Below are positions 1 to 64,000 of a stretch of 64,000 nucleotides of DNA, in pieces. The notes beneath the pieces were generated by a model, which was given only the letters and a program-made list of their open reading frames with translations, did not search any database and was not told the DNA's origin. The translations under genes were made by a program, and so were the position numbers. Position 1 is the first letter of the stretch, and each line of letters opens with the position of its first letter. Source of the DNA: Lactarius indigo (Eukaryota; Basidiomycota; Agaricomycetes; Russulales; Russulaceae); NCBI GenBank assembly GCA_025766275.1, contig JAFKAC010000009.1, positions 248,001-312,000 of the forward strand, written 5' to 3'.

Positions 1-605
1 TACCCACTATTGCATCGCTGCGCCATATCTTCAAGGTTACCAGCAGACAAATAGGCCCTATGTTGCACTATCGCCCAGTAACGGCGGCCGTGGCACCTCA
101 CAACAGTCCGGTAACATGAGTTCAGTCCCTTCGAGTTCGGGTGCGCCTGGATTTTTCTAATCATTCTCTGCGCTCATCCGCATTTTCAGGGCAATATGCT
201 CCGAATCCACCAGCTACCCATGTCCCTCCGATCACCTCAGCTTCACCGATGAGACAGCAGTGGTCAGAGGGAGGCTACCGCGCCTCAGGGGGCGGCGTAT
301 CTCCCACTTACGTCACCGCGGAGCTCCAGCCTTCGCCGACCACCAGGACTAGTGGAGGTGAGCCTCTTCCCTTTTCATGTCCTCTAGCAGTTCAAAATAT
401 GCACGCTAACTCGGTGCATCCGAAGGTCGTGCTCCCTCGCAATCTCACAGCTCCAATCCTACCCGGTATAATCTGCCTCGATGCAAAATGCCACACTGTG
501 ATAAGCCAGCTATCTTCGACCAGCACATAAACGAGCAACGTGAGTATTGTGAAGAGCACATCAAGTATGTACCTTCTGTTCTCCAGTGAGAGTTCGTCGT
601 TGAAT

Positions 606-643
<38 letters not shown>

Positions 644-1148
644 TAGGTGTGCGATCTCTGTTGGATACGCATCTTGCTGTTCGGTCTGCCGAAAAATGCC
701 TGCTCGTCTTGACTCCGAGTTCTGCAGTGAATCATGCAGCAACTTGAATGTACGCCGTCGCGGTGCAGTGTCGCCTGGTACCCCTGGCTACCACCAGCCC
801 GCTTTGCAATACGCCGGGCAGCAAATTGTGCCGCCCTCGTCGCACCCTTCCGTGGTCAGCCCCCCCGTCCACACCAATGCACGGCAGTCCGCTGTAAAAA
901 CAGCGTCCTCAAACCTCTGCGAGAATTGCCAGTCATCTCGAGGGACGAGAAAGAAACCCTGTACCGGGGAGTGCGCCGCTGCAGGCAACTCGGTCCCTAA
1001 GACTCGGAGGTCTGACAAAAATGAGGTTCCTGATGGCCTAGGACCGACCTGTCAAGAGTGCCGTGGTTTCATGAAAGAAGCTCTCGGCCGTTACTGTAGC
1101 AAGGCATGCGAAGAGGCAAGCCGTAAGCCCCGCACATCGCGTCCTTAG
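1..1148 (+). CDS. Cysteine-repeat protein, 5' partial, four exons in window
   Basis: Not assigned to a named family. The reading frame is open from base 2, so the gene begins left of the window. Proposed exons are <1-140, 190-357, 426-564 and 647-1148 (stop TAG 1146-1148). Introns 141-189, 358-425 and 565-646 all have GT...AG ends, CTAAT/CTAAC branch-like sites are visible in the first two, and phases match at every junction. The N-terminal part is rich in Ser, Gln, Pro and Gly and looks disordered. Exon 2 then encodes one C-x4-C-x16-C-x2-H cluster. Exon 3 encodes three C-x2-C-x(10-11)-C-x3-C clusters (CSVC..CSESC, CENC..CTGEC, CQEC..CSKAC). The repeated paired cysteines suggest several small zinc-binding modules; this is inference. 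The role is unknown. The spliced frame is convincing because the cysteine motifs appear only when the introns are removed. Confidence 0.72.
607..642. repeat. 36-nt poly-T tract inside an intron
   Basis: An uninterrupted run of 36 T lies in intron 565-646 and ends 4 nt before the acceptor AG, so it serves as an extreme polypyrimidine tract. Apparent Phe/Lys homopolymer proteins across it are artefacts. Its length is likely variable between isolates and prone to assembly error. Confidence 0.9.
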
Positions 1149-3611
1149 TAGCACCCTCGACTCGGCCACTGAAACACGATTGTGGGACGAGATCACATGT
1201 TTTTCGACAAAGTCACTCACGTTTGTGTACAACCAACTACATTCCTCACATCTGTAACGCTGTCCATGCAAATGACTATTTAATACCATCTAATCCGAGT
1301 TCGCAGTCGCGATGACCCTGGTGCGAGTGATTCGATGATTGCCACGCCTCTTCTGAATGACCAAGATTACTCACGGAGGCAAACTCTATGTTCACGAAAG
1401 AGGTCATGTGGTGTGGGATAGGTTTGTCAGAAGAACAACGAAATTAATCCTTAACGTATGTCTCTCCACGAGCTACCCTGAGCTCGTGCCAGCCTTAATA
1501 TCCACGCGTGAGAAGGTTGTCAATGTGCAAAGCGCCACAAGCGTCATGCTCGATGACAGTAAATCATATCTCGGATTAACGGCATTGATAACTCGTGAAC
1601 AAAGAAGCTGCCAAACTTAAACGCGTACACCAGACTCTGTGTTTAGTCCGAGGAAAGAGGCCAGACCTAACATAAACGACGTCGAAAACGGTGTCAGCTG
1701 GTCCGCCGCATGGCAGTTACTATATCTCTGTCATGCCAAGGTTGTTCCTCGATGACTTAAATCCGCAGCCCGATTGATTTGGAAGAGGATGCTCTGTGCG
1801 GAGTGAACGAGCCCAACTAGCAGCAAGGAGCGAGAACTAGCCGGCCACAACTCGAGGCCAGAGGTGTAATAACGGATCACTGAGTAGAATTTATGTTAAG
1901 GTGTATAGCATTTCAAGTACGGAGATAGATATGAGAGACGTCTCATTATTCTGGGATAGCGCAGCGCCGGCTGCTGTATGGCTCAATGTGGGAAGATCAT
2001 TTGACCGCAAACGACTTGCAGAACATAACGTACCGATGCAATACAGACCACAATCTAGTGACTCCGGGTATCGTTCGAATTGTGTTTGTCCGCTTCTGGA
2101 ATCCTTGGCTACGAGGCAGCGGCGTACCTGGCCTATAGCCCATCTAGACAGCTCGTTGCAAGGTCCGCACGAAATGGGAAAAGGACAGCGCCGAAGCGAG
2201 CGATGGTCGTGTCATAGCAATAATGCCGCCTAAAGATACATGCAATGCGACTCTTATCGCTGTCCCCAACGAGGCGTCGGCAGATACGTCTAACAAGCTA
2301 TAGCCAGTGTTATTTCCGAGGTTCTGGAACCTAGTGTCATGTCCCCCAGGATATGATCGAGTGAAGAGGCAAACGTGAACGGAGGGGCGTGTCTACGGCA
2401 TGTTCTCATCGGCGTAGAGTGCCTGAAGGAAACTGATGCAATAACGCACGCGTATGAGGAACAGCTAAGACCCGGCCGGCCATGAGTTTGCGTCGAGGTA
2501 ATGACGAGACAGGTTTCCACGGCAGTTTCGAATTCTGGACCTATGGTCTGGAATATCGTGCGGTCAGGAAGTCCAGTTTGTACGTCTCATGTCGAAATGA
2601 TGCTGGAGGGCGTCGACGTAGGCACCTACGATCCTGAACCCACTCTTCTACTTCTTCAAGATCTTCTCGTCCGAATCTCCGAGAGCGTCCACATATAAGC
2701 GACAATACACCTGCCCGTTCACGCGGATGAACCCTTGATTGTTTTCTCCCCCGTTAATCGGCTGTACGACCACCGGACATGCGACTGACAAGAAGTCCAG
2801 ATTAAGGCCACTCGCAGAAGGCTGTGTCTCTCATTTGCACCTGGAGTCCCTTGTGAGCCCCCTTCACACTCACCTCCTAGCTGCCATGCAGCGCTGCGGC
2901 GCCTTCTCCCATGTCCAAGTGCCCTTCGAAATGGAGATCGTACGTCAAACCTTGCGTCTACTCCCTTCGCTGGGCCTTCGGTGAGCATCTGCAAATGACT
3001 ATCTCAACAAGTGATATTTTTTAATAAAGGAAAAGCTCAAATCGCGACAGTGCAACGACGAGATAAAGCCAAAGGGTCACAGCACGCAGACAGCACGCGA
3101 GAGACGTGAAGGGATGTGACTCGGAATCGTTGAGAACGCTGGGTCCGCGCGGTATGTTCGTCGCCTTTGTCGATTCATGAACGATGTGACCTTATGGCCG
3201 GACACCATTAGCGATCGCTGCGGTGGTGCAGTGCTTCGATAGTGTCGGTCGCCACCTTCCGGAACTCTGTCGTCCTACACACCGACCCATTTCAGTGGCT
3301 AAGTATCCCTGGGCTCCATGCACACCAACGTTCGGCCAATGACCCCGGTCCTTGGTTGCAAACTTTGGTGTCGGTGACGCGATACACACGGGCTTCCCCC
3401 TTCCCGGCCGGGTTGAACTCTGTGTGTCAATGTCGTGTTGAATGGTTCCGAGTCCGTACAGTAGACCCTCTCAACTGAGCTAGTCGTCCTATTACATAAT
3501 ACATGTGTCAATAAACATAACCAAACAAACCTGGTCGCGAACCAGAATTGTGACTTTTGGTTGTTGAGCTTTGTGTGGTGGATCGAACAAGCCCAGCATT
3601 TAAACTTCAAC
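1149..3611. other. Intergenic stretch without a recognisable gene
   Basis: About 2.46 kb. Short frames occur on both strands (for example 1357-1620 and 1901-2233) but show no known motif, no compositional bias and no convincing splice-joined protein. A box-A-like string near 3470 on the minus strand was considered and rejected as a tRNA. The right end should hold the promoter and 5' leader of the coiled-coil gene. Confidence 0.5.
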
Positions 3612-6600
3612 ATGGACGACCCCGTAAGTCCAGAAATCACGTCCACATTGTCTTTTGACGCGTCTTTTTGATAACTGTAATCATGAAGAACTTCGGTCGA
3701 CACCGTCAATCCATTGTCGACATCGAGCAAGAACTCAATGACATTTTCCGTGAACATCCCCAGTGCCACACTGACGCGGCAGGCGCGAACTCTCTTCCCG
3801 CTAGGTGTCTATCCGACGTTTTTGACACATACAAAGAAGAATATGGCGTCGAACTCCTCGCCAAAGATGAGAAGGCCACCTTTATGCAAATCGTAGACGA
3901 GGCCCCGGGTCTCGAGGTGACCCCCGACATCATCCTCCAACTTGTAGCAATGCGCACGTCCTCAGGCCAACAAAATAACTCTGAGGAACTTTCGCCCGTT
4001 GCCGACGAATGGAACCGCGGTCGCACTGACGAACGTGATACCCACGGTCAGCACTCGCGCTCTTCCAGTAACGGTTCCACCGGAACGTATTACCGGCCAT
4101 CTCCCGGCAGTCGACCACCTAGTCGGCCTCCAAGTCGTGGTGTAGGCGGAACGCCGCGTACCCCTGGTTCGAAGGACTCGCCGTTCGATGCGCAAAAACG
4201 CCAGCGCAGCGCCCCGCTGGCTCCTGTTGCGCCTTCGAGCTGGACGAGAAGGCCGCCTGCCCCTGGCCGCAGGAAAAGCGATGCGAGTAACCATGGTCGC
4301 CCGATGAGCGACACTGAGGTGAGTATTATTGCCCGACTGTCATCTGCTCGGGGTATTCGGACGCATATAGTCGCCTTGATGGCCGGCCATGAGTCTGGTC
4401 CCTCAAATCGGATTACTAGCATATAGTCTGATATTGGCAAACTTCGCCTGTCTCGCGAGCGACCCTGTGGATATAACGCTAGAGGCATGGCACGGAATTC
4501 GGTTCCGACCCATACCGCGCGCGATTCCGAATCGTGCGCCCCAGAGCGTCGTTTTACTATTTTATCCTCGCATACATTGACTGTTTTACTTATTCTCGCC
4601 CGCAGTCCCCCACCGTGTTCAGCCGCTCTACAGGTGGTCGTTCGCGTGCACCCTCCAATCCCATTTCCCCCTCAAGTTCACACGGTTCGATTAGTTCGCC
4701 CCCACTCGGAGCCGTCGGTTCCCGCCCCCACTCCCGAGCACAGTCCAATCCCCAAACCGCCTTTCCCTTTATGTCACCTCCTCAGCCCGACCTCGCCGGT
4801 GCCATGTACGATGCCTTTGAGAAAACCGTCACCAGTCTCCCCATGCCACGCATGTCGTCAGATTCGGATTCGGATGAGTCTGACGACGACTCGTCCCTTG
4901 GACTAGTACTCGATCGCTCTACCGCCTCCTCGACAGCCTCCATGGAGCCTTTGGAGCGTCTTGAGGCCCTGCAGCGGGTCAATGCAGACCTCGGCAAGAA
5001 GCTAGTCGAAGCAGAACGTACGCTCCAACGCAAACTCTCGGACCATGAGAGTGAGCTGGAGGAGATGGAAGCGCGCCTCGAAGAGGCCAAGAGCGAGCTC
5101 AGTGCCGCGAAGCGTGAAGAGAAGGAGCTGAGGAACAAAGAGCGCTCGAACCAGACCCAGATCGCCGCTCTGGAGAGTGAGATCGCCAAGGTCCAAAAGA
5201 CGCTCGACAACTCCCGCACAATGTACAATTCGTTACAAAAGCAATACCAAGAGCAATTGCGTGCGTGTATCCTTGACTTGCGTAATCCGACGTACTGATT
5301 CGATGGGTGGTGGCAGACGAGTCCGAAGACTTGCGGAATACGCTTCGCCGAAAGGATGAAGAGATCAGGAGTTGTCGAGAAAGTCTTTCGCTCCAGCAGA
5401 TGGAAACGAGCAAGTTTCTCAAGGAGAACGAAGCGTACGAAGAACGAATCGTGTTGCTCGAACAAGATCTGGCTCTCGCTCAGCAAGCACAAACGAGCCT
5501 GGACGAGCAGAAACAGGAGAACCTCATGCTCAAAGAGACCATCGATCGCATGCGATTTGACATGGACGAGTTGCGCGCGACGCTCGCGAGCAACGCTCCC
5601 AGTGCCAATGGAGCCAGCAGTGCGCCCGGCAGCGTCAGTAGGAGCTTGGGTGCAGAGCTTCTCAGTAAGATGAAGAACGACAGCGGGTGGATCGACGACG
5701 ATGACGACGACGCGGCGGATTCGGCGGCAACCTTGAAGGAACTCGGTATCGAGGACCCAGATGAGAATACCGACGACGAGGACATCGTACAGACGATTAT
5801 CACTCGAAAGAAGAAGGTATATTGCCTATTGTCAAACCCTACGCTATTCCCTTCTGATTTTTTATGCAGCGTGGCTTGAGTAAAGCCAACAAAATCGAAT
5901 CTTTCACTTTGGAGGACACCCGGGAGTATGCGGATGCCTATACACAATACGACCTCAAACTCTTCGCCAAGATATCAACAACTCAAACGGATCCACCTCC
6001 GAAAATCCTTACCACCTCGTTCGGCGCGCAGACCGACACCTCGCCAAATTCCATATCGACACAGACCGACGCCCCAACACCACGCATTACGATGGAGGCG
6101 GAGATTCAGACAGAGGACACTACCGTTTCTCGTTCACCGTCGCCTCAAGAAGATGATGAGGCGCTTGCTTCTTCGTCCTCCACCGTCCTCCCTCCTACCC
6201 CAAAGGCTAAACCGACACCTCTCGATCTCCTCGCGGCCAACTCCCCAACAGACCTTCCTCCCTCTTATAACCAAGTGACCTCCGAGATCCCATTCCACGA
6301 CCTCTTGCATCTTCTTGACACCGACGACCTCTCCTTTTCCCACATTCCCGATCCACAAAAGCGGCGCGACCTCCGTATTGCGGTGGAGACGCTGCGGAGT
6401 TGGCACAACGGCCTTAAGCTCCCTCTGCAGCCCTGCGCGGGTGTGTCGGCCGAAACGCTCGAAGAGTGGCGCACGCTGAAAGCTGAGGTCGGCATCGGGT
6501 GCAAGGTCATCGACCGTGCGCTCGAGGACGCCGCAGCGATCAGCTCTCCCACGAGCCGACGGCAGAAAAGCAACAGATTTTACAACATCTACAATACCTA

Positions 6601-6895
6601 CGTGTACGGCGGCAACACCGCCGCTGGCAGATTGGCGTGGAGCGGGCTTGCCTCGCACGCGTTGTTGTGTGTCGGCGCGAGCGCGGTCGTGTTCTTCGCG
6701 ATGAGCCCATTCATGCCTCATCAGTATGTCGTACCTGGTGGTCCGACATATTACGACCGCGCAGCGTGGTCGAGCTTTAATACGATGCACGCGACTGGCG
6801 AAGGCTTCCCTGGTGAAGGCACAACGGCGGTGTGGAATTTTCTGGGTAGGGTCGGAGGTGGTGCGGCGCGTATCGCACGTGGATGGCCAACCTAG
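3612..6895 (+). CDS. Coiled-coil, tail-anchored protein with TQT-type motif array
   Basis: Five proposed exons: 3612-3623, 3689-4318, 4606-5260, 5317-5816 and 5870-6895, giving about 940 residues. All introns are GT-AG (65, 287, 56 and 53 nt) and phases agree. The 287-nt intron is long for this gene and could hide an exon. The four-codon first exon is the weakest part; an ATG at 3683 in the downstream frame is the alternative start. Layout: a helical N-terminal region (about 5-95), a Ser/Pro/Arg-rich linker, an acidic Ser/Asp patch, a long coiled coil (about 326-540), and another acidic patch. Then four QT[D/E] motifs at about 637-681, a globular stretch, one hydrophobic segment (about 855-877) and a 63-residue tail ending in Trp-Pro-Thr. 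The motifs resemble dynein light chain LC8 ligands (family knowledge). A membrane-tethered cytoskeletal or nuclear-envelope adaptor is inference; the exact family is not recognised. Confidence 0.8.
5981..6115 (+). other. Four spaced QT[D/E] motifs (candidate LC8-binding array)
   Basis: Inside the last exon, TQTD, AQTD, TQTD and IQTE follow one another with repeat starts 15, 11 and 15 residues apart in a Pro/Ser/Thr-rich, probably disordered stretch. The LC8 consensus centres on TQT, and multivalent arrays with similar spacing occur in known partners such as yeast Nup159. Binding is inferred, not shown. Confidence 0.55.
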
Positions 6896-7730
6896 TTGCC
6901 TAGCTCTTCCTTCCTTTCTTTTTCCTCTCCCACATACTGCGACCAACCAACACTCCAGCGCCTGAATCTTCATCCATCGGCGGCCGCCACAACCACAACT
7001 CCACATTGCCAGTCTCCAAGCTATTCATCGCAACTTTACATTTGTGTAACTATGCCTACAATTTCTTGTTACAGTATATCATGTCGCCGGACTAATACGC
7101 ATGGTCATATCATATTAGCAGACAGACGCTCCTTTACTCGGTTTCGTTTCTCGATTCATGCATACGCTCACTCTCCTTTTTTTACTACATTCAAAATATT
7201 TCTTGGAGCTATCTATCTATGCACGAGACCGCTCCTTCGTCGATCTACTCAGCTTGTGACCATGATTATTTTTGACACTGTACCTGCCATAAGTACATGT
7301 ACTACGCCAACTTGCCCAGTTGTGTCATCTGACGTGGGGTAAACCTGATACATTTAAGTAGGAACGAGGGGCGTGGACAGATATCAGAGAATGTAACGAT
7401 TGAGTTGCAAGATTGGCATCCAACTCCCCGCAGAGACGTGAACTGCTCCAATAACTATGATGTCGCTTCGCTGGATGCCATACGGCCCAATCTGCCACCG
7501 TTCGCGCCTGCTGTCTGTAGAGCCAGGGTCCAGCTCGCAAGCCTGGTGAGTGAGAAAACGAACTCAGCACAGGTGTTATCCATAGTAAATGAGAAGACCC
7601 GACTGACCTTAAGAAATGCATCCACAGATCGCCCAATATGATGAGCAAATCTGGCAATGGTTATTGGGTTGTGCTCGGTCGTCTCGTCACGGATCTGAAC
7701 CTGGCGCTTGAAATCTTTGTAGCCGAGCCA
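6896..7730 (+). other. 3' flank of coiled-coil gene, no gene seen
   Basis: The stretch between the two convergent genes holds their presumed 3' UTRs and terminators. No canonical AATAAA was noted. The same block recurs in copy B at about 12267-13000 with high similarity although no protein is recognisable in it. Confidence 0.5.
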
Positions 7731-9697
7731 CTAAACGGAGAATAGGTTCAGCGGGTTACATTTATTACAACGGGAAATGACACTGACGACAATGCGGATA
7801 AATGTTGTCGTCCTGTACCCGAGTGGAGCGAATTGCCGCGCGTTGCGAAGACCATCATGATGGTATCGACCATTAACCGCAGCTTGCAGGGAAAGACCAA
7901 GTCTCCCGTCTATACCCTCGAAGAAAATGGGCATCTGCAACACCGCCTCTTCAATATGCCACCTCCTATTACTGTGAGGAGACCACATTGTCTGGGGGAC
8001 CACAGTGCCCCTGTGTACGACAGCGCGGTCGAGAGGCAGAGAAGACCTGTCGAAAGGTTGTCGCTCGGCCCGCTCTAGGGCGTGTCGAGTATTAGTAGGA
8101 CGGACAAAGAAGAAATAGCCTTCTCTGTCGGGGTAAGACAAAGTTTCAATCTGCGGAATGGTGTCACTCTTCAGCAAGTCGAAGAAGTATTGCTCGGCTC
8201 GATAGCTGTGGAAAGTGTGGGCAATGTACCCATGAACGAAAAGGGTCTACGGGAAGAAGGTCGCGTCAAGAGAATGGATTCAGGTTCAGTCTCTCACCTC
8301 AGTACTAGATGTATGCGAGGGGGGGAATGATGAGAATGATGAGTTGATTGGGTGACCTGCGACCCGACGAGCTTGAATGAACGAGTCAAACAGGCCGTGT
8401 GGATGAGCCCCCTTGAAAAAGCTGGCAAGTTCTCGCAGACAGGGTAGAAAACTCGGGACTGATCCTATTTCATCTACCTGCAACGCACGAGAAAGCTCAT
8501 CTAAGAGCATGTCGTAAATACGGAGTCTCTTCACCCCGATAAATGGTCTGAGAAGTTCGTGCCACGTTGTGTCGTCGATCTCACCGTACTGCCATTCGCT
8601 CGGTATCATCCGTCCGTGAAAGTCGAGCGAGAGCTCCTCTACGCCTGATAGCGCAGGCATAAGCGCGCTGCAGACCTGCGCTGCGCAATCGATTTGCCAG
8701 TCCAACTGCTTGCACATTACATGCAACACGAAATTTCCGTCGTTGTGAAGTTCGCCGTGTTCCGTACGGCGGTCCATGATTATGATGGCCGCATCGCCTC
8801 CAAAGTTGACCCTCGCGGACTCGAGCTTGATCGGTTCGGTTATAACGAATTGGGTCAGGAGTGGTAATGTGAAGCCAACTTGATAAAATAACGCGATGTC
8901 GAGTCGCTCCAGAAGAGGGGTCCTAATTTGAGCGATAAGGCATTCCGTATAAGCGCTGACGCCTTGGAACTCGAGGGTTTTCAAGTTGGGAAGCGTCACA
9001 GGAGTTGCTCGTCTGCTCAGAAGTTCCCTCTCTGCACTAGGGCGGGGTATGGGGATGGAAAACCCGATGGAGAGTTCCTCAAGTTGAGGAAGGGAGTGAA
9101 GACGTGCCACCAATAGCCTCGGGAAAAGGTAACCAGAAGCTCGGATGTCCCTGAGCACGAGCGTGACAAGAGAGACAGTGGAGGAGAGAAACCGCAGTCC
9201 TTTCGGAAGGCCAACGCCGGAAAGAACGAGACGGCGTAGATTTGGGGCAAGAAAAGTCATGGGAAGTGTGAGAGTTGTGGTTTTATCAACTGCGATCGAC
9301 AGAGAAAGGTTTTTCAGTCTTTGGAAGGGTCTGTTAATAAGCATAAGGGATTTATGCAAGATCGAAGGCGGGAGATGGAGGTCAATATGGTGTACACGGC
9401 CACCCAAGCGGAGCGCATGATATATTCCCAACTCATCACGGTCACATTCGTATGCCGGTAACTGACGAAGACCGGAAGGGGAGGTAAATGGTCCAGTGTG
9501 TCCACTATAGGGGTGTAATTTGTGCATAGAATACGCAAACCCAGGTGGTGTGCTGATTCGTATATGAGGTAACGCCATCTTTGACAGACTTGAGAGAGCT
9601 TGCGCCACCCGAGCCGGACATTCCAAGCATTTTCCTCATCCAGTCGATAGTAGTCGAATATACAGAGGAGTACATCGTCGTTGAGCCTAATGCCCAT
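7731..9697 (-). pseudogene. F-box protein gene, copy A, frameshifted
   Basis: The start at 9697 gives an F-box-like N-terminus: LNDDVLLCIFDYYRL followed by VCQRWRYLI. It matches the copy-B paralogue, which is open. After about 80 residues the frame shifts: near 9435-9470 this copy lacks a net 13 bases relative to copy B, so the remaining leucine-rich part (to 8298) is in another frame. The long exon ends at 8298 with donor GTGAGA. A 51-nt intron (8297-8247) leads to a second exon from 8246, whose frame is open to 7731. The family acts as substrate adaptor of SCF ubiquitin ligases (family knowledge); the target is unknown. As assembled this copy would make only a truncated F-box peptide. A sequencing error at the indel cannot be excluded, but a 13-base difference makes that unlikely. 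Confidence 0.72.
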
Positions 9698-11604
9698 TGA
9701 TATTCTTGTTGATACTGGTCGCTCAGATGTTAGAGGCAGTAGACTCAGTCTTGGAGCTAGGTATTACGCAGACGTTTGCATGTGGTATCGGAGTAACTAG
9801 ACGCATTAAAACATACTGGGGTGCCTGTACATACTCGACGCCTTGTGAATCGTAAGCCTTGGTGGGGGGTGTAAGAAAAGCCTCCCGCGATTGACAGATA
9901 CCAATGTCGGTGGCTCTCCTTCACTGAGTTGTTGTCCGTCCAGTTTGTTTTCTTTTGTCTCCATGGTGGGTTTGAAGTTAATGGTAGTAGCTTGGGTAGT
10001 AGTATCTTCGGGGTGGCTATGTAACGAGGGCTTAAGGGCATAGGGTTATACATAGGATTATATGTCTGTAGTTTTCTCCGTACGTACAACTACTGCACTG
10101 GTATTCAAAAAGCCACTATACTGTAGGGATCTTAACAATAACGATACAAAGCAAGTGGAAGCGTGACGGCGTTCCTCAGGCTCCACCTCGGAATCGACCA
10201 TTTCCGCCCGTTTCGGCCGACTTGGACTCGGAACCATCGGACCGCCGCATGCTACCCTCGGACAGAGTTCGGACACTCTTCCATGCCACCGACTCGTTCG
10301 TCCGAGTCTTAGCTCGCTTCGCTTCGTCTCGTCTCACCTCACCTTTCCCTCATCCTGCCTGCAAATCTGTCGTTTCTTTCCTCGTCGTATCCCCATCTCT
10401 TCTACCATCGTCAGACCATCGGCCGATCGATGCTGTCGTCTCAAACATTCTCTTTCGTTGGATCGTTCTAGTCTCGCGTTCTCTGTCTCGGGCACAGACG
10501 CCCCCATATTCTTCTTAATTTTACTTTACATTTACTGACGCTCCCTTGTACTATTAGTCTGCGCCGTCGTCATCATCAGTGCCATCATTTGGCCATGCTG
10601 TACCACTTACCGACTCTCATTTTACTTAGGACTCGCGTTTCCTGCCTCGCGCCGGCAGCGTGGTTTCGTTCGTCGAATCTTCCTCTATCATGGACTTTTT
10701 GTTTACTTTCCCCCTGCTACGATGTTTCTCCTCACACATTTTGACTCGTTTGACCTTAGGTACTGACTGGGTGTATACAAGGCTTCGGTGTTCGCGCTCA
10801 ATTCCACACTCAATTTCCCCTGTTTTTAATTTGTCCTCTTTGTGTGAATTGACTGCTCATCGGCTCAGATCTACAACAAAGGCACCCGATATATCGTCTT
10901 CTTCGCGTTCATTTCTCTTTCGTTTTCCTCAAGGCCGAAATTTTTACTCTTACTCGACTATACTACTAACCTCACTCTCACTCTCTATGTCTCAACTTCA
11001 CGATTGTTATTACTAACTTTTGCTACGTGTTTCCAAACTTGAAGAGCTCCTTATCATCTTTCCTACCGCTCTCATACTTACCTAACTTCGCCTGCGTGGT
11101 TTTGCGCGTTCTCGTGAAAGCTTCGACCAATATCCTCCTCAACTCGTCTTCGTTCCTCCTCCTCCCCCCTCATATTCGCAAAGCGATGGACGTTTTATGT
11201 CTTGGGGTCTCTCAATCCCGTTCACTCCGGACTGCTAAGCCTTTAACCCCTCCCCCTCTGCTCTTGTATCCACCCTCTACCCACTAATACTCACGCACAA
11301 GCACGTTTGACGGCCAACAAGTAAATTGGTTATGGGAACCGAGGGAGTTCAAACGACGCCATCACCCCCAGTGAGACAGGCCCTAGCGTGGGCCTAGTAT
11401 TAGCCTTAGATAAGATACGTAGGTCCAGCTGTGCAAGTAAGTTAGTGCATCTACCACCGATCGTGGAGACGTCGTTTTCTCTGCGTCGTTCTTCTCGCAA
11501 GCTGCCAGTGCACGCAAATTCAGTCAAGTGCGTCGTCTCCCTGCAGCCCCTGCGCACCCAGCCCAACCCTAGCACCGCACCCAAAGTCGCACGCACACAG
11601 TCCG
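9698..11604. other. Intergenic, pyrimidine-rich, no gene recognised
   Basis: Upstream region of the copy-A F-box gene. From about 10240 to 11290 the plus strand is rich in T and C, which creates long but unbiased plus frames with no motif. The equivalent stretch in copy B (15105-17040) differs by many indels that do not keep frame, which argues against coding. It probably contains the F-box promoter on its left side. Confidence 0.5.
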
Positions 11605-11815
11605 CGGACTCTTCCCACTCGAGCAAACGCCCGACATGATCTCGCTACTCGCGGGAAGCCCAATGCAGCGCTATTCCCGCTCACAGGCGTCCAGTTCACC
11701 GCGCCACGCATAGATGGTGGCTCCAACGCCGAGGATGTAGAGCTCGTCATCGGAAGGTGCTGGCCCGTCTGGTTGAACTCGTATCGGCGTGTCTAGGCTG
11801 TACATGCGCACGTGA
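11605..11815 (+). pseudogene. Aminotransferase-like N-terminal fragment
   Basis: At the junction between the two duplication copies, two adjoining frames read MISLLAG and then GKPNAALFPLTGVQFTAP, separated by what looks like one missing G near 11660. This resembles the N-terminal signature of fold-type I aromatic/kynurenine aminotransferases, where a MISLAGGxPNxxxFP motif is typical (family knowledge). The piece continues to about 11790 before stopping, and no catalytic lysine region is present. It would be a broken end fragment captured at a rearrangement breakpoint. The assignment rests on one short motif and is tentative. Confidence 0.35.
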
Positions 11816-11825
11816 ACCTTGCTGT

Positions 11826-12266
11826 ATCTGCGGAAACGCTCGAAGAGTGGCGTGCGCTCAAAGCCGGCGTCGGCATTGGGTGCAAGGTCATCGACCGTGC
11901 GCTCGAGGATGCCGCCGCGATCTGCGCTCCTACGAGCCAGCGGCAGAAGGCAGCCGATTCTACAACATCTACAATAGCACAGCAACAGCGTGGCTGGCAG
12001 ATTGGCGTGGAGCGGGGCTTGCCTCGCACGCGTTGTTGTGTGTCGGTGAGAGCGCGGTCGTGTTCTTCGCGATGAGCCCGTTCATGCCTCACCAGTACGT
12101 CGCGCCCGGTGGTCCGACACACTACGACCGCGCGGCGTGGTCGAGCTTTAATACAATGCATGCGACCGATGAGGGCTTCCCTGGTGAAAGCACGACGGCT
12201 GTGTGGAATTTCCTGGGTAGGGTCGGAGGTGGTGCGGCGCGCATCGCACGTGGATCGCCAACCTAG
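11826..12266 (+). pseudogene. 3' fragment of the coiled-coil gene (duplicated, frameshifted)
   Basis: This corresponds to the last 150 or so residues of the gene at 3612-6895, including the membrane segment (ASHALLCVGESAVVFFAMSP) and a C-terminus ending Ser-Pro-Thr instead of Trp-Pro-Thr. The beginning, VSAETLEEWRALKAGVGIGC, is in one frame. After the QRQK stretch (about 11945) the frame changes, and several bases are lost relative to the parent (the YVYGGNT segment). No promoter, start or upstream exons are present, so it is a truncated duplicate left by the tandem duplication. Confidence 0.85.
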
Positions 12267-12848
12267 TTACCTCAGCTCTTCCGTCCTTCTTCCGTCCTTT
12301 CATTTTCCGCCTCCACCTACTGCGGCCCGCTGACACAGCAGCGCCTGAATCTTCATCGAATCATCCATCGGTGGCCACCACAACCACAACACCACATTGC
12401 CAGTCTCCGAGCTATTCATCGCAGCCTTACATTCGTGTAACTATCCCTACAATTTCTTGTTACAGTATATTATGTCGCCGGACTAATACCCATGGTCATA
12501 TCATATTACCTTGTAGACAGACACTCTTTACTCGGTTTCGTTTCTCGATTCATGCCTATGCTCGCTCTCCTTTTTTTACTACATTCAAAATATTTCTTGG
12601 AGCTGTCTATCCATGCACGAGACCGCTCCATCGTCGATCTACTCGATTTGTGACCATGATTATTTTTGACACTGTACCTGCCATAAGTACATGTACTATG
12701 CCAACTTGCCCAGTTGTGTCATCTGACGTGGGGTAAACCTGATACATTTAAGGAGGAACAAGGGACGTGGACAGATATCAGAGAATGTAACGATTGAGTT
12801 GCAAGATTGGCATCCAGCTCCCCGCAGTGACGTGAACTGCTCCAATAA
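12267..12848. other. Flank duplicated from 6896-7700, no gene seen
   Basis: Copy-B equivalent of the 3' flank of the coiled-coil gene. Nearly colinear with copy A, including CTTGTTACAGTATAT and a TGTGACCATGATTATTTTTG block. No coding sequence is recognised. Confidence 0.5.
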
Positions 12849-15104
12849 CTATGATGTCGCTTCGCTGGATGCCAGACGGCCCGATTTGCCACTGTTTGCG
12901 CCTGCTGTCGGTAGAGCCAGGGTCCGGCTCGCAAGTCTGGTGAGGGAGAAAAAGAGCTCAGCACAGGTGTTGTCCTTAGTGGATGAGAAGATCCGACTGA
13001 CTCTGAGAAATGCATCCACAAATCGCCCAATATGATGGGCGAATCTGGAAATGGTTATTGGGTTGTGCTCGCTCGTCTCGTCACGGATCTGAACCTGGCG
13101 CTTGAAATCTTTGTAGCCGAGCCACTGAAAGGAGAACAGGCTCAGTGGGTGACATTTATTACCACGAGAAACGATACTAACGACAATGCGGATATGTGTT
13201 GTCGACTTCTGCCCGAGTGGAGCGAATTCCTGTGCGTTGCGAAGACCATGGCATCGGCCCGCAGCCGCGGCTTGCAGGGAAAGACCGAGTCTCCCGTCTA
13301 TACCCTCGAAGAAAATGGGCATCTGCAACACCGCCTCTTCAACGTGCCGCCTCCTATCAGTAATGGTGTACGGAGACCACAGTGTCTGGGGGACCACAAT
13401 ACCCCTGTGTACGACAGCGCAGTCGAGAGGTCGAGAAGACGTGTCGAAAGGTTGTCGCACTAGGGCGTGTCGAGTATTAGTAGGACGGACAAAGAAGAAA
13501 TGGCCTTCTCTGTCGGGGTAAGACACAGTTTCAATCTGCGGAATGGAGTTACTCTTCAATAAGTCGAAGAAGTATTGCTCAGCTCTGCGGCTGTGAAAGG
13601 TTTGGGCAATATACCCGTCGACGAGAAGGTTCTATGAGACGAAGGTCATATCAAGAGGATGGATTCAGGTTCACATACGCACCTTAGTACTGAATGTGTG
13701 CGAGGGTGGGAATAATGGAAACGATGCAAAGACTGGGCGACCTGCGGCCAGACGAGCTTCGATGAACGGGTCAAACAGACGGTCTGAACGCGCCCCCTCG
13801 GAAAAGCTAGTGAGTCCTCGCAAATTGGGTAGAAATCCAGGGTCTAATCCTATTTCATCGACCCGCAGGGCACGAGAAAGCTCCTCTGAGAGCGATTCGT
13901 AAATATGGAGTTTCTTCACCCCAATAAACGGTCTGAGAAGTTCGTGCCACGTCGCCCCGTCAATCCCACCGTCCTGCAATTCGAATGGCATCACCCGTTC
14001 GTGAAAGTCGAGCGCGAGATCCTCTACACCTGACAGCGCGGGCATGAGCGCGCTGCAGACCTGCGCTGCGCAGTTGATTTGCCAGTCCAACTGCTTGCAT
14101 ATCACACGCAAGACGAAACTTCCGTCGTTGAGAAGTACGCCGTTCCGTTCTGTATGGTGGTCCACGATTATGGAAACCGCATCGCGCCCGAATTTTACCC
14201 TCGCGGACTCGAGCTTGATCCGTTCGTTTATAACGAAATGGGATAGGAGTGGTAATGTGAAGGCGATTTGATTGAATATCGCGATGTTGAGTCGCTCCAG
14301 AAGAGGGACCCTAATTTGAGCAATAAGGCATTCCAGATAAGCGCCAACTCCTTGGAACCTAAGGATTTTCAAGTTAGGAAGTGTCACGGGAGTTCCTTGT
14401 TTGCCCAACAGTTCCCTCTCAGCGCTGGGACGGGGTAGGGGGATGGAAAAACCAATGGAGAGTTCCTCGAGTTGGGGAAGGGATCGAAGACGGGCCACTA
14501 ATAGCCTCGGGAAAAGGTAGCCGAATGTTCGGATGTCCCTGAGCTCGAGTTTGACGAGGGAGACAGTAGAGGAGAGAAACCGTAATCCTTTTGGAAGGGT
14601 GACGCCAGAAAGGGTGAGATGGCGTAGATTTGGGGCAAGAAAAGTCTGGGGAAGTATGAGAGTTGTGATTGTATCGATTGTGACCGAAAGAGAAAGGTGC
14701 TCCAGTCTTGTGAAGTATCCTCCATTCATGAGCATAAGGGATTTATGCAAAATCGAAGGCGGGAGACGAAGGTCAATATGGTGTACACGGCTACGTAAAC
14801 GGAGCGCGTGGTATATTCCCAACTCGTCTCCCTTCCATGTGGCCACATTTGTATGATGCCGGTAACTGACGAAGACCGGCAGGGGAGGTAAGTGGTCTAG
14901 TGTGTCGACTATAGGGGTGCCGTTCGTGCATAGAATACGCAAACCCAGGTGGAATGCCGATTCGTATATTATGAGGTGACGCCATCTTTGACAAACATGA
15001 GAGAGCTTGCACCACCCGAGCCGGAGATTCCAAGCATCCCCCTCATCCAGTCGATAGTAGTCGAATATACTGAGGAGTATATCATCGTTGAGCACAATGC
15101 CCAT
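12849..15104 (-). CDS. F-box protein with leucine-rich region, copy B
   Basis: Start ATG at 15104 gives MGIVLNDDILLSIFDYYRL, an F-box-like N-terminus, then VCQRWRHLII. A long leucine-rich body follows with repeating L-x2-L-x-L patterns typical of the variable substrate-binding part of mushroom F-box proteins. Exon 1 is 15104-13683. A 51-nt intron with donor GTGCGT and acceptor CATAG (13682-13632) is supported by the same intron in copy A, and without it the frame stops at once. Exon 2 starts at 13631 in phase 0 and is open to 12849. The copies diverge after about 170 residues of exon 2, so the true stop or a further intron may lie near 13100. Expected role: SCF ubiquitin ligase substrate receptor (family knowledge); no target can be named. 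Confidence 0.78.
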
Positions 15105-17040
15105 TAATATTCGTGTTGATACTGATCGTTCAGGTGTTGGAGGAGGTGGATTCGGAGCTAGGTTTCATGGAGATGTTTGGATGTGGTATCAGAGTAACTA
15201 GACGCATAAAAACATACCGGTGTGATTGTAGATCCCCGACGTCTCTGGAACCGTAAGCGTTGCTGTGGTGTGTGTAAGAAAGACCTCCCGCACTAACAAG
15301 GAATCAATTGAACGATCGACAGATGCCAATGTTAGTGGCCCTCTTTCACTGAATCACTGACCTTCACTGAGTTGTTCTCCGTTCAGTTCGCTTTCTTTCG
15401 TCTCCAGGGCGGGTTTGAAATTAATGGTAATAGTAGCTTCGAAGTGGCTACATAACGAGGACTTGAGGCCATAGGGTTATGCCTGGGGTTATATGTCAGT
15501 AGTTTCCGTATATAGAACTACTGCACTGGTATTCAAAAAAAAACCATTATATGGATCTTAACAATAACGATACAAAGCCAGGTGAAGCGTGACTGGACGC
15601 CCAACCCGAAGCAACATTCGAAACAGTGTAAGGGCCTTCCTCCGCCTCGCAATCGACCATTTCTGCCCGTTTCGGCGAGGTTTCGGCCAATTTGGAACCA
15701 TCGGACCGCCGCGTGCTACCCTCGGACAGTCCTCGGACTCTCTCTTCCATGCCACTGACTTGTTCGTCTCAGTTCGCTTCGTCTCACCTCACCTTTCCCT
15801 CATCAGCTTGGGAATTTGCCGTCCCTTGCCTCGTCGTATCCCCATCTCTTCTGCCATCGTCAGACCCTCGGCCGATCGACATCGTGCTGTCGTCTCCTCA
15901 AACATTCTCTTTCGTCGGATCGTGCTAGCCTCGCGCTCTCTATCTCGGGCACAGACGCGCCCATATTCTTCTTGACGTTCCCATGTACTATTAGTGCACG
16001 CCGTCGTCATCACCAGTACCGTCGTTTGGCCATGCCGTACCACTCACAGACTCCCATTTTACTTAGGACTCGCGTTTCCTGCCTCGCGTCGGCAGCGTGG
16101 TTTCGTTCGTCGACTCTTCCTCTATCATGGACTTTTTGTTTACTTTCCCCCTGCTCCGACCTTTCTCCTCACACATTTCGACTCGTTTGACCTTAGGTAC
16201 TGACTGGGTGTATACAAGGCTTCGGTGTTCGCGCCCAATTCCACACTCGATTTCCCCTGTTTTAATGTGTTCTCCTTATGTGAATCAACTGCTCATCAGC
16301 TCAGGTCTAGAACAAAGGGACTCGACTTATCGTCTTCGCGTTCATTTCTCTTTCGTTTCCCTCAAGACGAAAACTCTCTGTCTCAACTTCGCGAGTGCGT
16401 CATTAACTTTTGCTAGGTGTTTCCAAACTCGAAGAGTTCCTTATTAGCTTTTCTACTGCTCTCGTAATTTCCCGACCTCGCATGGGTGGTTTTACGCGTC
16501 CCCGTGAAACTTCGACAGATCTCCTCCTCGACTCGTCTTCGTTCCTCCTCCCCTCCCCACATATTCGCAACGCGATCGACTTCCTATTGTGTCTTAAGGT
16601 CTCTCTCAATCCCTTTCGCTCCAGACTGCTAAGTCCTTAACCCTTCCTCCCCTACTCCCGTATCCCCCCTCTACCCACGAATACTCATGCATGAGGACGT
16701 TCAACGGTCGACAAGCACATTGACCATGACAGTCGAAGAAGTTCAAACGACGCCATCACCCCCAGTGAGACGGGCCCTGGCGTGGGCCAATTAGGCTTAG
16801 ATAAGGTACGTAGGTCCAGCAGTGCAAGTAAGTTAGTGCATGTATCACCGAGCACGGAGACGTCGTTTTCTCCGTGTTGTTCTCTGCGTCGTTCTTCGCG
16901 CAAGCTGCCAAGGCGCGCAAATTGTCAAGTGTGTCGCCTCCCTGCAGCCCCTGCGCACCCAGCCCAACCCTAGCACCACGGCCAAAGACGCATGCACACA
17001 GTCCGCGGACTCTTCCCGCTCGGACAAACGTCTGGAGTGA
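15105..17040. other. Intergenic, copy-B pyrimidine-rich region
   Basis: Upstream of the copy-B F-box gene and colinear with 9698-11640. It contains T/C-rich stretches (about 15690-16680) with frames that are not conserved between copies. No gene was recognised. The last 300 bases match the block preceding the aminotransferase-like fragment in copy A. Confidence 0.5.
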
Positions 17041-17094
17041 CCTCGCTCTCCAGAAACCAATTCTTTTACCGGTACGTTGTGCCCCTCACTACTA

Positions 17095-17944
17095 CATGGA
17101 CAACTGCCTTACGGGGTTTTTCAGGAAATTGAAGTCCTATGCTAAGCCCGTCAAGATGCCCGAAGACCCGAACCGACTCGTGACAGGGCAGATTGTCGAT
17201 TGATGGCGTTCGAGACAATCAGCGAGGCGACAAGATTGTGGATCAAGGGACGTGAGTTCACCATCGCACGGTTACTCGGAGACGCGTACAAGGACCAAGT
17301 GGAACGCTACGCAGGGGGCGCTCTGGTGATCTTCTGGCTCGCGCCGCAGGACTACCACCGTTTCCATTCGCCAGTGGATGGGACCATTGGGCCAATGACG
17401 TTTCATCGTTGGGGAATACTACACCGTTAACGTAAGTAACAACTGCACCTCTTCGATAAACGCAAGCAGCTGAAGAGTATTTGGGTGTATAAAGCCACAA
17501 GCGATCCGGACTACTTTGGACGTATATAGTGAAAATGCTCGAAAGATTGTCCCGATCGATAGCCCGCAGTTTGGGCACGTGATGGCGGCATGCGTCGGTG
17601 CAACGATGGTGGGTAGTATCAAGACGACTGTCTCGGAGGGAGATTTGGTGAAGCGCGGACAGGATTTTGGCTACTTTGCGTTCGGTGGGTCCGCCTCTAC
17701 CTCTGGGCCTAGCTACCGATGTCCGGGCCGTGATGCTGACTTTCCATTTGTCATTGCAGGAGGGTCGACGATCGTGTGCGTGTTCGAGAAGAATGTTGTG
17801 GAGTGGGACGAAGACCTGCTGATCAATGGGCATACAGCGCTAGAGACGCTGGTGCGGGTGGGCATGGGTATCGGGCGGCGGCAGGGGTCTCCCGCTCCGC
17901 TAGTCAATGTCGCTGCAGTCGCCGCCGCTAGCGGCTCTGCATGA
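17095..17944 (+). pseudogene. Phosphatidylserine decarboxylase, C-terminal part, frameshifted
   Basis: PSD converts phosphatidylserine to phosphatidylethanolamine and self-cleaves at a conserved [L/G]GST to form its pyruvoyl group (family knowledge). Visible: [39 protein letters not shown] with the catalytic-site histidines, GHVMAACVGATMVGS, and FGGSTIV. The last is created only by removing a 75-nt intron (17685-17759). Another intron, 17432-17494, joins TVN to PQAIRTTL. Two single-base breaks interrupt it: one base appears missing near 17183-17189 (after RLVTG), and one extra base lies near 17404 (TTTCATCG). The N-terminal half, including any C2 or membrane region, is absent and replaced by the end of duplication copy B. 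The cleavage motif is intact, but the product cannot be made as assembled. The two indels could be sequencing errors; the missing N-terminus could not. Confidence 0.82.
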
Positions 17945-18289
17945 ACACTGGTGAGGTTATAGGCGGCGCCGGAGTAGAGAAACGGTCACGTGCCGGTGAC
18001 CGAAGTAGTACGAGAAGACGTTTGCAGGAGAAGTTAGATGTGAGTTGGCGCTGGGATTTTTCGAGTCAAAAAAGACACAGTTACATTCAATTGGAGCCCA
18101 ATCTCAAGAGTAGTTATAGGTACAAGTACAGTAGTATAGAACGAAATTTCAATAACCTTTTGGAGTGTTTTGTAAGGCTCATCGGAAACACGCATGGACC
18201 TTCGGGCATTTGTACAGTAATTCGGGGACGACACCGGACCACGAGACTGTCGCGCTTGCCTCTCATTCAAGGCTACAAAAATACAATCA
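17945..18289. other. Downstream flank of PSD pseudogene, left flank of Copia-1
   Basis: Presumed 3' UTR and flanking DNA; nothing else seen. The last five bases (18285-18289, AATCA) would be one copy of the Copia-1 target-site duplication; the partner lies beyond the window. Confidence 0.45.
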
Positions 18290-18536
18290 TGTAAGCGCGA
18301 GAACATTCGAGAGAGTTAAATCATATCTGTATCATAGGCACATCATAGCAGCTATACGCAGCTTTCCGAATCTGCAAATCAAAGTAAACTAGATGATACA
18401 AGAAAGAATGAGACCAAAACATTTCATTGCCCCTGAGGGGCATTCCAAAAATTGTCGGGCATGTGCCCCGAGGCCGAACGTGGTACGCGCGGATGCAACC
18501 GCCGCTCGGGCCTCTAGCGGAATAAATCCGCCATCA
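18290..18536 (-). repeat. Copia-1 3' LTR (247 bp)
   Basis: On the plus strand it reads TGTAAGCGCG...CCGCCATCA. In element sense it starts TGATGGCGGATTTATTCCGC and ends CTTACA, the usual TG...CA boundaries. It abuts a polypurine tract on its inner side and host flank on the outer side. The second LTR is not in the window, so the outer boundary is a best guess. Confidence 0.6.
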
Positions 18537-18548
18537 CTCCCCCTCAAG
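18537..18548 (-). promoter_or_regulatory. Copia-1 polypurine tract
   Basis: Element-sense CTTGAGGGGGAG immediately before the 3' LTR; expected primer for plus-strand DNA synthesis. Confidence 0.6.
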
Positions 18549-21293
18549 TGCGACGTAACCTGAGGGAGAGTACATGAAAATTTACCTTCCATTTGGGAAG
18601 GGCTTTGGTTAAAATGTCTGCTGTCATGTCGTCTGTCAGTGTCACGCCTCTGTGGGGGTGTGCGTCGTTCTGTAACAGATCCTGCCTGAGGCAAAGGACT
18701 CTGAGTCGGATCCCCACTGAGTGGAAGGACTCCCAAGGTCTTCTGTAACAGCTCCTGCGCTGAGGTAGCTGAGTCTGTGACAATCCCCCTGTGCTAAGGT
18801 GGGAAGGTCCTTCTGTAACAGCCCCTTGTGTTAAGGTGACTGAGTCTGTAGCAATGGACGAGTGTGGAGGCCTAAGTCCAAAGGTCACGTATCACTGGGC
18901 TGACCAGTAAGACAGAAAGAGGATAAGAGCGGAGTCAAGGGGAAGCCTGCACAGAGGCTGAGAGGGGAATGACCCAAAGAGGATAGGGGTCAAGGGTCAG
19001 AGGTTCTGGGTCAAGGGCTTGAGTGCTGAAGGGACTGAGGCACTCAAGGAGTCAATGGAGATACAACGCAGATAGTTGATTAAGCCAAAGCTAAGGAGCT
19101 AAGGCATACTACAGGGTTCCTTATATAGTACAGGATTGCGCCTGAGCGCATAGTGCTACTGGTTGCTATAGATAGAGTAATGTGCTGGCAAGATGGTATC
19201 ATCATCATGCAAGATGGTGTCATGCCAGCAAGGCCGGAGAGAAGTAAACAAGAATAGCACAGAAGGTGCTAGAACAATCAGATAAGGGGAAGCATAGGTT
19301 CTGGAAGGTAACTATCAAGAAGGGAAATGGATCAGATAAGGTCAAACAGAAGGAAAGATGGCAAGGGGAGTTCATGACAGTCGGACAGTAAACAAGTTGT
19401 AGCGCGCCGCTCGCTACCACCTGTCAAATAAAATGGAATCGAATATCAATGTGTTTGGTACGGGTGTGATAATTGTCGTCCATCGCGAGTCGTAGAGCCG
19501 CTTGATTATCACAATAAAGTGTTGTCGGCATCATAAGGTTTGGGAATAACTTGAATATGAGTCTTCAAAGCCAAATAGCTTCCTTTGCTGCGTGCATTGT
19601 GGCGACGTACTCGGCTTCGGCTGTTGAGAGAGTAATTAGCTCCTGCTTTCAGGAACTCCAGGAGAGAGCGCCACCGTCAATGAGAAAGACGTAGCCAGAG
19701 ATAGCATGCCTATGTTCTTGCGCTGCTCTGTCTGCATCCGAAAAACCTATGACATCATGGCGTTCGCTGCCATATGTCAGCTCAAGATCTTGTGTTCCAG
19801 CCAAATACCGGAAGATGCACTTCACTGCTTCCCAGTGAGCAATACCCGGATTGTCAAGGAATCAGGAGAGTGTGGATACTGTGAAGCTGATGTTGGGTCG
19901 GGTTGCGACAGAGGCATACATAAGGCTGCCTATTGCTTCTCTGTATGGCGTCTTCTTCATTTTGGCGTCTTCGGTGGGACTTGTTGGGCAGTTGCCTCGG
20001 GAGTATTCAACTCCCGGCACTATGGGCATGGTGTATGGCTTTGCGTTGGTGAGAGCGAACCGGATAAGGATAGAGTCGATATAAGATTTTTGAGAGAGGG
20101 AAATGGTTCTTGTTGAATGATTGCGCGTGACTTTGATACCTAGTAACCAGTGAACTGGTCCTAGATCAGTGAGCGCATAGCAATTGTTCAACTTATTTTT
20201 GTACTCAGCAATTAACTCTGCTGAGTCTCCGGTAAAGACGCAATTGTCGATGTGAATTGCAAGGATAAGGTGATGGCCTTTTATGCAAGCGCTAAACACT
20301 CCCGGATCTGCCTGCGAAGTGCAGAACCCAAGGTTAGCGAGAGCGCGGGCAAGCGTGTCGTACCATCGTCTTCCCGCCTGTTTCAGCCCATAAAGTGACT
20401 TTTGAAGTCACTTCACCGAATTCTCCCCCTGAGTATTGTATCCCGGCGGAGCTTGCATATATATTTCTTCTTTTTCGTTGAGTTCGCCATTTAAGTACGC
20501 GCCGTTAAAGTTGAACGACTCAATTTCCCAGTCGTTTCACGCAGCAATTGCTAGTATGGTTCAAAAACTTGCGAGTTTTGCCACGGGTGAAAAAGTGTCG
20601 AAATAATTGACGCCGTAGACTTGAGTAAAGCTGCGAGCTACCAGGCATGCTTTGTATTTTTCGATATTACCATCCACCTTGCGTTTGATTCGAAAAACCC
20701 ATTTCGAACCTATAATATTTTTGTTAGGCAGATGCGGAACCGTGTCCCAGGTTTCAGCTTTTTCGAGAGCAGCGAGTTCACGGTCCATGGCCTCCTTTCA
20801 TCGGGGCCAGTCTGGCCACGCTTGCGCTTCGGTGAGCGTCTTTGGGTCGCTTCCTGCCTCTTGTATGGCTGCGGTGATGAGAGTGTCATGGTCTGCAGAA
20901 TAGACGTAATCAGCCTCTTCAAATTCTTCACCTGTGACGCCCTCTCCAGCAGCAAGACGTTTGGCGTGATCTGATAGCTTTGGCAGACGCTCGGATTTGC
21001 GTGTTGGTTGTGTTACTTCAACACGCTTCTTTTTCTTTGGTGCGCGCGGCGTTTGTCTAGAAGTAGTAGCTTCTTCTTCTTCCTTTTCATCGTCGGCCTC
21101 TTCTTCTCCTTCTTCTTCTTGGCTGCTGTGTTCGGAAAATGGCTGCGGTGGGATAGTAGGTGGGAAATAAGAGGTCGATTGTTGTTGTGGGGTGAATGGA
21201 AGAACCGTGGGTCGCTTGAACGTAGGCCAAGGAGTGATAGTCACCGACTGTGGGACAGTAGGAATACTGCTGGCTGCCGGTACAAAAGGCACC
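18549..21293 (-). pseudogene. Copia-1 reverse transcriptase and RNase H remnant
   Basis: Element order runs from high to low coordinates. A charged linker (about 21290-20800) leads to the RT start (GSKWVFRIKRKVDGNIEKYK, about 20700). The central RT (about 20570-20330) is in several frames with YLNGEL and SLYGLKQ-like words. The RT active-site strand reads AIHIDNCVF at about 20240 where the family has VDD. Then come GSLMYASVATRP (about 19910) and RNase H (STAEAEYVATMHAAKEA, about 19600). The end, MTADILTKALPKW, lies at about 18600 beyond a 740-bp solo LTR. Loss of the second active-site Asp, frameshifts and stops show it is dead. Confidence 0.85.
18640..19379 (+). mobile_element. Solo LTR inserted in Copia-1 RNase H (740 bp)
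   Basis: Reads TGTCACGCC...TTCATGACA and interrupts the RNase H frame between ...LVYCPT and DDMTADIL. Flanks are GTCAG (18635-18639) and GTCGG (19380-19384), a 5-bp duplication with one mismatch. A TATATAG box near 19119 suggests plus orientation. It contains an internal repeated unit sharing TTCTGTAACAGC and CTGAGTCTGT (about 18738-18860). No internal coding region is present, as expected after LTR-LTR recombination. Confidence 0.7.
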
Positions 21294-21298
21294 ATAGG

Positions 21299-21908
21299 TG
21301 ATGAACAGCAAACACAGAGGGCATACTCACAGAGACAAAGTAGACTGTGGTGAGATATGCTGGAGTGCTGGAAGCAGAGGTGAGACAGGGATCTTGCAAG
21401 TAAAGCAAAGGGAGTCTGGCACACAGCAGTGAGAGAACTGATGTTGGTATTACAGTGGAGAGAACATACCTGGCACACAGCAGTGAGAGAACTGATGTGG
21501 ACCAGGAGCGTACAAGCACTACTACTTATACTGTACAGAGGTGTGACACTAGTACAAGAGTGGTAACGTAGAGTCACAGAATACAAGGAACGTTGTTCTA
21601 CATACAGGACAAAAGGAGTGTATGAAAAGAGAACAAGGCAACTAGAACAAGTAGAGTCCAGACAAAGATGATATCATAATGACATCACAATAAAGATAAG
21701 AATTAAAGGAGAACAAAGAAATGAAGTGTCTGGAGTGTTCTACATGATGTCATAGTACATGATGTCATACATGACGCAATGATCAGCGCTAGATTGTACA
21801 GATCAAATGTAAGTAATCTACAGGTCCAATTTAATCTAATCTAAAGCAGTCCATGCTGCAAGTCCAGTCCGTACAAGCCACTAAGTGCGCAAGGGTCACT
21901 TATCAACA
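21299..21908 (-). repeat. Copia-2 3' LTR (610 bp)
   Basis: Begins TGATGAACAGC and ends TTATCAACA on the plus strand. It contains a direct repeat with the word TGGCACACAGCAGTGAGAG (about 21416-21444 and 21472-21499), and a TATA-like box, element-sense AGTATAAGTAG, near 21520. Confidence 0.9.
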
Positions 21909-21917
21909 TCTCCCTGT
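21909..21917 (-). promoter_or_regulatory. Copia-2 polypurine tract
   Basis: Element-sense ACAGGGAGA directly before the 3' LTR. Short but correctly placed. Confidence 0.5.
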
Positions 21918-21927
21918 GATCTACAAT

Positions 21928-22684
21928 CTAAGTACACAAGAGTCCCATGTCATCATTGTGCTTCTGCAGCAGGACACGCAGTAGTGACTTTGTAAAGCCA
22001 TCCGCAACCATATCCACAGTAGGAGTTCTAATGAGGGTGATGGTCCCCTTTTCGGTGTACTCCTGAATGACATGATGCCATATGGCAATGTGCTTAGACC
22101 GTCTCCCAGTGACCGGGTTCAAAGCCAAGTCAATGGCACCCTTATTGTCACCATGAAGTGGGATGGGATCGTCGACCTCGTACCCAAGTTCCGTGAGGAA
22201 GCTCTGATACCATGCAGCCTGGTTAGCCGCATCGGTCATGGCCATGTATTCAGCTTCCGTTGTGTTTTGGGCAACAGTCTTTTGTTTGCGCGAAGACCAG
22301 CTTATTGCACCGTTAGCTAGTAGGAACACATAACCAGAGGTGGAGTGGCGGTCATCAGTCTGATCAGCCAGACTGGAATCAGTGTAGCCATGAAGGCCAT
22401 CGCCATTGGCGCCATCATAAACAATACGCATATCCATAGTTCCTACTAGGTAGGACAGGACATACTGCGCAAGTCGCAGATGTTGTGGTGAAGGATTTGC
22501 TGCGTACTGTGCCAGATGTGACACAGCGAAAGAGATATCTGGCCTAGTGCCAATCTGCACATAAAGCAGACTCCCAATCAAGGACTGGTAGTGGGAAATA
22601 TCTGAGGCAGTTGCCTGTGACATATATTTAACCAGGTGCTCGTCAGCGCCAGCAGGCAAGGGTGTGTTGTGTGGTGTGGCATCA
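21928..22684 (-). pseudogene. Copia-2 RT end and RNase H segment (cut by Gypsy-1)
   Basis: Continues the frame that stops at 38496. The junction reads ...FGMSD / ATPHNTPLPAG in phase once Gypsy-1 and one CATCA are removed. Recognisable words are SLLYVQIGTRPDISFAVSHL, YTDSSLADQTDDRHSTSGYV, the RNase H EAEYMAMTDAA and GDNKGAIDLA, and VDMVADGFTKSL near the C-terminus. The stop is at 21928. It shows no internal break; it is non-functional here only because Gypsy-1 separates it from its upstream part. Confidence 0.9.
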
Positions 22685-23194
22685 TGTTACGCTCCACCGG
22701 CATTAGTCCGACTTGGACTCGTGAAGGCTGTAATCGACTTAGCGGAGGTCAGGCGAATGGGGAACACGTGTCAACCCAACGCAGGCTGAACAGGGGCACA
22801 CTGGCACACACTGCAGTAAGGGATGTAACGAAGAGTATCCCTTGGTGGATACAAGTGGAAGCACTCTTAGTTTCAAGACTAAGGCAGGCGAGAGACGAAT
22901 CAGATGGTGGATTGAAGAAGACCAAGATGGGGACTCTTGGTCTTCCGAGTCAACTACTTATACAGATACGCGCGGGCTTTAAAGCGCCGCTGGAATAGTA
23001 AGTAACCAATAGCGTAACTAGCTCAAACCCTAGTACAGCTATCCTAGGAATGAGTCATACATGAGTCACAATCACATGCGAACTACTATGCTGACTGATG
23101 TGAAGTAAGAGTCCATGACTAATGCTAATACCGGACCGTAGTCATAACCGGTCGTGAGTCGTGTGTGATGAGTCATTAAGTCCGTACCGTAACA
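22685..23194 (-). repeat. Gypsy-1 3' LTR (510 bp)
   Basis: Plus strand TGTTACGCTCC...CCGTAACA. Carries the TATA-like box (22957-22963) and the 11-nt word complementary to the primer-binding site (22918-22928). Confidence 0.93.
22918..22963 (-). promoter_or_regulatory. Gypsy-1 LTR TATA box plus self-primer word
   Basis: Element-sense GTATAAG, then 34 nt from TATA start to ATCTTGGTCTT (22928-22918). That word is the exact reverse complement of the sequence two bases inside the 5' LTR (37973-37983). The same pair sits at 38219-38264 in the other LTR. TATA spacing predicts transcription starting at or next to this word, the arrangement of Tf1-type self-priming elements. Confidence 0.7.
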
Positions 23195-23206
23195 TCACCC
23201 CCTTTT
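23195..23206 (-). promoter_or_regulatory. Gypsy-1 polypurine tract
   Basis: Element-sense AAAAGGGGGTGA immediately before the 3' LTR. Nearly the same tract abuts the Gypsy-3 and Gypsy-7 LTRs. Confidence 0.75.
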
Positions 23207-23226
23207 CAGGAGTGAGGCCCACCTCA

Positions 23227-24460
23227 CTAATCCGCTATCGATTCCTGCCTCATCTTCTCCGCTTCGTCCTCCATCCTTGCTAATATGTTAGCACGTTCCA
23301 AACGATAGAGACTGTCCTTTTTGTCCGCAGCCACCATCTCCCTTTCCAGTTGCAGCTGCCGAATCCGCTTTTCCAGCTGGTCTTCGGCGAACACGAATTG
23401 CCGGAACCGGCGTAATTCTTGGGTGAGAGTAACATCCCCAATGCGCATTAGTAGCAGGTCAGTGGGGTGATGGTTGCGGAGCATGAAGTACTCCTCATGG
23501 GGAATGAACGCCCTGTTGTTTTTGGGGAGATGGGGTGTGGCGTAGAGGGGTTTCCCATAAAGGAATCCCGACCCAGGGGCTAGTCCGAGAACGAAGGGGT
23601 CTCCTCCTCGGATAACCTGTATGTGGGATGCTTGTATCGTCGGTCCGTTGGGGAGTTTGATCGGGAACGGAATGTAATCGGGTCCTCTATTGACCCGGAA
23701 CCCCTCAGGGACGACGGCCCTGGTTGCGGGGTCTCGTTCGCCCATTGGTGTATAACGAGCCGCTTGTGCCACGGCAACTCGTCCCCGGTGTAAAGGCCCC
23801 CCCGCTGCGTCGACGAGGTAGGGAGTGGCGGCTGGATCTTCAGCGTAGAATTCATGGTTAAGGAATGCGTGCCTGATGGGGTAATGGTCTCCAAGCTCGT
23901 CTTCATCCTCATCTTTGTCCAGTACTCCTTCCGCTCCTTCATCATTCGGCGTCGGCAGGCGGCGATATGCAGTTGCTCCCACTGCCACCACGCCGCCGTT
24001 TCCTTCCATTCTTGTTCGTACTTCTTCATGGCGTCGGGCGGTTGCACCGCGTGGGACAGCTGCTTGAAGCCGAAAGAGTTCGTCTTCTGTGAGGAAGGCT
24101 TCGGGCTCACCGGTGTCGGGGTTTGTGAGGGCGTACATTGGCGGAGGTGCTGGTTGAGCTGTTGTCGGATCGTCGTCGAGAGTTCCCTGTACGGGCACAG
24201 GGAATCGTTGCAATGTCTGGTGCAGTTCTTCACTAGTGATAGGGCCATCTTCCTCATGCTGCACGGAGGGACCGCTTCTTCCTGCAGTTCTAGTGGTTGT
24301 GGCGTCATTGGTGGAGTTGGGGTTAACAAGCGTGGCGGAGGAGTCGTTGACAAGGGTAGAGAGGAGTGCGAGCTGGTCATTGCGTCGAGTAGAGGACATG
24401 GAGTGAATGGGAGATGGGGACTTATCATGACAGGAGGCTACCCTTATATGTGTTTCTCTG
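23227..24460 (-). other. Post-chromodomain C-terminal domain of Gypsy-1
   Basis: After the chromodomain comes a Ser/Thr/Pro-rich linker. A conserved block follows (NRGPDYIPF, SHIQVIRGGDPFVLGLAPGS, YGKPLYATPH, FIPHEEYFM), then an amphipathic helical stretch (LTQELRRFRQFVFAEDQLEK...DSLYRLERAN). Clear counterparts occur in Gypsy-3 (45364-45915) and Gypsy-7 (63809-64000), and a weaker one in Gypsy-5. No signal peptide or membrane segment was seen. Function unknown. Confidence 0.7.
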
Positions 24461-27400
24461 TCGGGGTTGGAATGTTTGAAGTCCTGAACGGCTTCGTCAG
24501 CAAATACGTCATCCTTATCTATCCATTGATTGTCTGAGTCCGGATAGCCCTTCCATTTGACAAGGTATTGGAGCCGACGTCTTCTGCCGAATCGCCGAGA
24601 GTCCAGAATCTTCTCGACTTCGTATTCTTCTTCATTATCGACCAAATCAGGTGGTGGGCGCTGATAGTTTGGTCCATGCGTGGGTGTTTCGCGATAAGGT
24701 GTGAGAAGATCTATGTGGAACACATCATGGATGCTCCACTGCGTGGGAAGCTCGAGTCGGTAGTTGACAGGGGACATCACCTGGATGACCTTAAATGGTC
24801 CGTGTCGTTTAGCCGCTAGTTTTGCGGTTGGTTGATGGGTGCGTAAGTGGCGTCCTTCTAGCCACACAAGGTCTCCTTCTTTGAACTTGGGTGTATCTTT
24901 GTGTTTGACCCATGACTTTTGCGCCCGGAGCATGCAGGAGAAAGCGCGCTGTCGCGCTTGTTTAAACTGGTCTAGTCTTAATGATACTTGTGGGATAGGG
25001 GAAGGCCTATCGGTCCAATCAGCGCGAGGATTGAACCCTGATAAGAGAAAGAAGGGGGACTCCCGCGTAGTTTCGTTAGGCCAGTTGTTATGTGTGAATT
25101 CTGCCATTGGCAGATAACAAACCCAGTCATCTTGTCGTTCATTTACCCAGAAGTGGAGGTATTGTTCTAGCCATTGTTTGTCCGTTCTGATTGGCCATCG
25201 GTTCGGGGATGATAAGCGGTTGAGATATTTTGGCTGATGCCAAGGATTTTGCATATCTCCCGCATGAACTTGGATGCGAAGCGGGGGTCTCGATCACTAA
25301 TGACACGCGAGGGGAGTCCAAATCGTGGGAAGACGTGAGAGACGTACAGAGCAGCTGTCCCTTCGGCCGTTATCTCCTCATTACATGGAATGAAGACGGC
25401 AGCTTTAGTACAATCGTGGTCTGTTACCATCAGGATAGAGTCGTAACCACGAGAGATAGGGAGTTTAGTAATAAAGTCCACCGTGATGGTTTCAAACGGC
25501 AAAGCCTCTGGTTTGGGATAAATGGGTTGTAAAGGTGCCCTGATGGGACGGAGGTTGACTTTGTGCCGCTGGCATTCTGTGCAACCTTTGACGTAATCCA
25601 TGACGTCATTTTTCATTTGCGGCCACCAGTAATGTCGTTCAGTGAGTTGAAGAGTGCGTTTAATACCTGGGTGACCATAGACGGGGGAGTCATGGTGAGC
25701 GGCAATAATAGTGCGTTTGTCATGGATGCTGCCGGTGACCACTCGGCATCCATCTTTATACCATGTCCCTTCAATGTCTTTTAGCTTGTGAGCGTTGACC
25801 CAAGGTTTCAACTTAGCTGTGTCTTGTTCATAGATGGGGTGTTCCGGCATCATTTCTACTGGTAAGATCTCCGGTCTCCAATGCGGGTGTTGTGGTTCTT
25901 CCAGTGTGGTGGCACGTGCAAAGATGCTTTCTGGTAATACAGTTACTCCCTCATTGTCGTTTTCTCCTTGGTCGTAGTCTGGTCTCTGTGATAGTGCGTC
26001 GGCGTGGCCATTAGAAGTCCCTTTAATGTGGTGAATCTCGAAGTCGTATTCCGAGAGTTCAAGTACTTCCCTAGCTACGCGCCTACTAATCTTTTGCGGT
26101 GATTTCCAGTATTGTAAGTTAAGGTGATCCGAGAATACTCTAATTTTGTGGGGGGACCCTGCCAGAAGGGGTCTCCAATGGCGAAAGGCTTTGACGATCG
26201 CCAGGAGTTCGAGGTCATAAATGTCGTAGTTGCATTCGGCTTCATTGAGGGTGGACGAATAGTAGCCAATGGGGTGTCGTTTGCCGTCTGCTTTACGCTG
26301 GAGGAGAACGGCTCCAGTGGCAAATCCAGACGCATCAACTTCGAGCTCGAATTGTTGTGTGAGATCGGGGTGCGCGAGAACAGGTTCGCTGGTGACGAGG
26401 GTTTTGAGGTCTTGGAATGCCTTTTCTTCCTCAATTCCCCAGTGCCATTCGGTGTCTTTGCGGGTGAGTTTGTTAAGGGGGCGTGCTTTGGTCGCGAAGC
26501 CTCGTATGAAAGGACGGTAAAAATTGCAAAAACCGAGAAAAGAGCGGACGTCCTTAACCTTGGTTGGCGTAGGCCAGTCCTTAATGCCGGAAATTTTAAC
26601 AGGGTCCATACGTGTCACCCCCTTTTCAAGGATTACCCCCAGGTAATCCATGCGTGGGGAGTGGAAGAGGCATTTCTTGAGCTTGTAATACAAGTCGTGC
26701 TCAGCAGATACACGGAGGACGTCCTTGACAGCTTCAATGTGATCCTGTAAGGAATGGTTAAGCCCCGTGGCAATGCCAATATCGTCCATATAAACTCGAA
26801 TGATGGTGCCGTGTCTTTCGTGTTTTGCGATAATGTCCCTGAAGATGAAATTCATCATTGTCTGGAATGTTGCCGGGGAATTGGTTAGGCCAAAAAACAT
26901 CACCGTTGGTTCGAATAATCCGTAGCGCGTTTTAAACACCGCTTTTTCTTTGTCGCCTTCCTTGATTCGCACGTTGTTGTACCCCCACCTAACGTCAAGT
27001 TTGGTATAGATGTGGGCATTGCTGAGGTCAGTAATGAGGTCTGATATCAGCGGGAGCGGGTATTGGTTGCGGATGGTAACTGCGTTGATCTTCCGATAGT
27101 CCTGAACAGGTCGCAGTTTCCCGTCCTTCTTTTTAATAAAGAAGAAGGACGATGCATATGGAGATTTGGAGGGTCGTATGTACCCCTTTTTGAGCTGTTC
27201 GTCGATCCATTCGCGCAGTTTTTTGTCTTCCTCTTGGGTCATGGGGTATATTTTGCAATCTATTGCGTCCGCTGTTCCTGGTTTGAATTCGATAGCGTGA
27301 TCCCAAGGCCTGCTTGGCGGAAACCTGTCTGATGCTTCTTCACTGAAGAGGCGTTCAAATTCTCGATATTCCGGCGGTAACTCAGCTTTAGTGACATATT

Positions 27401-28000
27401 GTTGAGCGGCTATGGCGAGGTCTGTAGCTGTAGCCCGGATTCGACATCCTTCTTCGAATTGTTGTCGTTGTTCGTCGGTGATAACACAGGAGTGTATTAC
27501 TTCGTAGTCGTCGTTTTGGACAGTAGTTGTTGCGACTACCGATGTTGTTTTGAGGTAAGGATTGGTAGAACGAATGATGATGGGGAGCATGTCTTCATGA
27601 ATAGCGGCTTGAGACCATTTGATGTGGGGATCGTAGATGGTGAGCCAGGGATATCCCAAGACAATATCTTCATTACCGATGTCTGTAATAAGGAAGCGTA
27701 TTTCCTTATGAATTCCTTTAGTTTGAACGTCGACATCAGTATAATGAGTGATACGCCCCGATTTATTTTCCGTGTTGTCGATATTCCATATTTTCTTCGG
27801 GACCTCGAGTAATTTGGTCCCAAGCCCCATTCTTTTTGCAAAGGAGGGTTTCATGAAGCAATGAGTTGCTCCTGAGTCGACTAATGCTCGTATGTCGGCC
27901 ATTGCGTAACTGGTGCGAATCGATACTGGAACTCTCATAGAACGGTAGCGAGTCATGATTACACTGTTACAATTAACTGCCCTCACCCAGGCCGATGGGT

Positions 28001-29479
28001 TCAGGCATCCTGAAAACCCTCCTTCTTCCACAACTGCTGGAGGATAATGTCTTTTACATCGTCTGATTCTCCAGCTACTCCATTAAGCCAGTCGCTGGCG
28101 CGCTGTTGAGGGGGCACCTCTTGGACTGCCCTGGTAGCGACTTCTGGTTCTTGTTGATGATAGTCGGTGTCGATATACCGACTGGTCGATGCTTGGGGTT
28201 GGTACCCCCCTCGCGGTTGTCTGCAATCGCGGGCCATGTGTCCGTCCTTTCCACAGTTATAACATGTGACTGGCCTTTGGTTGTTACGTCCTCCTCCTCT
28301 TTGTAAAAATCCTCCTCTTGGTCGGTATGGGGGACGAGGGGCGAGTATGTCTTCAGCTCCTGCAAGTTGCCCTCGGATTCGGTCTGCGGAGGTATCCATG
28401 GCGTTTGGATCTCGTAGGTTTCTTGGCTGCCATGAACTCCTTGGTGGTCCCTGCCACTGTCGCTGCTGTCGTTGTCTCCCTTGTCCCTGTCCAGGGGAGA
28501 CCCCCTTGTTCAATACCGCTTTAAGGTGAAGATATTGCTGTTGACGAGTGGTAGCCGCTTCCTTCCATTCGCGGTAGTTGCGGGGATTGTCAAGGGTGTA
28601 GACCTTTTCATATAGGTCTTTTGGTAGTCCGCTTGCAAACAGGTCTAGCGTTTGCGGATCGTCGAGTCGATATTGAGCGCGGCATATCAGTTGTTCAAAT
28701 TGGGTGCAATACTCATCTAGATTGCCTCCAATCATCTTGACTCCTTTCTTAAGCTTGTATTGAGCTTGTTCTTGTTCCATCGTGTTGCGGAAGCGCTGCA
28801 TAAAGCTGCGCGTAATTTCGTTCCATAGTCCTTCGCTAGTACGGGGTATACCAGCTTGTATCTGGCCATTGAGCCAGGTAAGCATTGCTAGTACCCATTC
28901 GCTGACGTTAACGCCCTTGATGTAGGATAGGAAAAGTAGGGCTTGTCGATAGGGTGTGGCCATTATGCCTTCGTCTGCGTTCATGCCCCAGTAGACATGC
29001 CACTGAGTGAGAAACGCTTCGACCTTGGCGCGTTCTCCGTCGAATACTGTGGGTGCCTCGCCAGCTAGCTTGTTACTTGGAGGGGGAATAATGGGACCTG
29101 CACCTGGTAATCCTCCTCCTGGTGGTCCTCCTGGAAATCCCCCAGGGAATCCTTCAAATCCTGGTGCTCTTGGTGGGGGTCCTCCACCTCCTCCCCCTCT
29201 GGGCAGGTCACCAGGGGGTCCACCTCCTCCGCTGGGAGGGTCGGCTACATCGGGTCCAATGGCACGATGGATTGCTACATCGTTGTCGGTCATTCAGTGG
29301 CCCGTATATGGATTGATAGGAGCTAAATTAGCTCGCGATTCTTCTGCGATGTGTCTTTGTTCTTCTAGGGCGATCTGATCCCTTGTTTCACTGGTGAGGT
29401 ATACCTCTTCTTGGGTAATGGTGGCTGTTGCCATCACGTCTGCTGGACTGTGGATGTGGATTACTTCTGGCTCGGGTTG
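28001..29479 (-). pseudogene. Gypsy-1 Gag (one premature stop)
   Basis: Gag continues from the pre-Gag domain at 37489-37965 across the Gypsy-2 insertion. A helical stretch (MATATITQEE) is followed by TGA at 29294-29296, where Gypsy-3 has an arginine. Next is a Gly/Pro-rich linker (about 29240-29080). The capsid-like retrotransposon Gag region follows (FDGERAKVEAFLTQWHVYWG to about 28560), then a basic linker, one zinc knuckle CYNCGKDGHMARDC (about 28250), and a C-terminus ending at 28001. The last residues overlap Pol around the GGGTTTT heptamer. An internal ATG at 29291-29293 could allow re-initiation after the stop. Confidence 0.88.
28013..28019 (-). promoter_or_regulatory. -1 ribosomal frameshift heptamer, Gypsy-1 gag/pol
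   Basis: Element-sense G GGT TTT read in the Gag frame (GAG GGT TTT CAG). It fits the X XXY YYZ rule with X=G and Y=T, and slipping back one base enters the Pol frame exactly. The same heptamer is at the same place in Gypsy-3 and Gypsy-4. Confidence 0.75.
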
Positions 29480-30245
29480 TGTCACGGACGCTCTATTTCT
29501 GCCTTATTTTTCCGTATTTTTACGGACTTATTTGGTGAAAGATACGAGACTCCAACGTTGCGCTCAAACATCCAAGTCCTTATCACTAGATATGATAAGA
29601 TGGTTAGTCACGTGATGCCAACATGTGCACCCATAAGCACGTGACCCTGGGATAGTAACTTCCTTAACGGATGTTACCTCTTTAGTCACTTTCCTCATTA
29701 GTATAGTAGTTTCTCATTGGACGATAAGCAGGGAAGGCTCTAGATAGTTCTAGACTACGTTGTCATAGGGTTGTGATAAGGACACGTCATTGTTCTGTCA
29801 GCGTTAATGACTGTGCATCAGTCAGCACAATAGATAACGCTATTATTAGACACGACGCGTCAGCGTCTGACTCATTACTATTACATGTACCTTTAGTAAC
29901 AAGGTTTAGTAGTAATTCGAACTCAGCCGCAGCAGTGTATATAAACCCTCATGTAGCGTCCTGAGTGGAACCAACTTGTCCTCTTGGTTCTCCACTCAGG
30001 TGCGTATTCCCTTTGTACTTCCCTCACTTCTCCAATATTAACTTGTCCTCTTGGTTCTCCACTCAGCGTGCCACTGTGTGATCATCTTGCCTTTGACCTT
30101 GCATAAAGGTCTTAAGTGTGCATACTCTCCGCAGTGACTGTACGTTCGGCGCGTGACTTGTCTCCGCACTAGGCTTGGGTGTGCACCTGTTCAGTTCACT
30201 TACACTTTCCTTGGTCTAGTTGTCGCGATAAGTCATACCGCTACA
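29480..30245 (+). repeat. Gypsy-2 5' LTR (766 bp)
   Basis: Starts TGTCACGGACGC and ends ATACCGCTACA. It contains two CACGTG boxes (29609-29614 and 29638-29643), a TATATAAA box (29938-29945) and a 27-bp direct repeat at 29973-29999 and 30040-30066 that includes the primer word. Confidence 0.95.
29938..29999 (+). promoter_or_regulatory. Gypsy-2 LTR TATA box, self-primer word and hairpin
   Basis: TATATAAA at 29938, then AACTTGTCCT at 29973-29982 (35 nt from TATA start). That word is the reverse complement of AGGACAAGTT just inside the LTR (30248-30257). It sits in the loop region of an inverted repeat, GAGTGG-A-ACCAA / TTGGT-TCT-CCACTC (about 29963-29997). The sequence is unrelated to the Gypsy-1 primer but the geometry is the same. 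Confidence 0.65.
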
Positions 30246-30247
30246 TT

Positions 30248-30257
30248 AGGACAAGTT
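30248..30257 (+). promoter_or_regulatory. Gypsy-2 primer-binding site (self-complementary)
   Basis: AGGACAAGTT, two bases after the LTR end, complementary to AACTTGTCCT in the LTR. No match to a tRNA 3' end (no TGG start) was seen. Confidence 0.6.
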
Positions 30258-30786
30258 CCTTTTCACACGCCTCTTCACTCTTGTTTACCGGCGTCTTCCT
30301 TTTCACCCTTCTAGGTGGTTGACGACCACAAGTCCCTTGTGTTATCCACCTCATCCTTTGCCTGTGGACCTTCGTACGCAGAATCTGCGCTATCTTGGTA
30401 CAACTCTATTGTCCGTAAAATCGGCATAGATTGTGCTTGCCTATAGGCGTTCTATCTGGTCATCAGTAGAACGTTTGGGTACTGCTTGCAGAACTGGTCA
30501 CCACGCCAGATAAGCTGCAAGTGGAAGAGAAGCCTGCCAGGCCTAGCCTGTGACAGCTGTACGCGAAGTAAGCAGAAAAGTTTGAGAGCGCTTCAGCGTG
30601 AGAGGCAGCCAACAGGTCGAGAAGACTGAGGCAGACAGCCTTGTGGCTCTACACATTTCCTTACCCCATTCCTGAGTGTTCCGTTATCGCCGCAGCCTCG
30701 CGCAGTGTGAAACTATCACTGTGTATTGGTCTTGCTTGATCGGACTCTCCAATCATCCTCGACTTAGCGTTTCGCGGTCGTTGTAA
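30258..30786 (+). other. Gypsy-2 untranslated leader
   Basis: About 530 bases after the primer-binding site with no recognisable coding sequence on the element strand. Packaging signals would be expected here but none can be identified by eye. Confidence 0.4.
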
Positions 30787-31458
30787 CCCGTTGTCATTTA
30801 TACCACCTCCCCATTTTCCAAACTGCCTCGCATATTTGCGAACATTCGTCAACGTCTTCGACATCTCTTCAGGAGAAGACAGGAAACAGTTCTTCCTGTT
30901 CCAGCGCCCCCGTCACCCCCACGATCATATTTCACTCCAAATTTAGCCTCTGCTTCGGCATCACTGCACGTTCAGGGAGCAGGTCAATCGTCCTCTGACC
31001 CGATCCCTTCACCCCGATTTGCATCCCCAACTCCGACAGTAGTTTCGGAGCACTCCTATCACTCGGCGCATTCCTCCTCCAACGAGACACTCGTTGACAA
31101 CCCCCACGCACCTCCTGTAGTCTATCAGCAAGAAGTCTTTGCTGGTGAAGAAGTCCACTACAGGTTCTCTTTAGAAGGCGAACCCCAGAACGACGCGGAA
31201 GCATACGTCCGCGCCATCTATTACGATAGAAACTTCCGTTACGCCCTTCTAGAACTTCACGGAGCATTCGGCCTCGTTGCAGGCACCCCTTTCACCGTCC
31301 CTCAGCTGATCGCCTTTGCGGCAGCCCTAGTCCCCGAACTTTCTCCTCCCCCATCCGTCCACTCCCACGATAGCTCCCAAAGGGAAACAGAGAGCAGCGC
31401 AAGCACAAGCTCAGTATCCCACAGGAGTAACGTCCAAGTACAGAACGATCCTCTCTAA
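30787..31458 (+). CDS. Gypsy-2 upstream frame without ATG (pre-Gag region)
   Basis: An open frame of 224 codons between TAA (30784-30786) and TAA (31456-31458), with no ATG in frame. It begins basic and Pro-rich. It becomes protein-like with EEVHYRFSLEGEPQNDAEAY, YYDRNFRYALLELHGAF and VPQLIAFAAALVPE, then ends Ser-rich. It overlaps the open Gag frame (from about 31338) by some 120 nt, and Gag is +1 relative to it. It may be reached by non-ATG initiation, or it may be an ancestral N-terminal Gag region put out of frame by an indel. By position it corresponds to the pre-Gag domain of the other gypsy elements, but sequence similarity is not evident. Confidence 0.45.
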   Translation, partial: PVVIYTTSPFSKLPRIFANIRQRLRHLFRRRQETVLPVPAPPSPPRSYFTPNLASASASLHVQGAGQSSSDPIPSPRFASPTPTVVSEHSYHSAHSSSNETLVDNPHAPPVVYQQEVFAGEEVHYRFSLEGEPQNDAEAYVRAIYYDRNFRYALLELHGAFGLVAGTPFTVPQLIAFAAALVPELSPPPSVHSHDSSQRETESSASTSSVSHRSNVQVQNDPL

Positions 31459-31594
31459 AGAAGAAAAAGAGTGGATCAAGAACTTCGACAACTGGGACGA
31501 CTTCGACGAAGACGAACAGCTTCGCCTTATCGAAGACAGACGGGAGTCGATCAAAAAGTACGAGGAAAGAAAAAGACAAGACGAGTTAGATAAG

Positions 31595-32821
31595 ATGTCC
31601 GCCGCCGCCGCTGCTCCACCAACCCCCACAGCTCCTGCTCCGCCCCCAACTCTCAACGACTGCTTGCGCCTAATAAGCGATCTAGGCCAAGTAGTCGGTA
31701 TTTTAACACAAAAAGTTACGGATTTGACCGCACAGGTTTCAGCAACCGCGGCCAAGCCCAGCCCTAAACACAAGGAAGTAGTGGCCCGTCCCAAAGCCTG
31801 GGATGGGAAAGGCAACTCCACAGACGCCCGTCACTTCCTTGCAGCCTTCCATAATTGGGCAGGCTCACAGCAGGACGCTATGAACACCTGGGACCCGGCC
31901 CAGGGCATGTACTTCCGGGCAGAAGACCGCTGGATTATGGCGGTTCTTAACCTCATGGAAGGGGAAGCCAAGTCATGGGCTCTCCCTTACCTAGAACAAC
32001 TTCAGTCTAACAACATTCCGTTTGGCAGCTCTTGGGACGAATTCGTCAAAGAGTTCAACCGACGGTTCTCGCCCCTCGATACCACAGAGACAGCGAGGGA
32101 ACAGCTGAAGAAGACAAAACAGGGCCGCGGATCGGTTGCAGAGTACCGATCCGTGTTCGAACAATACTCTGGACAGACTGGATGGTCAAAAGCAGACCTC
32201 CGCACCCGCTTCTACGACGGTCTCTCGGACCGCGTAAAAGACGCCCTAGCCTTGACGGACAAGGCCCATGTCGATTTCGACGACCTCAAGCAGGTCTCAC
32301 AATCGCTAGATCAGCGACTGAGACAGAGGGACTCGGAAAAGAAGGGCGGATCGTCTAGCCAGTCAATCTTGCCCGCAGGCAAGCCGTCCGATCCAGACGC
32401 GATGCAAGTTGATGCATCACGACAGCAGGGATCCGGCACGAGCAAGCCCGCATCCGGCGGAAAGACCCGGCAAGACTATCAAAAACACATGCAAGGCAAG
32501 TGTTACGGGTGTGGTTCTAAGGACCACTCAAAGAAGGATGGAAATCACGAACGCGACGTGTGCCACCATTGTCAAAAGGTCGGACATAGGGCACCCGTCT
32601 GCATGCTCAAATTCATGGGGAAACCTGCCAAAGCGAAAGCCGCGGCCAGTAGTGAGGAGACCCCCTCTCAACCTTCTTCCAGTCAGTCGGCGGCCTCCAC
32701 CGCCCAAACAAGTACCTCCGCACCGCCCAAAGCCAATACGTCCCAGGCAGACGTGGCAAAGTTATTGGCGGCGCTCACAGCCCAACAAGAGCAAATCAAC
32801 GCTCTTAAGGCGGCTTTTTAG
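31595..32821 (+). CDS. Gypsy-2 Gag
   Basis: 408 residues from the first in-frame ATG (AAGATGTCC). The frame itself is open from about 31338, so a longer product is possible. An Ala/Pro-rich start and short coiled coil (LISDLGQVVGILTQKVTDLT) lead into a retrotransposon Gag capsid region (ARHFLAAFHNWAGS, WIMAVLNLMEGEAKSWALPY, SWDEFVKEFNRRF, AEYRSVFEQYS). Then come a basic tail, a partial Cys cluster CYGCGSKDHSKKDG, and a full zinc knuckle CHHCQKVGHRAPVC. The C-terminus is Ser/Ala/Gln-rich. It ends at TAG 32819-32821, overlapping the Pol frame by about ten bases. Intact. Confidence 0.9.
   Translation: MSAAAAAPPTPTAPAPPPTLNDCLRLISDLGQVVGILTQKVTDLTAQVSATAAKPSPKHKEVVARPKAWDGKGNSTDARHFLAAFHNWAGSQQDAMNTWDPAQGMYFRAEDRWIMAVLNLMEGEAKSWALPYLEQLQSNNIPFGSSWDEFVKEFNRRFSPLDTTETAREQLKKTKQGRGSVAEYRSVFEQYSGQTGWSKADLRTRFYDGLSDRVKDALALTDKAHVDFDDLKQVSQSLDQRLRQRDSEKKGGSSSQSILPAGKPSDPDAMQVDASRQQGSGTSKPASGGKTRQDYQKHMQGKCYGCGSKDHSKKDGNHERDVCHHCQKVGHRAPVCMLKFMGKPAKAKAAASSEETPSQPSSSQSAASTAQTSTSAPPKANTSQADVAKLLAALTAQQEQINALKAAF
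32809..32821 (+). promoter_or_regulatory. Candidate -1 frameshift site, Gypsy-2 gag/pol
   Basis: The Pol frame opens only after TAA at 32806-32808, and Gag stops at 32819-32821, so a -1 shift must happen within GGCGGCTTTTTA. The best candidate is G GCT TTT in the Gag frame, an imperfect version of the X XXY YYZ heptamer seen in the other elements. Confidence 0.5.
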
Positions 32822-35800
32822 ATCCAGGGGTAGTCATAGCTGCGGACTCCCCCTGTAAAACAGATACGGTTGACTCGGCTTCGTGTAGTTGTAAGATATG
32901 CCTACGATCTCGCCTCGTTTCGGACTCGGACCAATCTGTAATTCCTACGTACCATTTTGTTTCTGCCTGTAAAGTTGATAGTAGTGATGTCTCGGCTTCC
33001 TGTTCTGATTCTACATCTACATCTGCCTCGGAGATGAACAATAGTATTAGTGTTCCGATTGCTCCACAATTTGTAGCAGCGCCGCAAGTGATGATTTCTG
33101 ATGCAGCGCTTTCTTCATGTATCATTCCCGAAACAAAAGATAGCAGATCTCATTTTCATATTTCTGTTGAATTACAAGGACGTCATCGTACTGTAAAAGT
33201 AGCAGCCATGGTAGACTCCGGAGCAACTTCGTTGTTCCTGGACAAAAAGTACGCTGACCACCACAAGATGTTGCAAGTTCCGCTGGAGCATCCCATCACC
33301 CTATACAATATCGATGGGACGCTCAATGAAGCCGGTAGTATCACCCATAAAGTAACACTCGTCCTGAAAGTCGGTCCTAGTGCAGAAAAATTCGACTTTA
33401 TGGTCACTTCACTAGGCCCAGAACGAGTAATATTGGGACTGCCTTGGCTTAGACACCGGAACCCGCACATAAATTGGCAGGAAGGCACTATGCGTCTCAA
33501 CTCCAGCGCTGAAATAGTCGCACCGGAGATAGAGATAGAGGTGACGCGCATTATGGCAAACCGTATGGAACGCCGCCGTCTCCTTGCGGAGAAAGTGCTG
33601 GACACAGTCTCTGACGAAGTTTTCTGTTTGGCCGGTTTCACCTACTCTCAGCAGATTGCCGAGAAAGCAATAACCTCCAAACCAAAGAAAACCTTCGAAG
33701 AGATGGTCCCTGAGCACTATCGAGACTTCGCAAAAGTCTTCTCTGAGGAAGAATCCCAGAGACTCCCTGAGCATCAGCCATGGGACCACGCCATAGACCT
33801 AGAACCAGATGCAGTTAAACACTGGAAGGTCAAGACGTACCCCATGTCACCCAGCGAGCAAGTAGAATTGGACAAATTCTTAGATGAACATATAGGAAAA
33901 GGATATTTAGTGCCATCTAAGTCACCTATGGCATCCCCTGTATTCTTCATTAAGAAAAAGGACGGCAAGCTCCGTCTGGTCCAAGACTATTGGCGTCTTA
34001 ATAAAATTACCATTAAGAACCGATATCCACTCCCACTCGCTGCCGATATTATCAATAGGCTTAAGGGGGCTCAATACTTCACAAAATTCGACGTTCGATG
34101 GGGATATCATAATATCCGCATCAAAGAAGGCGACGAATGGAAAGGTGCTATTGTTACCAACAGGGGCCTATATGAACCAAAAGTCATGTACTTTGGCATG
34201 ACTAATAGCCCCGCCACCTTCCAAGCCTTAATGAACGCCGTCTTTGCTGATCTTATCGCACAAGGAGAGGTCGCTGTATATATGGATGATATTCTCATCT
34301 ATAGCAATAACCTTAAACACCATCGCAAGATAGTACGCGAGGTGTTAACACGGTTAGAGCAATACGACCTCTATCTCAAGCCTGAGAAGTGTGATTTTGA
34401 AAAGCAAGAAATGGAGTATCTTGGGATGATTATCCGTCCCGGAGAAGTGCAGATGGACCCTGGCAAGGTCTCTGCAGTAAAGGAGTGGCCGACCCCGACT
34501 ACGCTCAAAGAAGTAAGAGCATTTATCGGGTTCGCCAATTTCTATAGAAGGTTCATCAAGGACTTCGCGGCTATTGCCCGACCCCTTCATGACCTTACTA
34601 AGAAAGACACTCCTTGGGTATGGCAGTCTGAACAGCAGAAAGCCTTTGACCTGTTGAAGGAACGTTTCGTACAAGAACCTATTCTTAAGGTTTACGATCC
34701 GAACCTCCCAACAAGAGTTGAGGTTGACGCTTCAGGATTTGCTACTGGCGGTATCCTAACTCAGAAATACCCGGACGGTCTCTGGCATCCTATTGCGTAT
34801 CGCTCGCAGTCTATGAGCAAAGAAGAACGCAATTATGAGATATACGACAGAGAAATGCTTGGCTTAATCCGCGCCTTAGAGGATTGGAGACATTTCCTCG
34901 AAGGCATCTCTTTTGAAGTGATCACCGACCATAAGAATATGGAATGGTGGGCAACCATGAAGGACTTAAATAGGCGTCAAGCTAGATGGGCCCTATTCTT
35001 AAGTCGGTTCGCCTTCAAAATCACTTATAAGAAAGGAGAGTCGATGCAAGCCGACGCATTAAGTCGTTTCTCACGAGACCAAGTCCGAGACTCTGAAGAC
35101 AACCGCCAGGTCCAGGTATTAAAACCTGAGCATTTCTTAGCTGCCGCTAAAGCGCACTTCGTCCCCGAAATAGACTCCCTAGGGAGTCGCATTAAGCTTG
35201 CATCTATTAGAGAAGCAGAAGTGATAGAGGGTCTTAAAAATATCTCTAAGACCGCTCCTAAAGCTCTCACAGATGGCGTCTTAATGTGGGAAGAAGAAGA
35301 TGGTTTCGTTTACCACCGGGGTAAATTATACGTCCCAAATGATCGCACCCTTCGTAGGGACGTGGTGAAGTCTTGCCACGACTCGGTCACTACCGGACAC
35401 CCTGGGAAGAATGGAACTATAGAGCTAGTTAGTCGATACTACTGGTGGCCACGCATGTCAGGCTTTATTGCCTCATACGTAGAAGGATGTGATCGAAGCC
35501 AACGATATCGCAAAGATCTACACCCCAAAGCAACCATTCAGCCGCAAGAAGTACCTGAGGGACCTTGGCAGATAGTTGGGATCGATCTGATCGGTCCACT
35601 GCCTATGTCACGTGGGAAAGATATGATCTTAAACGTTGTAGATCATTACACCAAACAGATTCATCTGTTCCCCGTGACCTCTCAGATTACGGCTGATGGG
35701 GTAGCATCCATCTACTTTGAGCAAATCTTCCCCCTGCATGGGATCCCTCGCAAAGTTATAAGCGATAGGGGACCCCAATTTGCAGCGCGAAGTATGCGTG

Positions 35801-36705
35801 CCCTCTATAAGCGACTCGGAATAGACGCAGGTCTTACTACAGCCTATCACCCTCAAGCTAATGGACAGGTCGAGCGCAAAAATCAAGAAGTTGAAATATA
35901 CTTGCGCATGTTCATTAGTAAGAGACAGGATGATTGGGCAGACCTGCTTCCTACAGCAGAATTTGTCGTCAATAGTAGGCTCAACTCAGCTACGGGTCAT
36001 ACTCCCTTTGAGCTACTATACGGCTTCACGCCTGACTTCACCATTCCTGCTGGTAGACCTACAGGTATTCCATTGCTCGACAAGCGCCTTCAGCACTTAG
36101 TTTCCGCTCGCAAGGATGCAGAGGCGGCTCTACGCCTAAGTAAAAGGCGAATGCAGACAGACGTTGAACAAAGGACTAAACCATACTCCTTCAACGTCGG
36201 GGATAAAGTCTGGTTGCAAGCTAAGCAGATAAAGATACATCAGCAGTCGTCCAAATTGGGACCAAAACAACTTGGCCCCTTTAAAGTCACTAAAGTTATA
36301 AGTAACGTCGACTATAAGCTTGCACTACCCCCTGCATTACGGATCCATGATGTATTTCATGTAGACCGTCTCTCTCCTTACAAAGGAAACGAAGTCAATG
36401 GGCTCACGCCTCCACCACCTGACCCAGTAACGGTCGAGGGAGAAGAAGAGTACGAAGTTGACCATATAAGAGATTCTAAACTCTTCGGTCGTACTCTCAA
36501 GTACCTCGTCCGTTGGAAAGGGTATGGTGAGGGTGAGGACACATGGGAACCGGCAAAAAATCTAGCACATGCCCCCGACGCGGTTAAGGAATTCCATTCC
36601 TCAAACCCGGGCGCACCTAGAAAAATAGCAGCTCTCATCTACGCGTCCTTGCCTTGGCAAGCTCATCATATGGATACATTGGCCAACGCGGACGTCGACC
36701 CTTAA
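32822..36705 (+). CDS. Gypsy-2 Pol: PR-RT-RNaseH-IN-chromodomain
   Basis: The frame is open from 32809 to TAA 36703-36705; the first ATG is 33034 (1223 residues). Protease: AAMVDSGATSLFLDKK (about 33205). RT: VFFIKKKDGKLRLVQDYWRL, with Trp (33991) where relatives have Arg, and VYMDDILIYS (YMDD 34279-34290). RNase H: EVDASGFATGGILTQ (about 34720). Integrase: zinc region H..H..C, but the fourth ligand is Ser (GCDRSQRY, codon 35497-35499) where CxxC is expected. The DDE core is visible in VGIDLIGPLPMSRG, VISDRGPQFAA and ANGQVERKNQEVE. A C-terminal chromodomain reads EEYEVDHIRDSKLF / YLVRWKGYGEGEDTWEP (about 36440-36600) and is expected to guide insertion to modified chromatin (family knowledge). 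Open throughout; the Ser may impair integrase. Confidence 0.93.
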
Positions 36706-36714
36706 GGAGGGGGG
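36704..36714 (+). promoter_or_regulatory. Gypsy-2 polypurine tract
   Basis: AAGGAGGGGGG three bases before the 3' LTR, overlapping the pol stop codon. Confidence 0.75.
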
Positions 36715-36717
36715 TGA

Positions 36718-37483
36718 TGTCACGGACGCTCTATTTCTGCCTTATTTTTCCGTATTTTTACGGACTTATTTGGTGAAAGATACGAGACTCCAACGTTGCG
36801 CTCAAACATCCAAGTCCTTATCACTAGATATGATAAGATGGTTAGTCACGTGATGCCAACATGTGCACCCATAAGCACGTGACCCTGGGATAGTAACTTC
36901 CTTAACGGATGTTACCTCTTTAGTCACTTTCCTCATTAGTATAGTAGTTTCTCATTGGACGATAAGCAGGGAAGGCTCTAGATAGTTCTAGACTACGTTG
37001 TCATAGGGTTGTGATAAGGACACGTCATTGTTCTGTCAGCGTTAATGACTGTGCATCAGTCAGCACAATAGATAACGCTATTATTAGACACGACGCGTCA
37101 GCGTCTGACTCATTACTATTACATGTACCTTTAGTAACAAGGTTTAGTAGTAATTCGAACTCAGCCGCAGCAGTGTATATAAACCCTCATGTAGCGTCCT
37201 GAGTGGAACCAACTTGTCCTCTTGGTTCTCCACTCAGGTGCGTATTCCCTTTGTACTTCCCTCACTTCTCCAATATTAACTTGTCCTCTTGGTTCTCCAC
37301 TCAGCGTGCCACTGTGTGATCATCTTGCCTTTGACCTTGCATAAAGGTCTTAAGTGTGCATACTCTCCGCAGTGACTGTACGTTCGGCGCGTGACTTGTC
37401 TCCGCACTAGGCTTGGGTGTGCACCTGTTCAGTTCACTTACACTTTCCTTGGTCTAGTTGTCGCGATAAGTCATACCGCTACA
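36718..37483 (+). repeat. Gypsy-2 3' LTR (766 bp)
   Basis: Same sequence as 29480-30245 as far as read by eye, followed by the GGTTG duplication. The 27-bp repeats and TATA box recur at the same offsets. Confidence 0.95.
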
Positions 37484-37488
37484 GGTTG

Positions 37489-37965
37489 ATGAATAGTTAG
37501 CGACTCAGTTTGTTGTATAATGTGATCGCCGATGGCTCCTAGGCTTGCTTCTTCTGCTGGCGTTGTCCCTCGACTTGGTGATTGTTGACTATCAGAGGCT
37601 TCTTCTCCGCTGATTCCTTCGTCGGTGTGTTCTTGTGCTTGTCCGTCAATAGGACCGTAATCTGCGTGGCTATTAAGCTCTCGCACGTCGATGTCGCAGT
37701 TGTAGTTTCTTCCTGCTGGTCGTACAATATCCCAGCGACAATCTATAGGGTTCCAAGTGATCTCGACCCAACAGAGATGTTCGAAGTTAAACTCAACGGG
37801 TTGGAAACGGTTAGGACCGTTGAACTCTACGAAATATCCGGTATCTTCTCCTCTTTCTCTCCACTGAGCTGCTCCTAAGAATCTTGTTGGTACGTTGCGA
37901 TCTCCTCGTCGTTCAATATGATAGGGACGGAAGGACGTCCACTGGTCTCTGGTCGAGTACGCCAC
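37489..37965 (-). pseudogene. Gypsy-1 pre-Gag domain (cut from Gag by Gypsy-2)
   Basis: The minus-strand frame starts near a GTG (37965-37963), since no in-frame ATG lies between the LTR and the domain. It has DQWTSFRPYHIERRGDRNVP, GYFVEFNGPNRFQPVEFNF, LCWVEITWNPID and RWDIVRPAGR, then an acidic tail. Gypsy-4 carries a close match at 59306 onward. The frame joins Gag at 29479 in phase (...IHQ / PEPEVIHIHS). Function unknown. Confidence 0.8.
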
Positions 37966-37972
37966 GATGAGG

Positions 37973-37983
37973 ATCTTGGTCTT
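37973..37983 (-). promoter_or_regulatory. Gypsy-1 primer-binding site (self-complementary)
   Basis: Element-sense AAGACCAAGAT two bases after the 5' LTR end (...AACA TT). It is the exact reverse complement of ATCTTGGTCTT in the LTR. Confidence 0.65.
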
Positions 37984-37985
37984 AA

Positions 37986-38495
37986 TGTTACGCTCCACCG
38001 GCATTAGTCCGACTTGGACTCGTGAAGGCCGTAATCGACTTAGCGGAGGTCAGGCGAATGGGGAACACGTGTCAACCCAACGCAGGCTGAACAGGGGCAC
38101 ACTGGCACACACTGCAGTAAGGGATGTAACGAAGAGTATCCCTTGGTGGATACAAGTGGAAGCACTCTTAGTTTCAAGACTAAGGCAGGCGAGAGATGAA
38201 TCAGATGGTGGATTGAAGAAGACCAAGATGGGGACTCTTGGTCTTCCGAGTCAACTACTTATACAGATACGCGCGGGCTTTAAAGCGCCGCTGGAATAGT
38301 AAGTAACCAATAGCGTAACTAGCTCGAACCCTAGTACAGCTATCCTAGGAATGAGTCATACATGAGTCACAATCACATGCGAACTACTATGCTGACTGAT
38401 GTGAAGTAAGAGTCCATGACTAATGCTAATACCGGACTGTAGTCATAACCGGTCGTGAGTCGTGTGTGATGAGTCATTAAGTCCGTACTGTAACA
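37986..38495 (-). repeat. Gypsy-1 5' LTR (510 bp)
   Basis: Pair of 22685-23194, same length. TATA and primer word are at 38219-38264. Flanked by CATCA at 38496-38500. Confidence 0.93.
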
Positions 38496-41400
38496 CATCA
38501 GACATGCCAAAGCGTTCAAGGACATCCTTGATATAGCCAGACTGATCTATTTTGATGCGTCTAAGGGAGCGGTTGCGCACAATGCGCACACCAAGATAAG
38601 ATTCTATCTCCCCGAGATCTGTCATTTCATAGCGTTCAGACAAGTCTGACTTAAGACGCTTGATTCCACTCAACGAGGGACCCAGTATAGTGATGTCGTC
38701 AACGTAGACAATAACGAAGAGTGGATCATACCCCTCCCGTTGAGGCATCACATATATGCCAGCATCAGCAAACGTCCGCTTAAAGCCGAGTGCAGTGAGC
38801 ACTCCATGGAATTGCAAGTTCCATGCGCGGGAGGCCTGTTTGAGACCATAGATCGCCTTAACCAGGCAACACACCTTTGTCTCAGAGCCAGTGACAGTGA
38901 AACCTTGTGGCTGCTCCATGTAAATCTCCTCATCAAGCATGCCATTGAGAAAAGCAGACTTAACATCCATCTGATGGATGTGCCAGTCCTCCAGCGTGGC
39001 CAACGCCAGAAGTAATCGTAGCGACTCAAATCGTGTGATGGGAGAGAAGGTTTCATCAAAATCTATGCCAGGGATCTGCGTGAATCCCTTAGCCACCAAG
39101 CGAGCTCTGTAGCGGCCATCTGCTTTGAGCTTGAAGACCCATTTGGATTTTACTGCCTTACGATTAGGCGGGAGATCCACTAACTCCCAAGTCCCATTTT
39201 TAGCTAGGGCGTCCATTTCATACTGACACGCCTTAGTCCACTCATCTGCAGCTGCAGACCGCATGGCCTCTGCATAAGTTGCAGGGTCTCGGCCCACAAA
39301 GGCAGCAGCCAATAACTCCGCATACCCCAGACGCCTGCCACACCATGCCGCATTGTCTGCATTGAAGTAGCGCGGATTGGGCACAGGGACACGAGCAGTG
39401 CGCCTTGGTGCATTGTCCATTTCGCGCAACAGCTGACTACGCTGTGCACGATCCTCAAATCCCCCAGGCATTTCTGGTGAGGGAGGAGGGACATGGCGCA
39501 TAATGCACGTTGCACTAGGACGCGGCGGGGGTGAAGTGGGAGTGGCTTGCTCACGCTTAGGTGTGGTGGGCGGAGCCGGCAGAGTAGGTGGTGGAGTGGT
39601 GGGGCGTGGTTGGACTTGTGGGGGGTCTAAGAGCTTTTCAACATCCTCCTCCTCACTACTACTGGAGTGTGCAGGGGAGGGGGCTCGCATTGGTGGTAAC
39701 GCCAGCGGGTGAGGCATGGCAGTCACTGTTGTGCTAGGTACGACTGGTGGTGAAGGTGTGGGGTGTGTCTCAACACCCTGGAGGGACGGGAAGCTACTCT
39801 CGTCAAATGTCACATCCCTGGACACTCAAATGGAGCAGGTTGAGCGGTCCCAGAGCTTATAGCCCTTAGATTTGGGCTCAAACACAATGAGCGTGACCTC
39901 AATGGCCTTCGCATCTAATTTGCGACGCTTATCAGCGGGTACGTGCATGTACCCCTTGCATCCAATGACGCGAAGATGTGAGACATCGGGCACTTTGCCA
40001 GAGTGCCAGAGCTCATAGGGAGTGCGCCATTTAAGCCCACGGACTGGAGAGCGGTTATAGATGTGCACAGCTGCACATACTGCATGCTCCCAGAAGCCTT
40101 TAGACATGCCAGCTGTGTGGAGCATGGACATTGCCTTATCCATAATGGTGCGGTTAAACCACTCGGCTTTTCCGTTAGACTGTGGTGAGCCCGGCATCGT
40201 GAGGTGATGCTCTATCCCTTTCTGCTTAAGAATGTCCTGCGTGACACTCGACATGTACTCGCCACCACGGTCAGAGTGCAGAGCGTGCAACTTATGGCCA
40301 GACTGGGTTTCGCCCCAGGCCAAATACATTTGCAGTGACTTAGCAAACTGGTCTTTCGACTTAAGGAAGTGAACCACAGTGAACTTAGTGTGGTCATCTA
40401 TGAAGGTGGCAGTGTAGGTCGAGCCTTGCAGGGACTGAGTCTGCATAGGACCGGCGAGGTCACTGTGTACTATCTCAAATTGTCGAGTTGTCCTTTTGTT
40501 GGTGGACGCAGAAAAGGGTTGGTGAGTGGATTTACCCATCTCGCACCCACGGCAGACTGTGTGGGCCGTGGTAGAGCTATCTATGTCCATGCCAGTAGTG
40601 GCAGAGGGACCATGCGCCTTCAGCGCCGCAGAGGAGATGTGTCCCATGCGTTGATGCCAGATATCAAGTGTGGCAGCACTTGATTTTGTGTGGGCGTTGA
40701 GGCCGACGCTGGCTGCATCCAACCAGTAAAGGTTGTCCTCAAGGTAGCCTTTGGCCATACACTTTTGGTTGATAGATATTTTAAATGAGCCACTATCAAA
40801 GACAATCTTAGCACCCTTTTGTGCTAGGGTGCGCGTTGACAAGAAGCGCGTCTTCACCTGTGGTAGGTGTAGCACATTGCTAAGGGTGATAGAGATACCC
40901 TGGCTCGTAGTAAAGACGACAGATCCGATACCCACTTGGTCTATGGTGGACTTATCCCCTAGGCGTACAGTGCCTTTGGTCGGGGTATAGTCCTTGAAGT
41001 CAGACCAATGTGGTGTAATGTGGTGTGTAGCACCACTGTCCATCATCCAACGCACACGCGAGGCAGCATACAAGGCAACAGAAATAGATTGAGAAGCCCA
41101 GTCTATGGCGGGTTCTTCGACCTCCTTAATGGAGGCGGTGGTAGGTACAAGAATGTGACTATTTGCGGCCTTGTTGCCTGCTTTCTCCTTCTCCTTTGTG
41201 TCAGCCTCATCCTTCTTTTTCTTCCTGCAGTCAGGCTTGATGTGGCCCTTTTTGTTGCAATAGTGGCAAGTTAGACCAGAGTGGTCCTTCTTGCCCTTCT
41301 TGCCCGTCGGCTTGACAGGGGCCACCTTGTTGAGGGAGGAGCCAGAGGGCCCAGCGCGGCGAGCTTCTTCCGATACTATGCGCGCTATGATCTCAGCATG

Positions 41401-42054
41401 CTTAAGTCCAGAAGGGGCCCCACTGGCGAGGATGGTAGAGGCCAACACCTCATAAGAGGGCGGCAGTGCATGGAGGAGAATGAGACAGAATTGAGTGTCA
41501 GTGACACCCATCTGTGCATTGGAAAGGGCAACCTGCAGCTCATTGAGCTTGGCCAACTGAGTGGCCATGGGTGCGGAGTCGTCAAGGCGGGCTTGTGTTA
41601 GTTGGATCCACAAGTTGAAGATGGTGGTGCTGCCCGAAGCACCAGCATATACGTCTCTGAGCTTGTCCCACTTGGCTTTGAAGGTGGGATAGGCGGTATT
41701 GTCGGCAACGAGGGAGTAGACATCAGGTTTGAGGTAGAGGCGGAGATACGCCTTCGCCCGACATTGTACTGAGTCCCATTCGTCTTGAGAGACATCAACT
41801 GGTCCATGGTGGAGGGTGAACACATCCTCTGCTTCGTGCAGCGTGAGGATGGCTTCAATTGTCCCAGACCACTCATTCCAGTGAGTGCCATCAAACTGTT
41901 CAAGGCGAATGCCAGAGGGCATGCCGAATGTTGCGCCATAGGCAGCAGAGATATGTGTAGAGGGTGTGGACCCAGTGGGAGGAAGCGTGGAGCCCCCTGC
42001 AGTAGCAGTAGCACCGGCAGCAGCACCAGTGGGAGATGGTGCGCGAGAAGACAT
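38496..42054 (-). pseudogene. Copia-2 Gag-PR-IN-RT polyprotein (one stop; cut by Gypsy-1)
   Basis: ATG at 42054. Copia-type Gag (WNEWSGTIEAILTLHEAEDV and onward) ends in zinc knuckle CHYCNKKGHIKPDC (about 41260). Protease WMMDSGATHHITPH (about 41050) and pre-integrase motif WHQRMGHISSAALKAH (about 40660) follow. The integrase core has HSDLAGPMQTQSLQGS, LHSDRGGEYMSS and SPQSNGKAEWFNRTI (about 40470-40140). A single in-frame TGA at 39826-39828 separates integrase from the linker and RT. RT then runs KWVFKLKADGRYRARLVAKG, MDVKSAFLNGMLDEEIYMEQ and IVYVDDITILG (about 38700), until Gypsy-1 interrupts at 38496. The stop is explained by one CGA-to-TGA change. Everything else is open and active-site residues are present. 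Confidence 0.92.
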
Positions 42055-42820
42055 TGGGATGATTTATCTATCGCTGAGGAGCAGTCAGCGATAGTGCTTT
42101 ATAGTTGCAAGACATAAAGATAGAGGGGGTACCACTCCTGTCTGTGATTCTGTAAGGCCAGAACGCTAACGCGTCCTGCCTCCTGATAGTATGCCAGTGA
42201 TACAAGGGCTAGGCCCAGGTTGGGAGAGTCCCTTTGCCATACCATGAGCTAGCTGCCAGCCAGGACGTGTCTAAGACACAGCTCAAATGGTTTGCGTCAG
42301 GGGTAAGGTGAAGGGAATGCTTTCAGAGCCCAAGGCTGTCTACCTCAGCCTCCTCAGCCTGTTGGTTGCCTCATCGCCACAAGTGGCTTTACTGAATCCT
42401 TTCCCATTGCTGCTACAAGGCAGGTATCTGGTTGCAGAACACCATAAGATGAACACCCCCCAGAGCCTGAACCAGGTTTTACACTCCCATGGTGAGGAGA
42501 TCCTGCGCCCAGTGTGGAGCACCAGAGACAGCTGGCGCTAAGCTCCACAATACACAGCCCAGTGGGCCATGCACACCTGGATATTTTGAAGTTAAGGGGC
42601 TACCAGACCCAGTCTCCTTGCGCATAGCGCAGGGGCTAGGAAAACAGTAGGGGTGAAAGTAGGACTACTGGGCAGTACATACACAGGAGGTTCCTCAGCA
42701 GAGACAAGTGGCGCCCCACTGCTCTCTACCTTGGGCAAGGCTGGTAAGGCCCCAGACAGACCTTAGCCTGGTGTGTCCTCCTAGGAAGACAGTGACCAGC
42801 CAAGTGGAGTGGCTAGGGCA
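42055..42820 (-). other. Copia-2 untranslated leader
   Basis: About 770 bases between the primer-binding site and the Gag ATG without a recognisable gene. Long for a copia leader. Confidence 0.45.
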
Positions 42821-42835
42821 CCAGGGCCCATAACC
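42821..42835 (-). promoter_or_regulatory. Copia-2 primer-binding site (half-tRNA iMet type)
   Basis: Element-sense GGTTATGGGCCCTGG directly after the 5' LTR. Its complement, CCAGGGCCCATAACC, matches the anticodon stem-loop of eukaryotic initiator tRNA-Met (CAU inside GGGCCCAUAACC). Drosophila copia uses such an internal half-tRNA primer (family knowledge). Confidence 0.75.
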
Positions 42836-43445
42836 TGATGAACAGCAAACACAGAGGGCATACTCACAGAGACAAAGTAGACTGTGGTGAGATATGCTGG
42901 AGTGCTGGAAGCAGAGGTGAGACAGGGATCTTGCAAGTAAAGCAAAGGGAGTCTGGCACACAGCAGTGAGAGAACTGATGTTGGTATTACAGTGGAGAGA
43001 ACATACCTGGCACACAGCAGTGAGAGAACTGATGTGGACCAGGAGCGTACAAGCACTACTACTTATACTGTACAGAGGTGTGACACTAGTACAAGAGTGG
43101 TAACGTAGAGTCACAGAATACAAGGAACGTTGTTCTACATACAGGACAAAAGGAGTGTATGAAAAGAGAACAAGGCAACTAGAACAAGTAGAGTCCAGAC
43201 AAAGATGATATCATAATGACATCACAATAAAGATAAGAATTAAAGGAGAACAAAGAAATGAAGTGTCTGGAGTGTTCTACATGATGTCATAGTACATGAT
43301 GTCATACATGACGCAATGATCAGCGCTAGATTGTACAGATCAAATGTAAGTAATCTACAGGTCCAATTTAATCTAATCTAAAGCAGTCCATGCTGCAAGT
43401 CCAGTCCGTACAAGCCGCTAAGTGCGCAAGGGTCACTTATCAACA
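42836..43445 (-). repeat. Copia-2 5' LTR (610 bp)
   Basis: Pair of 21299-21908, same length. Followed by target duplication ATAGG (43446-43450). Confidence 0.92.
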
Positions 43446-44874
43446 ATAGGTACAGTCGGTGCTGCGGGTGTCGTTGTAGTAGCATAACCGGGAGGAGGGG
43501 TGTAGATAGTGACAGTGATGGGCACGAACTTTACATTCCTCTCAACGGAAATAGCATTCTTGCCCTGCCAATACACGTGATGAGCATGTGGACTGTCACT
43601 GTCAAAACCGATCCAACGAGCTTCGTTAGCCTGTGCGTCTAATTTTGAGCCCATATCGTTATGGACCCAAATGCGCTGCCCCCATTCAGGCACTCCCCCT
43701 AGGTCAGGCTTTTCTCCATAAAGACGTTCATATGGTGTAACATTACCTAGGACCCGGGTTGTCATACAATTCTTGAGCCGGACAGTGAAGTTAATCGCTT
43801 CGCCCCATAAATTTTTCGGCAAATTGCTGGCTCCATGCAGCATGGCACGCACACGTTCAAGTAAGCGCCGATTGAGTGACTCCGCAACACCGTTGTGTTG
43901 CGGCGTATCGTGAGTAGTAAGACGACGTTTGGTTCCTTGATCTTGCAAGAATCGAGTGAAATCGCCGCTGGTGTATTCGCCACCGCAGTCTGAACGAAGT
44001 CATTTAATGTGTGCGCCATGCTGTGTTAGAGCCCATACGGCAAAAGTTTTGTAAGCCTCTAAAGTTTCATCTTTAGAGCGCAAAAGGGTAAGTCGGGTGA
44101 AACAAGTATGATCGTCTGTGAAGGTAACATAGTATTTTCGGCCTCCAATGCTGAGCGTAGGTGAAGGGCCCCATAAGTCGGTGTGAATCTCTTCTCTGAA
44201 TGCGCTTGCCAAAGGAGCCGTTCGTTCTTTATGGATAGTTTTGCGAGTTGCCTTAGCATATTCGCAAGAGTCGCAGAAGAGAGGAGAACCATCGTCTATT
44301 ATATGTAGCCCAGTAACAGCGTTGGAGTGAATGAGGCTTCAGATTGTGTCAAATGACACGTGCCCAAGCCTCCGGTGGAGTGTGAGAATATTGACTTGTT
44401 CCAAAGCCGCGCCAGCCGTTAACGCGTGCTCAACCTTGTACAAGCCATTGCCGGAAGCAGGAATGCTGCCGACGATCCGATCTTGTTTTCCTATTTTGCA
44501 GTGATTGTCGTCAAAAGAAACTGAGTAGCCAGCTTTAGCAATGCAACCAATGGATACAACAGTAAGTCCCATTTTTGGCACATAAAGCACATCTTTTAGC
44601 AGGACCGGAGTCAGTACATCCCCATTTGGGACTTCAATCTTCAAGTCGCCGATACCCTCAGCATAGAAAATGTGCTTGTCAGCAGCAGCGATAGGGCGAG
44701 GAGTAATTTCTTGGTAGGTGGTGAATTTATGTCGAAATGGGGACATGTGACAAGAAGCTCCAGAGTCATAGAGCTCAGCCTCTACTGCAAGTGCTCCAGG
44801 CTGTTCTTCGGCCATCTTGAGTGGTGCTTGCGATTCTTCTATGGCGCAATCTTCGTCCATTACTTCAACAACTG
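43446..44874 (-). pseudogene. Copia-1 protease and integrase segment (decayed)
   Basis: Minus strand. Protease region ELYDSGASCHMSPF (about 44770). Pre-integrase motif TLHRRLGHVSFDTI ends at TGA 44339-44341. Integrase core begins EIHTDLWGPSP (about 44190) and stops at TGA 44000-44002, just before what continues LRSDCGGEYTSGDF in the same frame. HNGVAESLNRRL (about 43880) carries the last catalytic Glu. A linker is cut at 43446 by Copia-2. The Gag part would lie upstream beyond Gypsy-3. Both stops are explained by CGA-to-TGA. AACTG at 44870-44874 would be the Gypsy-3 target duplication. Confidence 0.88.
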
Positions 44875-45352
44875 TGTTACGCTCCACCGGCGTTAGTCCG
44901 ACCTGGACTTCGAGGAAGGCGTAATCGACTTAGCAAAGCAAGGGCGAATGGGGATCTTGTATCAACCCAACGCAAGCTGAACAGGGGCACTCTTGGCACA
45001 CGCTGCAGCTAAGATGAAGAAGTACTATCCCTTGGTGGATAGGAGTGGAAGTACTCTTAGTCCAAGACTAAGGCAAGACGAATCGGAAAGGATGTGGATT
45101 GAAGAAGACCAAGATGGGGCTCTTGGTCTTCCGAAACAACTATTTATACAGATACACGCGGGCTTTAAAGCGCCGCTGAGACGATAGGAAACCAGTAGCG
45201 TAACTAGCTCGAACCCTAGTACAGCTATCCTAGTAATGAGTCATGTATGAGCCACAATCACATGTGTACTACTACGATGACTGATACGATGTAAATGTCC
45301 ATGACTAATACTATGAGTCGGTCCGTAGTCATAACCGGTTGCGATCGTAACA
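44875..45352 (-). repeat. Gypsy-3 3' LTR (478 bp)
   Basis: Plus strand TGTTACGCTCC...GATCGTAACA, related to the Gypsy-1 LTR. Element-sense TATAAATA (45148-45141) is followed after 33 nt by ATCTTGGTCTT (45115-45105), as in Gypsy-1. The partner LTR and its primer-binding site are outside the window. Confidence 0.88.
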
Positions 45353-45364
45353 TTACCCCCTTTT
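45353..45364 (-). promoter_or_regulatory. Gypsy-3 polypurine tract
   Basis: Element-sense GAAAAGGGGGTAA next to the LTR. One base differs from Gypsy-1 (A for G). Confidence 0.65.
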
Positions 45365-48300
45365 CAGATGCGAGGCCCACCTCGCATGAAAGCCGACAAC
45401 GGCCAGTCCTTCTGCACTTCTTCGATCCACCAAAACGTGTTAGCCCTCTCCAACCTATAGATGGAGTCTAACTTATCCTGCATGACGTTTGCCAACTGGA
45501 GTTTGATCTCCCTCATGCGTGTCAGCAGCCGATCCTCGTGAAACGCGGCTGCTCGAAAGCGATGGATCTCTGCAGTGAGAGATTCATCCCCTATTATTTC
45601 AAGGGCGCGATCGGTGGTGTTTCCTTCTTTGACCATGATAAGGTCCTCGTGAGCAATGAAAGCTCGGTCGTGGTGAGGGCGATGCGGTCGGGCATACAGA
45701 GGCTGGCCGTAGACGTATGGCGAACCACTCACCAGCCCCAGCATGAATGGGTTGCCGCACATGACCACTTGCACATGGTCGGCATTCACAACTCGCCCTC
45801 CGGGGAGTGTGACCTTGAAGGGAATTGTATTGGGTCCTCTATTGCGCCGGAACCCTTCTGGCGCCATGAGGGAAGCGGGATCGTCTTCGGGAGATCTGGG
45901 CTCATGGGGCGCCACTCGGAAGACTCAGATGTCTCCCCTGTACATGGGGTCTCCGTTGGTGTAGACGATATAAGGGGTGGCATTGGGATCGTCAGTGTGG
46001 CCTCGTGTTCTGAGGAAGGAGTGGCTCGCCGGGTATTGATCGCTATCGTCATAGATAGCGTTACCGTCCTCCAGTACTTCTGCCTCACCTTTCTCGCCTT
46101 CCTTCGCATCTCCGCTAGGTGTAGCTGCTCGTCCTGCCATTTGCACGCCGTCTCCTTCCACTGCATCTCCCATGCTCGGAGTGACTGCACACTCGTCAGC
46201 GCTTGGGAGAGCCGCTCGAAGGGCGGTGAGTTCTTCAGTGGTGATGGGGGTGGTGTTGTATTGTCGACCGGTATCGGGGTCGATGATGTTGTAAGTGGGG
46301 GTGGTGTCGTCGGTGAGGACCCCTCCGGTAGGTAAGGGGAAGCGCCTCTGGATAGCGTCCCACTCTTGCTGGGTGATAAGCCCCTCTTCGTCGGGGACGT
46401 CTTCAGGAGCTCTGAAGGTGTGTAGCGTGTTACGGGCCACTGCGCCCCTGGCAAGGTGTTCGACGAGCGTGGGGTTCGGTGTGGAGGCATCGGTAGTCAT
46501 GAGGAGATGAGGTTCAGGAGTGGGGGATGGAGACTTAGCGTAACATCTCACAGCTCTTATATGCACTTCTTGGTCGGGGTTTGAGTCTTTGAAGTCCCGA
46601 ATGGCTTGGTCTGCGAAGACGTCGTCCTTATCGACCCACTGATTGTCCGAGTCTGGATAGCCCTTCCATTTGACAAGGTACTGGAGTCGACGTCTTCTGC
46701 TGAACCGCCGAGAGTCTAGAATCTTCTCGACCTCGTATTCTTCTTCATTATCTACCAAATCCGGTGGTGGGCGCTGGTAGTTTGGTCCGTGCGTGGGTGT
46801 CTCACGATAAGGTGTGAGAAGGTCTATGTGGAAGACGTCGTGGATGCTCCACTGTGTGGGAAGCTCGAGGCGATAGTTGACAGGGGACATCACCTGGACG
46901 ACCTTAAATGGTCCGTGCCGTTTTGCAGCTAATTTCGCGGTTGGTTGGTGTGTACGTAGGTGGCGTCCTTCGAGCCATACGATGTCTCCTTCCTTGAATT
47001 TTGGCGTATCTTTATGTTTGACCCACGACTTTTGTGCCCGGAACATACAGGAGAAGGCGCGTTGTCGTGCCTGTTTGAACTGATCTAGTCGTAATGACAC
47101 CTGTGGGATAGGGGACAGCCTATCGGTCCAATCAGCGCGGGGGTTGTACCCTGATAAGAGAAAGAAGGGGGACTCCCACATGGTCTCGTTTGGCCAGTTA
47201 TTGTGCGTGAATTCTGCCATGGGTAGATACCGAACCCAATCGTCCTGCCATTCATTTACCCAAAAGCGGAGGTATTGCTCTAGCCACTGGTTTGTCCGTT
47301 CTGATTGGCCGTCGGTTCTGGGGTGATAAGCGGTTGAGATGTTTTGGCTGATGCCGAGGATCTTGCATATTTCCCGCATAAATTTGGATGCAAAACGTGG
47401 GTCTCGATCACTGATAACGCGCGAAGGGAGTCCAAATCATGGGAAGACGTGCGACACGTACAGAGCAGCTGTTCCTTCAGCGGTTATCTCCTCATGGCAG
47501 GGGATAAAGACGGCGGCTTTGGTGCAATCATGATCTGTCACTGTTAAAATGGAGTCATAGCCGCGAGATATGGGGAGTTTGGTGATGAAGTCCACTGCGA
47601 TGGTCTCGAACAGTAGGGCTTCCGGTTTGGGATAGATGGGTTGCAGAGGCGCTCGGATGGGGCGGAGATTGACCTTGTGTCGTTGGCATTCCGCGCACCC
47701 TTTCACGTAGTCTGTGATGTCGTTTTTCATTTGCAGCCACCAGTAGTGTCGTTCCGTCAGTTGGAGAGTGCGTTTGATGCCTGGATGGCCGTATACGGGA
47801 GAATCGTGATGTGCAGCGATGATGGTGCGTTTGTCATGGATGCCTCCGGTGACCACTCGATGTCCGTCTTTATACCATGTCCCTTCGATGTCTTTCAGTT
47901 TATGCGCGTCGACCCACGGCTTCAACTTAGCTGTGTCTTGTTCGTAAATGGGGTGCATAGGGATCATTTCTACTGGTAGGATCTCCGGTCTCCCGTGAGG
48001 GTTTCGCGGTTCTTCCAGGATGTTGGCGCGTATGAAGATGCTGTCTGGCAGTACTGTTATTCCTTCATTGTCATGTTCCCCTTGGTCGTAGTCTGGTCTT
48101 CGCGACAGCGCGTCAGCACGTCCGTTGGAGGTTCCTTTGACGTGGTGAATTTCGAAGTCATATTCGGAGAGTTCGAGTACTTCCCTGGCAATGCGTCTGC
48201 TAATTTTTTGTGGTGACTTCCAGTATTGTAGGTTTAGATGGTCGGAGAAGACCTTGATCTTGTGAGGGGAGCCTGCTAGAAGGGGTCTCCAATGGCGGAA

Positions 48301-50147
48301 AGCTTTGACAATTGCCAGGAGTTCGAGATCGTAAATGTCGTAGTTCCGTTCTGCTTCATTGAGAGTAGATGAGTAGTAGCCAATGGGGTGTCGTTTGCCG
48401 TCCTTTTTGCGCTGAAGGAGGACCGCTCCCGTCGCAAAACCCGACGCATCAACCTCCAGCTCAAATTGTTGGGCGAGATCGGGATGTGCTAGGATGGGCT
48501 CGCTGGTGACAAGGGTTTTGAGGTCTTGGAACGCTTTCTCTTCTTCGGTTCCCAACGCCATTCGGTGTCCTTTCGTGTAAGTCTGTTAAGTGGTCGTGCC
48601 CTGGTTGCGAAGCCTCGTATGAAGGGTCGATAAAAATTGCAAAATCCAAGAAAAGAGCGGACGTCCTTAACTTTGGTTGGCGTAGGCCAGTCCTTGATGC
48701 CCGCAATCTTGACAGGGTCCATGCGCGTCACCCCCTTTTCAAGGATTACCCCCAGGTAATCCATGCGCGGGGAGTGGAAGAGGCATTTTTCGAGCTTATA
48801 ATAGAGGTCGTGTTCCGCAGATACGCGGAGGACGTCTCTGACCGCTTCGATGTGGTCTGTCAGCGAATGCTTGAGCCCGGTGGCGATGCCGATGTCGTCC
48901 ATGTAGACTCTAATAACCGTTCCACGTGCTTCATGCTTTGCCATGATATCTCTAAATATAAAGTTCATCATGGTCTGGAACGTTGCAGGGGAGTTGGTCA
49001 GGCCGAAAAACATCACCGTGGGTTCGAATAGTCCGTATCGCGTTTTAAACGCTGCCTTCTCTTCGTCTCCTTCCTTGATGCGTATATTATTGTACCCCCA
49101 TCGAATGTCAAGCTTGGTGTAAATGTGGGCGTTGCTGAGGTCCGTGATAAGGTCGGAGATGAGAGGGAGTGGGTATTGATTGTGAATGGTGACCGCGTTG
49201 ATCTTTCGGTAATCTTGTACCGGCCGTAGTTTTCCATCCTTTTTCTTGATGAAGAAAAAGGATGACGCGTATGGGGATTTGGAAGGCCGTATATATCCCT
49301 TCTTTAATTGCTCGTTTATCCACTCCTGTAATTTCTTGTCTTCTTCTTGAGTCATGGGGTATATTTTGCAGTCGATGGCATCTGCCGTTCCTGGTTTGAA
49401 TTCGATTGCGTGATCCCAGGGTCTACTGGGAGGAAACCTATCCGACGCCTCTTCACTGAAAAGACGTTCAAACTCTCGATACTCGGGGGGTAACTCAGCT
49501 TTAGTGACGTATTGGTGGGCTGTGATGGCGAGATCTGTTGCTGTGGCTCTGATCCGACACCCTTCTTCGAATTGTTGTCGTTGTTCGTCAGTGATGACGC
49601 AGGAGTGTACAACTTCATATTCATCGTCCTGTACGGAGGAGGCTGCCACCACCGGTGTGATCCGTTCGATGCGAGGATTTACTGATCGAATGACAATGGG
49701 AAGCATTGCTTCGTGTATGGCCGCTTGTGACCATTTGATGTGAGGGTCGTATATTGCGAGCCATGGGTATCCCAATACGACGTCTTCGTCTCCTATGTCA
49801 GTGATAAGGAAGCGTATCTCCTTATTAATTCCTTTAGTTTGCACATCCACATCGATATAATGGGTGATACGCCCCAATTTGTTTTCGGTATTATCGATGT
49901 TCCATATTTTCTTCGGGACGTCTAGCGATTTAGTCCCGAACCCCATCCTTTTGACAAAGGAGGGTCTCATGAAGCAATGGGTTGCTCCTGAGTCTACTAA
50001 TGCTCGTATGTCGGCCATTGTGTAACTGGTGCGGATCGATACTGGAACTCTCATTGAACGGTAGCGAGTCATGATTACACTGTTACAATTGACTGCCCTC
50101 ACCCAGGCCGATGGGTTCAGGCGTCCTGAAAACCCTCCTTCTTCCAC
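45364..50147 (-). pseudogene. Gypsy-3 Pol, four open pieces
   Basis: Order on the minus strand: protease ALVDSGATHCFM (about 50010), RT to VYMDDIGIATG (about 48900), then a one-base loss near 48548 at the RT/RNase H join. RNase H and the integrase start run to TGA 47437-47439 (after SHVFP, where the Gypsy-1 homologue has Arg). Integrase core and chromodomain (EYEVEKILDSRRFSRRRR, about 46740) follow, then the C-terminal domain with TGA at 45925-45927. A last piece includes PEGFRRNRGPNTIPFKVTLP and YRLERANTFWW, ending at 45364. Active-site motifs survive in each piece, but the polyprotein cannot be made. Both stops fit CGA-to-TGA. Confidence 0.9.
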
Positions 50148-51600
50148 AATTGTTGGAGGATAATGTCTTTAACGTCGTCCGATTCTCCTGCTACTCCATT
50201 GAGCCAGTCACTGGCGCGCTGTTGAGGGGGTACTTCTTGGACCGCCCTGGTGGCGACTTCGGGTTCTTGTTGATGGTAGTCAGTATCGATATACCGACTA
50301 CTAGATGCCGGGGGTTGGTAGTCCCTTCGTGGCTGTCTGCAATCACGGGCCATGTGTCCGTCCTTTCCACAATTGTAACAAGTGACTGGCCTTGGGTTAT
50401 TACGTCCTCCTCCTCTCTGCAGGAACCCTCCACGAGGTCGATATGGAGGGCGAGGGGCGAGTATTTGTTCTGCTCCTGTTAGTCGCCCTCTAATGCAATC
50501 TGCGGATGTGTCCATCGCGTTTGGGTCTCGTGGGAGGTTTTGGGGTTGCCAGGAGCTTCTTGGCGGTCCCTGCCAGGGGCGCTGTTGTTGTCTTTGCGAT
50601 TTTTCCTGTTTTTGTGGCGCCCCTTTGTTGAGCATCGCTTTGAGGTGCATGTATTGTTGCTGGCGGGTGGTGGCTGCTTCTTTCCACTCGCGGTAATTTC
50701 GTGGGGAGTCGAGGGTGTATACCTTGGAGTATAGGTCGGTGGGTAATCCGCTTGCAAACAGGTCGAGCGTCTGGGGGTTGTCAAGCCGATAATGTGCGCG
50801 CCGCACTAGTTGCTCAAATTGAGTACAATACTCATCTAAGTTGCCTCCAATCATTTTGAGCCCTTTCTTCAGTTCATACTGGGCTTGCTCTTGTTCCATC
50901 GTATTCCTGAAGCGCTGCATAAAGCTGCGCGTGACCTCGTTCCATAATCCTTCGCTTGTTCGGGGTATTCCTGCTTGTATCTGACCGTTGAGCCAGGTAA
51001 GCATTGCCAGCACCCATTCGCTGACGTTAATGCCTTTGATGTACGATAGGAAGAGGAGAGCTCGTCGGTACGGTGTGGCCATGATGCCTTCGTCTGCGTT
51101 CATGCCCCAGTAGACGTGCCATTGAGTGAGAAATGCTTCGACTTTTGCGTGTTCTCCATCGAATACTGTGGGTGCTTCGCCAGCTAGTTTACTATTTGGA
51201 GGGGGAACAGCGGGACCTGCACCTGGTAGTCCTCCTCCAGGATGTCCTCCTCCTGGTGGTCCTCCTGGGAATCCTCCAGGGAACCCCCCGAATCCTATTC
51301 CCCTGGGTGGGGTCCCCCACCTGGTAAGTCGCCAGGGGCTCCTCCTCCACTGGGGGGGTCAGCTACGTCTGGCCCGATGGCGCGATGGATGGCTACGTCG
51401 TCGTCAGTCATTCGGTGACTGGTGTATGGGTCGATGGGAGCCAGATTAGCTCGCGATTCTTCTGTGATGCGTCGTTGTTCTTCCAGGGCTATGTGATCCC
51501 TTGCTTCAGTGGTGAGTTGTACTTCTTCTTGCGTGATGGTGGCTGTTGCCATTGCAACTGCTGGGCTGTGAACATGGATTATTTCTGGTTCGGGTTGATG
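50117..51600 (-). pseudogene. Gypsy-3 Gag, frameshifted and cut by Gypsy-4
   Basis: Homologous to Gypsy-1 Gag. The N-terminal part (MATATITQEEVQLTTEARD, PYTSHRMTDDDVAIHR) is in one frame to about 51300. After an indel in the Gly/Pro-rich linker the rest (FLTQWHVYWGMNADEG, NTMEQEQAQYELKKG, CYNCGKDGHMARDC) is in another frame to 50117. At 51600 the frame is cut by the Gypsy-4 LTR. The Arg at the position of the Gypsy-1 stop is intact here (SHRMTDDD), which supports CGA as the ancestral codon. Confidence 0.87.
50129..50135 (-). promoter_or_regulatory. -1 ribosomal frameshift heptamer, Gypsy-3 gag/pol
   Basis: Element-sense G GGT TTT in the Gag frame (GAG GGT TTT CAG), same position as in Gypsy-1. 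Confidence 0.72.
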
Positions 51601-52052
51601 TGTTACGATTCTCGTATTGGACCCTTACTGTACCGGTTGTGGCTACGGCTGTAAGGTATATTAGTCACGGACTCGGGGTTTACGATAGGAGTTAGGCGTT
51701 GGGAGATGACTCGATCCTAGTACAGGCAGTAGTAGTATTAGGATTGTGGTACTTACGCGATACGTTGGACGCTACGATACGGTGACTCATAGCAGCGCTT
51801 GAAAGCCTGCTTTTCTTGTATTTAAGGGAGCCGCAAAAGACCAAGATACGCCATCTTGGTCTTCTTCAATCGTCACTTCTTGTCTTCATCTTCCTTTCGC
51901 CTTTGCCGCAGCAGGAGCAAGGCCGCAGTTATACTAGTGTCTTCGAACATCTAGACAAAGCCTTCGTGCCATACGCCTCGAGGCGTGACCAGCTAAGTCA
52001 TCAAGTCGCCTTCATCGAGCTCAAGTCGAGCTAACGCTGTGACGGCGTTACA
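51601..52052 (+). repeat. Gypsy-4 5' LTR (452 bp)
   Basis: TGTTACGATTC...GGCGTTACA. Related to the Gypsy-7 LTR (shared GCGATACGTTGGACGCTAC), and shares the primer word with Gypsy-1 and Gypsy-3. Confidence 0.85.
51819..51863 (+). promoter_or_regulatory. Gypsy-4 LTR TATA box, hairpin and self-primer word
   Basis: TATTTAA at 51819-51825, then a perfect 11-bp inverted repeat: AAGACCAAGAT (51837-51847), loop ACGCC, ATCTTGGTCTT (51853-51863). The second arm starts 34 nt after the TATA start and is the exact complement of the primer-binding site at 52055-52065. Confidence 0.72.
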
Positions 52053-52054
52053 TT

Positions 52055-52065
52055 AAGACCAAGAT
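52055..52065 (+). promoter_or_regulatory. Gypsy-4 primer-binding site (self-complementary)
   Basis: AAGACCAAGAT two bases after the LTR end. Pairs with ATCTTGGTCTT of the LTR over all 11 bases. Confidence 0.68.
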
Positions 52066-52073
52066 CATTCACT

Positions 52074-52096
52074 GTGGCGACTGTTAACACCAGAGA
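52074..52096 (+). pseudogene. Gypsy-4 pre-Gag start, cut by Gypsy-5
   Basis: GTG GCG ACT GTT AAC ACC AGA GA is the first part of the pre-Gag frame. It continues at 59306 in phase as DQWTNFRPYH. No ATG precedes it; GTG sits at the same place as in Gypsy-1, -5 and -6. Confidence 0.6.
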
Positions 52097-52522
52097 TGTT
52101 ACGGTTCCGAGGGACCGTACAGATGTTTCTGCGGAGCTGAGCTCGACGCGCTGGTAGAGTCGGGACTTGTTCTGTGAACAAGTCAAGCTTCGGGGGTTTC
52201 TAGGCTCAACTCAGAGAGTATCGCTAGAGAGAGGGGAGGGCACACGGGGTTTCGAGACGAGGCAAACTAGATCGGATTCAAGAACTAAGAGTAGACAAGT
52301 AATCTACTTGCTACTCGACTACCTTTATACTCGTACAAGACTGGGGTTTTCGGGGACCGTTTTCTACAAGCCACGTCACCTATCTCTGCTACGTGGACGA
52401 TTCGTGATACTAGCACCATAAGGCGTGCTCAAGGCGAAACCAAACTTCTGTAAAACTTTCGAGGACCAAACCATGGACGCGCGTTGCGTGACGTGACGTC
52501 ACGATGTCACGTGATCGTGACA
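52097..52522 (-). repeat. Gypsy-5 3' LTR (426 bp)
   Basis: Plus strand TGTTACGGTTCC...GATCGTGACA. Element-sense U3 start is dense in palindromes: CACGTG (52508-52513) and the CRE-like TGACGTCA (52494-52501). TATA-like TATAAA is at 52329-52324 and the primer word at 52296-52286. Confidence 0.95.
52286..52329 (-). promoter_or_regulatory. Gypsy-5 LTR TATA box and self-primer word
   Basis: Element-sense TATAAAGG, then 33 nt from TATA start to GTCTACTCTTA (52296-52286). That word is the exact complement of TAAGAGTAGAC next to the 5' LTR (58864-58874). An upstream AGTAGA can pair with TCTACT in the word to form a short hairpin. The other LTR has the same at 59064-59107. Confidence 0.7.
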
Positions 52523-52533
52523 TAGCCCCCCTA
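52523..52533 (-). promoter_or_regulatory. Gypsy-5 polypurine tract
   Basis: Element-sense TAGGGGGGCTA between the pol stop codon and the 3' LTR. Confidence 0.6.
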
Positions 52534-55500
52534 CTAGGCCGAGTCGTCTCGACTCGTGCGACTGGTTGCGTGTGTGAAGTCGTAGTCATGTCGGAAGATG
52601 TAGTGTTCAGGGCGTCGGTACGGGTCGCCGCGTCGCTGTGCACGAAGGCGCGCGGTGGCCTGAGTGGCGCGTTCGCGGTCGACGGCTCGTCCGAGGACTG
52701 CGAGCCATGCGCAGTACGTATTGGCGTGTGCGGTGGTGGTGGAAACGTGGCAGACGCGTCGGTCGGCGCACTTGGCGTGCGGTGTGCGACATTCGAACGT
52801 CAAATGGTCGGTGTTGTCGCACCACGTGCAGGCCGGTAGCCCCGTGCGACCGTGGATCGATGCGCGGCGTTCTTCGTCTCGGTCGCGCGTTGTATCGCTG
52901 CGTGTGGTCGCGATCGTCGAATTCGCAACTTCGCCGGGCTCAACTTCATGTAAGTCGGGTGAGACCGATCGCTGTGGTTCGTCGTGTAACTGCGGATAAG
53001 TGAGGCGTCGAGGATTAGCTACCACTGCTTCGGCAAAGGTGCGGGGTAGGACACGAGGGGGAATTGGGAGGATTTGTTCAGCCATAATGACGGCGCGGTG
53101 ATGTCGGAGGCGTGGGTCGGAGATGCCATCGTGAGTGAATACGCTGGCGAGGGCTGTTGGCATGGGTTTGGGAAGGTAAGGCGTCAATCGTGTTACTGCA
53201 CGAGCGTCGAGGATACGGTTGTCGATGGTAGCTGCGTTGTTAGCCCAGTCTACCATACTGTGCTCAGCTTCCCTTAGACGCAGTGCGAGCAATTGTTGTT
53301 GTTGTACGGATTCCCTAAGTCGGTGGACGTCCGCGCTTAGTCCGGGATCGGCGAGTCGTCCCAGGGCCTTATCGATGTCGACACGAGCGGGGTGGTCGGG
53401 ACGGAAGATGTCGATGAATTCTTTTTCCAGAATTCGCGGTTGGATGTCGGGGCGGGGTCGTGCTGTCAACTCGGCGTAATAGAAGGGTTTGTTACGGCCT
53501 TCAGTGGCGATAACGATCGGTTGTCCTCGGGCGTTTATGACGAACTGAAGGTAGTGTGCGTTCCTTCGTTCCCCGTCGGAGAATGGTATCTCCACCTGAT
53601 AAGGGTGCTCGGGTAGTACCTTTTGCCAGTCACCGGGGGGTGGCGCAGTGTCTGGTCGCGGTGGCAAAGGGTGGACTAGTCGAGTATTTTCGCGTAGTGC
53701 GATTTCCTCAAGGGCTTCCCGTCGAAGACGTTGCTGGCGTCGCTGCTTGGCCTGCGAGTGACGGTAGTGGTTCCCGTCATCGCCGATGTGTGTACTTAGC
53801 CCCCACATATCTTCGCGTGACCGTGGCGAATTTAGGAGAGCGTTATAGGAAGGTCCCACTTTGGCCCATTCGTTGACCTCTCGTTCGATACGTCGATTGA
53901 CGTCGTCGGGGAGGTCTCGAGCGGCGACGATAGGGAACTGAGGGGGATGTCTGTCCATGTCGATACTGGTGTAGATGGCGTTTGCTGTCGACTGTGTCCG
54001 TGTTTTATACTGTTGAATCAAGTCTGGGGCGTGAATGTTGTCAGCGGGTTCCCAACTATCGTGTGCTGCGGAGAACCCTTTCCACCTGACCAAATATTGT
54101 GGCGTCTTCTTCCGTCCAGTCGTTCGATAGTTGAGAATTTCTTCGACTTCCCATTCGAGTTCACCGTCGATGAGTTCCGGTGGGGGCGTCTCTTCCTTTT
54201 GTCCATTCATGGTGGTTTCGCGATAGGGTGTAAGTAGGCCGGCGTGGAACACGTCGTGTATCTTCCATTGCGTCGGTAGTTGTAATCGATAAGCAGTATC
54301 AGATACGCGTTGAAGGACTATGAATGGCCCATAGCGTCGAGGGGCTAATTTTGTCGATGGGTGGGTGGTTCGCAGATTTGTGGCGTCGAGCCAGACCTTA
54401 TCGCCTAGTCGATAGGGCTGATACGTCGGCGATTCGATTACCCATTTCTGTTGAGCTCTGTACATGGCTTGTCTTGCGTCAGCCCTGGCCTTCGTGAGTT
54501 CTGATAGTCGTTGGTCGGCAGTGGGCGATACAGTGGCGCTTTTTGGTTGATGTACGGTAGGTATGAAACCCATGATTAACTCGAACGGTGTCTTTTTAGT
54601 CGTATCAGACGTCCACGCGTTCAACGTGTACTGGGCGATGGGCAACATGGGTGCCCAATTGTCTTGTTGGTAGTTAGCGTAGATACGAAGGTATTGTTCC
54701 ACTTTCTGGTTTGTACGTTCAGACTGTCCGTCGGTGCGGGGGTGATAGGCTGAGCTAATGTTTTGTTGTATCCCTAGTGCTGAACACCAGGCTCGTGCCA
54801 ACGCAGCCGTAAATCGGGGATCGCGGTCCGATATGACTTTATTTGGTAAGCCGTAATGGGGGAGCACGTGTCGTATATACGACTGGGCTACCTGTTCCGT
54901 CCCGTTCGTTTCTTTCCAAGGTATGAAAATGTTTGCCTTTGAGCAGCCTTGGTCGGTGATCGTTAGGATCGTGTCGAAATTTCGCGACTTGGGTAACTTA
55001 GTGATGAAATCAAGTGCGATAGTTTTGAACGGGAGAGGCGCTTCGTCTGGATAGATGGGTGATAATGGTACGCGTGGTCGAGTGGTGAGATTTTTATTAG
55101 CTTGACACGTTGTACATCCTCGGATGTAGTCGATGACGTCGGATTTCATGTTTGGCCACCAGTAATGTCTTTTGATGGCCACCAGTGTGTTGGACTGTCC
55201 TGGGTGGCCGGCTGAGATAAGGTCGTGAAACGACCGAATCACCCCCCTCCTCAGGGAGGGATCGTCCACGATCACCAGTCGGTCGCCGTGGAACCAAAAA
55301 CCCGTCGAATCACGGGACAATGGGGGGCGCGCATCAGCAAAGAAAGCGGCGTGGGAAGTTTGTGCGGTGCGACAGAGGTCGTCGAGGGTAGTAGCGCGTG
55401 CGACGTTGACGAAAAAAGAGGGTGGGAGGACCGTGACGGCGGAATTGTCGACCGTAGTCGGAGTGAGGGTTGGGTGTCGTGAGAGGGCGTCGGCATGAAG

Positions 55501-58500
55501 GGAGGTGCCGGGTACGTGTTTGAGCATCAGATTGTAATCAGCGAGGACGTTGACAAGTCGTGCAACGCGTCGATTGATATGTTGTGGGGAACGGTAATGG
55601 AGGAGATTTCGGTGATCAACGAGGACCGTGACGGGGTGAGAGGCGGCGACGAGGAGGTGACGCCAATGTTCGAGGCCACGTACAAGAGCGAGAAGTTCTC
55701 GGTCGTAAACGTCGTAATTCCGTTCGGCGGGGGACAAGGATTGAGAGAAGTAACCGACCGCTTGTTGCTTTCCGCGGGAGTCAGGTTGTGTTAGTATTGC
55801 ACCAAGAGCAAAGAGGGACGCGTCGGTTTGGAGTTGGAAGGGTAAGGTGAGGTCCGGTTGACGTAGTGCAGGGCGCGAGCAAGCGATGGAAAGTAAGGTG
55901 TCCAGTGCCTTTGTACAGGCTGGAGTCCATAAGAAGGTTGCGTCCTTTTTCAAGAGATCGGTGAGAGGGCGTGCGATGTCGGCATAGTGTGGTATGAACG
56001 GTCGTTGATACCCGAGGACCCCGAGCGTGCTTCGTACTTGTTTGACGGTGTGTAGAGTTCGGGGCCAGTCGCGTAATCCTGACACTTTATCGCTGCCCAT
56101 CTGTATAGTTTGGTTAGCGATCGTCATTCCCAGGTAGTCGATCTCGGTGCGTTCGAAGGCGCATTTTGATAATTTGAGGAAGTAACTTTCGTCCAAGAGG
56201 GTCTGCAGTACCTGTCCGACGATCTGTCGATGTCGAGGGTAGTCCATCACCGTGGCAATGAGAATATCGTCCATGTAAATGAATAGTTCAGTAGGGTACC
56301 GTTGGAGTAGTGCCCGGAAGATGCGATTCATCGCTCGGACGAATGTGGCGGGTGAATTCGTTAGTCCGAAATACATGACCATAGGTTCGAATAGACCACG
56401 AGGCGTCTTGAACGCTGCCTTCCATTGATCTCCGTCTTTGATGCGGATGTTATTGTACCCCCATCTTATATCGAATTTAGTAAACAGCGTTTTGTCGGCA
56501 AGTTGATCGATTAAATTCGAGATCAATGGGATCGGATATGTATCTTTCAACGTGACTTGGTTGAGCGGCTTGTAATCCTGGACGGGCCGTAACTTCCCGT
56601 CTTTCTTTTTCAGGAAAAAGAATGATGACGCGTAGGGTGACTTTGACTCGCGTATATATCCTTTGCTCAGGTGTTCGTTTAGAAATTCGTCCAGGTGCGT
56701 TAATTCCTTTGCGTTTAGAGGATATATTTTACACTTCAGGGTTGCTGGCGCGTCAGGCAGAAGTGTAATCGCGTGATCGTCTTCCCTTTCGGGCGGAAAA
56801 CGCATCGCGGCTTCTTCCGAAAAGACCGTGGCCCATTGTCGGTAATGTTCGGGGAGTTCTTCGTTCGGTTGGTTTTGTCGCTCGGCCATTTCTTGAGCGA
56901 TTGTGCTGATATTGGTTTCCCGTTCCACGCTCATCGTCCGTGGTTCCCCTTGTAGTTGGTTGGTGGACCAATCGATTAACGGGTTGGTTTCTTTGAACCA
57001 TGGGTGCCCGAGTATCATTCGGGGTCGTCCTAGGTGGGTGACGTATAATCTCGTGTTATACTGTTGTTTTCCCCAGCTGATGCGAACTTGGCAGGCCTTT
57101 GTTATACTTCCATGTTCGTTTCGAGTACCATCGACGTTATAGACTAATCGATTTTCCACGTTCAGGGTTAGAGCATGGAGGTCCCTGACGCATTCTTCGT
57201 CGATGAAATTATCCGATGCCCCGGAGTCGAGTAGCGTTGAGATTGTGGTCGCAGTATCCTCGATTGGTACTTCGATAGTGAGTGCGTCGTTCGAGGTACT
57301 CTGAATGGCGTTAATCTGGACGGTGTCGTCTTCTTCGTCGTCCTCGTCTAGGCTTGCTTCCATCAGAAGTTGTGAGATTACGTTCTTCCGCTGAGCGACG
57401 GAGAGGCCTAAGATACCCGTCATCAAGGTTTCTTCTGTCGTTTGTTGCGCGGCAGGTGGTGATGCGGGTGCGATGACTACTTCGTTGACACGTGCCGGAG
57501 TCCTTTTATTTGGGCAGTCTCGAGAGAGGTGTCCGCTCTTTTTACAGCGGAAGCATAACCCTTCTTTTCGACACCGGTCCATATCCGCAAGTTCCTGGGG
57601 TGTTCTTACTCGAGGGACGTATGTCTGCGTGGCGTCTACTTCCATTGGTACCACTTGATCGTTCCGATTTACAGGCTTGGGTGGTCGGGTATGCTGAACC
57701 GGGATTACGTTGTTTTTCCCTATTTGTGCGATACAATTGGTGATCGTGCGATACCGTTGGATTTCTTCTCGGGTCGCGTCTTCCCAGTCCTGCATGGTGA
57801 CTGGCATCTTACTTCGTTTGAGGCAAGATACTAACAGTCCCTTGCGCAGTCCTCGACGGAATAAGTCGACGGTTCCCTTTTGAGTCAAGTCCCAGTCAGC
57901 TGCTTCGGCAAGTTGTTTAAAAGTCGCAATGTATTCGTCTATTTCTTCGCCTTTCATGGTGAGCGCGGTTAGTTTGGCGTAGGCGTTCTGCTGACTTAAG
58001 GTGTCGGTCCAAGCACTTTCGAAATCGGTTACGAAGTCGGTCCATAATGTTTCGCTGGTTTCTAGAACGGGGCTCGTAGGATCGTTGATTTTTTGCTCGA
58101 GCTTTTTATCCTGCGCTTGGTTCCAGCTTTCGACCGCTCGTCCTCGGATGAGTGTGAGCGCGAGGGCTACTCGTTGGTAAGGGATGACCATTCTTTCATT
58201 CGTTCGGTTAACTCGACGGTACTGATTGAATTCATGAAGGAATTGTCGGCTTCTATCTCGGTTCCCATCGAAGAATGCTGGCGCTGCCCCTTGTAGAGGG
58301 CCCGTGATAGTTGTTGTACTGCTGCCACTTCCTGATCCGCTTCCGCTGGCCATAGATGTACTTGGTGGGGTAATTGGTGCGATGCTGGGTGTTGGGATTA
58401 ACTGAGGTGACTTCCTTTTTCCTTTCTGCTTCGCGAGTTGTCGTTTATGCTCTGTCCAGTTATAGGCAGGTACTGCGCTAGTTTGTTGTCGGCGTCTTAG

Positions 58501-58785
58501 TCCCCACAGTAGTGGCTCGTCCACACGCGCGTTCGTATATGTGTACCACCCGGTGCTCTCGAAATATACTTCGTACCAATTGTTCTCGTCTGCTGCAAAC
58601 TCGACGTCTAGGGCTGGGCTGGGGTCCCGTCGTACGATGTATCCTCGTCCTGGTACCCAATCGGTTGCGATGTCCTGTAGATTCGCGACGTTTCGTCTGA
58701 TAACGAGTCGCTTTACTGTTGGGTCGTGGTCTTCCGGTTCCGGTTCGAAGTAGGCGTGGGTTCGATCGAGAGCCACGATGGTCAC
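52534..58785 (-). CDS. Gypsy-5 Gag-Pol polyprotein, single open frame
   Basis: 2083 codons open from a GTG at 58785; no ATG occurs until well inside, so the true start is uncertain. Order: pre-Gag Trp-rich domain (about 1-110), disordered linker, Gag capsid (about 155-360), zinc knuckle CFRCKKSGHLSRDC (about 411-424), protease TLLDSGASDNF (about 520), RT with LFIYMDDILIATV (about 835), RNase H (QTDASLFALGAILTQ, about 985). Integrase has an intact H-H-C-C (GCTTCQANKN) and DDE core (ALDFITKLPKS, VISDRDPRFTA, DGQSERTNQKVEQ). The chromodomain (EWEVEEILNYRTTGRKK / YLVRWKGFSAAHDSWEP) lies at about 1540-1600. A C-terminal extension of about 480 residues holds the post-chromodomain block (NAHYLQFVINARGQP, LSADVHRLRESVQQQQ) and a second zinc knuckle CTWCDNTDHLTFEC (1986-1999). 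All catalytic motifs seen are intact. Gag and Pol are fused in frame, unlike its neighbours. Confidence 0.94.
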   Translation of the reverse strand: MTIVALDRTHAYFEPEPEDHDPTVKRLVIRRNVANLQDIATDWVPGRGYIVRRDPSPALDVEFAADENNWYEVYFESTGWYTYTNARVDEPLLWGLRRRQQTSAVPAYNWTEHKRQLAKQKGKRKSPQLIPTPSIAPITPPSTSMASGSGSGSGSSTTTITGPLQGAAPAFFDGNRDRSRQFLHEFNQYRRVNRTNERMVIPYQRVALALTLIRGRAVESWNQAQDKKLEQKINDPTSPVLETSETLWTDFVTDFESAWTDTLSQQNAYAKLTALTMKGEEIDEYIATFKQLAEAADWDLTQKGTVDLFRRGLRKGLLVSCLKRSKMPVTMQDWEDATREEIQRYRTITNCIAQIGKNNVIPVQHTRPPKPVNRNDQVVPMEVDATQTYVPRVRTPQELADMDRCRKEGLCFRCKKSGHLSRDCPNKRTPARVNEVVIAPASPPAAQQTTEETLMTGILGLSVAQRKNVISQLLMEASLDEDDEEDDTVQINAIQSTSNDALTIEVPIEDTATTISTLLDSGASDNFIDEECVRDLHALTLNVENRLVYNVDGTRNEHGSITKACQVRISWGKQQYNTRLYVTHLGRPRMILGHPWFKETNPLIDWSTNQLQGEPRTMSVERETNISTIAQEMAERQNQPNEELPEHYRQWATVFSEEAAMRFPPEREDDHAITLLPDAPATLKCKIYPLNAKELTHLDEFLNEHLSKGYIRESKSPYASSFFFLKKKDGKLRPVQDYKPLNQVTLKDTYPIPLISNLIDQLADKTLFTKFDIRWGYNNIRIKDGDQWKAAFKTPRGLFEPMVMYFGLTNSPATFVRAMNRIFRALLQRYPTELFIYMDDILIATVMDYPRHRQIVGQVLQTLLDESYFLKLSKCAFERTEIDYLGMTIANQTIQMGSDKVSGLRDWPRTLHTVKQVRSTLGVLGYQRPFIPHYADIARPLTDLLKKDATFLWTPACTKALDTLLSIACSRPALRQPDLTLPFQLQTDASLFALGAILTQPDSRGKQQAVGYFSQSLSPAERNYDVYDRELLALVRGLEHWRHLLVAASHPVTVLVDHRNLLHYRSPQHINRRVARLVNVLADYNLMLKHVPGTSLHADALSRHPTLTPTTVDNSAVTVLPPSFFVNVARATTLDDLCRTAQTSHAAFFADARPPLSRDSTGFWFHGDRLVIVDDPSLRRGVIRSFHDLISAGHPGQSNTLVAIKRHYWWPNMKSDVIDYIRGCTTCQANKNLTTRPRVPLSPIYPDEAPLPFKTIALDFITKLPKSRNFDTILTITDQGCSKANIFIPWKETNGTEQVAQSYIRHVLPHYGLPNKVISDRDPRFTAALARAWCSALGIQQNISSAYHPRTDGQSERTNQKVEQYLRIYANYQQDNWAPMLPIAQYTLNAWTSDTTKKTPFELIMGFIPTVHQPKSATVSPTADQRLSELTKARADARQAMYRAQQKWVIESPTYQPYRLGDKVWLDATNLRTTHPSTKLAPRRYGPFIVLQRVSDTAYRLQLPTQWKIHDVFHAGLLTPYRETTMNGQKEETPPPELIDGELEWEVEEILNYRTTGRKKTPQYLVRWKGFSAAHDSWEPADNIHAPDLIQQYKTRTQSTANAIYTSIDMDRHPPQFPIVAARDLPDDVNRRIEREVNEWAKVGPSYNALLNSPRSREDMWGLSTHIGDDGNHYRHSQAKQRRQQRLRREALEEIALRENTRLVHPLPPRPDTAPPPGDWQKVLPEHPYQVEIPFSDGERRNAHYLQFVINARGQPIVIATEGRNKPFYYAELTARPRPDIQPRILEKEFIDIFRPDHPARVDIDKALGRLADPGLSADVHRLRESVQQQQLLALRLREAEHSMVDWANNAATIDNRILDARAVTRLTPYLPKPMPTALASVFTHDGISDPRLRHHRAVIMAEQILPIPPRVLPRTFAEAVVANPRRLTYPQLHDEPQRSVSPDLHEVEPGEVANSTIATTRSDTTRDRDEERRASIHGRTGLPACTWCDNTDHLTFECRTPHAKCADRRVCHVSTTTAHANTYCAWLAVLGRAVDRERATQATARLRAQRRGDPYRRPEHYIFRHDYDFTHATSRTSRDDSA
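52789..52830 (-). other. Second CCHC zinc knuckle at the Pol C-terminus of Gypsy-5
   Basis: CTWCDNTDHLTFEC fits C-x2-C-x4-H-x4-C exactly, the retroviral nucleocapsid-type knuckle. It lies about 400 residues after the chromodomain, far from the Gag knuckle, and is followed by more Cys/His (CADRRVCHV). Confidence 0.7.
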
Positions 58786-58863
58786 GCGTCCGTCTGGGAC
58801 TGTCCGTGCTGTTTCGACTGTTTCAGGGAACGCCTTTCGCCTCGTTCAGCGGCAGAGTAGAGG

Positions 58864-58874
58864 GTCTACTCTTA
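58864..58874 (-). promoter_or_regulatory. Gypsy-5 primer-binding site (self-complementary)
   Basis: Element-sense TAAGAGTAGAC directly after the 5' LTR, pairing with GTCTACTCTTA in the LTR over 11 bases. Confidence 0.66.
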
Positions 58875-59300
58875 TGTTACGGTTCCGAGGGACCGTACAG
58901 ATGTTTCTGCGGAGCTGAGCTCGACGCGCTGGTAGAGTCGGGACTTGTTCTGTGAACAAGTCAAGCTTCGGGGGTTTCTAGGCTCAACTCAGAGAGTATC
59001 GCTAGAGAGAGGGGAGGGCACACGGGGTTTCGAGACGAGGCAAACTAGATCGGATTCAAGAACTAAGAGTAGACAAGTAATCTACTTGCTACTCGACTAC
59101 CTTTATACTCGTACAAGACTGGGGTTTTCGGGGACCGTTTTCTACAAGCCACGTCACCTATCTCTGCTACGTGGACGATTCGTGATACTAGCACCATAAG
59201 GCGTGCTCAAGGCGAAACCAAACTTCTGTAAAACTTTCGAGGACCAAACCATGGACGCGCGTTGCGTGACGTGACGTCACGATGTCACGTGATCGTGACA
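58875..59300 (-). repeat. Gypsy-5 5' LTR (426 bp)
   Basis: Pair of 52097-52522; no difference noticed. Followed by AGAGA. Confidence 0.95.
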
Positions 59301-59305
59301 AGAGA

Positions 59306-61271
59306 TCAGTGGACGAACTTCCGTCCCTACCATCTAGACCGAAGAGGAGACCGCAACGTACCAACTCGATTCCTAGGAGCAGCCAGGTGGAGAGACCGAG
59401 GAGACGAGACCGGATACTTTGTAGAGTTCAACGGACCTACAAGGTTCAGACCTGTTGAGTTCAATTTTGACCGCCTGTGTTGGGTAGAGATTACGTGGAA
59501 CCCCGTAGACCGCCGCTGGGACGTTGTCAGACCAGCAGGAAGACAATACCAGTGCGATATAGACGCACGCGAACTCAATTCACGGGCCGATTGGGGACCC
59601 ATTGACGGCCAATTGCGAGAACATTCCACTGGAGAAGTGGTCAGCAAAGAAATCGAAGAAGAACAAAGTGAGGAAGGACAACCCGCGAGTGTCGGACCTA
59701 TTGAGCAGTATACCATCCAACGAGCTGAGTCTCTACACATCTCAGAAACCCCAGAAGTCATTCACGTACGATCACCAGCAGCAGAAATGGCGACTACCAC
59801 CATGACGGCCGAAGAGATTATGGCTGTCAGAGAACAGGCGGCGCGAGAAGCTGCCGAAGCAATTAGACAAGAGTCACAACGAAATCTCATGCCCATTAAC
59901 CCTGAAACAGGGCACCGCATGACAGCAGACGACGCGGCAATCTTTCGGGCTATCGGACCCGACCAAGGAGACCCTCCGTCAGGGGATGGAGCAAGACGAG
60001 AATTACCACTAGACCCTCCACCAGGATGGGGAGGACCACCGGGGGACGACTTTCCCCGGCACCCAGGAAGAGGAGGGAACCCGCCTGATCTCCCGAATAA
60101 CCCACCAGGAGGAGGTCCTCCAGGAGGAGGCAGGGGCGGTGGTGGTGGCGGCGCAGGAGGGGGAGGACACGGACATGAGAAACTAACCGGTGAACCCCCC
60201 ACCATCTTTGACGGAGACCGTACTAAAGTGGATTCATTCCTCACGCAATGGCACGTGTACTGGGGAATGAACCTCGACACCCCCGTCATGTGCAACGACT
60301 ATCGACGAAGCCTCCTCTTCCTGTCCTATATAAAGGGGGTATCAGTCAGCGAATGGGTACTTTCGTACCTCAAATGGCTCAATCGGCAGATACAGCGGGG
60401 GATAGACCAACACACACGTGACCTGTGGAACGCGGTAGCAGAGGGATTTAACCAAAGGTTCGTCAACACCCTCGAACAAGAACAGGCTCAAGCGCTCCTT
60501 AGAAAAGGGCTCAAGATGGTTGATGGAGATATTGACAAGTACGTCAATGAGTTTGAAGAAGCCGCCAGGAAGGCCGGATACCGCCTCAACGACCCCCAAA
60601 CAATCGACCTCTTCACAAAGGGGTTGCCCAAGAAACTTTACGAGAAAACCTACGATCTGGACGAACCAGAGATGTTCGACGAATGGAAACGAGCGACGCT
60701 CCGAAGGCAACGTAACTACATCCACATCCGTGCGCGAGTGGATGAGTACAAGGACACCAAACCCAAGAAGACAGGCAATGCCGGGTGGACCGTCCCCCAA
60801 AATCTCGCCAACCCATGGGCGATGGACACCTCCGCAGACCGAACAAAGGCGCGACTAGCAGGATCGGAAGAGATCGACTACAGTAAGCCGCCGTATACTG
60901 GCCTACCCCCTTTCCCACCAAGGGGAGGGCCAGGAGCCAGAGGGCGAGGACGGGGAGGGTCACGACGAGACCTAAGGACAGTGTTGTGTTATAACTGCAA
61001 CGCGCCAGGTCATCTCTCACGAAACTGCCCCCATCCTAGACAGCCACGACAGTGGCAACCACAAAACCCTGGACCTTCCAATGTTCGGATGACGGAAACC
61101 GACTACTACACGCAAGAGTCTCCACCAGCCCAGATACAGGCCGCCTCGACCAGCAAAACGGCTGAAGAACGCGCCAAAGAATGGCTCACCGGAGTTGCAA
61201 ACTCGCCCGACGAAGTAAAAGATCTGATATTGCAGGATCTATGGGGGAAAGAGGGTTTTCGGAGCGCCTGA
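59306..61271 (+). CDS. Gypsy-4 pre-Gag and Gag
   Basis: Continues the frame begun at 52074 after removal of Gypsy-5. Pre-Gag: DQWTNFRPYHLDRRGDRNVP, GYFVEFNGPTRFRPVEFNFD, LCWVEITWNPVDRRWDVVRP, close to Gypsy-1. Then an acidic linker and a helix (MATTTMTAEEIMAVREQAAR). A long Gly/Pro-rich stretch follows (about 59980-60180), then capsid-type Gag (IFDGDRTKVDSFLTQWHVYW, VSVSEWVLSYLKWLNRQIQR, NTLEQEQAQALLRKGLKMV). An Arg/Gly-rich segment, zinc knuckle CYNCNAPGHLSRNC (about 60990-61030) and a C-terminus ending GKEGFRSA complete it. It is open throughout in this segment and overlaps Pol at the GGGTTTT heptamer. It is interrupted only by Gypsy-5, which separates it from its promoter and first codons. 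Confidence 0.9.
61253..61259 (+). promoter_or_regulatory. -1 ribosomal frameshift heptamer, Gypsy-4 gag/pol
   Basis: G GGT TTT in the Gag frame (GAG GGT TTT CGG), 10 bases before the Gag stop codon. A -1 slip enters Pol at ...GFSERLNPSAW. Confidence 0.75.
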
Positions 61272-62464
61272 ACCCATCGGCCTGGGTGAGGGCTTTAAAC
61301 TGTAATTCTGTAATCATGACGCGCTTTCGTTCTCTTCGAATTCCAGTCTCGATTCGCACGAATTACCGAATGGCCGACATAAGAGCATTGGTGGATTCAG
61401 GGGCCACCGACAACTTCATACACCCGAATTTTGTCAAGAAGATGGGCATAGGGGTCCAGCAATTAAACCAACCACGGAAAGTCTGGAATATAGACAGCAC
61501 GGAAAATAAAGCTGGGTCCATCATTCACTTCACCGACCTAGACGTATACGCCAATGGGTACCACAGAACCATGCGATTCCTCGTTACAAATCTTGGGAGC
61601 AAGGAAATCGTCCTAGGATATCCTTGGCTGGCGACCTACGAGCCAACCATCAACTGGCGAGACGCGGTCATACACGAAAAGGTTATGCCGGTCGTAATCA
61701 GCACGCAGGACAGTCTAGACCGACATACCGTCATCGCGACCACTCTAACTAACGAAGAAAAGGAAGCAATAGCCCTCGAATTGGATGAGGAAGACACGTA
61801 CTTGCGAGCAACTACGTCTACAGAATTGGCAATCCAAGCGAAAGGGGGGGAGGAGCCCGTGGAACTGCCGGCAGTCTACCACGCCTTTCAACAACTCTTT
61901 AGCGAAGAAGCATCACAACGATTTCCCCCTGCCAGGCCATGGGATCATGCAATAGACTTCAAACCCAATACCCCCTCGGCAATAGACTGCAAGATATACC
62001 CGTTAACGCAGGAAGAAGAAGGGAAACTTAAGGAGTTCCTAGATGAGAAGCTGCAGCAAGGGTACTTAAGACCCTCCATCTCCCCGTACGCATCTTCGTT
62101 CTTCTTCGTTAAAAAGAAGGACGGAAAACTATGTCCCGTGCAGGACTATCGAACAATTAATTCATACACCATACGAAATCAATACCCACTTCCCCTGATT
62201 CAAGACCTCATTTACGACCTTAGCAACGCCCACATTTATACGAAGCTCGACATCCGCTGGGGATACAACAACATCTGCATACGGGACGGTGACCAAGAAA
62301 AGGTGGCCTTCAAGACCAAGTTTGGCCTTTTTGAGCCGACGGTCATGTTCTTCGGTCTCACCAACTCACCGGCCACCTTCCAAACAATGATGAACCATAT
62401 CTACCGTGATACCATCGCGAAACACGAACTCCGCGGGACTGTTATTCGTGTCTACATGGACGAC
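61260..62464 (+). pseudogene. Gypsy-4 Pol N-terminal part, cut at the RT active site by Gypsy-6
   Basis: Entered by -1 frameshift from Gag. Protease ALVDSGATDNFIHPNF (about 61390) and an aspartyl-protease body with VLGYPWLATYEPTINW follow. The linker with EEASQRFPPARPWDHAIDFK leads into RT: IDCKIYPLTQEEEGKLKEFL, FFFVKKKDGKLCPVQDYRTI, YTKLDIRWGYNN, LTNSPATFQTMMNHI. KLCPVQDY has Cys where relatives have Arg (KLRPVQDY), consistent with CGT-to-TGT. The frame is open up to VIRVYMDD and there meets the Gypsy-6 LTR, directly after the two catalytic Asp codons. The rest is beyond the window. Confidence 0.9.
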
Positions 62465-63033
62465 TGTTACGATTTTCTTGGACTCGTTTCTTTCCTTATC
62501 ACAATTTCCTTCCCACACCACACGAGCCCTGTACGATTACGCGGACGTTACGATTACCCGGTTTCTATCACGCGCCTTGCTTATCGACGTTCTCTTGTGA
62601 TAAAGCTTGACATGTGCCAGTTTCCGACTTGTTCCCTCTCACGCGCGACCCCGCGTGATTCTCCTTTACTCTCGATATATCTCTGCTTTGTTCCCTTTAT
62701 GTTCGTTCCTTTCTTCCTCGACTTGGCAATGGCGCCATCTGTTTGCGGTGGCCATACAGTACGATTTCTATTTAACTCTGGTCATACCTAGCTTGTATGG
62801 TAGACTAGACTTCTTGTGTAAATACTACACTCATCTACACAGAGTCTCCTTGTTCCCCGACCCTCGTCTTTGCTAGGCCTTCGAGTCTTAGCCCTCCTCT
62901 ACAGTCCAAGTGACGTACGTCCTTGTGGCTCTTGTGCATCATTTCTACTGAAGTCGAGCCTTTGAGCTTTGACTACCGAGCGACAGACTGACTTAGTACA
63001 GGTCGTACTCAACGCCCCTGTAGTGGCGTTACA
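62465..63033 (+). repeat. Gypsy-6 5' LTR (569 bp)
   Basis: TGTTACGATTTTC...AGTGGCGTTACA. Only the ends resemble the Gypsy-4 LTR. Contains TATTTAA (62769-62775) and the primer word at 62802-62812. Confidence 0.75.
62769..62812 (+). promoter_or_regulatory. Gypsy-6 LTR TATA box and self-primer word
   Basis: TATTTAA, then 33 nt from its start to AGACTAGACTT (62802-62812), the exact complement of AAGTCTAGTCT just inside the LTR. Confidence 0.68.
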
Positions 63034-63035
63034 TT

Positions 63036-63046
63036 AAGTCTAGTCT
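63036..63046 (+). promoter_or_regulatory. Gypsy-6 primer-binding site (self-complementary)
   Basis: AAGTCTAGTCT two bases after the LTR end. Pairs with AGACTAGACTT in the LTR over 11 bases. A fourth primer sequence in the same arrangement. Confidence 0.66.
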
Positions 63047-63051
63047 CCACA

Positions 63052-63296
63052 GTGGCTCTCACCAGCCGAAGCCGAACACAGTTCGTCAAAGAGTACCTGG
63101 AGCGGCATCCTTACAACGACCTAAGACCTTCTATCAAAGGAACCGCTCTCTGGAGGAACACTCCACACGACGAAGGGTACTACGTCTACGACCCCGATAA
63201 ACTCACATACGAACCAATCGAGTACATTGAAGATCAACATATCTGGGCCTACGTTGCCTACTCCGACTCAAAGCACTCCTGGTACTCCTACAAACC
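63052..63296 (+). pseudogene. Gypsy-6 pre-Gag domain, cut by Gypsy-7
   Basis: The frame begins at GTG (GTG GCT CTC ACC) with no ATG in the preceding sequence after the LTR. It reads RTQFVKEYLERHPYNDLRP, GTALWRNTPHDEGYYVYDPD, EPIEYIEDQHIWAYVAYSDS and HSWYSYKP. It shares the layout of the Gypsy-1/4 pre-Gag domain (a G-Y-x-V start, P-x-E, then a W...W strand pair) at low identity. The LTR of Gypsy-7 begins at 63297. Confidence 0.65.
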
Positions 63297-63778
63297 TGTA
63301 ACGCCGTCACGACGTTAGCTCGACTTGAGCTCGATAAGGCGACTTCGGGACTTAGCTGATCACGCCCTGGGGCGTATGGCTCGAAGGCAAGTTCTAGATG
63401 TGCGCAGACACTAGGATCTTGGTAGCTCTCCTTTGAAGCGGAGACTCGGAAGGCAGGTATAAAGGAGACAAGTGACGATTGAAGAAGACCAAGATGGCGT
63501 ATCTTGGTCTTCACAAGACAGTTTAAATACATAAACGAGCAGGCTTAGAAGCGCTGCTATGAGTCACAGTAAGTAGCGTCCAACGTATCGCGTAAGTATC
63601 TCAAACCCTAGTACTACTAGTACCAGTATCGGTGGCGTTGTCCTCAGTCAGCTATCAGTACCGTATCTCCTATCGCACTACCATATCACCGCACGTCGTA
63701 AGTAAGTCCGTCACTAATATACCTTACCGCCGTAGTGACAACCGGTACAGTAAGGGTTCCATACGTGAGACCGTAACA
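63297..63778 (-). repeat. Gypsy-7 3' LTR (482 bp)
   Basis: Plus strand TGTAACGCCGTC...GACCGTAACA. Element-sense related to the Gypsy-4 LTR (shared CCTTACTGTACCGGTTGT and GCGATACGTTGGACGCTAC). Confidence 0.82.
63485..63529 (-). promoter_or_regulatory. Gypsy-7 LTR TATA box, hairpin and primer word
   Basis: Element-sense TATTTAA (63529-63523), then inverted repeat AAGACCAAGAT, loop ACGCC, ATCTTGGTCTT (63511-63485). The second arm starts 34 nt after the TATA start, as in Gypsy-4. The primer-binding site is outside the window. Confidence 0.68.
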
Positions 63779-63790
63779 TCACCCCCTTTT
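63779..63790 (-). promoter_or_regulatory. Gypsy-7 polypurine tract
   Basis: Element-sense AAAAGGGGGTGA before the 3' LTR, same as Gypsy-1. Confidence 0.7.
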
Positions 63791-63808
63791 CAGCGTGAGA
63801 CTCCAGAC

Positions 63809-64000
63809 TCACCGGAAGTCCCGCGCCGTCCACGTGGACTGTTCGTCGCTGATCCTCTCGAAGACGTTAGCCCTCTCCAACCGATAAATACAGTCTTGCT
63901 TATCGTCCCTCGCCGTCAGGCGCATGGCCTGGAGCTGACGAATGCGGGCTGCAAGCCGCTCCTCTTCATATGCCGCCGCCCGATAGCGTGTCACTTCCGC
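63809..64000 (-). CDS. Gypsy-7 Pol C-terminal end (partial)
   Basis: The frame is open from the right edge to the stop at 63809. It reads VTRYRAAAYEEERLAARIRQ, then DDKQDCIYRLERANVFERIS. This matches the last part of the post-chromodomain domain of Gypsy-1 (YRLERANILAR) and Gypsy-3 (YRLERANTFWW). It looks like a charged amphipathic helix. The chromodomain and upstream Pol lie outside the window. Confidence 0.8.
   Translation of the reverse strand, partial: AEVTRYRAAAYEEERLAARIRQLQAMRLTARDDKQDCIYRLERANVFERISDEQSTWTARDFR

Follow-up and report, generated by a model that had tools for sequence, protein, structure and literature searches.

Probable self-priming of Ty3/gypsy retrotransposons by a word of their own LTR in Lactarius indigo

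LTR retrotransposons that are primed by a tRNA carry a PBS that starts with TGG or matches the 3′ end of a tRNA. The 64,000-nucleotide stretch of Lactarius indigo DNA analyzed here, hereafter the window, consists of nested LTR retrotransposons, among them the gypsy elements G1 to G7 and one copia element, and its gypsy PBSs raise the question of what starts minus-strand DNA synthesis in these elements. The first-pass annotation of the window read the gypsy LTRs as carrying their own primer, in the manner of Tf1. This Tf1-like reading is supported by shuffled and swapped sequences, by a new word that emerged from a word-blind scan, by joint change of word and PBS, and by tRNA and element controls; the gypsy elements very probably start minus-strand DNA, as Tf1 does, with a short LTR word with which their own mRNA likely begins.

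Nested elements and their word/PBS pairs

In the layout of the window, G2 (plus strand) interrupts G1 (minus strand), G4 (plus) apparently sits inside G3 (minus), G5 (minus) appears to be placed just past the G4 PBS, and the LTR of G6 (plus) appears to cut G4. The frame at 61181-62791 belongs to G4, is interrupted by G5 and is truncated by the G6 LTR, while G7 (minus) is visible only by its 3′ LTR. Target duplications of 5 bp fix the LTR ends of G1 (CATCA), G2 (GGTTG), and G5 (AGAGA). The 5′ and 3′ LTRs of G1 (37986..38495 and 22685-23194, minus strand) are identical at 505 of 510 positions, those of G2 (29480..30245 and 36718-37483, plus strand) at 766 of 766, and those of G5 (58875..59300 and 52097-52522, minus strand) at 426 of 426; since the LTR pairs are identical within each, G2 and G5 are probably recent insertions. 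The copia LTRs (42836-43445, the 5′ LTR, and 21299-21908, minus strand) are about 99.8% identical and have G1 and G2 between them. The window also holds a tandem duplication of about 5.4 kb (6442-11629 and 11823-17030) with 80-85% identity, and three scanned frames of this duplication gave no Pfam match.

In the two elements scanned for domains, G1 and G2, the pol is of Ty3/gypsy type and its integrase carries a C-terminal chromodomain. Both encode gag, RT, RNase H, integrase, a Tf2-1-like SH3 domain, and a chromodomain, with RVT_1, RNase H, SH3_Tf2-1, and Chromo above cut-off in each; the integrase core (rve) lies above cut-off in G2 and just below it in G1, and the protease match above in G1 and below in G2. 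The best PDB match of the G2 pol by sequence is Ty3. The G4 pol piece includes RT and is cut off before the integrase.

In each of the 10 gypsy LTRs located in the window, a TATA-like box is followed by the word, 33-35 nt on from the box's first T, a spacing that the first-pass annotation had described for every gypsy LTR, and each of the five visible 5′ LTR junctions bears an exact complement of the word, 10-11 nt long and 0-2 nt inside the element, again as described. In G4, whose 5′ LTR (TGTTACG...CGTTACA) occupies 51601..52052 on the plus strand with its terminal CA at 52051-52052, the TATA-like box TATTTAA (51819..51825) lies 34 nt before the predicted RNA 5′ end and self-primer ATCTTGGTCTT (51853..51863), and the PBS AAGACCAAGAT (52055..52065) lies 2 nt past the LTR end; the coordinates first recorded for box, word, and PBS are correct. 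The predicted self-primer of G1, also ATCTTGGTCTT (38219..38229, minus strand, TATA 34 nt upstream), pairs with AAGACCAAGAT (37973..37983), and that of G6, AGACTAGACTT (62802..62812, plus strand, TATA 33 nt upstream, LTR end 63033), with AAGTCTAGTCT (63036..63046); in these three elements the pair is 11 nt long at a gap of 2 nt. G2 has a 10-nt pair at the same gap, between the predicted word AACTTGTCCT (29973..29982, plus strand, TATA at 33/35) and AGGACAAGTT (30248..30257), and G5 pairs the predicted word GTCTACTCTTA (59064..59074, minus strand, TATA 33 nt upstream) with TAAGAGTAGAC (58864..58874) over 11 nt at gap 0, or over 10 nt at gap 1. G3 and G7, whose 5′ junctions lie outside the window, carry ATCTTGGTCTT in their 3′ LTRs (45105..45115, TATA at 33 nt, and 63485..63495, TATA at 34 nt, both minus strand). 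With G5 taken in its 10-nt form, the words end 3′ in CTT, G2 excepted. The pairs had been called four unrelated ones; they are distinct, but not all are unrelated, the RT pieces of G4 and G1 being 78% identical.

In G2 the word and its following bases are tandemly duplicated (about 27 nt, within 29960-30070), with the copies 67 nt apart. The second copy (30040-30049, plus strand) has no TATA in the preceding 45 nt, the TATA spacing being held by the first copy only, which itself lies inside a longer inverted repeat (CTGAGTGGAACCAA ... TTGGTTCTCCACTCAG).

Complementarity of this length is rare in comparable sequence. Dinucleotide-preserving shuffles of the LTRs averaged about 5 nt, and for each element 1-3 of 400 shuffles came to 10 nt or more; the equal complementarity in shuffled LTRs that the first-pass annotation had named as a refutation was not seen. 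False LTR ends had a complement of at least 10 nt in 14 of 1777 cases and random positions in 43 of 20000, and PBSs swapped between elements paired over at most 8 nt, except in the swap between G1 and G4, which have a common word.

Word/PBS pairs across the genome and the tRNA comparison

The pairing was pursued in the window's own genome (90.3 Mb, 291 contigs). The PBS pattern GTWACATTAAGN8C occurs at 889 sites, against 21 for its reversed control, and a G2-type PBS pattern at 80 against 0; the 11-mer AAGACCAAGAT occurs at 5970 sites against 77, a count in which word, PBS, and upstream arm are taken alike. Forty junctions were then picked on LTR end and PBS alone, from GTWACATTAAGN8C (among 100 matches listed of the 889) and two narrower patterns, 27 of them as variants or from variant-only searches. 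Thirty contain an exact 11-nt word, seven match at 10/11, two at 9/11, and one (L135), which is without a TATA, at 7/11. When the PBSs were permuted among these 40 loci, exact words averaged 7.2, with a maximum of 17 in 10000 permutations.

A second sample consisted of 20 stretches set by their distance upstream of matches to the G5 RT (20 of the 150 listed) and read by a word-blind scan that required no TATA. Eighteen of the 20 have an exact pair of 10-11 nt with a TATA at 33-35 nt (first TATA-like match). In the other two, L103 and L114, no pair was found, nor any resemblance to the LTR-bearing stretches used for comparison (L099, L102, and L115); their 5′ ends are probably missing, and both are still counted as misses. 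This sampling returned a pair that had not been predicted, AGACTTGGCTT/AAGCCAAGTCT, whose word is found in 4 of the 18 paired stretches, from a family 66-67% identical in RT. Among the G5-like families the distance between word and LTR end is 198-211 nt or 140-141 nt, with the TATA spacing unchanged.

When all samples were pooled, 51 of 65 fetched junction candidates paired exactly over 10 nt or more, the 65 comprising the 40 pattern-chosen junctions, the 20 RT-guided stretches, and L094-L098, with L094-L096 entered as misses (51 of 62 without them). The TATA was sought 28-38 nt upstream in this count, and no exact pair was lost thereby. Among the 62, the 11 misses are nine inexact pairs and two stretches without an LTR, L043 being scored by its 10 matching bases. 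L142-L148, which were fetched for the arm test described below, were left out of the 65; two of these seven show a junction, both inexact.

Three of five loci fetched by the G5-type pattern (L094-L096), at best candidate LTRs, were without a complement. All three (contigs C215, C222, and C226) have a repeat GGGTAACA followed by TAAGCGTTGAACCCC, which is junction-like and has four sites in the genome. Two pattern searches for new families were rejected: CGTWACATTB gave 216 sites against 156 in the control, mostly chance among the matches listed, and GTAACATAAG gave 12 against 9, eight of them G5-type, with no complement in the three fetched of the other four.

Across the pooled candidates the distance from TATA to word is 34.0 nt (sd 0.86) and that from word to LTR end 224 nt (sd 52), and all the exact full-length words begin at a pyrimidine-purine step, the purine being their first base. 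Since the TATA spacing is fixed while the distance to the LTR end varies, the word is tied to the promoter, like an RNA start, and from this spacing and the pyrimidine-purine start it is predicted to be the RNA 5′ end. That the pairing instead arises by chance or from the composition of the LTRs can hardly be credited. Shuffled LTRs do reach 10 nt at the low rate given above, and the word-blind scan met a second, TATA-less pair of 9-10 nt in 5 of the 20 stretches, as expected by chance; against this stand the exact complements at all five window junctions, the 51 of 65 candidates, the fixed TATA spacing, and the new pair found without reference to any known word.

A tRNA, or a fragment of one, might prime the gypsy elements and leave the LTR complement as a by-product, an explanation that we consider very improbable. 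The four gypsy PBS types were compared with 35 tRNA genes (of 63 hits, several isotypes being absent). The longest match was 6-7 nt, no better than that of shuffled PBSs against the same genes (mean 7.1-7.2 nt); at most 1 nt matched at any tRNA 3′ end, the first 8 nt contained no TGG, and internal tRNA stretches in the same 35 of 63 hits gave nothing beyond shuffles. The first-pass annotation had named a better tRNA match to each PBS as evidence against self-priming, and none was found among these genes. A tRNA primer would also leave the joint change of word and PBS, described below, unexplained. In its favor, the compared set is incomplete, at 35 of 63 hits and an additional tRNA-Met, with several isotypes absent, and priming by a tRNA fragment probably does occur in this genome: the PBS of the window's copia element, GGTTATGGGCCCTG (42822..42835, minus strand), is complementary over 14 nt to the anticodon region of a tRNA-Met(CAT) gene. 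The copia element, whose junction in the window shows no self-complement, thus appears to be primed by an internal tRNA fragment.

As a further control, L119 (C201:602600-612400) is a Ty3/gypsy element with 294-bp LTRs and a stop-free frame of 1712 codons, in the scanned C-terminal 982 of which no chromodomain was detected. In this one element there was no self-complement above 7 nt and no match above 8 nt among the tRNAs examined. The sequence past its 5′ LTR starts with CTTGATCAAG, a palindrome. A second non-chromovirus stretch, L120, was excluded for want of an LTR pair in 9.8 kb.

Joint change of word, PBS, and upstream arm

The 30 exact loci among the 40 pattern-chosen junctions fall into several matched states, in which the word is AGACTCGACTT (11 loci), AGACTAGACTT (7), ATCTTGGTCTT (6), AGACTGAACTT (2), AGACTGGACTT (2), AGACTTGACTT (1), or ATCTTGGACTT (1). 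Within one clade the middle bases of the word vary jointly with the PBS (TAG, TCG, TGA, and TGG). The covariation-like support claimed for the pairing holds as regards joint change, in the form of matched states across loci, but compensatory selection is not required as its cause: if the word is the primer, reverse transcription can recopy the PBS from it, and matched change is then a prediction of the mechanism and need not have been selected. At two further 5′ junctions taken from another test, L143 and L147, the word is changed and the PBS unchanged; L143 is a 5′ LTR, and its likely 3′ LTR partner, L144, has the same word. The word at these two loci has moved on ahead of its PBS, so restoration of the pair is not immediate. 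Some of the inexact pairs (L042 and L128) would fit CpG decay of a matched ancestor.

Under self-priming, transcription would begin with the word's first base, the word would fold back onto the PBS, and the RNase H domain would cut after about nucleotide 10-11, freeing the word to prime U5-R synthesis. Plus-strand copying of the primer would then rebuild a matching PBS and keep the pair matched as the word drifts.

The same helix could instead serve leader folding, packaging, or translation control, with something else as the primer. In 13 folded leaders the mean probability of the word:PBS helix was at least 0.83 in nine, 0.51-0.56 in two, and 0.31 in one; it was 0.00 in G5, where a local hairpin beside the PBS wins in the fold. 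Pairing is thus favored in 9 of 13 leaders, and sequence alone does not separate priming from another use of the helix. Such a use is nevertheless very improbable, given that in each of the five window elements the complement occupies the precise canonical position of a PBS, 0-2 nt from the LTR end, that the tRNAs examined offered no other primer match, and that copying of the PBS from the primer simply accounts for the matched changes. Folding was rejected as independent support, the helix in the 13 leaders being no likelier than with the rest of the leader shuffled. In G5-type elements (58850-58874 of the window, minus strand, and L099 and L109) the PBS is followed by an inverted partial self-copy, AGAGTAG ... 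CTACTCT, which is shorter in L109.

A feature absent from the first-pass annotation is an inverted copy of the word, or arm, just upstream of it in G1, G3, G4, and G7, which belong to the ATCTTGGTCTT clade (clade A); 5-6 nt separate it from the predicted start. In G4 it is AAGACCAAGAT (51837..51847, plus strand), between the TATA and the predicted RNA start, in G1 AAGACCAAGA (38236..38245, minus strand), and in G7 it spans 63501-63511. The arm was 10-11 nt long in all seven clade A loci examined (p of 0.0005 or less each). As a general feature of self-primed elements it was rejected, being strong in clade A only: clades D and E and five of six clade B loci have no arm beyond shuffles, the clade B exception being L040 (p = 0.0045), and a 6-7 nt arm of AGAGTAG type in 12 of 13 clade C loci does not exceed its shuffles.

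Clade A arms can change with the pair. L129 displays a three-way change, with arm AAGTCCAAGAT, word ATCTTGGACTT, and PBS AAGTCCAAGAT, and its arm and word recur in L148, its likely 3′ LTR, and once elsewhere, in L142. A genome search with a variant-arm pattern gave 26 rows, with four sites on both strands, one of them an unrelated chance match; removal of this match and of three double rows left 21 variant clade A LTRs, whose strand was called from the spacer and checked in LTR context for seven. Thirteen have an arm G opposite a word T (G·U in RNA), three, from two places (L142, and L129 with L148), have an arm T with a word A, and in five the arm-word pair is broken.

One conceivable role for the clade A arm at the end of U3 is that of a built-in mask of the word in the 3′ LTR, with word, PBS, and mask changing jointly. 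The arm would be missing from the RNA 5′ end and would lie next to the word where it recurs in the 3′ LTR; by folding over this 3′ word it would leave only the 5′ word free to find the PBS. Such a role is speculative and on balance unlikely: 5 of the 21 variant LTRs break the pair, the other four clades lack the arm or, one clade B locus apart, show it without significance, and matched arms could also arise by template switching at an inverted repeat.

Relation to known self-priming systems

Self-priming is established for Tf1 and has been called common among Tf1/sushi elements (PMC10085805, PMC7175516, PMC6317226, and PMC4600332). The window elements have the domain type of Tf1 and appear to act like it. 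Like Tf1 and Tf2 of Schizosaccharomyces pombe, they are Ty3/gypsy elements with a chromodomain (in G1 and G2) and an RNase H domain, and the first 10-11 nt of their predicted mRNA are complementary to the PBS that adjoins the 5′ LTR. The likeness is drawn from domains and published descriptions, and, unlike in Tf1, start and cleavage are predicted only. The ‘pretzel’ leader of Tf1 (PMC10085805), with its three duplexes, was not recovered by folding the 13 leaders, the extra duplexes not being reproduced. A further difference from Tf1 is that the words differ between families of one genome and that clade A adds the upstream inverted copy.

In a basidiomycete, Tf1/sushi-like self-priming has already been proposed for Tcn1 of Cryptococcus neoformans, while Tcn2-5 may use a novel priming mode, according to PMC7175516. 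As described there, Tcn1 resembles the window elements in that self-priming is proposed for both, and the novelty of the idea is less than the first-pass annotation implied. Among fission-yeast elements, Tj1 of S. japonicus and Tosmo/Tcry have a 5′ LTR self-primer complementary to the PBS (PMC4600332 and PMC10085805), and the window elements are likened to them by description. For the plant Tcn1 clade and TAR, self-priming has been predicted where 10 bp or more of the LTR are complementary to sequence starting 0-5 bp past its end (PMC6317226); all five window junctions have such a complement, the hosts in that case being plants and TAR a Ty1/copia element. Neither a tRNA primer nor a self-primer was found for SM-Tcn1 of Selaginella (PMC2864245). 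The window copia element fits the copia type primed by an internal tRNA fragment, and the window gypsy elements are without such a match in the tRNAs examined.

A limited literature search turned up no earlier inventory of primer words for a single basidiomycete genome, and, as far as the consulted literature shows, the presence of several co-varying primer words in one genome, together with the clade A arm, is new. The priming mechanism was first demonstrated in fission yeast, and a single genome with several likely self-primed clades, and several distinct matched words among them, offers a natural covariation series for it. In such elements RNA start sites would be predictable to the base from DNA alone, and the matching of primer and PBS during drift becomes testable.
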